Assembly (NCBI GenBank): GCA_017436305.1
Contig: JAFSDJ010000092.1
Coordinates: 1 to 42,710 of the forward strand
Direction: 5' to 3'
Length of the DNA stretch: 42,710 nt
Origin: Lachnospiraceae bacterium
GTDB taxonomy: Bacteria; Bacillota; Clostridia; Lachnospirales; Lachnospiraceae
In this document: piece after piece, positions 1-42,710 of the stretch
How the letters are laid out: each line of letters begins with the position of its first letter
Position numbering within the stretch: the first letter of the stretch is position 1
Notes under the pieces: generated by a model
What the model was told of the DNA's origin: nothing
What the model saw: the letters and a program-made list of their open reading frames with translations, nothing else
Databases searched by the model: none
Translations under genes and position numbers: made by a program

Positions 1-387
1 ATAGTGCGAACTATTTTAAAACTATTATTCAACAGAGATTTTATGAGGCGCTTATGAGAGCACAAATATTTGCTTCTTATAAGATTGGCTAAAATAACCA
101 CCTATTGATAAAGTGTGGATAGTTCGATATTTGATTTGGAAGGTACGTATTTCTAAGATAAAAGAAGTTATTCAAAAGAATAATTAGTGGAAATAGATTA
201 TGAATTTGTACAAAAGAGAATATTGACAGTATCTAAGAAAGAAGATACACTAAAAATAAGCTTTTGTGTATTCTTACCAGTAAATGCATTTTGGAAGATG
301 TTTTTTTGTTAATTATAAACTATAATATATTAAAAACTGTGATGAAAAGTGATAAATATAATATTAGACATATAGGGGGATAGCACG
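1..387. other. Gene-poor left flank with small orphan ORF
   Basis: No recognisable gene lies before the first CDS. A 41-codon ORF with a GTG start runs from 187 to 312 on the + strand. It has no clear ribosome binding site and no family resemblance, so I do not call it as a gene. The stretch holds a good promoter (223-251) and an inverted repeat (GATACAC at 244-250, GTGTATT at 266-272) that covers its -10. It is AT-rich with scattered stops, consistent with intergenic DNA or the degraded end of a preceding gene outside the window. Confidence 0.5.
223..251 (+). promoter_or_regulatory. Probable sigma-A promoter of the phosphorelay operon
   Basis: TTGACA (223-228), a 17-bp spacer and TACACT (246-251). 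The -10 lies inside an inverted repeat (244-250 and 266-272), which could be an operator or a hairpin at the very 5' end of the transcript. The leader to the first CDS would be about 130 nt. AT-rich TATAAT matches also occur nearer the gene (321-326, 357-362), but without a good -35. Confidence 0.5.
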
Positions 388-1197
388 ATGAGATATAAGA
401 CTTTGCTAATAGGAGAAAATAATGCTATTATTGATGATTTCTTTTTCCAAATGTCCGGGCATTTTGATATTATGACAACATCAAATCGTAATGATGACAT
501 TATAAATCATTTAGAAGTTTTTCAGCCGGATATTTTAATATATTGCATGAATGCAGATTCCAAAAAAGATTTTAACAGAATGTATTTCCTAAAAGAAAAG
601 CTAAAGAAAAAAGGGATTCTATTAGGTGTTATTGGAACAAAAGAGATTTGCAGGGAATTTGAAAAAATTGCATTCGATGCAGCTGATATTATGTTAGAAA
701 CACCTTTAACAGCCAATACGATAATGACTGAAATAAGAGTCTTTATTAGAAAAAAGAAAAGCGAGCAGACAGAGAAAGAGGAAGAACAGAAGCTTATAGA
801 AGAAAAAGAGGAAAATGTTACAGAAATACAAAAGAAGCACATATTGGTCATTGATGACGATCCAATGATGCTCAAACTGGTAAATGAACAGCTTCACGAA
901 AGATATAATGTGGCAACAGCCATTTCAGGAAAGCTTGCACTTACCTTTTTGGAAAAGAAACATACAGATTTGATTTTATTAGATTATGAAATGCCTGTAA
1001 ACAACGGTGCAGAAGTGTTGAAAAAGCTTCGGGCCAATCCGGCAACTAAAGACATACCGGTAGTATTTTTAACAGGTGTATCTAATCGTAGTACAATTCA
1101 GGAAGTACTTGCCATGAAACCACAGGGATACCTACTAAAGCCAATTGATAGTGAGAACCTGTTTAAAGTTATTATGGACGTTTTAGGGAAAAAATAA
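388..1197 (+). CDS. Double-receiver response regulator without output domain
   Basis: A 269-residue protein with two receiver-like folds joined by a Glu/Lys-rich coiled linker (about residues 125-150). The N-terminal unit (about 1-122) has the receiver pattern but lacks the acidic pocket and a convincing phosphoacceptor, so it is probably a pseudo-receiver. The C-terminal unit (about 151-269) is a complete receiver: IDDDP acidic pocket, phosphoacceptor Asp199 in LLDYEMP, Thr in FLTG and Lys in the LLKPI motif. There is no DNA-binding or enzymatic output domain, so it likely acts by protein contact or as a phosphate shuttle (inference). It is the first gene of the cluster, 134 bp upstream of two hybrid kinases that each end in an HPt domain, which makes it a natural partner of their phosphorelay. 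The start follows a GGGGG-type ribosome binding site. Confidence 0.85.
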   Translation: MRYKTLLIGENNAIIDDFFFQMSGHFDIMTTSNRNDDIINHLEVFQPDILIYCMNADSKKDFNRMYFLKEKLKKKGILLGVIGTKEICREFEKIAFDAADIMLETPLTANTIMTEIRVFIRKKKSEQTEKEEEQKLIEEKEENVTEIQKKHILVIDDDPMMLKLVNEQLHERYNVATAISGKLALTFLEKKHTDLILLDYEMPVNNGAEVLKKLRANPATKDIPVVFLTGVSNRSTIQEVLAMKPQGYLLKPIDSENLFKVIMDVLGKK

Positions 1198-1212
1198 TTA
1201 TCATTCACACTC

Positions 1213-1262
1213 CAGCCAATCACATGTTGATTGGCTGAATGCAAATATATGGATTTTTGCAT
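1213..1262 (+). repeat. Two tandem hairpins between regulator and kinase genes
   Basis: The first is a perfect 10-bp inverted repeat (CAGCCAATCA 1213-1222, TGATTGGCTG 1228-1237) with a 5-nt loop. The second has 7-bp arms (ATGCAAA 1239-1245, TTTGCAT 1256-1262). Neither is followed by a clean U-tract. They may be a processing or attenuation site that lowers expression of the downstream kinases relative to the receiver protein, or a weak terminator of the first gene. Confidence 0.6.
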
Positions 1263-1331
1263 TGTAAATATTGAAGGTATCCAATAATCAGTTTTTGTGT
1301 AAAAAATAAGGGTAAAAATGGGGGAAAGAGT

Positions 1332-4034
1332 ATGGGTGAAAATTTTAAGAACTTTGTAGAAGAGGAGTTGTATTTAACAGATTTAATTGATGTAGAAACT
1401 TTGCAAAGCATTCAGGATGCATTTTCTAACCTGGTAGGGATTGCTGCCATGACTACGGACGCAAGTGGTAAACCGCTTACGAAAGGGTCCAATTTTTCTG
1501 AGTTTTGTAGTAAGTATAACAGAGGAACAGAAATTGGCGGTGAAAGATGCAGAAAATGCGGAAGAATGGGAGCAGAGGAGGCTTTGCACCAAGGCAGATC
1601 AAAAGTATATGAATGTCATGCAGGACTGTTTGATTTTGCTGCGCCCATTATGGCAGATGGCAAAATGGTAGGCTGCTTTGTAGGGGGACAGGCACTGGAT
1701 AGGGAGCCGGAGCCGGAAAAGTTTTACAAAATAGCCGGGGAGTTGGGAGTAGATCCAAAGGAATATTATGAAGCAGCAAAAAAGGTAACCATTATGCCTA
1801 AGGAAGAAATTGATAAGGCTGCAGATTTTTTATATGCCATAGCCAATGTTTTATCAACAATGGCTTATAGCAAATATCTTACATATGAGGCAAACAAAGA
1901 GATTAAGAAGGTTTCTGATATGAAGTCAGATTTTCTAGCTAATATGAGTCATGAAATCAGAACACCAATGAATGCAGTAATAGGTATGGCCGAAATGGCA
2001 TTGAGAGAAGAACTTACCCCGGTTGCCAGAGATTATATTTGCCAGATTAAAACATCAGGACAAACATTGCTTACCATTATTAATGATTTATTGGATTTTT
2101 CAAAAATTGAATCGGGAAAGATGGATATTATACAGGACGAATATGAGACTATGTCAGCAATACATGACATAGTTGGAATGGTGGCCACAAGATTAAAAGA
2201 TAAGAAAGTGGAACTTATTGTAGATGTAGTTCCTGATATTCCGGAAAAGTTGTATGGTGACATTGTAAGGAATAAGCAAATACTAATTAATCTGGCTAAT
2301 AATGCTACCAAATTTACCAATAGTGGATATATTGCTATCCGTGTAACATATGAAAAATCAGATGAAGATACGGTATTATTGAAAATAGCAGTAGAAGATT
2401 CAGGTATTGGCATTAAAGAAAATGAATTAGACTATTTGTTTGAAACATTTTATCAGGCTGATAGTAAAAGAAACCGTAATATAGAGGGAACAGGCTTAGG
2501 CCTTGCAATAACAAAAAATTTATTAAAGCTGATGAATGGCAATATCCAGGTAAAAAGTATTTACAATCAGGGCAGCACTTTTTCCTATAGTATTCCTCAA
2601 AAAATTGTAGATTCAAAAGCAAGTATACAGATAGAGAATGGGGAAAATTATCACATTTTAACTGTAGGGCTGGAGACTTATGCACAAAAACAGCTTGAAA
2701 AAGATGCAAAGCGCTTAGGCATCAGTTATGAGCGTTTTATTAAAGTTGAAGATATAGATTTAAAAGATGTGGATGAGAACACATTTCTATTTATAGAGCA
2801 TGCATATTTTTCACCGGGTATAGAGAATTTTGTACGTAATACACCACGACTTAACGTGTTTTTGATGGTTGATTATTTTTCAACCATGGAAAGTGATATT
2901 CCTAATTTACGAATAATAAAAAAACCTGTATACGTTCTCAATTTAGTCCATTTACTGAGAAATAAAGAGACAGTTATAGAATTAAATGCACAAAATGAAG
3001 ATAGTTTTGAATTCATAGCACCAACAGCAAAAGTTTTGATTGTTGATGATAATACAGTAAATTTAGTAGTAGCAGAAGGTTTACTAGAGCCTTTAAAAAT
3101 GAAGGTGGATACTGCCACTTCCGGATTAGAGGCTATAGATAAAATATCTTCAGAGTATTATGACCTTATTTTGATGGATCATATGATGCCGGAATTAGAT
3201 GGAGTGGACACAGCACATCTTATCCGGCAACATCATAAAGAGTATGAAAAGGTCCCCATTATTATGCTGACAGCCAATGCGGTAGATGGAACAAAGCAGA
3301 TGTTCTTGCAGGAAGGGCTAAATGACTTTGTACCAAAACCAATTGAGGTAAAAGTACTTGTGTCTGCCATTGCCCGATGGCTTCCGGGCGAAAAGGTTCA
3401 AAAGACCAAAGTTTTTTATAAAAATCCGGATAATTTAAAGGAAGAGACAATAATTATTGGGGATTTAGATGTCCAAACAGCTATAAAAAGGCTGGGAAGT
3501 AAAAAACTCTTCTGGACAGTACTAAAAAAATACTTTAAGTCTATTGATAAAAAATCAGAAGCCATACGGAGAGCTTGGGAACAGTCTGACTGGGAGCAGT
3601 ATATAACAGAAGTTCACGCATTAAAGAGCACTTCAAAGCAAATTGGTGCCGATACATTATCCGATTTAGCCAAAAGGCTTGAATTTGCCGGTAAAGCAGG
3701 AGAGTTTGAAATAATAAAAGAAGAAACTGCAAAATTATTAAAAGAATATTCAAAGTATTCTATTATTTTAGAACCCTATTTTAAGGAAGTAGAAAAGACA
3801 GAGTGTGAAAAAGAAGAAATCGAAAACGAATTTTTGGTTAACAGCATTTCTAATATGGAACAGGCTATAGAAAGTTTAAATATGATTCAGATGGAAAAAT
3901 TACTGGAAGATTTAATGAAATACAAAATGTGTAAAAGAGATGAAGAATATGTTTGCCAATTAAATGCAGCAGTAGATGCCTATGATGCAGATACATGTGA
4001 GAGTATTCTGGCAGAATGGAAAAAGAGAATATAG
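1332..4034 (+). CDS. PocR-domain hybrid histidine kinase with REC and HPt
   Basis: A cytoplasmic 900-residue hybrid sensor kinase with no membrane segment. In order: a PocR-type sensory domain (about 10-180, with Cys-rich segment ERCRKCGRMG and YECHAGL), a DHp domain with His207 in MSHEIRTPMN, HATPase with N-box (about 314-330) and G-box EGTGLGLAITK (about 386), a degenerate receiver-like segment (about 435-560), a full receiver (about 566-685, Asp616 in LMDHMMPELDG, Lys in VPKPIE), and an HPt domain (His762 in EVHALKSTSKQIG), then a coiled tail. PocR domains are known as small-molecule sensors; the ligand here cannot be told. The complete His-Asp-His chain implies a phosphorelay whose final acceptor is another protein, plausibly the double-receiver protein upstream. 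The next gene follows after 27 bp and is a paralogue from the DHp domain onward. Confidence 0.9.
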   Translation: MGENFKNFVEEELYLTDLIDVETLQSIQDAFSNLVGIAAMTTDASGKPLTKGSNFSEFCSKYNRGTEIGGERCRKCGRMGAEEALHQGRSKVYECHAGLFDFAAPIMADGKMVGCFVGGQALDREPEPEKFYKIAGELGVDPKEYYEAAKKVTIMPKEEIDKAADFLYAIANVLSTMAYSKYLTYEANKEIKKVSDMKSDFLANMSHEIRTPMNAVIGMAEMALREELTPVARDYICQIKTSGQTLLTIINDLLDFSKIESGKMDIIQDEYETMSAIHDIVGMVATRLKDKKVELIVDVVPDIPEKLYGDIVRNKQILINLANNATKFTNSGYIAIRVTYEKSDEDTVLLKIAVEDSGIGIKENELDYLFETFYQADSKRNRNIEGTGLGLAITKNLLKLMNGNIQVKSIYNQGSTFSYSIPQKIVDSKASIQIENGENYHILTVGLETYAQKQLEKDAKRLGISYERFIKVEDIDLKDVDENTFLFIEHAYFSPGIENFVRNTPRLNVFLMVDYFSTMESDIPNLRIIKKPVYVLNLVHLLRNKETVIELNAQNEDSFEFIAPTAKVLIVDDNTVNLVVAEGLLEPLKMKVDTATSGLEAIDKISSEYYDLILMDHMMPELDGVDTAHLIRQHHKEYEKVPIIMLTANAVDGTKQMFLQEGLNDFVPKPIEVKVLVSAIARWLPGEKVQKTKVFYKNPDNLKEETIIIGDLDVQTAIKRLGSKKLFWTVLKKYFKSIDKKSEAIRRAWEQSDWEQYITEVHALKSTSKQIGADTLSDLAKRLEFAGKAGEFEIIKEETAKLLKEYSKYSIILEPYFKEVEKTECEKEEIENEFLVNSISNMEQAIESLNMIQMEKLLEDLMKYKMCKRDEEYVCQLNAAVDAYDADTCESILAEWKKRI

Positions 4035-4061
4035 GCAAAGGCAGAGAAAGGGGGAATTTTT

Positions 4062-7000
4062 ATGACAGAAAAAAAGGAACACCCATTTTATGAATGTGTC
4101 AATATGGTATTAAGACCATCGGATTTTGGATACAAAAATAATGTGCTGATAGTAAAGCACAATAATGCGTTTATAAAAAGAGAGGATATGGGCGATAACC
4201 CATATTATTCTTATAAAAAATCAAAAATCAGAAAACCTTATGAGCCTTTTTTAGACATTATTAAAGAGTATGTAGTGGAAAAAACTGCACATTGTAAAGG
4301 CTTTTCTTTGGATAGCTTCTTAGAAAAGGCAAAGGTATATCCGCTACACAAGGAAATATTTAAGAGATATTTTACGGGCCAGATTTGTGAAAGACAGGAA
4401 GAATTGCTACTTGGGGAATATAAATATGAAAAGGATAAGATGAAAAAGGCAATCGTAAATATGTATTCAGAAATTGCCAAAGAAAAAGAAGGCTGTCTTA
4501 TTTTAGATGAAATTAATCTGGCCAGCAATTTTGTAATATGGATGATGGAAGAAATATCCAAAAATCCCGAATATTTTCATATAAAAGTAATTGGCATTTA
4601 TAATGAAGCAGGAGAAGAACTTCCTTTTGCAAGTGATATTTTAAGGGAGTTCATTCATAGATGCGAGGAGGAAGCTTTAGTATATTACTGGCTTTTTGAA
4701 GAAGAAGTGGATATATTAAGTCAGCAAAAAGAGCCGGAAGCAGATATTTTTGAAATCATAAAGAACATAAAAAATATGTGTGTTTTGTTAGAAGAGGAAC
4801 CTGCAGCTTATTATGCAAGGTATTTAAATGAACAAATAGAAAAGTATAAAATCAACCTGAATCCCATATATAAAATGGTTTTACTTAAGGTAGACTATCA
4901 AATCAGTATGATGAGGGAAGAATTTGCATATGCATTGTATTTATGTAATCAGATGGAAAAACTGGCAAAAAATGAGCATATTTTTTCCTATGAGGAAAGG
5001 TTTGAAATTTTAGCATCAAAAACGTTAGTACATATGTATAGTGGAAATATTACCCAGCAAAAAGAAAATATAAAGGCATGCAGAGAAATTCTGGAAGAGA
5101 GAAAAGATGATAAGCTGCTTTTCAAAATAATGCTTATTGAAAATATGGCAAAGTATAACGGGTGGAGAAATCTTTGGATTTCTGAAAACGATACAGAGGT
5201 GTCAAATTTTTTAATAGAAAAATGCCTGGAATATAAGTACATAAATCACCTGGCACACATTTTTGTTTATTCATTTGGAAGTGATTATCATAAATTTTCA
5301 ACAATAGAAGGATTAGAGGAAAAATTACCGGAATTTTATAAAGGTATTGTATTGGGTGAACGTTTACAAAATGAACAGTTTTTAATTGAAGCATACCAAA
5401 AAAATATTATGCTTGCTTCTATACACGGTCAATTTCAGGTTAGCATTTATTTTTACAAAAAGAGTCTGGAAGTAGTAAAAAACAGTAAAAATGAAATAGG
5501 AGAAGCGGGAATTTATAATGGTTTAGGTTATAGTAATTGTGGAATTGAAAGTTACAAAAAAGCAAATGATTATTATAATAAAGCTTTAATTATATATTAC
5601 AAATACCAAATGCCGGATGAAATTGTAGAAACACTTTATAATCTTGGAATTAATGCTACGCTGGCCGGGGAGTATAAAAATGCAAGTCGTTATTTGATGG
5701 AAGCAGATAACATTCTTGGGGTTTTAAAGAAAAGCACCTTGAAAACCTGTGATATTGCTAAACTGTTTGGATTAATTGCATTAGTTAATTTCAGACAAAA
5801 GGCACCCTATCATACCCGTTTATATTTAAACAAATCCAAACAATATCTGGGACATATTCTGGATAAGGAGGACGAAGAAAAAATATATATCGCAGATGAT
5901 AGTATGTTTTTACAGTATTTTGTCTCCGGATTAATAAAACAGCAGGAGAAAAATTATGAAGAGGCAATGAAATGCTTTAAAAAAGCAAAATTTTACATGA
6001 AGCGTTCCACTGGAAGTATGTTTTTTAATTATTCAGAATTTATATTTGATTACTACCAGTTGTTGATGCAGTTAAACAGAGAAGCAGAAGCACAGGAGGC
6101 TATGACAGAATTTAGGCAATTTTGTGAGGAAAATCATTATTTTTACCGTCTGCATAAAATCAGTGAATTTTTAGGGGCAGTTGTTCAGTCCAATGAGTCA
6201 AAGGCTCCACAAATGATATTAGAAAAAATTACACTGGAAGACATCTCTAAATTAATGAAAATAAAAGCTGTTGAAAAAGAGAAGCAGTCACTGGTAAATG
6301 CAATCCGTTTCTTTAGCATAATTCAAAAAATCACAAGTCATATGACCAGAACCATAAAAGAAGAAGTTGCAGATATGATACCATTATTTAAAAATAATTT
6401 TGCTATAGATGATGTATTTTTAATACGCTGTATGGAAAATGAAAATGAAGTGGTATATAGTGATTTAGAAAATGAAATATCAAAAGAAAATATTGAATTT
6501 CTGGTAGATTATTTTAAAGCAACACAGGAAGGATTTGTTGTTTCACAGGATGGAATGCTACACAATGAGTATAAAAGAGTACTTTCCTGTTTTAGTGCAA
6601 GTCCTATATTATCTTTTGTGGCTGTTCCAATATTTGAAAATGAGCAGTTATACACTATTTTTATTGCCTATATTGAAATTAAAAACAATTGGTCGCCTTC
6701 AAAGGAAAAAAATATACTGGAAGAAAGAGATTTGGAGATATTTACATACATATTCAGAAAAATTTCCGATGCTATAGCAAAATTAGAGGCGAAAAACCAG
6801 TTAATAAAAGCTAATGATACAATGCGAGAGCAGATGCAGCATGTTTTGGAATTAAAAACCGAAGCTGAAGTTGCAAATATATCAAAATCTAATTTTTTGG
6901 CTAATATGAGTCATGAAATCAGAACACCAATGAATGCCATTATAGGTATGGCAGAAATTGCATTGCAGGGAGAATTAGGGACAGAGCAGCGCAAGAATAT

Positions 7001-8996
7001 TGAACAAATTTATTCTTCCGGAAAAACCTTATTGTCTATTATTAATGATATTTTAGATTTTTCTAAAATTGAATCAGGAAAGATGGACATTAACGTGGAA
7101 AAATATCAGCCATTGTCTATAATTCATGATATTGTAAATATAATTAATACCCGTATTGGTGATAAGAATCTGGAGTTTGTTGTTGACGTTGTTCCGGATC
7201 TTCCCTATGAATTGTTAGGAGACAGTATCCGAATTAAGCAGATTATTATTAATCTTGTTAATAACGCGGTTAAGTTTACAAAACAGGGAATGGTTAAGCT
7301 GAAAATTGCTTATGAGTACATAAATGATGAAAAAATACAGTTAAAAATCCATGTAAAGGATACTGGAATAGGAATAAAAAAACAGGATATAGGAAAGCTG
7401 TTTCAGGCCTTTCAACAGGTAGATAGTAAAAGAAATCGTAACATTGAAGGTACAGGTCTCGGACTTGCTATTACAAAGCAGTTATTAGCCTTAATGGGTG
7501 GAGAGATTAATGTAAAAAGTGAATATGGGCATGGTACCTGCTTTTCATGCTGTCTCCCACAAACAATTGTGACAAAGAAAGAAATGCCTGATATTTCTAA
7601 TATGGAGCAAATAAAAGCCGGAATTTTCATTGATAATTTTTATACGAAAAAGCAGTTAAAAACAGATATGAAAAGACTGGGAGTGAATTGTCAGGAAATA
7701 TTATCGCCAGAGGAACTTCTCGAGCTTATAAGAAACCAAATAGAGTATATTTTTATTGAAGAAAAGCATTGTACAGATAATATTCTTAATATATTGGAAA
7801 AATCTCCGGATACTAAGGGCGTATTACTAACAAACAATTATATTACGGAGAAATATGCTATTAGTAATTTAATTACTGTAAAAAAACCCATATGCTCATT
7901 GGAATTAGAAAAGATATTCAACCATGAGGACGTATATGGAACAAATTCAGAAATTGGGGAAAATGCCTTAGATTTTATTGCACCGGAGGCAGAGATTCTT
8001 ATTGTAGATGACAATTCCATTAATTTAAGGGTAGCAGAAGGCTTGTTAAAATCATTGCAGGTAAAAATTGATACGGCATGTAGCGGAAAAGAAGCAATTG
8101 ATAAAATATCAAAAAAGAAATACGATATGGTATTTATGGACCACATGATGCCGGAGTTAGATGGTGTAGAAACCACACATATTATCAGACGTTTTCATGA
8201 AGAGTATAGTGAGGTACCTATTATTGCACTTACTGCCAATGCAGTATCAGGAACAAAAGAAATGTTTCTTAGTGAAGGAATGAATGATTTTGTTGCAAAA
8301 CCAATTGAAATGAAAATTATTGTTTCAAAAATAAGACAGTGGCTGCCGGCAGAAAAAATAAAAAAAGCACAAAGTGGCGGAAATACCCAAGAACAGGTAA
8401 CTAACAGTAATATTCAGATTGAAGGCTTGGATGTGCAGTATGCATTAAGCCTTGTAGGTGAAGAAAAGTTGTTCTGGCTTGTATTAAAGGAATATTATCA
8501 AGCCATAGAAAAGAAAAAAGAACTTATTCATAAGTATGAACAGATGGAGGAATGGAAGGCATATACAGTAGAGGTACATGCTTTAAAGAGTGCTTCCAGA
8601 CAAATCGGTGCTTTAGAATTAGCCGGAGAAGCAGAAAGAATGGAGAAGGCAGGAAAAGAAGCAGATGGAGAGCTGATACATAAATGTACGCCGGATTTAT
8701 TGACCCTGTATGAAAACTATCAAAGCATATTAGCTCCGTTTTTTGAACAGAAGCAGGACAAAGATACAGAAAAAGAGATTATTTCTTTGGAGAAATTAAA
8801 ACAATTGTTTGAAGAATTGCGGGAAGCTTTAGACTCACTGGATATGGATGGCATGGAAAGAGTTATGAAAAAAATGGATGAATACCAATATCCGGAGGAA
8901 CAAAAGAATATGTATGACCAGCTAAAAAGTGCAGTAGAGCAGATTGATTCAGAAACCAGCGAAGGTATTTTGCAATTGTGGGAAAAGAAGTTATAA
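4062..8996 (+). CDS. Giant AAA/TPR/GAF hybrid histidine kinase with REC and HPt
   Basis: A 1644-residue cytoplasmic sensor kinase. The N-terminus (about 1-235) resembles the AAA_16/STAND ATPase of TPR-containing regulators: PYEPFLDIIKEY near residue 60 and a Walker-B-like CLILDEINLAS near 145-155. No Walker A P-loop is visible, so it is probably a dead or ligand-only NTPase fold. TPR-like helices fill about 240-700, a GAF-like domain about 740-905, then a coiled coil. The kinase core follows: His951 in MSHEIRTPMN, HATPase with GTGLGLAITK, a pseudo-receiver, a receiver with Asp1360 in FMDHMMPELDG, and HPt with His1506 in EVHALKSASRQIG. This half is closely related to that of the preceding gene, and the H-box DNA is almost identical, indicating duplication with exchange of sensor modules. 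The start has an AAGGGGG ribosome binding site. The ATPase gene follows after 18 bp. Confidence 0.88.
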   Translation: MTEKKEHPFYECVNMVLRPSDFGYKNNVLIVKHNNAFIKREDMGDNPYYSYKKSKIRKPYEPFLDIIKEYVVEKTAHCKGFSLDSFLEKAKVYPLHKEIFKRYFTGQICERQEELLLGEYKYEKDKMKKAIVNMYSEIAKEKEGCLILDEINLASNFVIWMMEEISKNPEYFHIKVIGIYNEAGEELPFASDILREFIHRCEEEALVYYWLFEEEVDILSQQKEPEADIFEIIKNIKNMCVLLEEEPAAYYARYLNEQIEKYKINLNPIYKMVLLKVDYQISMMREEFAYALYLCNQMEKLAKNEHIFSYEERFEILASKTLVHMYSGNITQQKENIKACREILEERKDDKLLFKIMLIENMAKYNGWRNLWISENDTEVSNFLIEKCLEYKYINHLAHIFVYSFGSDYHKFSTIEGLEEKLPEFYKGIVLGERLQNEQFLIEAYQKNIMLASIHGQFQVSIYFYKKSLEVVKNSKNEIGEAGIYNGLGYSNCGIESYKKANDYYNKALIIYYKYQMPDEIVETLYNLGINATLAGEYKNASRYLMEADNILGVLKKSTLKTCDIAKLFGLIALVNFRQKAPYHTRLYLNKSKQYLGHILDKEDEEKIYIADDSMFLQYFVSGLIKQQEKNYEEAMKCFKKAKFYMKRSTGSMFFNYSEFIFDYYQLLMQLNREAEAQEAMTEFRQFCEENHYFYRLHKISEFLGAVVQSNESKAPQMILEKITLEDISKLMKIKAVEKEKQSLVNAIRFFSIIQKITSHMTRTIKEEVADMIPLFKNNFAIDDVFLIRCMENENEVVYSDLENEISKENIEFLVDYFKATQEGFVVSQDGMLHNEYKRVLSCFSASPILSFVAVPIFENEQLYTIFIAYIEIKNNWSPSKEKNILEERDLEIFTYIFRKISDAIAKLEAKNQLIKANDTMREQMQHVLELKTEAEVANISKSNFLANMSHEIRTPMNAIIGMAEIALQGELGTEQRKNIEQIYSSGKTLLSIINDILDFSKIESGKMDINVEKYQPLSIIHDIVNIINTRIGDKNLEFVVDVVPDLPYELLGDSIRIKQIIINLVNNAVKFTKQGMVKLKIAYEYINDEKIQLKIHVKDTGIGIKKQDIGKLFQAFQQVDSKRNRNIEGTGLGLAITKQLLALMGGEINVKSEYGHGTCFSCCLPQTIVTKKEMPDISNMEQIKAGIFIDNFYTKKQLKTDMKRLGVNCQEILSPEELLELIRNQIEYIFIEEKHCTDNILNILEKSPDTKGVLLTNNYITEKYAISNLITVKKPICSLELEKIFNHEDVYGTNSEIGENALDFIAPEAEILIVDDNSINLRVAEGLLKSLQVKIDTACSGKEAIDKISKKKYDMVFMDHMMPELDGVETTHIIRRFHEEYSEVPIIALTANAVSGTKEMFLSEGMNDFVAKPIEMKIIVSKIRQWLPAEKIKKAQSGGNTQEQVTNSNIQIEGLDVQYALSLVGEEKLFWLVLKEYYQAIEKKKELIHKYEQMEEWKAYTVEVHALKSASRQIGALELAGEAERMEKAGKEADGELIHKCTPDLLTLYENYQSILAPFFEQKQDKDTEKEIISLEKLKQLFEELREALDSLDMDGMERVMKKMDEYQYPEEQKNMYDQLKSAVEQIDSETSEGILQLWEKKL

Positions 8997-9014
8997 GACA
9001 CTTTTGGAGGTATT

Positions 9015-9875
9015 ATGGTATATTTATCACATTTTGAATTTCCGGACACGGAGAGGGAATATGACTTTATATTTGAACAAAAGAGAACCTGCTACGATAC
9101 TTATTATCCGTTTCAAATAGTATCTAAGCACAATCTGACAATGTTGGACTTTGAACCGGTTACAATACTGTATGGTGGTAATGGCTCCGGCAAATCTACT
9201 ACTTTAAATATTATTGCGGAAAAGCTGGGGCTTGAGAGAGATACCTTATACAACCGTTCTAATTTTTTTGAAGATTATACAAAATTGTGCAGCTTTAAAA
9301 CACAGCAGAAAATTCCAAGAAGCAGCAGAATTATTACCAGTGATGATGTGTTTGATTTTATGTTGAATTTAAGAAGTATAAATGAAGGAATTGATGGAAA
9401 GAGGGAAGAACTGTTTCAGGATTACATGGATGCAAAATATTCTCATTTTCAAATGAAGTCCTTAGAGGATTATGAGCAGTTAAAAAAAGTCAATATGGCA
9501 AGAAGCAGCAGTCAGTCAAAATATGTTCGAAAAAAACTTACCGATAATATCAGGGAACATTCCAATGGAGAAAGTGCCTTTCTTTATTTTGCAGAAAAAA
9601 TTAAAGAAAATGGCTTGTATTTGTTAGACGAGCCGGAAAACAGCCTGTCAGCCCAAAAGCAACAGGAGTTACTGGGATTTTTGGAGGATTCTGCCCGTTT
9701 TTATGGGTGTCAGTTTATTATTGCCACCCATTCTCCGTTCCTTCTATCCATGAAAGGTGCTAAAATATATGACATGGATGAGGAAGTTGTGGATGTTAAG
9801 CATTGGACTGAATTAGAGAATGTCCGGACGTATTATGAGTTTTTTAAGAACCATGAGAATGAATTTGGGGATTAA
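9015..9875 (+). CDS. ABC-type AAA ATPase (AAA_21-like)
   Basis: A 286-residue soluble ATPase. It has Walker A GGNGSGKST (54-62), an ABC-like signature HSNGES (about 184), Walker B LYLLDEPENSLS with Asp205-Glu206, and the H-loop in ATHSPF (His239). This is the compact SMC/ABC-like ATPase family often annotated AAA_21 or AAA_15. There are no membrane segments and no partner permease, so it is not a transporter subunit. It starts 18 bp after the giant kinase gene behind a GGAGG site, so it is very likely in the same operon. That pairing suggests it is a regulated output or accessory of the phosphorelay, but its substrate is unknown. Compact ATPases of this type also occur in phage-defence and nuclease systems; no nuclease gene is adjacent here. 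Confidence 0.85.
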   Translation: MVYLSHFEFPDTEREYDFIFEQKRTCYDTYYPFQIVSKHNLTMLDFEPVTILYGGNGSGKSTTLNIIAEKLGLERDTLYNRSNFFEDYTKLCSFKTQQKIPRSSRIITSDDVFDFMLNLRSINEGIDGKREELFQDYMDAKYSHFQMKSLEDYEQLKKVNMARSSSQSKYVRKKLTDNIREHSNGESAFLYFAEKIKENGLYLLDEPENSLSAQKQQELLGFLEDSARFYGCQFIIATHSPFLLSMKGAKIYDMDEEVVDVKHWTELENVRTYYEFFKNHENEFGD

Positions 9876-9952
9876 AGAAAATTTATAATGGTATTTTTGG
9901 TATTCTAATCAATGATGCCGGGGTTGAATATCATATCAGAGAGGGACAAATT

Positions 9953-10438
9953 ATGTATTCAAATATATTAGTAACCCACGGAAGCTGCCCCCATTGTGGT
10001 AAAAAAATAAGGGGATACATGGAAGATTATTCGGATTTTGGAAGTCCTGTCAGAACATGTAAAAAATGTAAAGGTAAATACTTAGACGGAAGATATCACG
10101 AAATTGCCATTGATGGCATTGGAGCTTCAATGTCTGTAAAAAGAAGTGGCAAAACAGCATTAATTGGTTTTGGTATATTTTTAGTAACATTTCTTTTTAA
10201 TTTAGTAATGGTAATACTGGATGGTAAGTATAATCCTGAAATGGTGTTGTTACAAGCTTTTGCACTTATCATAATATTTTCGGCACTTGTGGATGCCATT
10301 ATGATAAAAACAGGTATAAAGGGAAAACAACTGGAGAAAAAAAGAATAGAATCTGATAAAAGGCTTAAAGATATTCGATATGCCAGAATGCTTGCTGAAT
10401 TTGGTTATGATGTGCCGGAGGAATATTTGCGAGTGTAG
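9953..10438 (+). CDS. Zinc-ribbon membrane protein, function unknown
   Basis: A 161-residue protein. The N-terminus has a two-knuckle zinc ribbon (CPHCGKK near residue 13 and CKKCKG near 37). Two hydrophobic helices follow (about 68-90 and 98-120), and a basic cytoplasmic tail ends the protein. The start is set by GAGGG at 9941-9945, 7 nt before the ATG. The reading frame stays open about 75 nt upstream of this ATG and overlaps the end of the ATPase gene, but no better start codon is present. It follows the ATPase gene by 77 bp on the same strand and may be co-transcribed. Not recognised as a named family; a membrane-anchored nucleic-acid or metal-binding role is only a guess. Confidence 0.7.
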   Translation: MYSNILVTHGSCPHCGKKIRGYMEDYSDFGSPVRTCKKCKGKYLDGRYHEIAIDGIGASMSVKRSGKTALIGFGIFLVTFLFNLVMVILDGKYNPEMVLLQAFALIIIFSALVDAIMIKTGIKGKQLEKKRIESDKRLKDIRYARMLAEFGYDVPEEYLRV

Positions 10439-10494
10439 TTGCGGAAATAAGAGGAGAAAAAAGTGTGAATCTAATATCCAGCACTAAATAGTTC

Positions 10495-10523
10495 TTTACA
10501 GAATAAATATTCTGTCTTATAAT
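10495..10523 (+). promoter_or_regulatory. Consensus promoter with palindromic operator in the spacer
   Basis: TTTACA (10495-10500), a spacer of exactly 17 bp and TATAAT (10518-10523). A perfect 8-bp-arm inverted repeat (ACAGAATA, AA, TATTCTGT; 10498-10515) fills the spacer and overlaps the -35. A second short palindrome, ACGCA-A-TGCGT (10530-10540), lies just after the likely start site. The AAGGAG site (10545-10550) precedes the ATG at 10561. The layout is that of a repressed, probably autoregulated promoter for the helix-turn-helix gene that follows. Confidence 0.75.
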
Positions 10524-10560
10524 GAAACCACGCAATGCGTATATAAGGAGTATAAGATAG

Positions 10561-11289
10561 ATGGAATTAAATGAAGCAATACGAAATCTTAGAATAGAAA
10601 CAGGAATGAACCGCAAAGTGTTTGCAGAGCATTTTGGGATACCCTTGCGGACAGTAGAGGATTGGGAAGCGAACCGAAGAACGCCACCGGAATATATTCC
10701 AAGATTGTTATGTTATCAATGGAAGTATGAGCAAATAACTAAAAAATCTGCGCTTTATAAGAATCATCAAGATAGGAATATCAATATAATTATTGACCCA
10801 GAAGGTAACAAAATTGTGATGATACATGACTCAATATTTCGAAATAAGCAAAATATAAATTGGTCAGATGTAGAAAAGTATTTGGAGCAATATATTGGGG
10901 AATTGTATACAATTGCTGAAGATGGAGAGAAAATTTATATAGGTAAAGATTTACCGGATGAATATGCACATTCCGATTATTCAGCAAAGTTAAAAGGAGC
11001 TCTTGCAAAGACAAAGGCTAACGCAGTGCAGGCAATTCCTGAAATGATTGAAATATCCACGAACGGAAGTTATAGTGTTAATACAGAAAGCAAACACAGA
11101 CTAGACGCTAAATACGGCTGGTATCGTTACGATTCACGATTTGCAATTGCTGTATATGATAATGCTGGCGAAATTGAAAGATATAATGTATTTAAGGCGA
11201 GAATGATAATACGATATGATGCAGACGGTAAAAAATATTTGTACGATGTAATAAACATAAAAAAAGAACCGAGTACCCCGCTTGGCTAG
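10561..11289 (+). CDS. XRE-type regulator with C-terminal phage-associated domain
   Basis: A 242-residue protein. Residues 1-55 form a helix-turn-helix of the XRE/Cro type (segments MNRKVFAEHFGIPLRTVEDWE and ANRRTPPEY). The C-terminal half (about 120-242) carries a pattern GWYRYDSRFAIAVYDNAGEI, then RYNVFKARM and LYDVINIKKEPSTPL. I associate this pattern with large polyvalent phage or conjugative-element proteins (LPD3-like), where it usually sits next to nuclease or toxin domains. Fusion to a DNA-binding head suggests a self-regulating accessory-element protein. It could be an antitoxin-like or nuclease-like module; I cannot tell which. Its promoter carries a palindrome suited to autoregulation. 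It is monocistronic, with a hairpin overlapping its 3' end. Confidence 0.7.
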   Translation: MELNEAIRNLRIETGMNRKVFAEHFGIPLRTVEDWEANRRTPPEYIPRLLCYQWKYEQITKKSALYKNHQDRNINIIIDPEGNKIVMIHDSIFRNKQNINWSDVEKYLEQYIGELYTIAEDGEKIYIGKDLPDEYAHSDYSAKLKGALAKTKANAVQAIPEMIEISTNGSYSVNTESKHRLDAKYGWYRYDSRFAIAVYDNAGEIERYNVFKARMIIRYDADGKKYLYDVINIKKEPSTPLG

Positions 11290-11324
11290 ATAAAATCTAC
11301 GTACGGTAAAAACCGGTTCCTTTT
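11261..11324 (+). terminator. Probable terminator overlapping the 3' end of the XRE gene
   Basis: AAAAAGAACCG at 11261-11271, still inside the coding sequence, pairs with CGGTTCCTTTT at 11314-11324 with one bulge, and a T-rich end follows. The long loop contains further short complementary segments. Overlap of a terminator stem with the last codons is unusual but seen for compact accessory genes. Confidence 0.4.
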
Positions 11325-11415
11325 AAAGTAGTATAATAAAAAAGAAAGAAAAAAGCAAGTTTTTTTAACGAATGTTCAAAACTAACAAAGTCTCATTATA
11401 AAAAAGGAAAGAAAA

Positions 11416-11943
11416 ATGTACCAAATATCCATTTATTTTAACAAAATTGCAAATTCCATGATAACTTATTACATCAATCACGTGGCCGTTGTAAGTGGCA
11501 ATTCATTCATGATTGACAATCAGGTTCCGCCTCATATTACATTGTCATCCTTTAATACAAAGGATGAAGCAGCGGTGATTTCTGCCCTTGAGGAAGCATC
11601 CAAAAACTGGCAGCAGGGAAAAATTAAATATGTAACAACAGGCACTTTTTTCCCATTTGTTTTATATATTGCTCCTGTGCTCAATGAGTATTTGCATGGA
11701 CTTTCAGTAGATATTTATAACGCTCTTGAGCCAATAGAAGGAATTGAAATCTATAAATACTACAAGCCTTTTCAGTGGATTCCTCATACAACCATTGGAA
11801 AAACACTTTCACAAGAAGAAATGCAAAAAGCCTTTCGACTAATGCAGACTGATTTCAATGTTTTTGATGCAAAAGTGGTTAAAATTGGGTTAGCAAAGAC
11901 AAATCCTTACCGGGATATATGGGAGTATGAATTAAATTTATAG
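11416..11943 (+). CDS. 2H phosphoesterase (2'-5' RNA ligase-like)
   Basis: A 175-residue protein with the two signature motifs of the 2H phosphoesterase superfamily: PHITLSSF (near residue 40) and PHTTIGKT (near 122). Each supplies a His-x-Thr to the active site. The family includes 2'-5' RNA ligases and cyclic phosphodiesterases acting on 2',3'-cyclic or 2'-5' linked nucleotides; the true substrate of stand-alone bacterial members is mostly unknown. The length fits the family. The start ATG follows an AAAAAGGAAAG site. The gene stands alone between the XRE gene and the mazE operator. Confidence 0.8.
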   Translation: MYQISIYFNKIANSMITYYINHVAVVSGNSFMIDNQVPPHITLSSFNTKDEAAVISALEEASKNWQQGKIKYVTTGTFFPFVLYIAPVLNEYLHGLSVDIYNALEPIEGIEIYKYYKPFQWIPHTTIGKTLSQEEMQKAFRLMQTDFNVFDAKVVKIGLAKTNPYRDIWEYELNL

Positions 11944-12059
11944 CAGGTAAAAAGAAAATTATGGTAAACGTTGTTTGGGAGCGGTGTTGTCAGTTTGAAG
12001 ACAAAATAAAAAATGTATAAAAAGTACCTTCAGACATGTAATATTAGTATTGAAATTTT

Positions 12060-12087
12060 TTTACAAGGTATATACTATGTATATACG
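12060..12087 (+). promoter_or_regulatory. mazE promoter with twin GTATATAC palindromes
   Basis: TTTACA (12060-12065) and TATACG (12082-12087) are separated by 16 bp. Between and over them lie two copies of the self-complementary octamer GTATATAC (12068-12075 and 12079-12086), 3 bp apart. Alternating palindromes over the promoter are the known arrangement for autorepression by MazE or MazE-MazF complexes, so this is the likely operator. Confidence 0.7.
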
Positions 12088-12107
12088 CAAATGTAAGGAG
12101 GATTTTT

Positions 12108-12350
12108 ATGCAGGCACAAGTAAGAGAATGGGGAAACAGTCAGGGAATCAGACTTTCAAAGGAAGTACTAAAAAGTGCAGGAATTGCATTGAATGAGGTT
12201 CTAGATATTACCGTATCAAATGGTGTAATTACCTTAACAAAACCATTTCGTCACAAAACACTGGAAGAAAGAGCCGCAGAATTTGGCGGAAAGCTAATGC
12301 TTGATGGTGAATATGATTGGGGAGAACCTATGGGAAGAGAGGTATGGTAA
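12108..12350 (+). CDS. mazE: MazE-family antitoxin (AbrB/SpoVT fold)
   Basis: An 80-residue AbrB/MazE-type DNA-binding antitoxin. The N-terminal swapped-hairpin DNA-binding domain is clear (QVREWGNSQGIRLSKEVLK), and the acidic C-terminus (EFGGKLMLDGEYDWGEP) is the usual toxin-wrapping tail. A near-perfect AAGGAGG site precedes the ATG. Its stop overlaps the start of the adjacent mazF reading frame (TAATG), as expected for a coupled antitoxin-toxin pair. The operator upstream is intact, so the antitoxin is probably still expressed even though the toxin gene is broken. Confidence 0.9.
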   Translation: MQAQVREWGNSQGIRLSKEVLKSAGIALNEVLDITVSNGVITLTKPFRHKTLEERAAEFGGKLMLDGEYDWGEPMGREVW

Positions 12351-12559
12351 TGGAACATTTGCATCAAGGAGATATTCTTAAAATAGAGAAAATCAAACAT
12401 CCGGTATTGGTTGTTAGTAAAGATTTTTTTAATACTAGTGGTGAAATAATTGGATGTCCGATTATTAGAAACTTCATGCAAGGTCCAATGCACAGTCTGA
12501 TGCCATTGCTCAGACAGCAGGATATTTCCTCACAAATTCTTTTGCCTTTTCATAATTAG
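12350..12559 (+). pseudogene. mazF: Truncated MazF toxin
   Basis: This starts at the ATG that overlaps the mazE stop by one base. The first 50 or so residues match the start of a MazF/PemK-type endoribonuclease: HQGDILKIEKIKHPVLVVSK, then IIGCPIIRN. After about residue 50 the family pattern ends, and the remaining residues are the antisense reading of a gene on the other strand. At 69 residues it lacks the distal half of the roughly 110-residue fold, so it is very unlikely to be an active mRNA interferase. No continuation is visible in the other frames downstream, so this is a truncation or junction and not a simple frameshift. Confidence 0.75.
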
Positions 12560-12725
12560 TAGTAAAACTGCTCAGTGTTGGCGTTTTATTCCCGGTCTTT
12601 ATATAAATTCCCCTATACCGATAAGTCACTATATAGTATCCTGTAATGGATTCATCAGGGTAGCAATATATATTCCCAAACACAGTTCTATGTAAAATCC
12701 CATCCGGCAAAAATATCAAATACAA
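12510..12725 (-). pseudogene. Probable gene fragment antisense to the mazF end
   Basis: A 71-codon reading frame with coding-like composition (YYIVTYRYRGIYIKTGNK, then FTTNYEKAKEFVRKYPA). It has no ATG and no clear ribosome binding site. The only candidate start is a TTG at 12723-12725, with a stop seven codons further upstream. Its 3' end faces and overlaps the truncated mazF. I read it as the 3' part of a small gene of unknown family whose 5' end was lost. A short intact TTG-initiated gene is possible. Confidence 0.45.
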
Positions 12726-12763
12726 AAGTGTACAGAAAAATACGTTCTAGGATTATTTCCTGA

Positions 12764-12792
12764 TTGATTGTTTATGCCTATAACGATATAAT
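12764..12792 (+). promoter_or_regulatory. Promoter of the large beta-helix surface protein
   Basis: TTGATT (12764-12769), a spacer of exactly 17 bp and TATAAT (12787-12792). The leader to the ATG at 12881 is about 80 nt and contains an AAGAAGG-type ribosome binding site near 12860. Confidence 0.6.
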
Positions 12793-12880
12793 ACAAAATA
12801 AAAAGAAAATTTTTTCGTAATTATGAAAGTACGGAATAATTGCATTTAGAAAAACAAAAAAGAAGGTATGGGGTAAGTGG

Positions 12881-15800
12881 ATGAAGAGAAGGAAAAACAT
12901 ACTGACAAAAAAAGGCATATATACCCTACTGTTGACAACTGCATTATTCATGGAAGTGAATACTGTCTGTATGCCATTAGGAGTGGTTTTTGCAGAAGAA
13001 CCTGTAGAAGAAATTAAGTTGCTTGATGAAAGCGAATTTGTCGAGGAAATTGCTACAGAACAATCAACTACACAGGTGTCTGCTAATGATTTAAGTGATG
13101 AGCAGAGTGAAAGTTCAGACGAAAACAGCCAACAAAGTAACGAAGAGGTCATATCATTAGAGGATACGGAAACGGAACCTTCCGAAGAAGAAACCACCGA
13201 AAAGACTATCAACAACCCATTCTACATAAAAACAGAAGACGAAATCAGCAGAGTTACGTCTTCCTACTTAGAAAACACAGAAACTAACAAAGTTGCCATT
13301 GACGAAACGGTACCCATTGCAGAAACCTCTGTATATAAAGACATAGATTATTCTTTTTTAAAGGATTACGATTTTGGAGGATGTAATTCAGCTTCTGTAA
13401 AGGTAACCTTTGACTCTATGGAGGATTTAAAAGTCAGCCAGGATGTGCGCTTAAGAGAAGGAAATATAATCAGAACAAAGGGCTATTACCAGGCTGGTGA
13501 CGGAGGCGGAGCAGTCTATGAGATTTCTAAAGTAGCAGGTACAGGAAGTGTACAGCTTGCAAATGGATTGTATGCAATATTGCTTCCGGATACATATACT
13601 TGTACGGTAAATAATGGAAGTGAGACATGGGTTGTTGTAAATATTAAGCAGTTTGGTGCAAAAGCAGACGGAACTGTAGCTTCTGAGGCAGCATTTTCAA
13701 CAGCAGCTAATTTTGCTAATAAATACATGGAAAATAATGATGATATTTTTAGAGGTATTGTATATATTCCAACCGGAGAATATAAGTGTGACAACGAAGT
13801 TCATTTTGACAAAGTTAAAAATTTAAACGTTGTAGGTGATGGTTCTTCCTCTGTTTTATTTACTGATAATGATTACAGAGACCAGGAAGGTTATGCGGAG
13901 CATTTTTTTCAATCATGGTACAGTGAAAATATGTTTTTTGGAAATTTCCGCATTGAAGCAAGAGAGGTAGATTTATATCATTATATGAGACAGCTTACAT
14001 TGCTGTATTGTAATCAGGTGTATATTTATAACGTAGACATGATTGTTCCTCAGGAAAGCTATTCCTCTTATTATTTTGAGGACAAACAGTATTCCAACTT
14101 TTGTGCTTATACAGGAAACCACAATGTAACAGTAGATGATTGTACTATGGTACAGTTAAGCGGAACCTATCGAGGTGCCAATATTGGTATTCTGGATATC
14201 TGGTCTGCCAAAACATCCAACATTACAGTCATGAACTGCGATTTGTACGGAAATGCCAGAGATGAGCAGATTGGTATGTTTAGTACAAAATATGAGTCTT
14301 CAGGTGTTAGCAACGTGGATTTTATCAATAATACCATACATTCCAGCCAGTTAAAGTATACGGATATTATAGGCACAAGAACTATGTGCTTTACATTGGC
14401 ATATACAGACTCTCAAAATGTGGACGATATAAGAATTGCAGGCAATCATTTTATTTGTGAAACAGATTCCAAGTTTATGACCTTTGCAAATATTACCAAT
14501 TGTGTAGTAGAGAATAATATTATCGAAATTATAACTTCCAATGACAGTGGGGCATCTGTGTTTGACTCCTCTAATTCGGATCCGGACAATGTTATCATCC
14601 GAAATAACGAATTTTTTCTAACCAGCGTGGATGGTACTCAGGGAAAAGGAGGCGTTGCCACCGGTTATTTAACAATGGAAAATAACAGGTTTATTTCCGA
14701 TATGTATTTGTCCTTTTATTTTGCCCACAAAGGAGCAGTAGCAAAAAATAATGAAATAGTATTTCTCCGTAGCATGTGTTCACTTGCAGAAGGCACATAC
14801 GAGTTTACCGGAAATACGGCTCACTTGTATAATAGCGTTAGATTGGACGGTTATGGATTTAGAAGATATTTTATTGTTACTGCTGATGCAACTAAAGGCG
14901 ACAAAGTTCAGATTAATAATAATACCATATATGACTATAAAAGAATTGTAGAAAAAAGAGGGTCATTTGCAGGGTTGTTTGAAGTAAACACCAGCGTTGA
15001 CACTTTGGAATTTAGTGGAAATACATACAATGCACCCAATAAAAAATACACATGGTGTGATTTAAGCCAGTGCATTACAGAGGGAGATAGAAAAGATACA
15101 GATATTAATCCGGACGGTTCCTATACCTATTACGACAGAATTTTCCGAATGAGAACGTTTGGTGGCAAAAATCTTATTATAAAAGACAATAAGCTGCAAG
15201 GTACTATGGGATATTATGGCTCATTTTCAGAGGGACAGACATACACTGCCACCGGCAATGAGACACTTCCTTATAGAGAAGATATAAGCACAGAGGAATC
15301 TATAGTAAGCAGCATTGATATTTTATACAATGGACAAAAAACAAGTAATGTTACAGTAACCTCAGATACAGTTACTCTGGATAAAATTGTACGGATTGTT
15401 GCAGAAACAGATGAGGATGGCAACATAACCAAAGAGGAAGAAACTACAGAAAAAGAAGTCAAATGGTATACTTCTGTGGATGGCATTGCATCTATATCTG
15501 ATACTGGTGTTGTTACAAGACATTTATACGGAGACGTGAAGGTGTTTGCAGTTGCCACAGACGGAAGCGGTGTTTATGGTGAATGTACTATACATTTCCA
15601 GAAAAATCAGGCCAGAGAAATTACACTTGCAAAAGACTCACTGGACTTACAGCCGGGATTAAAGTTTTATGCAGATTATACCGTATTACCGGAAGGAACC
15701 TCACAGAACGTGCTTTGGACTTCTTCTAATGAAGCAGTAGCAACTGTTTCTAAAACCGGTACAATTACTGCAGTAGCTAAAGGAGATGCAACTATTACCG

Positions 15801-18502
15801 CAACCACAACGGATGGAAGTAATCTTACTGCAAATATTCAGGTACATGTAACACCGGTTACGGTAAAGAAAATTGATTTGGATAAGTCATGGCTTTATTG
15901 TGAAAACAGCCAGATTGGAACTACTGTACAATTGTCTCCTTCTTCCTATACACCGGATAATGCAGAAAATAAAAGCATTGGCAGATGGGAAAGTACTGAT
16001 AGCTCAGTAGTTACCGTGAATCAGAATGGACTGGTTACCATTGTGGGAGGCGGAATCGCAGAAATTCGGGGATATTCTACGGATGACTATTGTTATGGTA
16101 AGTGTACTTTTTATGTACAGCCTCCTAAAGTAAACAATTTCAAGGCTGCCCAGGTTACTATGGATAGTGCAACTTTTACATGGGATAAGGTTGAATCCGG
16201 TTACGGATATTATCTGTATCAGAGGAAAAGCGGCGAATCTGCATGGACTACGGTGAAATGCACTAATAGTAATGATTATATGGGTACAGATACAACTTCT
16301 TATACTATAAATTCTTTAAGTGCTGATACAGAATATGAATTCTGTATTCGCTCCTTTATTACAAACTGGGAGACAGGAGAACGCCAGTTATATGAAAGTA
16401 ATGATAATATCATAAAGGTGAAAACCTATAGCTATCAACCGGTAACGTCCATTACAGGTAATACGGAGACTTTTACCGTTTTGGGACTTGGTGATGCATC
16501 GTTTATATATCAGGAGTCCAATGGATTTTTCATTCATTACAAGCCATATACAAACAATATGAGTAATCTGGATTTTACATATAAGATAGAGGATGAAAGT
16601 ATTGCAGTAATTGAAGAAATCCAAAATACTACAACTTCCGGTCAGAAAAAGATTAAGATACGAGGACTTAAGTACGGTACTACCAATCTGAAGGTTACAG
16701 CAAATGATAATTTGAAAAAAACCGTTACCATACCGGTTGGTGTAATTCCTGCTAATACATTGGCAAGTAGTACAGCCTTTGCAAGTGCTGTATACAATAA
16801 AATCACAGTTGAATTTGAAGGCTTGGAGGATGAATCCAATATTGACGGATATATGCTACAAAAACGTGTGGGCCACACATATACAGATATTGCTTATATT
16901 CCCAAATCCGGAGCTGACACTTACAGCCATGTGCATAAAGACCTTACTGCAGAAACTACTTATAATTATGCTGTAAGAATATGCCTTAAGGATGGAGATA
17001 CTTACTTTAAAGGAAATCCGGGTGCTGAGACATCAGCAACTGTTCCTGCTCCAACTCAGGCGAAAACTCTTACTATGGGTTCAGATTCCTATGTGGTAAA
17101 AGGAAATAACACTATTGAAGTTTCGGCCCAGGTAGGTCCGGAAGGAACATCTACTAACCAGTTATACTGGGAAATTGCCGGTGGAAAATATGCCACAATA
17201 GAACGGGTAGAAACAGAGGATGAAGAAAGTCTTGTGGATTATGCAAGAGTGACAGGTGTTCTTACAGGTGTGACGAAAATAAAAGCCGTTACAATTGATG
17301 GTTCTGATTTGGAAACTACAGCCAGATTAATTGTAGCTCCTGAAGCTTTAGCCAATATTCACACAGATGTCAATTTAGATAGTGTCAATATAAGCTGGGA
17401 CAAATGCCTGGGTGCAAGTGGATATTATGTGTATAAATGGAACGAGAACAAGGATGAATTTGTACTACTTACAGACACAAAAGAAACTTGTTATACAGAT
17501 ACAGATGTGAAGGAAAATACAGCCTACCGATATAAGATTTCCGCATACCTGCTATATGACAATACTGTTTATGAAGGACAAATTTCAGAAGAAATTGGTG
17601 TGGCTACCGCCAAATATGATTTTGGAATTCAGGCAGCAGGATACGTTGGCATTTATGATGGACAAAGCCACAACGGAGTAACCCTGACAGGCATTAACAG
17701 TGATACAGATAAAGTTACCTATAGTACGGATAACAAAAACTGGTCTTCCCAAATGCCGGTAGTTAAAGACGTAAAGGATAGCACAGATATTTATATCCGT
17801 GTGGAAAGAACAGGAAGAAATCAGCCTTATTGTGTAAAAGTAGCTGCAACTGTAACACCATGTGGAATTGATTTAACAGACATAAAACTTGTAAAAGCTA
17901 CAGTAGACTGGAATGGCAAAGTACAAAAACCCTCTGTGGTATCTTCTACCTGCGTAAAAGATAAAGACTACACAGTGTCCTATGCAGGAGGCTTTAAAAA
18001 TGCAGGCACCTATACTGTCACAGTAAAAGGAACGGGCAACTATACAGGAAGCAAGAGCTTTGACTACAAAATCCAGGTCATTAAGGGACACAAATATTCT
18101 GTATCCGGCTATATTTACAAAGTTACAGGTAGTAAAACGGTTTCTGTTGCAGGCATTACCAATAAAAACAAAAAGACTGTTACTATAAAAAGCACAGTAA
18201 AATTAAGCGGAAAATCCTATAAGGTTACTGCCATTGAAGCAAACGCCTTTAAAAAGTGTAAGAAACTGACAAAAGTAACAATTGGTAAAAATGTAAAAAC
18301 AATTGGAAAGAATGCTTTTTATAAATCCGCCAAACTGAAGAAAATCGTGATTAAATCAAAGATTTTAAAGAAAGTAGGTAAAAATGCTTTAAAAGGAATT
18401 AACAAAAAAGCTATAATCCAAGTGCCAAAGAGTAAAAAGACAAAGTACAAGAAACTTTTCAAGAAATCTACAGGATTTAAGACTACTATGAAAATTAAAT
18501 AG
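12881..18502 (+). CDS. Secreted beta-helix / Ig-like / Fn3 / LRR surface protein
   Basis: A 1873-residue exported protein. A basic N-terminus and hydrophobic signal peptide (about 1-40) lead into a long acidic Ser/Thr/Glu-rich linker (about 40-115). Residues about 145-800 look like a right-handed parallel beta-helix of the pectate-lyase/GH28 superfamily: VVNIKQFGAKADGT entry motif, then many NNxI-type turns. Ig-like Big_2 units (about 805-1080) alternate with Fn3-like units (about 1082-1180, again about 1360-1420 and 1490-1570). The last 120 or so residues are a lysine-rich BspA/LRR_5 module (AIEANAFKKCKKLTKVTIGK). No LPxTG motif is present. Likely a surface polysaccharide-binding or -cleaving protein; catalytic residues cannot be assigned by eye. 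The same C-terminal module recurs in two other secreted proteins of this window. Confidence 0.85.
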   Translation: MKRRKNILTKKGIYTLLLTTALFMEVNTVCMPLGVVFAEEPVEEIKLLDESEFVEEIATEQSTTQVSANDLSDEQSESSDENSQQSNEEVISLEDTETEPSEEETTEKTINNPFYIKTEDEISRVTSSYLENTETNKVAIDETVPIAETSVYKDIDYSFLKDYDFGGCNSASVKVTFDSMEDLKVSQDVRLREGNIIRTKGYYQAGDGGGAVYEISKVAGTGSVQLANGLYAILLPDTYTCTVNNGSETWVVVNIKQFGAKADGTVASEAAFSTAANFANKYMENNDDIFRGIVYIPTGEYKCDNEVHFDKVKNLNVVGDGSSSVLFTDNDYRDQEGYAEHFFQSWYSENMFFGNFRIEAREVDLYHYMRQLTLLYCNQVYIYNVDMIVPQESYSSYYFEDKQYSNFCAYTGNHNVTVDDCTMVQLSGTYRGANIGILDIWSAKTSNITVMNCDLYGNARDEQIGMFSTKYESSGVSNVDFINNTIHSSQLKYTDIIGTRTMCFTLAYTDSQNVDDIRIAGNHFICETDSKFMTFANITNCVVENNIIEIITSNDSGASVFDSSNSDPDNVIIRNNEFFLTSVDGTQGKGGVATGYLTMENNRFISDMYLSFYFAHKGAVAKNNEIVFLRSMCSLAEGTYEFTGNTAHLYNSVRLDGYGFRRYFIVTADATKGDKVQINNNTIYDYKRIVEKRGSFAGLFEVNTSVDTLEFSGNTYNAPNKKYTWCDLSQCITEGDRKDTDINPDGSYTYYDRIFRMRTFGGKNLIIKDNKLQGTMGYYGSFSEGQTYTATGNETLPYREDISTEESIVSSIDILYNGQKTSNVTVTSDTVTLDKIVRIVAETDEDGNITKEEETTEKEVKWYTSVDGIASISDTGVVTRHLYGDVKVFAVATDGSGVYGECTIHFQKNQAREITLAKDSLDLQPGLKFYADYTVLPEGTSQNVLWTSSNEAVATVSKTGTITAVAKGDATITATTTDGSNLTANIQVHVTPVTVKKIDLDKSWLYCENSQIGTTVQLSPSSYTPDNAENKSIGRWESTDSSVVTVNQNGLVTIVGGGIAEIRGYSTDDYCYGKCTFYVQPPKVNNFKAAQVTMDSATFTWDKVESGYGYYLYQRKSGESAWTTVKCTNSNDYMGTDTTSYTINSLSADTEYEFCIRSFITNWETGERQLYESNDNIIKVKTYSYQPVTSITGNTETFTVLGLGDASFIYQESNGFFIHYKPYTNNMSNLDFTYKIEDESIAVIEEIQNTTTSGQKKIKIRGLKYGTTNLKVTANDNLKKTVTIPVGVIPANTLASSTAFASAVYNKITVEFEGLEDESNIDGYMLQKRVGHTYTDIAYIPKSGADTYSHVHKDLTAETTYNYAVRICLKDGDTYFKGNPGAETSATVPAPTQAKTLTMGSDSYVVKGNNTIEVSAQVGPEGTSTNQLYWEIAGGKYATIERVETEDEESLVDYARVTGVLTGVTKIKAVTIDGSDLETTARLIVAPEALANIHTDVNLDSVNISWDKCLGASGYYVYKWNENKDEFVLLTDTKETCYTDTDVKENTAYRYKISAYLLYDNTVYEGQISEEIGVATAKYDFGIQAAGYVGIYDGQSHNGVTLTGINSDTDKVTYSTDNKNWSSQMPVVKDVKDSTDIYIRVERTGRNQPYCVKVAATVTPCGIDLTDIKLVKATVDWNGKVQKPSVVSSTCVKDKDYTVSYAGGFKNAGTYTVTVKGTGNYTGSKSFDYKIQVIKGHKYSVSGYIYKVTGSKTVSVAGITNKNKKTVTIKSTVKLSGKSYKVTAIEANAFKKCKKLTKVTIGKNVKTIGKNAFYKSAKLKKIVIKSKILKKVGKNALKGINKKAIIQVPKSKKTKYKKLFKKSTGFKTTMKIK

Positions 18503-18546
18503 TGTGGAAAGATGTTACTGGTCAGGTCGTGAACTGTAAGAGCAAG

Positions 18547-18583
18547 AAAGGAACTGGTGTAAAAGAGCAACAGTTCCTTTTTT
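18547..18583 (+). terminator. Rho-independent terminator after the surface protein
   Basis: AAAGGAACTG (18547-18556) pairs perfectly with CAGTTCCTTT (18571-18580), followed by more T residues. It lies between two convergent genes and serves chiefly the + strand. Confidence 0.85.
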
Positions 18584-18620
18584 CTGAAAACCTCATAAAC
18601 GCGTGTTTTATTTAAATAGT

Positions 18621-19340
18621 TTATATTTTTTTGGATTTTTTCAAAATGTACACCCCATAAACAAGGGATAAGACACACAGAAATGCACTGGCCATTATGC
18701 TATTTTCTGTAGTTCTCGCTTCCAGATTACCAAAAGCACTCAAGCTGTTAATTGCAATATGAGTAATAATACAAGGCCACAGGCTTTTCCCTTTGTAAAA
18801 AATAATGGTAAAGAGGAAACCAATAGCTACAGCATGGCAAACTTGTAAAAGAGTTCCCATAACTTCGGCTCCATTAAGTAAATTCACAATATGTCCAAGT
18901 CCAAAAGTAAGACTGGAAATAAAAATAGCTGACTTTACATTATCTTTGCACATTGCTTTAAATAAAAATCCCCTGAAAATGATTTCTTCTAAAAATCCAA
19001 TACAAAACATACTAATAACATAAAGAATGCTTTCAAGTATTGATGTATTCAATCTGACTCCGTACCAGACATTGGTAGAAGCTAAAAGTATCAAAGGAAT
19101 AAAAAACAAATAATCCTTCCAGCTTCCCTGAAACTTGCAAAGTCCATATTTTTCCTTTAACGAATTTTTTCTAATCCAGAAATAAAGAAATCCTGTCATA
19201 ACAATGCCTAAAGGAGCAGTTACACTTTTAGCAATGCCAACAGATGCTGAAATACTATCTCCCACACTAAGCAAAACAACATATAAACCAATCCAAATAA
19301 GTGCAAAATTTAACTCGTTTTTATCATAAATTTTCTTCAT
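18621..19340 (-). CDS. CPBP-family intramembrane metalloprotease
   Basis: A 239-residue polytopic membrane protein of the CPBP (CAAX protease and bacteriocin-processing) family. The active-site motifs are present: LEEIIFRGF (Glu118-Glu119, Arg123), FGLGH (His150) and the THIAIN motif (His194, Asn198). Known relatives cleave prenylated proteins, process or give immunity to peptides, or act in signalling; the substrate here is unknown. The start at 19340 is chosen because an AGGAGG site lies just upstream, giving MKKIYDKNE. A longer upstream frame exists without such a site. The gene overlaps the end of the TetR gene by 17 nt, so the two form an operon, and the TetR protein is its likely repressor. 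Confidence 0.85.
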   Translation of the reverse strand: MKKIYDKNELNFALIWIGLYVVLLSVGDSISASVGIAKSVTAPLGIVMTGFLYFWIRKNSLKEKYGLCKFQGSWKDYLFFIPLILLASTNVWYGVRLNTSILESILYVISMFCIGFLEEIIFRGFLFKAMCKDNVKSAIFISSLTFGLGHIVNLLNGAEVMGTLLQVCHAVAIGFLFTIIFYKGKSLWPCIITHIAINSLSAFGNLEARTTENSIMASAFLCVLSLVYGVYILKKSKKI

Positions 19341-19911
19341 CTTGTACCTCCTGCTTTGCTGCATAAACAGCACCATAAAATACTTTTGTAAGTGTTGATA
19401 TTAAAGCCTTCTCGTCATAAACCATCTTGTTATTGGCATGCAAGCTGGCATAACCGTGAATAAAAATAAATATTGTACGAAATATCTCCTTTGCCTCATG
19501 GGTTGAAACATCCGTTTCCTTTTGAAATACTGAAATAATAGGCATTAAGTCTTCAGAATCTGTCAATTCAATTATGCTAGACCCTGAAAATTCGTTAGAT
19601 TGAAACAAAAACTGAAACAAATGAGACTCTTCCATTGCAAATTGAATATAATTTATACCAATTGCAAGAAAAGGATCCTCGTGGTCGTGGCTCACATCCA
19701 TAATATAATTGCTATGGTATTCATCAGCCTTTTTATAAACCGTCTTTTTTATCTCCTCAATGCTTGAAAAATGGTATAAAACAGGCTGTGTGGAACAATT
19801 AAGCCGCTCCGAAATATTCCGGGCTGTGATTTTGTCTGCACCTTCTGTTTTTGCAATTGAAAAGGCTGCATCAATAATCATGTCCTTTGTGATTTTTACT
19901 TTTGGTGGCAT
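19324..19911 (-). CDS. TetR-family transcriptional regulator
   Basis: A 195-residue protein with the TetR helix-turn-helix at its N-terminus (about 8-55: ITKDMIIDAAFSIAKTEGAD, ITARNISERL, VLYHFSSIEEIK) and a helical ligand-binding domain after it. The start ATG follows AAAGGAGT. It is the promoter-proximal gene of a two-gene operon with the CPBP protease. A palindrome GTTATATAAC sits just downstream of a perfect consensus promoter, the expected arrangement for autorepression. The inducer is unknown. Confidence 0.9.
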   Translation of the reverse strand: MPPKVKITKDMIIDAAFSIAKTEGADKITARNISERLNCSTQPVLYHFSSIEEIKKTVYKKADEYHSNYIMDVSHDHEDPFLAIGINYIQFAMEESHLFQFLFQSNEFSGSSIIELTDSEDLMPIISVFQKETDVSTHEAKEIFRTIFIFIHGYASLHANNKMVYDEKALISTLTKVFYGAVYAAKQEVQDEENL

Positions 19912-19936
19912 GAATACTCCTTTCTTTATAATTGTT

Positions 19937-19979
19937 GTTATATAACATATATTATATATAAAAGCATATGGTTTGTCAA
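19937..19979 (-). promoter_or_regulatory. Consensus promoter and palindrome for the tetR-protease operon
   Basis: Read on the minus strand: TTGACA (19974-19979), exactly 17 bp, TATAAT (19951-19956). Both hexamers are full consensus. The perfect palindrome GTTATATAAC (19937-19946) lies at the expected transcription start, within a wider ATATAA-rich dyad, and is a good candidate TetR operator. A promoter this strong implies tight repression. Confidence 0.75.
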
Positions 19980-19981
19980 GG

Positions 19982-20113
19982 GGGGGAAATCCTGCAGATG
20001 TAGTGTGGGCACTGGCAGGTCCGGCTGAAAATGAATGGTATTTATCTCTGCTTCAAAAGGACGTAAATCAGGTTGTAAAAATCACTGCAATTGAGGAGAT
20101 TGAAGCGGAATAG
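19982..20113 (+). pseudogene. Orphan 3' end of a lost gene
   Basis: A reading frame with clearly coding character (PADVVWALAGPAENEWYLSL, then a Val/Ile-rich end and EEIEAE before TAG at 20111-20113). It has no start codon or ribosome binding site, and its upstream edge abuts the -35 region of the divergent tetR promoter. I take it as the last 40 or so codons of a gene whose rest was deleted when the tetR-protease operon arrived or was rearranged. Family not recognised. Confidence 0.5.
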
Positions 20114-20133
20114 GAAATTTGATTGGATAAAAC

Positions 20134-20199
20134 ATGACAAAAGTCATATTCAAAATATATCTTTTTTCACTACAACTTCTTTACAGAAATTGTTATGAT
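20134..20199 (+). promoter_or_regulatory. Upstream region of the ABC exporter operon with response-regulator-like palindrome
   Basis: ATGAC (20134-20138), AAAA, GTCAT (20143-20147) form a perfect palindrome. A -10-like TATGAT is at 20194-20199 with no good -35 at 17-18 bp (TACAAC or CTACAA). The palindrome centre lies about 56 bp upstream of the -10. A short symmetric site upstream of a promoter with a poor -35 fits activation by the NarL-type regulator encoded at the end of the same operon (inference). Confidence 0.5.
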
Positions 20200-20237
20200 G
20201 TCAGTGTAGTAAGAAATAACCAACGAAGGAGAGTGCA

Positions 20238-20999
20238 ATGGGAAATATTATCTTAAAGACAACCGATTTAACAAAGAAGTATAACAATAAGGCAGTTGTT
20301 GATAACTTAAATATTGAAATCCGTAAAGGAGAGATTTTTGGATTGTTAGGGCCAAATGGTGCGGGTAAAAGTACCACTATGAATATGATTTGTTCAATTG
20401 TACGCCCTACAGCAGGCGAGATTGAATTGTTGGGCAAGAATCCTTGGAAACAGAAAAAAGAAGTAATTCATAAAATAGGTTATATTCCTCAGGAGCTTGC
20501 TATTCATGGAAATCTTAAGGCTTGGGAGAATGTAGAATTGTTCACTTCTCTATATGGAATAAAAGGTCAGGAGTTGAAAAAGGCGGTGGGTGATTCTTTA
20601 GAATATGTAGGTTTGTTAGAGCGAAAACAGGAATTTGCCAAGAATTTTTCCGGTGGTATGAAAAGAAGATTAAACATAGCCTGTGCACTTGGTCATAATC
20701 CGGAGCTTTTAATATTTGATGAGCCCACTGTAGGTATTGACCCACAGTCCAGAAATTTCATCTTAGATAAAATTAAAGAGTCAAATGCTAAAGGTGCTAC
20801 AGTTATCTATACAAGCCACTATATGGAGGAAGTAGAAGCAATCTGCACCAGAATTGCAATCATGGATAATGGAAAAATTATTGCTTGTGGAACCAGCCAA
20901 GAGTTGAAAAAACTCGTTAATAGTGGCCATGAAAATATTACATTGGAAGAAGTATTTTTGACACTTACAGGTAAAAAACTGAGAGATTATGCGGAATAG
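20238..20999 (+). CDS. ABC-2 exporter ATP-binding protein
   Basis: A 253-residue ATPase of the ABC-2/DrrA-type export family. Walker A GPNGAGKST (about 38-46), Q-loop region IGYIPQE, signature FSGGMKRRL (about 136-145), Walker B LLIFDEPTVGIDP, and the switch His in YTSHYMEE. It energises the two membrane proteins that follow. The start follows AAGGAGAG. It is the first gene of a five-gene operon: ATPase, permease, permease, sensor kinase, response regulator. Such sets commonly handle antimicrobial peptides, lipids or membrane stress; the substrate is not readable here. Confidence 0.92.
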   Translation: MGNIILKTTDLTKKYNNKAVVDNLNIEIRKGEIFGLLGPNGAGKSTTMNMICSIVRPTAGEIELLGKNPWKQKKEVIHKIGYIPQELAIHGNLKAWENVELFTSLYGIKGQELKKAVGDSLEYVGLLERKQEFAKNFSGGMKRRLNIACALGHNPELLIFDEPTVGIDPQSRNFILDKIKESNAKGATVIYTSHYMEEVEAICTRIAIMDNGKIIACGTSQELKKLVNSGHENITLEEVFLTLTGKKLRDYAE

Positions 21000-21011
21000 T
21001 GAGGGATAGAG

Positions 21012-22085
21012 ATGATTCGTTATTTAATAAAAAACAATTTTAAACTCATGTTTCGTAATACATGGAGCATTGCTGTTATGTTGTTGGGACCCATATTAGT
21101 TATAGCTGTATTGTCCAGTGCATTTTCAGAGTTAATGAAGTCCTACGAAGGTGTAGATACATTCCCGGTAGGATATAGAATACAGGAAGCAGATGATGCA
21201 GTAATTGAAGCAACGAAAATGGCTGGTGAGGAGGCTGGAATTCTTTTTTATGAATATCCTCAGGGTGAAATAAAGGATGTTATGGAGAAGAATGAATTGT
21301 CAGGGTTTGTAGAATTTTCTGAAGACAAATATACGGTATATACAAGTGCAGACTATGAAGTGGAAGGTATTACATTAAAGTACTTTATGAACAAAGTGAT
21401 GAATGAAGGTGTAGATGCTTCATTACAGATAAAGGAACAAGCGAAAATTGCACTCCCGGTGGAACAATTGGAATTTATGCCTGCAATTGATTCAGTAGAT
21501 TATTATGGAATTGTTTATATTGTATATTTTTGCTGGTGTGGCATGATATGTGCCACCGGTGTTCTCAGCAATGAAAAGAAGTATGGGATTGTACGAAGAT
21601 TTCGGGTTTCTAATATATCAGAGTCACAAAATTTCCTCGGCAAATTTATTCCAATTGTATTGACTGTAGCAGGTGGAATGGCAATTGCCACAGTTATTAC
21701 CGTATTGCTTTATGATATACACTGGGGAAAACCACTTCTATCTACAGTTATTGTATTTCTGATGATAGCAGCAGGAGCGGCTTTGGGAATGATGCTTTAT
21801 AATATTTCAGATAGTCTGGTAATTACTATCATTTTGCAATTTACAATTGTTTGGTTTTTGGGATTCTTCGGCGGAAGTTTTGAAACATATATGTTTTCCA
21901 GTATGCCAGACTTTTTGAAACAGTTGTCGCCTATTTATCATGGTAATCGTGCATTAGTAGAGCTATCTTGTATGGGTGAGAGTAGTTATGTAGCAAGTAC
22001 GGTAATATATTCTTTAGCAGTTACTGTGATTTGTTCCATAGTAGCTATATTTGCAGGTTATGTCAGAAAGAGAGGTAAAGCATGA
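21012..22085 (+). CDS. ABC-2 transporter permease, first
   Basis: A 357-residue membrane protein with one N-terminal membrane helix (about 17-37), an extracytoplasmic domain of about 130 residues, and five or so further helices (about 175-352). This is the ABC2_membrane_3 layout. It lies 12 bp after the ATPase gene, and its last 4 bases overlap the start of the second permease gene (ATGA), so the two are translationally coupled and probably form a heterodimeric channel. Confidence 0.88.
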   Translation: MIRYLIKNNFKLMFRNTWSIAVMLLGPILVIAVLSSAFSELMKSYEGVDTFPVGYRIQEADDAVIEATKMAGEEAGILFYEYPQGEIKDVMEKNELSGFVEFSEDKYTVYTSADYEVEGITLKYFMNKVMNEGVDASLQIKEQAKIALPVEQLEFMPAIDSVDYYGIVYIVYFCWCGMICATGVLSNEKKYGIVRRFRVSNISESQNFLGKFIPIVLTVAGGMAIATVITVLLYDIHWGKPLLSTVIVFLMIAAGAALGMMLYNISDSLVITIILQFTIVWFLGFFGGSFETYMFSSMPDFLKQLSPIYHGNRALVELSCMGESSYVASTVIYSLAVTVICSIVAIFAGYVRKRGKA

Positions 22086-23335
22086 TTGCATTAGTGAAAA
22101 TGAGTCTTAAATTGCTATTGCGAAACAAAGGTTTTTTGTTTTTTCTAATAGTGACGCCAATATTATCAACAGTGATTTTAAGTATAAAAATGGAGCATAC
22201 CGTATATAGTGATAATTCAGATAAAGAGCTTGTTATTGAATTAAATGATCATACGGAAAAAGCTGTATATGTGGGTGATACATCTGCATGCATCATAAAA
22301 GTATATGATGCTTCAAATTCTGAATTATCCGGATATGTATTAAACCAAATAGCAGGAACAGGTATGTTCTCTGTTTGTCGCGCAGATGTAGGTGGGTTAA
22401 CAGAGGAGGAAATAGAGAAAGCTGCTAAAAGAGATGCGTTTGATGATAGAGTCGGAATGTTACTTTATCTGAAAGAAGACTTTGATGAAATGGTATTAGC
22501 CGGAAATTGGGAACAAGGGATAAAATTATATAAAGTATCAGAGGATGAGCGACAGGAAATATTTGTGTCAGAGCTCACAGACTTACTTGGCAGAATAAAA
22601 CAGGTTCAAACTATTGTAGGGGATGATGTAACTGTAATGCTTCAGATGCTTACAGAAATTGAAGATCAGTTGCCGGAAAAGGAAGTTGTTAATTTCGCCG
22701 GTAAAGAAGCGATTGAATTAACAGAAAAGCAGGTAAACCAGAGGACACAAATTGGTTATGCGTTTGCGTTTATTACATTGGGATTTTTGTTCTGTGGAGT
22801 ATGCGTAGCACATTCTGTAATTGAAGAACAGAATAATAAAGTGTTTACACGAGTTTTATTAACAAAGTTAAGTGGTAGGGAGTATTTTATATCCAAATTT
22901 GCGGTAGCAATTGTAATTAGCGTGATGCAGACCATTGTACTTGCTATTTGTCTGTTCTTTATTCCGGAACTGGATGTTGGAATGAGCATGATAAGTTTTC
23001 TTTTTATTATTTTCCTGCTGGGATTGATATTCGGTACCTTGAGTCTGTTGATTGGAGTGATTCTTGGAGATGTTATGAGTTCCAATTATGCAATATTTGC
23101 AATTTGGAGTATATCAGCACTGTTAGCAGGTTTGTACTTCCCATTAGATGATACAACAAAAGCATTAAAAACGCTTTCTTATCTTATGCCACAAAGATGG
23201 TTTATGGATGTATCAGAATTATTATTAGTTGGGGACAAAAGTGCCTATTTTGTGGTATTATGTGTAACAGTAGCTTATTTAATTGTAATTATTAGTGTAG
23301 GTGGCGTAGGACTTAAAATTAAGAGATACGAATAG
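22082..23335 (+). CDS. ABC-2 transporter permease, second
   Basis: A 417-residue membrane protein with the same plan as its neighbour: one N-terminal helix (about 12-32), an enlarged extracytoplasmic region (about 33-220), then about six helices. The larger external domain could bind substrate or contact the sensor kinase encoded next (inference). The start overlaps the previous stop. The sensor kinase ATG follows after 13 bp. Confidence 0.88.
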   Translation: MIALVKMSLKLLLRNKGFLFFLIVTPILSTVILSIKMEHTVYSDNSDKELVIELNDHTEKAVYVGDTSACIIKVYDASNSELSGYVLNQIAGTGMFSVCRADVGGLTEEEIEKAAKRDAFDDRVGMLLYLKEDFDEMVLAGNWEQGIKLYKVSEDERQEIFVSELTDLLGRIKQVQTIVGDDVTVMLQMLTEIEDQLPEKEVVNFAGKEAIELTEKQVNQRTQIGYAFAFITLGFLFCGVCVAHSVIEEQNNKVFTRVLLTKLSGREYFISKFAVAIVISVMQTIVLAICLFFIPELDVGMSMISFLFIIFLLGLIFGTLSLLIGVILGDVMSSNYAIFAIWSISALLAGLYFPLDDTTKALKTLSYLMPQRWFMDVSELLLVGDKSAYFVVLCVTVAYLIVIISVGGVGLKIKRYE

Positions 23336-23348
23336 AAAGGACTTGCAT

Positions 23349-24476
23349 ATGGAAGAACGATTCAGGAATCACTATTTTGTCCTGCTTCGAATTGCATTAT
23401 TGCTGGTATTGGAGGTATATATTATATTATCCCAGTCCGTGTTGACAGGGGCATCTGTAGAGGTGCTCCTGATTCTTGCGTTATTTATAGGCGTCATAGC
23501 CGGAAAAGAACTGATGGAGCGAAGGTATCAGATTATCTGGTTGGCAACAGCAGGGGTCATATGGATTATTATGTTGTCGGCGGTAGGAACAACTTTTACG
23601 CTATTAGGTGTTTATTTGTGTTATGAAGTGCTGACATATTTTAAACCCCGCTTGTTTTGGTATATACTTCCAGTAGGAATTGCTTTTATACCTAGTGGGA
23701 TTGATAGTTCTGTACAGTTGGTGATAGCTGCTTTAGTAGGATTAATTTATTGTCAGCATGATTTTGTAGTGGAGCCTTATCGTAAACAGACAAAGGAAGA
23801 TACCATTACGGAACAAAGATTAAAACATGACATAAACCGCAGAGAGTATGAAATGAAGGAAGAAGTCCGCAAGAGCTTTTTAATAGCGGAGAACCAAATG
23901 TTGGAAGAAAGGGCTGAGTTATCTCAAACTTTACACGATAAGTTGGGACATAATATTAATGGTTCGGTATATCAACTGGAGGCAGTTAAGGTTTTGCTGG
24001 AAAAAGAGCCGGATGTGTCCAGAGAAATGGTCCAGGCTGTGATTGACCAATTGCGTAGTGGAATGGATGAGATTCGAGCAATTCTTAGAAAAGAGCGTCC
24101 TAAAAAATATAAACTCGCTGTATTACAATTGGAAAAACTATGTGAAGAATGTAGAGCAAAAGGCGTAGATGCTACATTGATAACAGAGGGCGAATTAAAG
24201 GGCATTCCGGAAAAGTATTTAGAGGTTATTTTGGATAATGCTTATGAAGCAGTATCCAATTCTATGAAATATGCAAAGTGTACCAGAATAAAAATAAGTA
24301 TACACGTGTTGAATAAAATGATACGTTGTAGCATATCTGACAATGGTATGGGTTGCAAAGAAATAATTGACGGAATGGGGATTTCCGGAATGCGAAAAAG
24401 AATTCGGGAAATTAATGGTATTTTAGATTTTGAAACTGAAGTAGGTTTTACAATCAATATGTTGTTGCCACTATAG
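23349..24476 (+). CDS. DesK-like sensor histidine kinase (HisKA_3)
   Basis: A 375-residue kinase. Five or six closely packed membrane helices occupy about residues 8-140 with almost no external loop, which is typical of intramembrane-sensing kinases that read bilayer state or an associated transporter. The HisKA_3 dimerisation domain has His196 in TLHDKLGHNI, and the HATPase domain follows (about 255-375; N-box LDNAYEAVSNSMKYA, G-box DNGMG). The start is placed at the ATG at 23349 because AAAGGA lies at proper spacing; an in-frame TTG two codons earlier sits too close to that site. It pairs with the NarL-type regulator 14 bp downstream. Confidence 0.9.
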   Translation: MEERFRNHYFVLLRIALLLVLEVYIILSQSVLTGASVEVLLILALFIGVIAGKELMERRYQIIWLATAGVIWIIMLSAVGTTFTLLGVYLCYEVLTYFKPRLFWYILPVGIAFIPSGIDSSVQLVIAALVGLIYCQHDFVVEPYRKQTKEDTITEQRLKHDINRREYEMKEEVRKSFLIAENQMLEERAELSQTLHDKLGHNINGSVYQLEAVKVLLEKEPDVSREMVQAVIDQLRSGMDEIRAILRKERPKKYKLAVLQLEKLCEECRAKGVDATLITEGELKGIPEKYLEVILDNAYEAVSNSMKYAKCTRIKISIHVLNKMIRCSISDNGMGCKEIIDGMGISGMRKRIREINGILDFETEVGFTINMLLPL

Positions 24477-24490
24477 AAAGGTGTGACTGT

Positions 24491-25120
24491 ATGGATAAGA
24501 TAAAAGTGATTATTGCAGATGATAGTGATTTTGTAAGGGATGGAATGCGCATTATACTGGAAGTGGATGAAGATTTTGAGGTGATTGGTTGTGCAAGAAA
24601 TGGTCGGGAGGCAATCGAAATTGCAGGAGAAAGTACACCGGATATTTTTCTTATGGACATACAGATGCCCGAAATGGATGGAATTGAAGCTACCAAGTAT
24701 ATTGTAGAAAATAACTTAGGAAAAGTTTTGATTCTGACCACATTTGATGATGATGAACTGGTACAAAATGCATTAAAAAATGGTGCAAAAGGATATCTGA
24801 TTAAAAATCATACACCGGAGCATCTAAAACAGATGATAAAATCTGTATATAATGGTACGGGTGTTATGGAAGATGCCATATTAGAAAATTTAGCAAAAAA
24901 TACTGATATGAAAGCAAATGGGTTTTGTGAAGAAGGATATACTGCTCGCGAGATGGATATTATAAAGGCTGTGGCAGAGGGGTTGTCTAATAAAGAGATA
25001 GCAAATAAACTTTTTATTACAGAGGGTACAGTGAAAAATTATATTACTTCTATTTTGTCAAAAGAAAATTTATCACATCGTACAGCATTGGCGGTATATT
25101 ATCTGACAGGTAAAAAATAA
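24491..25120 (+). CDS. NarL/FixJ-type response regulator
   Basis: A 209-residue response regulator. The receiver (about 1-120) has the DDS acidic pocket, phosphoacceptor Asp56 in LMDIQMPEMDG, Thr in LTTFDDD and Lys in YLIKNH. The C-terminal LuxR-type helix-turn-helix (about 145-205: TAREMDIIKAVAEGLSNKEI, then FITEGTVKNYITSIL) binds DNA. It is the last gene of the exporter operon and the cognate partner of the DesK-like kinase. The ATGAC-AAAA-GTCAT palindrome upstream of the operon is a candidate target, giving a positive loop. Confidence 0.93.
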   Translation: MDKIKVIIADDSDFVRDGMRIILEVDEDFEVIGCARNGREAIEIAGESTPDIFLMDIQMPEMDGIEATKYIVENNLGKVLILTTFDDDELVQNALKNGAKGYLIKNHTPEHLKQMIKSVYNGTGVMEDAILENLAKNTDMKANGFCEEGYTAREMDIIKAVAEGLSNKEIANKLFITEGTVKNYITSILSKENLSHRTALAVYYLTGKK

Positions 25121-25146
25121 GAGTTTTTTTATTCCTCACATCTGCA

Positions 25147-25206
25147 GTCAAAGTATTTCACTGTCAAAGTAACTCACTTGAAGTCAAAGGGAGTGAATGC
25201 TATAAT
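25147..25206 (+). promoter_or_regulatory. Promoter with three GTCAAAG direct repeats
   Basis: TTGAAG (25178-25183), 17 bp, TATAAT (25201-25206). The heptamer GTCAAAG occurs three times in the same orientation, at 25147-25153, 25163-25169 and 25183-25189. The start-to-start spacings are 16 and 20 bp, and the last copy overlaps the -35 edge. A looser dyad TCACT/AGTGA (25174-25178, 25192-25196) brackets the -35. This looks like a multi-site operator in front of the membrane LuxR gene. Confidence 0.6.
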
Positions 25207-25277
25207 AAGCATGTTCTGCGATGCGGCGGGCCTGCAATCCGGAGAAATAATAATAGTATGCAAACGAGGAATTATAA

Positions 25278-26438
25278 TTGGAAAAAGACAGTATAAAACC
25301 AATAATATTACATATAAATTTTATAGTACTATGGATGGGAATGACATTTTTTATATCAGGATGCGGAAAAGTCGGTGAAAAATCCATGAGCATGACAGTG
25401 ATGTATGTCATAACAGTGCTTTTATCGGTGATTCTTTTATTTTCATATTGCATGATGATACACAAAAAAGAGCCTTGGTTTTTGGTATTGTTCAGTTCTG
25501 TAGTAATTGTAAATGTGGGATATCTGGCACTGGCAATATCAAAAACACTGGAAGAAGCCCTTTTGGCCAATCGGATTGCTTATCTGGGATCGGTATTTTT
25601 GCCACTTGCCATGTTTATGATTATTATGAATGTGTGCAGATTGAAGTATAAGAAATGGATGGTGGCAGTTCTTGTATTGATTAGTCTGATAGTTTTTTTG
25701 GTTGCAGCCAGTCCGGGGTATTTGGATATTTATTATAAAGATGTTGTGCTTGAGACGGTAAATGGTGTGACTGTCCTAGGCAAGACCTATGGAGCGTGGC
25801 ATGTTCTATACCTGTTTTATTTATTGGGTTATTTTGGAACCATGGTTGCAATGATATTCTATGCAAAGATACGTAAAAAGCCGGATTCCCAAGTGTATGC
25901 AACTATTCTCGGTGGGGCAGTGTTTGTCAATATCGGTGTCTGGCTTTTAGAGCAGATGGTTAAAGTTGATTTCGAAATTTTGTCTGTGTCCTATATTATT
26001 ACAGAATTCTTCCTGCTCAGCCTGTGCATGATGATGCAGGAGAAAGCAGAACCGGTGCAAAGGGGAGAACTGCCGGTACCATTGGAGAATCCGGAGATAG
26101 AAGAGACAATTGTAGCAGAAGAAGCCGGTGAAGGAAGGAAAGAAGAAGCAGTATCCCACCTAGAGCCGGTTGACAGACAGAGAAATGATGTAGAAGATAC
26201 ACAGGCTGTAATTGATGAATATCAGGAAAAAAGTAAATATTTTGCGGAGCATTTATATTTGCTGACAAAGACGGAAAAGCGGGTCTATGAATATCATCTG
26301 GAAGGTAAAACTACTAAAGAGATTATGGATGAGATGGAGATTACGCAAAACACACTAAAATATCACAACAAAAATATATATAGTAAACTGGGTGTTTCCT
26401 CCCGTAAACAACTACAGGAAATCGGCAGACAATTATAA
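25278..26438 (+). CDS. Seven-TM membrane-bound LuxR-type regulator
   Basis: A 386-residue one-component regulator. About seven membrane helices (residues 10-262) match the N-terminal seven-TM region found on some histidine kinases, but no kinase follows. A charged linker (about 263-325, EETIVAEEAGEGRKEE) leads to a LuxR/GerE helix-turn-helix (about 326-386: LTKTEKRVYEYHLEGKTTKE, then NTLKYHNKNIYSKLGVSSRK). The protein would therefore bind DNA from the membrane. The start is taken as the TTG at 25278, preceded by GAGGA at 7 nt; an internal ATG 19 codons later would cut into the first helix. The genes just downstream encode secreted LRR proteins and are likely targets. Confidence 0.8.
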   Translation: MEKDSIKPIILHINFIVLWMGMTFFISGCGKVGEKSMSMTVMYVITVLLSVILLFSYCMMIHKKEPWFLVLFSSVVIVNVGYLALAISKTLEEALLANRIAYLGSVFLPLAMFMIIMNVCRLKYKKWMVAVLVLISLIVFLVAASPGYLDIYYKDVVLETVNGVTVLGKTYGAWHVLYLFYLLGYFGTMVAMIFYAKIRKKPDSQVYATILGGAVFVNIGVWLLEQMVKVDFEILSVSYIITEFFLLSLCMMMQEKAEPVQRGELPVPLENPEIEETIVAEEAGEGRKEEAVSHLEPVDRQRNDVEDTQAVIDEYQEKSKYFAEHLYLLTKTEKRVYEYHLEGKTTKEIMDEMEITQNTLKYHNKNIYSKLGVSSRKQLQEIGRQL

Positions 26439-26450
26439 ACCACACTTTTT

Positions 26451-26536
26451 CCTACCCTAATTTTATATAAAAGTAGGTTTCCCACCCTTTTTTCGGTTGC
26501 GCGTGTGGGGGATTTTACAGGGGAATAAGATATAAT
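26451..26536 (+). promoter_or_regulatory. Promoter region of the secreted LRR pair, with CCYACCC repeats
   Basis: CCTACCC (26451-26457) and CCCACCC (26481-26487) are direct repeats exactly 30 bp apart, about three helical turns. Each is followed by an imperfect complementary partner (GTAGG 26473-26477; GTGGGG near 26505). A full TATAAT (26531-26536) follows with no -35 at 17 bp. A promoter with a good -10, no -35 and repeats upstream suggests activator dependence. The 26451-26477 dyad might also be a weak terminator of the regulator gene. Confidence 0.45.
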
Positions 26537-26582
26537 AAAACAGTGTTTATATTTTTACCATGATGATTAGGAGGGAAAGCAG

Positions 26583-28493
26583 ATGAAATTAAAAAACAAA
26601 CTATTTGGAATGATTCTTTGTGTCATGGTTATGACAGGGGTTATACCAATGTCGGTTATGGCAGAGGAGAAGATGTCATCGGTGACTATCTATGGACTGG
26701 AATATCCGGTACAGGGAAAGAAACTGGACACAAATTACACACTCCCAAGTTCAGGTATCAGTTATACAAAAGATACAACCGTAGATGCAGGAGTAAAGTG
26801 GTACGATCAAGGAACACAGATAGGAACAACAACTAGTGGCGACTTGATTACAGATGCGGACTATACTGCAGTGAAGGGACATTATTATATGGCAGAATTG
26901 CATTTGTGTGATGTGAAATATCTGGATAATTCTGTGGATAGCTATGTATATTTTGCTGACAATGTTTCCGTAGTATACGAAGAGCAGAATCGATTGAAAA
27001 ATAGTAGCGTGTATGTGACGAATCAGGAAAGTCAGGCAACTGTGTATTTATTTTTTAAGGCGGATCCGGTGTATGATGGTTATACCAATTACGCGATTAT
27101 AAACACAGATAAGGTGCCAAATGATGGAAAGGACTTTAAGATTGGCGCCGGAACAAAACCATGGACAGTGAATGATTTTGATGTATCTGAAACGGATGAT
27201 TATAAGATTTCACTTGAATGGTACAAAGGAACTGGAGATAGCAAGAACCCGATGAGCGAATCAGAATCTTTTGTTGCAGGTCAGATGTATACGTTGCGTG
27301 TAACTTTGAATTCAGATTTTGCAGATAAAAATGCTTATTTTGACAATGAAGAAGGATTTCTTTGGTTGTTTATCAACAATACACCGGGAGAAACATATCA
27401 GATCCATGCAATGTCTATGAGTGCTGATTTTGAGCTTTTGGCACAGAGTAGCGTGGAGGAGGTATCCATCGAAGGCATTAAGCTTCCTGAGGCATATACA
27501 GATATGCAGACCACAGGCTTTACCGTAGGTGAAGGTGTAACAATTAGTGACGTGCAATGGTATAAGACAAGCGGAGTAGAGTTCGACACAGAGGTAACCG
27601 GAAAGTTTCAGCCAAGTACCAACTATCGTCTGGGATTAACTTTACAGCCAAAAGACGGTTACATATTTAACTTAACGCAGGAAGATGTTTCAGTGAATGT
27701 GGGCAACATTGGCAAATACTCAGCAGGTGCAAACAGCATTGTGGTTTATATTGATTTCAAGATTGGCGCACACACATGCAGTTATACAGATACATGGCAA
27801 ATGGATGGAACAAATCATTGGAAAGCCTGTGTATGTGGTAAAAAAGGAAATGTAGAGGCACATACTTATGATGCAGGTGTAGTTACAAATGAAGCCACAG
27901 AAACAAAAACCGGTGTGAAAACTTATACCTGTACAGTATGCAAACATACTAAGACAGAAACAATTCCTGTAGTGGAGAAGAAAGAAGAACCAAAGGGCGA
28001 ACAAAGCCAACAACCAAATGACCAACCAAATGAACAGCCGAAGGCACCGGCAAAGAATGCAGTTATCAAGGATAAGACCGGTGTGTCCTACAAAGTAACA
28101 AAAGCAGGAACAAGCGGGGCAACTGTCGAGTTTAAGGCACCAAAGAATAAAAAGGTGACAAAAGTTACAATTCCGTCAACAGTTGTGATTAACGGTATTA
28201 CATATAAAGTAACATCCATTGCAGCAAATGCCTTTGTAGGATGCAAAAAACTTACAACAGTAACCATTGGAAAGAATGTAACTAAGATTGGTGCAAAAGC
28301 GTTCTACGGATGTAAGAAGCTTAAGAAAATTACAATCAAAACAACAAAGCTTAAATCAAAAACAGTTGGTAAAAATGCATTTAAGGGTACTCCAAAGAGT
28401 GCAAAAGTGAAAGTGCCTGCAAAATCCCTGAAGGCATACAAAAAATTCCTTTATAAGAAAGGTTTTAATAAGAAGGCAAAAATTACCAAGTAA
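26583..28493 (+). CDS. Secreted protein with C-terminal LRR_5 module (first of pair)
   Basis: A 636-residue exported protein with a signal peptide (about 1-28, ending MSVMAEE). Three beta-rich units of about 120 residues follow (to about 395), each with a KWYDQGT- or QWYKTSG-like motif. Next comes a Cys-rich segment with HWKACVCGKK and TYTCTVCKHT (about 400-462), common in clostridial surface proteins. A Gln/Pro/Lys linker then leads to a lysine-rich BspA-like LRR tail (about 495-636: TVTIGKNVTKIGAKAFYGCK). Catalytic residues are not evident, so it is likely an adhesion or binding protein. AGGAGGG precedes the ATG. The next gene has the same tail. Confidence 0.8.
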   Translation: MKLKNKLFGMILCVMVMTGVIPMSVMAEEKMSSVTIYGLEYPVQGKKLDTNYTLPSSGISYTKDTTVDAGVKWYDQGTQIGTTTSGDLITDADYTAVKGHYYMAELHLCDVKYLDNSVDSYVYFADNVSVVYEEQNRLKNSSVYVTNQESQATVYLFFKADPVYDGYTNYAIINTDKVPNDGKDFKIGAGTKPWTVNDFDVSETDDYKISLEWYKGTGDSKNPMSESESFVAGQMYTLRVTLNSDFADKNAYFDNEEGFLWLFINNTPGETYQIHAMSMSADFELLAQSSVEEVSIEGIKLPEAYTDMQTTGFTVGEGVTISDVQWYKTSGVEFDTEVTGKFQPSTNYRLGLTLQPKDGYIFNLTQEDVSVNVGNIGKYSAGANSIVVYIDFKIGAHTCSYTDTWQMDGTNHWKACVCGKKGNVEAHTYDAGVVTNEATETKTGVKTYTCTVCKHTKTETIPVVEKKEEPKGEQSQQPNDQPNEQPKAPAKNAVIKDKTGVSYKVTKAGTSGATVEFKAPKNKKVTKVTIPSTVVINGITYKVTSIAANAFVGCKKLTTVTIGKNVTKIGAKAFYGCKKLKKITIKTTKLKSKTVGKNAFKGTPKSAKVKVPAKSLKAYKKFLYKKGFNKKAKITK

Positions 28494-28515
28494 AAAAGAT
28501 GATAATATATTGATG

Positions 28516-28545
28516 GATGGCGTGGTATGGAAATGTCACGCCATC
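28516..28545 (+). repeat. 9-bp-arm hairpin between the two LRR genes
   Basis: GATGGCGTG (28516-28524) and CACGCCATC (28537-28545) are perfect complements with a 12-nt loop and no U-tract. It lies 10 nt upstream of the ribosome binding site of the second LRR gene. It may be an mRNA-stability or partial-termination element that sets the ratio of the two proteins. Confidence 0.7.
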
Positions 28546-28569
28546 AAATTATACAAGGGAGCGATGATA

Positions 28570-30864
28570 ATGAAAAAAAGTTGGCGTTGGCTATCTATGT
28601 TGATGGTGATGATTTTGATGATTACTGTCATTCCTATAATTCCGGAGACTGTGGAAGTAAAGGCGGCAGAAAATGAAATTGAAACAGTTTCCCAGATTAG
28701 TCTTACCTATAATGAAGAAGTACTTGATTTAAATGTGGCATGGACGGAAGGCGAAGTAAACAAGCGCGCGTTAAAAAATTGTTTTGTGGAAACAGAAGGG
28801 CTGACCTATGATGCAGGTAACAGCGGATTGCGTTTTCGAAATGGTAATTCTATGAATGGAATTGGAGGGGGAACCAATCAGGTAGACAGCCAGAAAGAAT
28901 ATGCACTTTGTTACCATTTGGAAATTAAATCTTCAGAAACATATAACTGGGCAGATGGTGTAAAATCATGTAAGTCAGACACAGAAATCACTGGAATTGA
29001 TGGATTTACAGTAGAAGTAAACGGAATAAAAAGGGATGACGTTCTGATCAAGTATAATGAATATTGGAATTCTTGCAAAGTTTATGTTCCGATTGGAACT
29101 GCGTCTACAGAGAAAATTGTGACAACCGTGACAATTTCAGAGAATGATCTAGCATTAGAAAAAGGTGGAACACATACATTTGGAGGACAGGTTTCAGGAA
29201 CAGTTTCGGACAATTCCATCGATTGGTCGGTAGAAGGGGCTCTTAGCAATGATACTACCATTGATGAAAACGGGAAATTGTTTATAGGAGAAGATGAAAG
29301 CGCAGAGACTTTGACGGTGAAGGCATCTGCACATGCGGACCATACAAAATTTGCAGCCATTACAGTTACCGTATTGGAGGAAGCACCTTATATTAAAAGT
29401 GTATCAGTAAATTCCATTCAGTCGGAGTTGTACACCGGTCAAACCATGGAGTTTACTGCAACTGTAACAGGAACACAGACAGATAAAAGCGTAATCTGGT
29501 CAGTGGAAGGAAATACCAGTCCAAACACTACCATCACCAATACCGGTTTTTTAAAGGTAGGAGCTGACGAGATGGCAGAAACACTTACGGTAAAAGCCAC
29601 TGCATGCAAAGATGATTCGAAAGTGGGAAAATCCACTATAAAAATAAAACAGAAAAACAGGATTTCTCAAATAAATCTTTCTTATGACATGGATGTGATA
29701 AGGCTTACAACGGCATATACCGAAGGAGAAGTAAACAGTCGTGCCAGAAATAACCTGGGAACCAATACAGAAGGATTGCAGTATGATGCGGGCAACAGCG
29801 GATTGATGTTTTGGAACGAAGGCGTTATGTACGGAATCGGTGGTGGCACAAATCAGGTGGATGATACAAAGGAGTATGTTCTATGTATTAATTTGGAGTG
29901 GAGTAATTCCTGTGGCTGTGACTGGGCAGTACAAATACAACAATGTGTAAATAATACGGAAATTTCGGAGTTGGAAGGAGTTTCTGTATTTGTAAACGGT
30001 GTTGAAAGAGAAGATGTTATTATCCAATATAATGAAACATGGAATTGTTGTAAATTTTTTGTGCCGGTTGGGAAGGCAAAATGTGGAACGGTTCCTGTAT
30101 TAACGGCACAGAAAGATGCTACATGTAAAAATGAAGGAAAAAAAGCATATTACTACTGTGGGGACTGTGATACCTATTATGAAGATTTAGAAAAAAACAA
30201 AAAAATAGATAATATTACAACATGGGGTATTATTTCAAAACTAACAACACATACATATAATGGTGGTGTTGTGACAAAACAACCCACAGAAACAGAGGCC
30301 GGAGTTAAATCATATATCTGTGTGGTATGTGGTGCAATAAAGACAGAAGGGATTCCGGCAACCGGAAAGAAGGAAGAGAAGCCAAAAACACCGGTAGAGC
30401 CACAAAAGCCACAGGCACCGGCAAAGAACACGACCCTAACGGATATCAAGACAGGTATACGTTATAAAGTAACCAAGGCCGGAACAAGCGGCGGAACTGT
30501 AGAATTAAAAGCACCGAAAAACAAAAAGGTAAAAAAGGTGACGATTCCTTCAACCGTAAAAATTGATGGTATTACTTATAAAGTAACATCGATTTCAAAG
30601 AACGCATTCAAAGGCTGCAGTAAATTGACAACAGTAACGATCGGAAAGAACATAACCAAGATTGGTGCAAGCGCATTTAGCGGATGTAAGAAACTGAAAA
30701 ATATTACGATCAAAACAACAAAGCTGAAAAGTAAGACAGTAGGAAGCAAGGCATTTAAGGGAACACCAAAGAATGCAGTTGTAAAAGTGCCAAAGAAATC
30801 TTTGAAAGCTTACAAAAAATTCCTCATTAAAAAAGGAATTAATAAAAAAGCCAAGATAAAATAA
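28570..30864 (+). CDS. Secreted protein with A-B-B-A repeats and LRR_5 tail (second of pair)
   Basis: About 764 residues with this start. The ATG at 28570 is chosen because AAGGGAG lies 8 nt upstream and it opens a clean signal peptide (MKKSWRWLSMLMVMILMIT); in-frame ATGs at 28510 and 28564 are less well placed. Unit A (SQISLTYNEEVLDLNVAWTE) recurs after two Ig-like units as SQINLSYDMDVIRLTTAYTE, both continuing to YDAGNSGL and GIGGGTNQVD. The two central units (SVEGALSNDTTIDENGKL; SVEGNTSPNTTITNTGFL) are Big-type, giving an A-B-B-A order. Then come a Cys-rich segment (YYYCGDC, YICVVCG), a Lys/Pro linker and the LRR tail, nearly identical to that of the preceding protein. Function unknown; surface adhesion or ligand binding is likely. 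Confidence 0.82.
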   Translation: MKKSWRWLSMLMVMILMITVIPIIPETVEVKAAENEIETVSQISLTYNEEVLDLNVAWTEGEVNKRALKNCFVETEGLTYDAGNSGLRFRNGNSMNGIGGGTNQVDSQKEYALCYHLEIKSSETYNWADGVKSCKSDTEITGIDGFTVEVNGIKRDDVLIKYNEYWNSCKVYVPIGTASTEKIVTTVTISENDLALEKGGTHTFGGQVSGTVSDNSIDWSVEGALSNDTTIDENGKLFIGEDESAETLTVKASAHADHTKFAAITVTVLEEAPYIKSVSVNSIQSELYTGQTMEFTATVTGTQTDKSVIWSVEGNTSPNTTITNTGFLKVGADEMAETLTVKATACKDDSKVGKSTIKIKQKNRISQINLSYDMDVIRLTTAYTEGEVNSRARNNLGTNTEGLQYDAGNSGLMFWNEGVMYGIGGGTNQVDDTKEYVLCINLEWSNSCGCDWAVQIQQCVNNTEISELEGVSVFVNGVEREDVIIQYNETWNCCKFFVPVGKAKCGTVPVLTAQKDATCKNEGKKAYYYCGDCDTYYEDLEKNKKIDNITTWGIISKLTTHTYNGGVVTKQPTETEAGVKSYICVVCGAIKTEGIPATGKKEEKPKTPVEPQKPQAPAKNTTLTDIKTGIRYKVTKAGTSGGTVELKAPKNKKVKKVTIPSTVKIDGITYKVTSISKNAFKGCSKLTTVTIGKNITKIGASAFSGCKKLKNITIKTTKLKSKTVGSKAFKGTPKNAVVKVPKKSLKAYKKFLIKKGINKKAKIK

Positions 30865-30881
30865 TGAAAAATTCAGTGATA

Positions 30882-30913
30882 GAAGGAGCGTCATTAGGGC
30901 GCTTCTTCTTTTA
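30882..30913 (+). terminator. Terminator of the LRR gene pair
   Basis: GAAGGAGCG (30882-30890) pairs with CGCTTCTTC (30900-30908), with one G-U pair and a 9-nt loop, followed by a TTTT end. It is 18 bp after the stop codon. Confidence 0.8.
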
Positions 30914-31173
30914 ATGGTGCAGGATTAGGGTGCGGGAAGCCCAATTATTTTGCCAGAATGGATTATACATCAAAAGATGCTGCACAAGGAATGATGAATT
31001 TGATATGATATGGATTATGATGCAAATGGATGATAAACTTAATAGTTCCTGTAGTTGCACTTGTTTAATTGTTTAAAATGGTAATTTAAATATGAAATCA
31101 AGTTGCATAATAATTTTTAGTATAGTAAAATAGCCATGTAAAACTGGCAATTTGTCATACCAGGGGGTTATCA
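30914..31173 (+). promoter_or_regulatory. Intergenic region with the promoter of the GGDEF gene
   Basis: TTGCAT (31103-31108), a 17-bp spacer and TAAAAT (31126-31131) form a moderate promoter. GGGGG at about 31162-31166 serves as ribosome binding site. Upstream, 30914-31008 holds a start-less reading frame (PNYFARMDYTSKDAAQGMMN) that could be a gene scrap; it is too short to identify. Nothing else is visible here. Confidence 0.45.
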
Positions 31174-32529
31174 ATGGACAATTTCACACATGAGACAATG
31201 GGGCATGAACACTTTCCGGCATATATAGCATTTAAGAATTTTTTTAACAGTTACCTTGTGGAAAGAGATTATGAAAAGACACTTTCTTTTATGGAAGAAG
31301 ACTTCTATAGTTTTGGAACCGGTGTTGGTGAGGTGGCAGCTAATAGGGCGGAATTTATTGAATTGTTACGAGCAAAACTTGATGTAATATCTGAACCGAT
31401 AGAGTACAAGGTTAAATCCTTTTACGGGAAGGAAATTGCAGAAAATATTTGGAATATCTTAGCCGAAATGGAAGTGTTTCTTCCTAATGGAGGAGATGAA
31501 AAGATTGTATATGCAATAGGTTTTACCGGATGTTTTAAACTGTCTGAAAAAGGATTTGTTGTTACTTCCATGCATATGTCTGAACCTGCTAATACTAGGG
31601 AAGAAAAGGATTTTACTTATAGCGTTGATTCTATAGATAAAGCGAAAACAGAACAGATAATTTTTGATATTATAAGTAGGTCAATGCCGGGTGGTATTAT
31701 AATCGGATATGCAGAAGAGGGATACCCTTTGTATTTTACCAACAACCAATATCTGGAGCTTTTGGGATATTCGTCCTATGAAGAATATTATAAGGCTGCA
31801 GATGGACTTGGTACCAGCCATATTCATCCGGATGATATAGATACGGTTAATAAAGAAATAATGCAAAGTTACGGTACGGATACACAATATGGAATAGAAT
31901 ACCGTATCAGGCATAAAGACGGACATTACATTCCTGTTTATGACATAGGTAAAAAAATGGTTACTCCCGATAACAAAGAGCTTATCATTTGTGTACTTTA
32001 TGATATGACAGAAGATGCTAAACAGAAAGAGGTTTTGATACAGGAGTCCCGTTATGACGCACTTACAGGTGTTTACAATCGAGGCGGCGGTGTTCGGACC
32101 ATTGAACACGCATTAAAGTATGTTGATGCATATTCCTTTGCTTTTTTTGATGTAGACAATTTGAAGCTGTTGAATGATATATATAATCATACAGCTGGTG
32201 ACCATGCACTTAAATATTTTACCAGATTACTTATGAAGCATTTTGATGATAGGACAGTTTTATCTCGTTTTGGCGGAGATGAATTTGTTGCATTTTTTAA
32301 AGATAAGTTGGATAAGCAGCGGATTGAGTCAATATTTTCCAAATTAGAGCAGGAATATTGTAGCTTCATAGAGCAAAATTATCCTAAAAGTCAATCTTCC
32401 ATTTCAATCGGTTGCGTAATAGGAACCAAGAAATGTGCCTTTCAGGAGTTGTGTCAGACTGCAGATGAATTAATGTATGATATTAAAAAGAATGGAAAAA
32501 AAGGTTACAAAATTGTTGAGTTAAATTAG
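31174..32529 (+). CDS. PAS-GGDEF diguanylate cyclase with NTF2-like N-terminus
   Basis: A 451-residue cytoplasmic protein with three parts. Residues about 10-135 resemble an NTF2/SnoaL-like cone domain (FKNFFNSYLVERDYEKTLSF). Residues about 165-290 are a PAS domain (FTNNQYLELLGYSSYEEYYK). The C-terminal GGDEF domain (about 295-451) has an intact active-site loop (FGGDEF, Gly367-Phe371) and the upstream DVDNLKLLND metal/substrate segment, so it should make cyclic di-GMP from GTP. The inhibitory RxxD I-site nine residues before GGDEF is replaced by DDRT, so product feedback inhibition is probably absent. No membrane helices. Cyclic di-GMP commonly controls surface adhesion and motility, which suits the surface-protein genes next door. 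Confidence 0.88.
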   Translation: MDNFTHETMGHEHFPAYIAFKNFFNSYLVERDYEKTLSFMEEDFYSFGTGVGEVAANRAEFIELLRAKLDVISEPIEYKVKSFYGKEIAENIWNILAEMEVFLPNGGDEKIVYAIGFTGCFKLSEKGFVVTSMHMSEPANTREEKDFTYSVDSIDKAKTEQIIFDIISRSMPGGIIIGYAEEGYPLYFTNNQYLELLGYSSYEEYYKAADGLGTSHIHPDDIDTVNKEIMQSYGTDTQYGIEYRIRHKDGHYIPVYDIGKKMVTPDNKELIICVLYDMTEDAKQKEVLIQESRYDALTGVYNRGGGVRTIEHALKYVDAYSFAFFDVDNLKLLNDIYNHTAGDHALKYFTRLLMKHFDDRTVLSRFGGDEFVAFFKDKLDKQRIESIFSKLEQEYCSFIEQNYPKSQSSISIGCVIGTKKCAFQELCQTADELMYDIKKNGKKGYKIVELN

Positions 32530-32605
32530 TGAATTAATAATAGTTGGGGAATGCATGAGATAGAAACTATAAAAGACTTTTCCAAAGGAAAAAAGAAAGC
32601 GTTCT

Positions 32606-32655
32606 TAAAAAAATAGCTACGGTGTTACCTTTCGGTATCACCATAGCTTTTTTTA
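32606..32655. terminator. Bidirectional terminator between convergent genes
   Basis: AGCTACGGTG (from 32615) pairs with CACCATAGCT (ending 32648) with one mismatch, and inner TTACC/GGTA extends the stem to a TTTC loop. A runs precede and T runs follow, so it can stop transcription from both the GGDEF gene (+) and the STAS-like gene (-). Confidence 0.85.
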
Positions 32656-32682
32656 AGGGAGTTTATGTATATCTCCGATTAA

Positions 32683-33081
32683 TTAAATATTAACTTCTTT
32701 TTTTAACCAGTCAAGAGCTTCCTCTACAGTTGCAAAATGACCTTCTGTGATTCCTGTCTGAGAACGCTCTGTATTTTTCTGAGCCTGAACTTTTAACATG
32801 ATGGATTTGCCTTCTGCAAATGCAAATGCTTTACAACCGGCTTCTACAAATTTCTGAGTCATAACAACTAATTCTCCGCCTTCAGTAGCTGTAACAGGAC
32901 TCATCTGAGAACAATCGGCAATATAAGCCCAGCCTGTGCTTTTCCAAGCTTTTGCCTCAGATATAACCGTCTCCGTAAGCCATTTCAATTCATCAATATT
33001 TGTTTTGCCAACACCTGCAGAAAGTACGATTTTTCTTCCGGGAATTGTTTCAACTGATTGTGCACCATTTTTCTTAGCCAT
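32683..33081 (-). CDS. STAS/SpoIIAA-like small protein
   Basis: A 132-residue soluble protein. Alternating strands and helices (WAYIADCSQMSPVTATEGGE, then KAFAFAEGKSIMLKVQAQ and ATVEEALDWL at the end) resemble the STAS/SEC14-like SpoIIAA family. The usual phosphorylatable serine of true anti-anti-sigma factors cannot be placed with certainty, so its partner and role are unknown. An AAAGGAGAG site precedes the ATG. It is monocistronic, with a terminator at 32606-32655 and an inverted repeat around its likely -10. Confidence 0.6.
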   Translation of the reverse strand: MAKKNGAQSVETIPGRKIVLSAGVGKTNIDELKWLTETVISEAKAWKSTGWAYIADCSQMSPVTATEGGELVVMTQKFVEAGCKAFAFAEGKSIMLKVQAQKNTERSQTGITEGHFATVEEALDWLKKEVNI

Positions 33082-33119
33082 AATGTTCTCTCCTTTAGTA
33101 ACGTTTATCTTAGATTATT

Positions 33120-33160
33120 AGATTTTTCATTATAAATAATTAATTAGCTGTGAAAAATCT
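33120..33160 (-). promoter_or_regulatory. Promoter of the STAS-like gene flanked by 10-bp inverted repeat
   Basis: Read on the minus strand, TATAAT lies at 33129-33134; the -35 is weak (TTTTCA or TTTTTC near 33151-33157). AGATTTTTCA (33120-33129) and TGAAAAATCT (33151-33160) are perfect inverted copies with centres 31 bp apart, one at the -10 and one at the -35. This is a likely dimer or looping operator. Confidence 0.55.
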
Positions 33161-33420
33161 GAATATTAATAAAATTATAAGATAAAACCAGGATGATGTC
33201 AATAAATATTCAGACATCTTTAGCAAGTACTAAAAAGAAAAAAGAAATTTAGGGAAGGTTATATTACTTTCTACATACTTTATTATATGGGTTGTAGCGA
33301 TGCTTGTTTTCTGGAAAACAACGGGACCAATCACATGGGAACAGCAACTTTTACATGTCGTTTTCCTAATTTAATGTATATGGTGTTAGGTATTTTTGTA
33401 TAACCAGTTGATATAAAAGA
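33161..33420. other. Gene-poor stretch with possible membrane-protein fragment
   Basis: No complete gene is present. On the + strand, a reading frame from about 33231 to 33374 contains hydrophobic, coding-like sequence (VILLSTYFIIWVVAMLVFW, then TWEQQLLHVVFLI before TAA at 33372-33374). Its only internal ATG gives 24 residues, and there is no ribosome binding site. I read it as a remnant of a small membrane protein, or chance; it cannot be identified. Confidence 0.3.
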
Positions 33421-33451
33421 AAGGGTATGCCCACAATTTTGGCATACCCTT
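33421..33451 (-). terminator. Terminator of the rubrerythrin gene
   Basis: AAGGGTATGCC (33421-33431) and GGCATACCCTT (33441-33451) form a perfect 11-bp stem with a 9-nt loop. On the minus strand it is followed by TTTCTTTTATA. It lies 37 bp beyond the rubrerythrin stop codon. Confidence 0.9.
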
Positions 33452-33488
33452 AAATTTTTGAAAGTATTGTTTTTTACTAAGTTTTTAA

Positions 33489-34028
33489 TTAACCAAAGTA
33501 TCTGGCAAGTAAACCTTCAAAAGCCTTACCATGTCTAGCTTCGTCTCTAGCCATTTCATGAACGGTATCATGAATCGCATCTAAGTTAAGTTCTTTTGCA
33601 CGTTTTGCAAGATCAAATTTACCTGCTGTAGCTCCGTTTTCAGCTTCCACTCTCATTTCAAGGTTTTTCTTTGTGCTGTCTGTTACTACTTCACCTAATA
33701 ATTCAGCAAATTTTGCTGCATGTTCAGCTTCTTCCCAAGCTGCTTTTTCCCAGTATAACCCAATTTCAGGATAACCTTCTCTATGAGCTACTCTTGCCAT
33801 AGCAAGGTACATACCTACTTCTGAACATTCGCCGTTGAAGTTTGCTCTAAGATCTTCAATAATATCTTCAGGTGCGCCCTGAGCTACACCTACAACGTGC
33901 TCAGCAGCCCATTGTCTTTCACCGCTCTGTGCAGTAAATTTTTCAGCTGGAACGCCACACTGTGGGCATTTTTCCGGTGCTGAATCTCCTTCGTGAACAT
34001 AACCGCATACTTGACATACAAATTTCAT
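33489..34028 (-). CDS. rbr: Reverse rubrerythrin (peroxide-reducing)
   Basis: A 179-residue protein with the rubredoxin-like domain first ([10 protein letters not shown] and CPQCGVPAE, four Cys binding one iron) and a ferritin-like four-helix domain second, with carboxylate/His ligands ([34 protein letters not shown]). This is the reverse order of classic rubrerythrin, as in clostridial revRbr/NADH peroxidase. Such proteins reduce hydrogen peroxide (and oxygen) with electrons from NADH via partner proteins, in the cytoplasm. The start at 34028 is preceded by AAAGGAG; a longer open frame to 34139 lacks such a site and would add an unrelated N-terminus. It lies downstream of perR on the same strand and is probably in its regulon. 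Confidence 0.92.
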
Positions 34029-34115
34029 AATCTTTTTCTCCTTTTCTTTACATAAAATATTGTTAATTGTTATTTTTTTACACAGGAAATTTCTCTGAAC
34101 TTTCCTATATATTAG

Positions 34116-34132
34116 ATAGCACTTGGTGCTAT
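34116..34132 (-). repeat. Short hairpin between perR and rubrerythrin gene
   Basis: ATAGCAC (34116-34122) and GTGCTAT (34126-34132) form a perfect 7-bp stem with a 3-nt loop and no U-tract. It could be a processing or attenuation point between perR and the rubrerythrin gene. A second, weaker dyad (AGGAAA/TTTCCT on the minus strand, 34084-34106) follows. Confidence 0.5.
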
Positions 34133-34162
34133 GATGCACAGCTTGCGGAAAAGTAGCATTTG

Positions 34163-34558
34163 CTAACTCATTTCCCCTTTAGTGCAATCCGGACATTTAC
34201 CATAAAAATAAGTAACATGTCCTGTTATCTTTCCTGAAAAATGGGAATCGGCTAAAGAAGTAAGACCTTCTAAACCGTCTATCTCCAAGTCCATTACCCG
34301 GCCACAGCCTTGACATATAAAATGAAGGTGAGGCATTACATTGCCGTCAAAATGGTCTACTCCGTCTCCCAGTCGAAGTCTTAAAATTTCGCCCTTATCG
34401 GACAATAAAGTCAGATTTCGGTAAACAGTGCCTAAGCTTAGATTAGGAAATTTAGAAAGAAGACCCAAATAAACCATATCGGCAGTGGGGTGATCTGTTC
34501 TTCCAATTAAAAATTCTTTAATTGCTTCTCTTTGTCTGCTGTATTTTTGTACTGCCAT
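34163..34558 (-). CDS. perR: PerR-type Fur-family peroxide regulator
   Basis: A 131-residue Fur-family repressor. The winged helix is at about 5-80 ([39 protein letters not shown]). The metal-binding dimerisation domain contains [16 protein letters not shown] and CPDC, giving the two CxxC pairs of the structural zinc site and His/Asp ligands of the regulatory site, where PerR senses peroxide by histidine oxidation. PerR is favoured over Fur or Zur by its position directly upstream of reverse rubrerythrin and by a Per-like box at its own promoter. AGGAGG-like ribosome binding site. Fur itself cannot be wholly excluded from sequence. Confidence 0.85.
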
Positions 34559-34594
34559 TATTACCTCCCATCTTATATTGAATTTTACAGGTTA

Positions 34595-34621
34595 ATGTTG
34601 CAAATGTATTAGTTGCAACAT
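34595..34621 (-). repeat. Perfect 9-bp-arm palindrome in the perR leader
   Basis: ATGTTGCAA (34595-34603) and TTGCAACAT (34613-34621) are exact inverted copies with a 9-nt centre, located between the perR promoter and its ATG. It does not resemble a Per box. It could be a second operator for an unknown regulator or an mRNA hairpin. Confidence 0.7.
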
Positions 34622-34641
34622 GCACATCATTAAAATTAAAA

Positions 34642-34686
34642 CAATAATGATTACTGTTATTATACTAAATAATAATTTTTTGTCAA
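34642..34686 (-). promoter_or_regulatory. perR promoter with Per/Fur-type box
   Basis: Read on the minus strand: TTGACA (34681-34686), 16 bp, TATAAT (34659-34664), then a 7-1-7 dyad CAGTAAT-C-ATTATTG (34642-34656) at the start site. The dyad agrees with the TTATAATnATTATAA Per-box pattern at 9 of 14 positions and is nearly symmetric. This fits autorepression by PerR. Confidence 0.7.
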
Positions 34687-34837
34687 TAAGTAAATGAAAA
34701 AAATTTTCATCAGCGAGTTTTCATGGAGAATTTAATTGTTTTTTTTGCGAAATGAACAGTAACGCAAATTTTTAGCCAAAAATATCCGGATGAATTTCAT
34801 CAAATCTCACAAATTTGTTAAAAATTATAGATTTTGG

Positions 34838-34866
34838 TTGTCTTTATTGTACAAGTTGCTTATAAT
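34838..34866 (+). promoter_or_regulatory. Promoter of the amylase transcript
   Basis: TTGTCT (34838-34843), exactly 17 bp, TATAAT (34861-34866). Transcription would begin near 34873, so the leader peptide start (34898) is about 25 nt into the mRNA. I saw no clear catabolite-response (cre) sequence. The DNA from 34687 to 34837 is AT-rich and otherwise featureless. Confidence 0.65.
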
Positions 34867-34897
34867 TTATATGTGTTAAAAACAGAGAGAGGAAATT

Positions 34898-34945
34898 ATG
34901 CCTAAAGGCAAGATTCTCAAAATCAGAAAGGGAGGTAAAAAGTGA
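34898..34945 (+). CDS. 15-residue basic leader peptide upstream of amylase
   Basis: An ATG preceded at good spacing by AGAGGA opens a 15-codon ORF encoding MPKGKILKIRKGGKK and ending in TGA at 34943-34945, one base before the amylase ATG at 34947. The last codons contain the GGGAGG ribosome binding site of the amylase gene, so ribosomes translating the leader must pass over it. This arrangement suggests translational coupling or leader-peptide control. The peptide is strongly basic (six Lys and one Arg out of 15). Whether the peptide itself has a function is unknown. Confidence 0.55.
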   Translation: MPKGKILKIRKGGKK

Positions 34946-34946
34946 C

Positions 34947-37900
34947 ATGAACATGTTACAAAAACTGCAGAAAACGGTTTCTGCAAAGGCAATTAGTATG
35001 TTGTTGGTAGTGGCGATGCTCTTTGGCGCAGTACCGGCAAATACAGTTCTCGTGGCAAATGCAGCAGGCGAGACAAATTTAAGACTCCACTTAATGGTTG
35101 CAGATAATCAGGATTTTGAATGTCCTGCATTGAATGCATGGAGTAGTAGTGGTGAACTTACCATAGAAGGAAACAGTGGAACAGTTACTCCTAAAGGATG
35201 GAGTAGTAGTGTTTCTACAATGACAAGAAGTGTTTCAGAGAATGGCATTACGGATTACAGTATTGCAATCAAAGGAAACATAGCTGGGCTACAGTTATTA
35301 GATGTGCAGACATCAAATGATAATGCCGGCAGATATCAGTCAGACGTATGGGATAATGCTATGGCAGCTTTCACAAATGAAGAGCCAACAGATCTATATG
35401 CAACCTACGATGAAGAAGAAAATACATATACATGGTATACAAATAAGGAGTGTACAGAGGAGTTAGAGCTTGCAAAACCAGCATACTTTACAGTACATTT
35501 TCTTGATAAAGATGACTGGGGATATGCCCTTGTAAATTATTGGCAACAGTCACAGATTACAATTTCAGATGTGTCAGGTGAGGGTAATAAGCCAACAAGC
35601 TGGGGAGAGGGTACTCTTGATAAGCTTGTAAAAGAAGATGTTGCAGATGAAGCAACAGGAAAAGATTGGTTCAAAGTTACATTTCAAGGAACCATTACCG
35701 GTTTCCAGATTTTAAACTCCGATGGAAATGTATTTACTATTGAAGATCAGGAAACAATTAGTAAATTAAATGCATTGACAGAAGATACACCAACGGATGT
35801 ATATCTTGTAGATGGTGTTGTTTACTTTGATAAAGAAGACATTCCTGTCAGCACAGCAACCGGCACAGACTTGACAGTTCACTTTAAAAATTCAAAGAAC
35901 TGGGAAACAGTGTATGGTAAATTTGCTTATGGAACTAACTGGACTGCTTTTGAAGGATATGAGTATTGCCTGAATGATTTAGGTGGTATTATTGAAGAAA
36001 ACAGCGAAAACGAAGGCTGGTATAGTTTCAATGTAAAAGGTAGTGGTACACAAGCTGTAAATGGTTTATTTAATGGCGGTGCCTGGGGAGATGAACTCCA
36101 GACCAATAATTACAGTATTCCAATTGTTGAGGATGGAATGGAAGCATGGGTTACATTTACTGGTGAAACAGGAAAAGATATTTCTGTTTCCTACGAAAAA
36201 CCGCAAGGCTGGGTAGATGGCGCAACAGTAGGAAAACCTGTTAATCCGGCAAGTCTCTCAAATATTAAGAGCCCGGTAATCAATGATGACGGAACTGTTA
36301 CATTCAATTTTGCCATGCCTAAATCTGACAGCAGTGATTCTGTTGCATTAATGGGTACTTTAACAGATTGGGATAACGGAGTAGAAATGGCATATGATGC
36401 CGAACAGGATATTTACACAATTACTCTTACATTAAAACCAGGTAAATATCAGTACAAATTTAAAACAGCAAATGGAAACTGGTATACAGATCCATTAAAT
36501 ACTGAATATGAATCAGAAAATAGCTTAGTAAAAGTTCCGGGTTTAACAGTAGAAGCAGATAATTTGGCAGGTATAGGTCCTGTAGAAGTTGTAGCAACGA
36601 TTCCTGAAGACAGTAATCTTACTGAAGAGGATCTTTCCTTTAGTCTTGCTGCAGTATCCGGAAATTCTGTAGATGTGGATAAACTTCATATCGAACAAGA
36701 TCCGGAAGATGGAACAAAAGCATATGTTACAGCAGATGAAGATGCAAAGAATGGTTACTTCAAAGTTGTTGTTTCATATAATGAAGATGGAGAAAATAAG
36801 ACATCTGAAGTACAGCTCTATCATACACAGAAAGCTTATTTATATGAATATACATACAAGGAAGATTCCACACACAAAGGAAAATCAGACATTTATGTAT
36901 GGTATAACTCACAGGCCGGTAATGTAGGATATTCCTTAAAAGAAGTAAATGGCGATAACATTGCTTATATTACAATTGATGACACAACCAAGAATTTTGG
37001 TTATATTGCACGTTTAGACGGTATGTGGGGCGCAACAGAGAGTGAAGATAGAGAATTTGGCGATCGTACTCTTTATGTAAACACAGATGACCTCTATACA
37101 AAGGTAAAAGGTGGAGAAGGTATCCAGAATGCATATCTTTTACCATCAGGAAAAACATCCTATGATAATGGTATTAATTTTGCATACCGTGATGATGTAC
37201 GTTTCTACAACAATACAATGGATGAGTTAGCAAACTCAGAAGTAAAAGTTTTCTACAAATTAGAGGACGATGAAACTTACACAGAAGCTGATATGGAATA
37301 TAGCGAACAGGATGAATTATTTACATACCTGGCTCCGGCAGAAGAGTTAGAAGAAGGTAACTATGAATTCTACTTTACCGTAGATGAAACAATAATTGAA
37401 GATCAGTATATGGATGGTAAGATTGAATTCAAAAAGCCTGTTTTAAATGTGGAAGCAACTGTTACTCCGGAAGAAGCAAACTATGATATGAATCCGGTAG
37501 TATCTTTTGATATTACAGTTTCAGATAATTCTGTTTCAGGAAACTATATTTCTTCCATTACAGCGGATTTGACAAACTTAGGATATGAAGGACAGGAAGT
37601 TGCTTTCTCAGCAACATCTTTAAGCGGTGTGTTATACATTGACAGGGGTGTGGCAGCAGGAGAGTATGCAGTGCCATGTACAATTACAGATATCTGGGGC
37701 AATAATACAGTAGTTGAAGTTCCGGTAAAAGTAGTAGCAAGAACAGATGCATCTCCATCATGGGATGAATCAAATATTTATTTCTTATTGACAGACCGTT
37801 TTGTAGACGGTGATTCAAGTAACAACTATGATGTAAACAAAGGTAAGATTGAGGCATATCATGGTGGTGATTTCAAGGGACTTATAAGTAAGTTACCTTA

Positions 37901-40394
37901 CTTACAGAATCTTGGTGTAAATACAATCTGGATTACTCCAATCGTAGACAATATCGAAGATGTTATGAATGCTGATTTACACCAGCAGGCATATCATGGA
38001 TATTGGGCAAAGGACTTCACAAAGATTGATGAACACTTAGGAAATACAGAAGATTTAGATAATCTTATTGATGAAGCAGAAAAACGTGGTATCAAGATTA
38101 TGGTGGATATTGTTATAAACCATGCAGGATACTACACAAATGATAACGCAAACTTTAGTGGAATGCTTCGTACAGACGAAGAATTAGTTCCAGGAGATGT
38201 AATTCTTGATGAATTAGACAATTTGCCTGATTTTAAAACAGAAGAAGAAGAAGTTCGTGCACAGTTGGTTGCATGGCAGACAGCATGGGCAAACCATGAA
38301 ACAAAGAATGGAAACAGAATCGCATACTTCCGTGTGGATACAGTAAAACATGTTGACCATGAAACATGGGCAGAATTAAAAACATCTGTAGCAAAAGATA
38401 ATCCAACCTTTAAGATGATTGGTGAGTACTTTGGTGCAAGCATTAACAATACGGGAGATTATCTTGGAAATGGACAGATGGATGCAGTTCTTGACTTTGA
38501 TTTCAAATCACAAGCAGGAAATTTCATTAGTGGAAATCTTGAAACAGTAGAAAGTGAATTAGAAGCAAGAAACAGCTTGTTAAGTAGCAGCTTAACAACC
38601 GGACAGTTCTTAAGCAGTCATGATGAGGATGGTTTCCTTGCAACAAAAGCAGGTGGAGATACTGCAAAAGCAAAAGTTGCAGCAGCTCTTCAGCTTACAG
38701 CAAAAGGTATTCCGGTTATCTATTATGGTGAAGAAGTTGCTTTATCCAGATTAAATCTTTTTGGTGATCAGGATAACAACCGCTACGATATGCAGTTTGA
38801 CAACTTAACAGCTGAGCAGAAATCTATGCTTGCTCACTATCAGAAGTTATTGGCAGCAAGAAATATGTATGCAGATGTATTTGCAGCAGGTAACCGTACA
38901 AAGGTTGCAGGTTCTGACGCAGATAAATATATTGTATTCAAGAGAAGTACAGCATCTGACAGCGTTTATGTTGCTTTAAATATAAATACAGAGCCACAAG
39001 AAGTAACATTTAGTGTAAGTGGAAATGATGTATTATACAATGCATACAGTGGTGAAAAGGTAGATGTAAAAGACGGAGAGGTTACTGTAACTATTCCGGC
39101 AAGCAAAGATGGTGGTACTGTAATTCTTGGTGCTGAAAAAACACTTTCAGGAATCACAGTTGATGCACCGGCGAAAACAGCTTACAAGAACGGCGAAGAG
39201 TTAGACTTAACAGGTCTTGTAGTAACTGGTTACTATGGCGGAAGCAGAGTAATAATTCAGTCAGATGCTTATAAGGTTGATGCATCCAAGTACAACAAGA
39301 ACGTTGCCGGAACATATGAAATCGTTGTTTCTTATGGTGGATTCAGTAAATCATTTAATGTTTCTGTTGCAAAGGCTGATGAGCAACCAAAAGAGCCGGA
39401 ACAGCCAAAAGATATTGAAGTTACTGGTGTAACATTAAGTCAGACAGAGGCATCTGTGGAAAGAGGCAAAGAGCTTACCTTAAAAGCAACTGTAGCTCCA
39501 GCTAATGCAACAAATAAATCAGTTGTCTTTACATCTGACAATGAAAAAGTTGCAACTGTAACATCTGAGGGTGTAGTAAAAGCAGTAGCAACAGGTACTG
39601 CAACCATTAAAGCTACAACTCTTAATGGTAAGAGTGCAACATGTAAGATAACTGTCATTGTTCCAGCTACAAAAGTATTTACAAACCAGAATCTGAAAAT
39701 TAAGAAAGGACAAACACTTCAGTTAACAGCAAGTGTACTTCCTGCAGATTCAACAGATAAGCTTACATGGAAATCTTCTAACACCAAGAAGGTGACTGTA
39801 ACTGAAAAAGGTAAGATTAAAGCAGTAGCAACAGGTTCTGCTACTATTACTGTTACATCTGAAAGCGGAAAGAAAGCAACATGTAAAGTAACTGTTGTAA
39901 AGAAAGCTGTTAAGGCAACTAAAGTTACCATTAAGAAAACATCTAAGACAATGAATGTTGGAGATGTTAAGCAGTTGAAAGTAACATTGAAACCATCTGG
40001 CACAACAGATACTGTAGCCTTTAAGAGCAGTAAGAAGAGCGTAATCTCTGTTGAAAAGAATGGTGTATTGACAGCTAAGAAACCAGGTAAAGCTAAGATT
40101 ACAGTGACAGCCGGCAAGAAGAAAGCGACTATCACAATCACTGTAAAACAGCCTGCAACAGCAGTAAAATTAAACAAGACTTCTGCTACAATCAAGAAGG
40201 GTAAAACATTAAAATTAAAAGCTACCTTAACACCTAAGAACTCAACAGATACATTAACATTTAAGAGCAGCAAGAAGAGTGTTGCAACTGTTAATAAAAA
40301 TGGTGTTGTAACAGCGAAAAAGAAAGGAAAAGCAACAATTACAGTTAAGACAAGCAGCGGTAAGACAGCGAAGTGTAAGATTACTGTAAAATAG
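34947..40394 (+). CDS. Giant secreted GH13 alpha-amylase with CBM-like and Ig-like repeats
   Basis: A 1815-residue exported starch-degrading enzyme. Signal peptide about 1-41 (cleavage near VANAAGE). Three starch-binding-like beta units (CBM26/25-type appearance) fill about 42-420, an E-set/CBM48-like unit about 440-532, and a PUD/CBM41-like unit about 628-735. The GH13 catalytic barrel starts near 932 with all conserved regions: DIVINHAG (His1059), FRVDTVKHVD (nucleophile Asp1131), MIGEYFG (acid/base Glu1160) and LSSHDEDG (His1225, Asp1226). After it come a Big_3-like unit (about 1400-1475) and four Big_2 repeats (about 1490-1815) that grow progressively richer in lysine. No LPxTG, so wall retention is probably electrostatic. 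The ATG lies 11 nt after GGAGG and one base after a leader-peptide stop. Confidence 0.93.
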   Translation: MNMLQKLQKTVSAKAISMLLVVAMLFGAVPANTVLVANAAGETNLRLHLMVADNQDFECPALNAWSSSGELTIEGNSGTVTPKGWSSSVSTMTRSVSENGITDYSIAIKGNIAGLQLLDVQTSNDNAGRYQSDVWDNAMAAFTNEEPTDLYATYDEEENTYTWYTNKECTEELELAKPAYFTVHFLDKDDWGYALVNYWQQSQITISDVSGEGNKPTSWGEGTLDKLVKEDVADEATGKDWFKVTFQGTITGFQILNSDGNVFTIEDQETISKLNALTEDTPTDVYLVDGVVYFDKEDIPVSTATGTDLTVHFKNSKNWETVYGKFAYGTNWTAFEGYEYCLNDLGGIIEENSENEGWYSFNVKGSGTQAVNGLFNGGAWGDELQTNNYSIPIVEDGMEAWVTFTGETGKDISVSYEKPQGWVDGATVGKPVNPASLSNIKSPVINDDGTVTFNFAMPKSDSSDSVALMGTLTDWDNGVEMAYDAEQDIYTITLTLKPGKYQYKFKTANGNWYTDPLNTEYESENSLVKVPGLTVEADNLAGIGPVEVVATIPEDSNLTEEDLSFSLAAVSGNSVDVDKLHIEQDPEDGTKAYVTADEDAKNGYFKVVVSYNEDGENKTSEVQLYHTQKAYLYEYTYKEDSTHKGKSDIYVWYNSQAGNVGYSLKEVNGDNIAYITIDDTTKNFGYIARLDGMWGATESEDREFGDRTLYVNTDDLYTKVKGGEGIQNAYLLPSGKTSYDNGINFAYRDDVRFYNNTMDELANSEVKVFYKLEDDETYTEADMEYSEQDELFTYLAPAEELEEGNYEFYFTVDETIIEDQYMDGKIEFKKPVLNVEATVTPEEANYDMNPVVSFDITVSDNSVSGNYISSITADLTNLGYEGQEVAFSATSLSGVLYIDRGVAAGEYAVPCTITDIWGNNTVVEVPVKVVARTDASPSWDESNIYFLLTDRFVDGDSSNNYDVNKGKIEAYHGGDFKGLISKLPYLQNLGVNTIWITPIVDNIEDVMNADLHQQAYHGYWAKDFTKIDEHLGNTEDLDNLIDEAEKRGIKIMVDIVINHAGYYTNDNANFSGMLRTDEELVPGDVILDELDNLPDFKTEEEEVRAQLVAWQTAWANHETKNGNRIAYFRVDTVKHVDHETWAELKTSVAKDNPTFKMIGEYFGASINNTGDYLGNGQMDAVLDFDFKSQAGNFISGNLETVESELEARNSLLSSSLTTGQFLSSHDEDGFLATKAGGDTAKAKVAAALQLTAKGIPVIYYGEEVALSRLNLFGDQDNNRYDMQFDNLTAEQKSMLAHYQKLLAARNMYADVFAAGNRTKVAGSDADKYIVFKRSTASDSVYVALNINTEPQEVTFSVSGNDVLYNAYSGEKVDVKDGEVTVTIPASKDGGTVILGAEKTLSGITVDAPAKTAYKNGEELDLTGLVVTGYYGGSRVIIQSDAYKVDASKYNKNVAGTYEIVVSYGGFSKSFNVSVAKADEQPKEPEQPKDIEVTGVTLSQTEASVERGKELTLKATVAPANATNKSVVFTSDNEKVATVTSEGVVKAVATGTATIKATTLNGKSATCKITVIVPATKVFTNQNLKIKKGQTLQLTASVLPADSTDKLTWKSSNTKKVTVTEKGKIKAVATGSATITVTSESGKKATCKVTVVKKAVKATKVTIKKTSKTMNVGDVKQLKVTLKPSGTTDTVAFKSSKKSVISVEKNGVLTAKKPGKAKITVTAGKKKATITITVKQPATAVKLNKTSATIKKGKTLKLKATLTPKNSTDTLTFKSSKKSVATVNKNGVVTAKKKGKATITVKTSSGKTAKCKITVK

Positions 40395-40422
40395 TATTAT
40401 AATTTAGTATTTTGTTCTACAA

Positions 40423-40453
40423 ATTGCCCCGGTACAAATTGTGCCGGGGCAAT
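40423..40453 (+). terminator. Terminator-like hairpin after the amylase gene
   Basis: ATTGCCCCGGTAC (40423-40435) pairs with GTGCCGGGGCAAT (40441-40453), 13 bp with one mismatch and a 5-nt loop, and is very GC-rich for this DNA. It is followed by TGTTAATA and not a T run, so termination may be incomplete. Confidence 0.7.
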
Positions 40454-40574
40454 GTTAATAAAAGCAAGACAAAGTTATTTAAATAATTGCAATACCCGGA
40501 TTAATCTCCTTTCTGAGTCCCCGTAATTCTATAAATATTTCAAATCCGCCTAAGTCAGGCTATATTTTCATAAA

Positions 40575-40630
40575 ATTTTTAGAATAATTGCGCCTATTTT
40601 TAGAATTATTTTTTTAAAGTATGCTATAAT
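40575..40630 (+). promoter_or_regulatory. Promoter with 15-bp direct repeats for the OmpR-type pair
   Basis: ATTTTTAGAATAATT (40575-40589) and ATTTTTAGAATTATT (40596-40610) differ at one base and are spaced 21 bp start to start. TATAAT follows at 40625-40630, with no consensus -35 (AGAATT at 17 bp, inside the second repeat). Direct repeats two turns apart, one over the -35, are the usual binding pattern of OmpR/PhoB-type activators, so this is a likely autoregulation site. Confidence 0.6.
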
Positions 40631-40653
40631 TTCAACAAGAAGAGGTATTTGAC

Positions 40654-41793
40654 ATGAAAAAGCGAAGAAAAAAACTTTCCTTATTTGGAAAATTAATTGT
40701 TGTAGGAATTACTATGGTCATACTTCCCTTATTGCTCACCAGTACCACATTTGTGGCATTAAGGGTATATTTACTTAAGGCATCAGGGTTTGGAGATGGA
40801 CCTGCTAATGTGGAACCTATAGCATCCAGGCTCTTTATGATTTATATGTTCATAGCTGTAATATTAATCCTTTTATTAACCGCATCCATGCTTGTCAGAT
40901 GGGTATTAAAAGGCATGATTAATCCTATCAGAGAGCTGGGAAGAGGTATGGAGTGTATTGCAGAAGGCAATTTTGACTATCAGCTTTCCAGTAAATATGA
41001 GGGTGAAATTGGCACTTTGTATAATAATTATGAAGACATGCGCCTGAAACTTAAAGAATCTACTCAGATAACCATTGATAATGAAAAGAAAAATAAAGAG
41101 TTAGTCAGCAACATTTCCCACGATTTAAAAACACCGATTACAGCAATTAAAGGGTACGTGGAAGGCATTATGGATGGTATTGCGGACACGCCGGAGAAAA
41201 TGGATAAGTATATTCAGACTATTTACAATAAAGCAATTGATATGGACCGGTTGATTAATGAGCTGACCTTGTATTCCGGTATTTCCTCTAACCGGATTCC
41301 TTATAATTTTCACCGCATTAACGTAAGGGAATATTTTAATGATTGTATTGAAGAAGTTGGGCTTGATTTGGATTCCAGAAATATTAAGTTAAATTATGAT
41401 AATTTAGTGGACGAGAAAACAAGGATTATAGCTGATCCGGAGCAACTAAGAAGGGTAATTAACAATATTATAGGTAACAGCATTAAGTATATGGATAAGG
41501 AAGAATGTATTATCGAAATCCGCATTTTGGACCAAATTGATTCTGTCAGAATTGAGATTGAGGACAATGGAAAAGGAATCAGCCAAAAGGATTTACCGAG
41601 AATTTTCGAGCGTTTTTACCGGACAGATTCTTCCAGAAATTCCACCAAAGGTGGAAGTGGCATAGGCCTTTCTATTGTAAAGAAGATTGTAGAAGATCAC
41701 GGCGGTTACATTTGGGCAACCAGTAAAGAAAATGAAGGAACTTGTATTCATTTTGTAATAAGAAAATACGAAGAGGTAGAGAACGATGAGTAA
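40654..41793 (+). CDS. HAMP sensor histidine kinase
   Basis: A 379-residue membrane kinase. Two membrane helices (about 13-36 and 64-87) flank a very short extracytoplasmic loop of about 27 residues, so it probably senses through the membrane or an accessory protein. A HAMP linker (about 88-140) is followed by HisKA with His156 in NISHDLKTPITAIKGY, and HATPase (N-box VINNIIGNSIKYM, G1 EDNGKGI, G2 GGSGIGLSIVKKI). This is the layout of VanS- and PhoR-like kinases. Its stop overlaps the start of the OmpR-type regulator gene by 8 nt, so the pair is co-translated. Signal unknown. Confidence 0.93.
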   Translation: MKKRRKKLSLFGKLIVVGITMVILPLLLTSTTFVALRVYLLKASGFGDGPANVEPIASRLFMIYMFIAVILILLLTASMLVRWVLKGMINPIRELGRGMECIAEGNFDYQLSSKYEGEIGTLYNNYEDMRLKLKESTQITIDNEKKNKELVSNISHDLKTPITAIKGYVEGIMDGIADTPEKMDKYIQTIYNKAIDMDRLINELTLYSGISSNRIPYNFHRINVREYFNDCIEEVGLDLDSRNIKLNYDNLVDEKTRIIADPEQLRRVINNIIGNSIKYMDKEECIIEIRILDQIDSVRIEIEDNGKGISQKDLPRIFERFYRTDSSRNSTKGGSGIGLSIVKKIVEDHGGYIWATSKENEGTCIHFVIRKYEEVENDE

Positions 41794-42475
41794 AATATTA
41801 ATTATTGAAGACGAAACAGCAATAGCAGATTTAGAAAGGGATTATTTGGAAATTAATGATTTTGAAGTTTCTATCGAGAATGATGGTGAAAAAGGTTTAG
41901 AAGCTGCACTTAGTCAGGATTTTGATTTAGTTATTCTGGATTTAATGCTTCCGGGAATGGACGGTTATGAAATTTGTAAACGCATCAGGGAAGAGAAAAA
42001 CATACCAATTTTAATGGTATCAGCCAAAAAGGATGACATTGACAAGGTAAGAGGTCTTGGACTTGGCGCAGACGATTACATGACAAAGCCTTTCAGCCCA
42101 AGTGAGCTTGTGGCGAGAGTAAAAGCCCATCTTTCCCGCTATGAAAGATTAATCGGTTCTAACCAGAAATCCAATGACATTGTGGAAATCAGAGGTATCC
42201 GCATTGATAAAACGGCCCGTCGTGTATACATTGACGGCGAAGAAAAGCCATTTACCACAAAAGAATTTGACCTTTTAACCTTCCTTGCAGAAAATCCAAA
42301 CCATGTTTTCACAAAGGAAGAACTGTTCAGGGAAATCTGGGATATGGACTCTATCGGAGACATTGCAACTGTTACGGTTCATATTAAGAAGATTCGTGAG
42401 AAGATTGAATTTGATACGGCTAAACCTCAGTATATTGAGACGATTTGGGGCGTTGGGTATAGGTTTAAGGTGTAA
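41786..42475 (+). CDS. OmpR/PhoB-type response regulator
   Basis: A 229-residue regulator. The receiver (about 1-115) has the EDE acidic pocket, phosphoacceptor Asp52 in ILDLMLPGMDG, the phospho-sensing Ser/Thr position in MVSAKKD and Lys in MTKPFSP. The winged-helix DNA-binding domain (about 130-229) has the expected FTTKEFDLLTFLAENPNHVF and VTVHIKKIREKIE segments. It is the partner of the overlapping HAMP kinase gene. Candidate binding sites are the 21-bp-spaced direct repeats in front of that kinase gene. Beyond its stop, the first hairpin with a T run is at 42564-42604. Confidence 0.95.
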   Translation: MSKILIIEDETAIADLERDYLEINDFEVSIENDGEKGLEAALSQDFDLVILDLMLPGMDGYEICKRIREEKNIPILMVSAKKDDIDKVRGLGLGADDYMTKPFSPSELVARVKAHLSRYERLIGSNQKSNDIVEIRGIRIDKTARRVYIDGEEKPFTTKEFDLLTFLAENPNHVFTKEELFREIWDMDSIGDIATVTVHIKKIREKIEFDTAKPQYIETIWGVGYRFKV

Positions 42476-42480
42476 AAGTA

Positions 42481-42509
42481 TTGACAAAAAGAAGAATAGA
42501 AATTATCAT
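42481..42509 (+). promoter_or_regulatory. Promoter of the antisense antitoxin RNA
   Basis: TTGACA (42481-42486), exactly 17 bp, TATCAT (42504-42509). It lies between the OmpR-type gene and the small toxin gene and points at the 3' end of the toxin gene. Confidence 0.65.
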
Positions 42510-42515
42510 AGAAAT

Positions 42516-42604
42516 ATAAAAAGGTGTTGCCGATAGACGGCTAGTCCTTAGTATTCAGTTTACAAAAAGTAACCGAAACCTTGGCATGGGGCGGTTACTT
42601 TTTT
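42516..42604 (+). ncRNA. Putative type I antitoxin RNA
   Basis: Predicted from the promoter at 42481-42509 and the terminator ending at 42604, giving an RNA of about 90 nt. It has a small 5' hairpin (GCCG 42529-42532, CGGC 42538-42541) and the terminator stem. Its 3' part is antisense to the end of the toxin gene (42595-42604) and to the toxin mRNA 3' untranslated region. This is the TxpA/RatA-like arrangement of convergent toxin mRNA and antisense RNA. No ORF of note lies in it. The 5' end is inferred. Confidence 0.55.
42564..42604. terminator. Bidirectional terminator shared by toxin and antitoxin RNAs
   Basis: AAAAAGTAACCG (42564-42575) and CGGTTACTTTTT (42592-42603) form a perfect 12-bp stem with a 16-nt loop. 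It has an A run on the left and a T run on the right, so it can terminate in both directions. The toxin stop codon lies inside the right arm. Confidence 0.85.
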
Positions 42605-42687
42605 GTGTCTTGGATATACGCTATCAAAATCGTTACAACTATGGTAAGAACCATAAGTACGATTGAAAGGATTTCAAAATCACTCAT
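42595..42687 (-). CDS. Holin-like type I toxin peptide, 30 residues
   Basis: A 30-residue ORF starting MSDFEILSIVLMVLTIVV, with a single hydrophobic helix (about 6-24) and a charged end (QDTKK). The sequence pattern is that of the small holin-like toxins (Hol_Tox family; TxpA/BsrG-type membrane peptides) of type I toxin-antitoxin systems, which depolarise the membrane when over-expressed. GAGGG precedes the ATG at 8 nt on the minus strand. It is convergent with a predicted antisense RNA gene and shares one bidirectional terminator with it. The upstream promoter lies at or beyond the window edge. The gene is short enough to be missed by standard gene calling. Confidence 0.75.
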   Translation of the reverse strand: MSDFEILSIVLMVLTIVVTILIAYIQDTKK

Positions 42688-42710
42688 AAGTCAGCCCTCT
42701 CTTTCGTAAG

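Follow-up and report, generated by a model that had tools for sequence, protein, structure and literature searches.

A conserved set of an output-less double-receiver protein and HPt-ended hybrid kinases, a candidate two-input phosphorelay found mostly in Lachnospiraceae

FrzZ of Myxococcus xanthus consists of two fused receivers, with phosphorylation sites at D52 and D220, and belongs to a chemosensory pathway (PMC4546325, excerpts). It is phosphorylated by FrzE, a kinase with its own receiver, and its output is thought to be a protein contact (PMC4546325, excerpts). In one census, two-receiver proteins made up 7.7% of the two-domain proteins (PMC3018481, excerpts). HPt hybrid kinases and two-receiver proteins are common kinds already. 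PleD also has two receiver-type domains, and its degenerate one is the second. In the open-licence literature, no paper was found on the family of receiver and HPt kinases described here.

The window, that is, the whole stretch of 42,710 nucleotides that was analysed, comprises bases 1–42710 of contig C88 in a Lachnospiraceae genome of 2.6 Mb (84% complete, 107 contigs). It starts at the contig end, so no sequence is known upstream of the receiver gene in this genome. Four ORFs proposed in the initial annotation were all present: a double-receiver protein (388..1197, 269 aa), hybrid kinase 1 (1332..4034, 900 aa), hybrid kinase 2 (4062..8996, 1644 aa), and an AAA_21-type ATPase (9015..9875, 286 aa). 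All four genes lie on the + strand, with intergenic gaps of 134, 27, and 18 nt in this order. Two further response regulators in the window (24491–25120 and 41786–42475) are each encoded directly 3' of their own kinase gene.

The non-coding sequence was also analyzed. Hairpins in the first gap (1198–1331) were not significant (folding z of −1.55, with 16 of 200 shuffles equally good). Rfam at gathering scores gave zero matches across the window. Promoter-like sites numbered 67 in positions 1–12500 and 58 in shuffles (sd 7.2), which is no clear excess.

The double-receiver protein and its two hybrid kinases

The product of 388..1197 contained a single Pfam receiver (REC) at residues 152–262, with a score of 87.1 bits (cut-off 30.2). 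Its N-terminal half matched no Pfam receiver model. Residues 1–126 aligned with the profile of the C-terminal receiver (hhalign E 4e-7, 118 columns, 58 rows), in one comparison without a negative control. In this N-terminal domain (388..762), the profile alignment and row conservation place Cys53 at the phospho-Asp position, which leaves the protein with a single acceptor. The annotated "double receiver" was thus right in having no output domain and one working receiver (Asp199), whereas its N-terminal domain is a pseudo-receiver.

The 58 rows were split by locus number into group A (n = 49, the window and L112–L173) and the more distant group B (n = 9, L174–L189). Group A pseudo-receivers kept D37 in 49/49, H41 in 48/49, and C53 in 45/49 rows. 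The corresponding counts in group B were 0/9, 0/9, and 3/9. As the three residues are kept in group A, the N-terminal domain looks constrained rather than decaying. Group B loci have the kinase, where present, upstream of the receiver; L174 and L177 are without a nearby kinase.

The C-terminal receiver was highly conserved. D156, D157, D199, and K251 were each present in 58/58 rows, and Asp199 (codon 982..984) is the proposed terminal acceptor. The switch pair, T229 and Y248, was found in 57/58 rows each. Receivers of the FATGUY class carry the motif F-x-T/S-G-U-Y at β4, and SdrG and MrrA are receiver-only regulators of this class (PMC9981736, excerpts). In the family studied here, the F, L, T, and G of this stretch were present in 58, 57, 57, and 53 of 58 rows, and a Tyr at position 232 in 0/58, so the motif is absent. 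The kept T229 and Y248 and the missing FATGUY tyrosine fit a terminal rather than a pass-through receiver. By the description in PMC9981736 (excerpts), the C-terminal receiver looks more like the switching type, in a classification that CpdR blurs and that does not settle terminal versus intermediate roles.

Two long ORFs were checked for an output domain fused to the double receiver, and neither was convincing. That of L153 (465 aa) starts with a dihydrofolate reductase-like stretch, as judged by eye, and may continue in frame into the receiver. The excess length of that of L169 (416 aa) is a long linker only.

Compared with described proteins, the window's protein resembles FrzZ in having two receiver-type domains, the N-terminal one recognized by profile evidence alone, and no output domain. 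Unlike FrzZ, it has Cys53 and no phospho-Asp in the N-terminal domain, so a phosphorylatable Asp is not found in both domains. FrzZ works in a chemosensory pathway; the proposed partners here are PocR and TPR hybrid kinases with HPt. The best natural PDB match was to the PleD family (REC-REC-GGDEF, E about 4e-25). The best NCBIfam model was PleD NF007135 at 76 bits, far below its equivalog cut-off of 474, and the protein has no GGDEF. Unlike in PleD, the degenerate domain comes first.

Kinase 1 matched PocR, HisKA, HATPase, REC, and HPt in Pfam, all above their own cut-offs. Its order is PocR, HisKA (H207), HATPase, a segment of ~120 aa, REC (D616), HPt (H762), and a C-terminal extension. Kinase 2 matched TPR, HisKA, HATPase, REC, and HPt; the HPt match was borderline (23.6 bits, just under the Pfam cut-off of 24.6; the genome search gave 27.2 bits). 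It is composed of an N-terminal region, TPR, a region that is GAF-like in relatives, HisKA (H951), HATPase, a segment, REC (D1360), HPt (H1506), and a C-terminal extension. The annotation of two hybrid kinases with His-Asp-His domains was borne out: HisKA, HATPase, REC, and HPt are present and all relay residues are intact in both, making them HPt-ended (tripartite) hybrid histidine kinases. Pfam found no membrane domain family above cut-off in the encoded proteins. The genome contains 10 HPt and 46 receiver matches in total.

Two further domain assignments were rejected. The segment between HATPase and REC was unsupported as a second pseudo-receiver (hhalign E 0.03 to 0.22), and so was the post-HPt extension as a second HPt (hhalign E 0.09).

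Both kinases share the HisKA-HATPase-(segment)-REC-HPt order of BarA/TorS-type tripartite kinases, and the BarA model spans both. The scores against the BarA equivalog NF008318 were 401.8 and 388.4 bits, below the cut-off of 890. Unlike the BarA/TorS type, they have PocR or TPR sensors, and a receiver without an output domain takes the place of a DNA-binding regulator as their proposed partner.

Receiver–kinase linkage in relatives

Relatives of the receiver were sought with a five-row alignment in contigs of 84,980 species. The best 80 of at least 568 confirmed relatives were analyzed, with near-copies retained and some loci short. A family kinase lay within 1.5 kb on the same strand in 73/80 receiver loci. 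The kinases of these 73 loci were 53 PocR kinases downstream, 1 TPR kinase downstream, 4 others downstream, and 15 others upstream. REC and HPt regions were also seen in 69/73, and the kinases of L114, L147, L152, and L161 were incomplete. Among the other seven loci, L130 and L131 showed the start of a PocR kinase alone, at or near the sequence end; L142 had its kinase on the opposite strand; and L158, L170, L174, and L177 were without a kinase.

Additional loci were read outside the 80. L071, L072, L211, and L212 have a PocR kinase beside a double receiver, and the PocR kinase of L074 adjoins a receiver whose N-terminal half is dissimilar. The double receiver of L075 has no adjoining kinase, and L081 breaks off at the contig end. 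L069, L070, L073, L209, L210, and L201 coincide with stretches already counted among the 80 loci and are therefore not extra evidence.

The complete trio recurred in L212, from another genus of the same family. It encodes a receiver (283 aa), a PocR kinase (911 aa), and a TPR kinase (1653 aa) in the window's order, followed by an aldo/keto reductase and then an MCP. The initial annotation had taken the receiver and the kinases as a set without an output domain; the linkage in 73/80 loci and the trio order of L212 indicate that this set is conserved. In L201, a TPR kinase directly follows a full double receiver. The TPR kinase of L200 comes after a receiver ORF, 195 aa as read, that lacks a recognizable pseudo-receiver half, and five genes separate this pair from a double receiver–PocR kinase pair. 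These two arrangements indicated that the true receiver is the constant partner.

Another arrangement, in which two tandem PocR kinases come after a single double receiver, was present in 5/80 loci (L141, L144, L154, L156, and L171). L156 is from Eubacterium plexicaudatum ASF492, where stops interrupt the matched span; this strain and Lachnospiraceae bacterium A4, the source of L164, are culturable relatives. The first and second kinases formed two separate clades with support of 100 each, indicating one old duplication, apart from the window's kinase pair. The inputs vary in the unit and its distant kin: PocR, TPR/STAND-like, dCache (L184), and a periplasmic-binding neighbour (L125). Among sampled genomes of the family, 25/250 had the pseudo-receiver at E 1e-20 or better.

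A third conserved gene that could serve as output was sought by neighbour clustering of 64 loci (L112–L175), and no other family occurred in more than 7 loci. The four identified members of the 7-locus cluster were a mixture of ordinary ABC transporter ATPases, and the three identified members of a 5-locus cluster were subtilases; identification covered a minority of the flanking genes. Neither an HPt-only protein nor a DNA-binding regulator was recurrently linked to the receiver in these 64 loci. Pfam analysis of ten flanking genes from five loci gave no function in common. MCP genes lay near two loci, L080 and L212. In relatives, the surroundings of the locus yielded neither a partner gene nor an output gene.

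The sensory half of kinase 2

The first 915 residues of kinase 2 had 13 full-length relatives and one weak partial match in 60 related genomes. Reading of the C-termini, one confirmed by Pfam, indicated that all 13 end in GGDEF. Their identity to kinase 2 was 22–32%. The whole sensory half (4062..6851) is thus common to TPR-GGDEF diguanylate cyclases of Lachnospiraceae, which end in GGDEF, whereas kinase 2 ends in HisKA-HATPase-REC-HPt.

A wider search, which scored up to 3 candidates in each genome, gave matches in 18/299 genomes, the window's included. The frames of L212, L213, and L215 exceeded 1200 aa, longer than any cyclase seen, and all carry kinase, REC, and HPt. That of L214 has a cyclase-like length and ends in GGDEF. 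The remaining matches were classed by frame length or by C-termini read earlier.

A 20-row tree of the sensory half was constructed with a midpoint root. The six kinase-fused rows grouped as a single clade (bootstrap 99, SH-aLRT 97) that branched from within the GGDEF rows, and L214 was its closest neighbour (100/100). This topology suggested that the sensor passed once from a diguanylate cyclase to a kinase.

Weak AAA_16 matches were found in 9/16 sensory-half rows (best E 1.7e-4), and GAF matches in 2/16 (best E 0.011). The window's kinase 2 matched neither at E 1, so the names AAA_16/STAND-like and GAF-like rest on its relatives. The consensus contains a P-L-x-L-V-L-N-x-x-H stretch, which we take to sit at the Walker B region of STAND ATPases; no P-loop was seen in the consensus.

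The kinase half of kinase 2 belongs to the PocR-kinase family. An origin inside the PocR-kinase clade is not claimed, because the trees disagree: it was placed inside in a 95-row tree (96) and as sister in a 33-row tree. A single origin of all six kinase-fused forms was not rejected (p-AU 0.86).

A proposed relay and its alternatives

We lean towards a two-input, one-acceptor phosphorelay that ends on Asp199 and gives its output by protein contact, with the ATPase as a mere neighbour. Kinase 1 would sense a small molecule, its putative ligand, through PocR. For MEDS and PocR domains, the predicted signals are growth substrates or simple hydrocarbon derivatives (PMC1592074, excerpts). Kinase 2 would respond to a cytosolic signal, also a putative ligand, by way of a STAND-like/TPR/GAF-like module either acquired from a diguanylate cyclase lineage or common to both. 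In each kinase, the phosphate would move from the autophosphorylated H207 or H951 to D616 or D1360 in the kinase's own receiver, and from there to H762 or H1506 in its own HPt. Both HPts would converge on Asp199 of the double-receiver protein, the product of the first gene of the operon, as synteny suggests. Phosphorylation of Asp199 would most likely switch the α4-β5-α5 face via the conserved Thr229/Tyr248 pair. The switched receiver protein, or its pseudo-receiver, may then contact a partner whose gene lies elsewhere, a mode of action known for CheY and proposed for FrzZ. Residue conservation indicates that the output is probably such a phosphorylation-dependent, FrzZ/CheY-like contact.

Co-divergence of the receiver with kinase segments was computed for 37 pairs. 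The correlation of distances was highest for the post-HPt extension (r 0.64) and the HATPase–REC segment (0.59), followed by CA (0.48), HPt (0.38), DHp (0.34), the kinase's own REC (0.34), and PocR (0.31). These values, computed without control for relatedness and with HPt below CA, lend modest, weak support to the two-input relay.

A different role for the double receiver would be that of an intermediate hub of the Spo0F/MrrA type, where two HPts feed the receiver, which passes the phosphate to another HPt or kinase and on to a DNA-binding regulator elsewhere. Spo0F and MrrA are intermediaries, and receiver-only hubs exist (PMC9981736, excerpts). The lack of an output domain and the 10 HPt and 46 receiver matches in the genome fit such a hub, and the many receivers also mean that the HPts could feed regulators elsewhere. 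The nearly invariant switch-pair Thr and Tyr, the FATGUY tyrosine missing from 58/58 rows, and the finding that neither HPt-only proteins nor DNA-binding regulators were recurrently linked to the receiver in the 64 loci point the other way. We consider a hub possible but rather unlikely.

It is more doubtful that the double receiver serves as a phosphate sink or as a feedback element, with the kinases in reality acting on a regulator whose gene lies elsewhere. A sink would have no output domain, as observed, and the exchange of sensory halves between kinases and cyclases is in line with it, but it would need neither the strongly kept D37/H41/C53 signature nor the Thr/Tyr pair. The same signature could alternatively be a sensing or partner site for a thiol, metal, or ligand. 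The double receiver would then be an AND-gate that combines a third signal with the phosphate of the two swappable kinases, and it would act directly on the c-di-GMP network, the source of the kinase 2 sensor, an idea that we regard as speculative and slightly less probable still.

The initial annotation had proposed the ATPase as the next gene of the operon and the effector. The ATPase gene is adjacent on the same strand, 18 nt from the stop codon of kinase 2, with no terminator-like site listed in the gap; this part stood, whereas the linkage is absent in relatives. Its product scored 55.5 bits against AAA_21 (PF13304; cut-off 27), and the 25 NCBIfam matches listed were all below cut-offs. 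At 54% identity or more, the ATPase occurred in 7/61 genomes, the window's own included. No family kinase adjoined it in the other six, and family kinases lay beside 0/13 ATPase orthologs with neighbourhoods read. At a threshold of E 1e-10, those 13 neighbourhoods and the first 20 kb of the window had no neighbour genes in common. Two ortholog loci count in favour of an effector role. In L091, the genes after the ATPase encode an ordinary response regulator and a kinase (32% and 23% to the domains of the window). In L202, a protein of 571 aa that contains a receiver-like stretch is encoded two genes away.

From the receiver side, no ATPase ortholog was found within the sequence of the 80 receiver loci, which gave generic matches in L146 (57.8 bits) and L116 (34%, weaker). 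The genomes of L112 and L113 had no ortholog (the best match was 60.5 bits over part of the protein), and none was beside the L212 trio, where an ordinary ABC transporter ATPase lies three genes upstream of the receiver. The initial annotation had named a lack of synteny between the ATPase gene and the kinases in relatives as grounds for refuting its reading, and this lack was observed.

Co-occurrence of the four genes in family genomes, suggested as a check, did not favour the ATPase at the ortholog level. With strict cut-offs (pseudo-receiver E 1e-20, ATPase E 1e-90; 25 and 25 genomes), both were in 3/250 genomes versus 2.5 expected (Fisher p 0.72), where the cut-offs were picked after the match lists were seen and the two 250-genome samples were apparently the same draw. 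When every listed match was counted (31 and 36 genomes), both were in 9/250 versus 4.5 expected (p 0.025), or 8 versus 4.2 without the window's genome (p 0.047). In each of the eight other genomes with both, pseudo-receiver and ATPase were on different contigs.

The ATPase was also compared with PtuA. It has the ABC-type motifs of PtuA/AriA-type AAA_21 ATPases, matching PtuA in PADLOC (65.6 bits) and AriA in PDB (E 1e-8). The PtuA models listed have 375–545 positions, unlike the 286-aa ATPase, and matched in part only. An HNH partner, PtuB, next door is the defining feature of PtuA of Septu-type defence. The gene after the ATPase encodes a zinc-ribbon-like protein (weak match) of no HNH family, so the ATPase was not assigned to PtuA.

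The ATPase appears to be an unrelated bystander: adjacency and the excess at loose cut-offs speak for an effector role, but the absence of orthologs from the receiver loci and the L112, L113, and L212 surroundings, the chance-level strict overlap, the separate contigs, and the unshared neighbours make that role highly improbable.

With the ATPase removed as a wrong lead, a compact unit of a receiver and HPt kinases is defined, mostly in Lachnospiraceae, in which the inputs change and the output-less acceptor is constant. Kinase 2 provides a clear case of an entire sensory half common to diguanylate cyclases and a phosphorelay kinase. The unit turns the role of a receiver without an output domain in gut Firmicutes into a testable question.

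The double receiver and its distance to the first kinase

In the 49 aligned double-receiver proteins (the window and L112–L173), three residues of the N-terminal pseudo-receiver (388–762 in the window) were highly conserved: D37 in 49 of the 49 rows, H41 in 48 and C53 in 45. All three are kept despite the usual phosphorylation position being unusable.

The double-receiver gene of the window is separated from the first kinase, the PocR hybrid kinase, by 134 nt (1198–1331). Two hairpins in this gap were not significant compared with shuffled sequences (z = −1.55). Among the best 80 of at least 568 receiver relatives, 73 loci had a same-strand family kinase within 1.5 kb. For 63 of these 73, the gap was shorter than 100 nt, as measured from the matched span.

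Neighboring genes and unusual fusions

Clustering of neighbors over 64 receiver loci gave a cluster with five members, which are subtilases (Peptidase_S8) in the three identified (L137, L151, and L162). Subtilase genes were found near the receiver in L137, L151, L152, L075, L162, L165, and L078, with those of L075 and L078 identified as well. The subtilase lies directly upstream of the receiver in L137, L151, and L152, and downstream in L075.

Two relatives carry unusual reading frames. At L118 (13752–16418), a DegV domain is in frame at the C-terminus of a hybrid kinase–receiver protein. At L153 (9434–10828), the double receiver seems to be preceded in frame by a dihydrofolate reductase-like stretch, recognized by eye; this frame seems to be either a true fusion or an assembly artefact.

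Elsewhere in the window, several large surface-type proteins are encoded: one with Big_2, LRR_5, and fn3 domains (12881–18502), two LRR_5 proteins (26583–30864), and an 1815-aa alpha-amylase with several Big domains (34947–40394). At 20238–25120, genes for the ATPase and two permeases of an ABC transporter come before those for a HisKA_3 kinase and a response regulator; this is an ordinary transporter that has a two-component pair of its own.

Additional pairs and c-di-GMP-related domains

The genome of the window contains four additional pairs of a hybrid kinase and a double receiver of about 260 aa, of a more distant sort, on contigs C95 (L079, two pairs), C58 (L080), and C106 (L082). A TraX-7TM-GGDEF gene precedes one hybrid kinase on C95.

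At 4 of the 64 loci (L162, L163, L164, and L165), the kinase gene is immediately followed by an opposite-strand gene for a 372–385-aa protein. The copy in L162 (3766–4881, strand opposite to the kinase) has an HD_5/HD domain and is possibly a c-di-GMP phosphodiesterase. At L083, a hybrid kinase (5528–9262) beside a double receiver has a 7TM-like region and HisKA with an EAL domain between them, and this kinase is another c-di-GMP link among these kinases.
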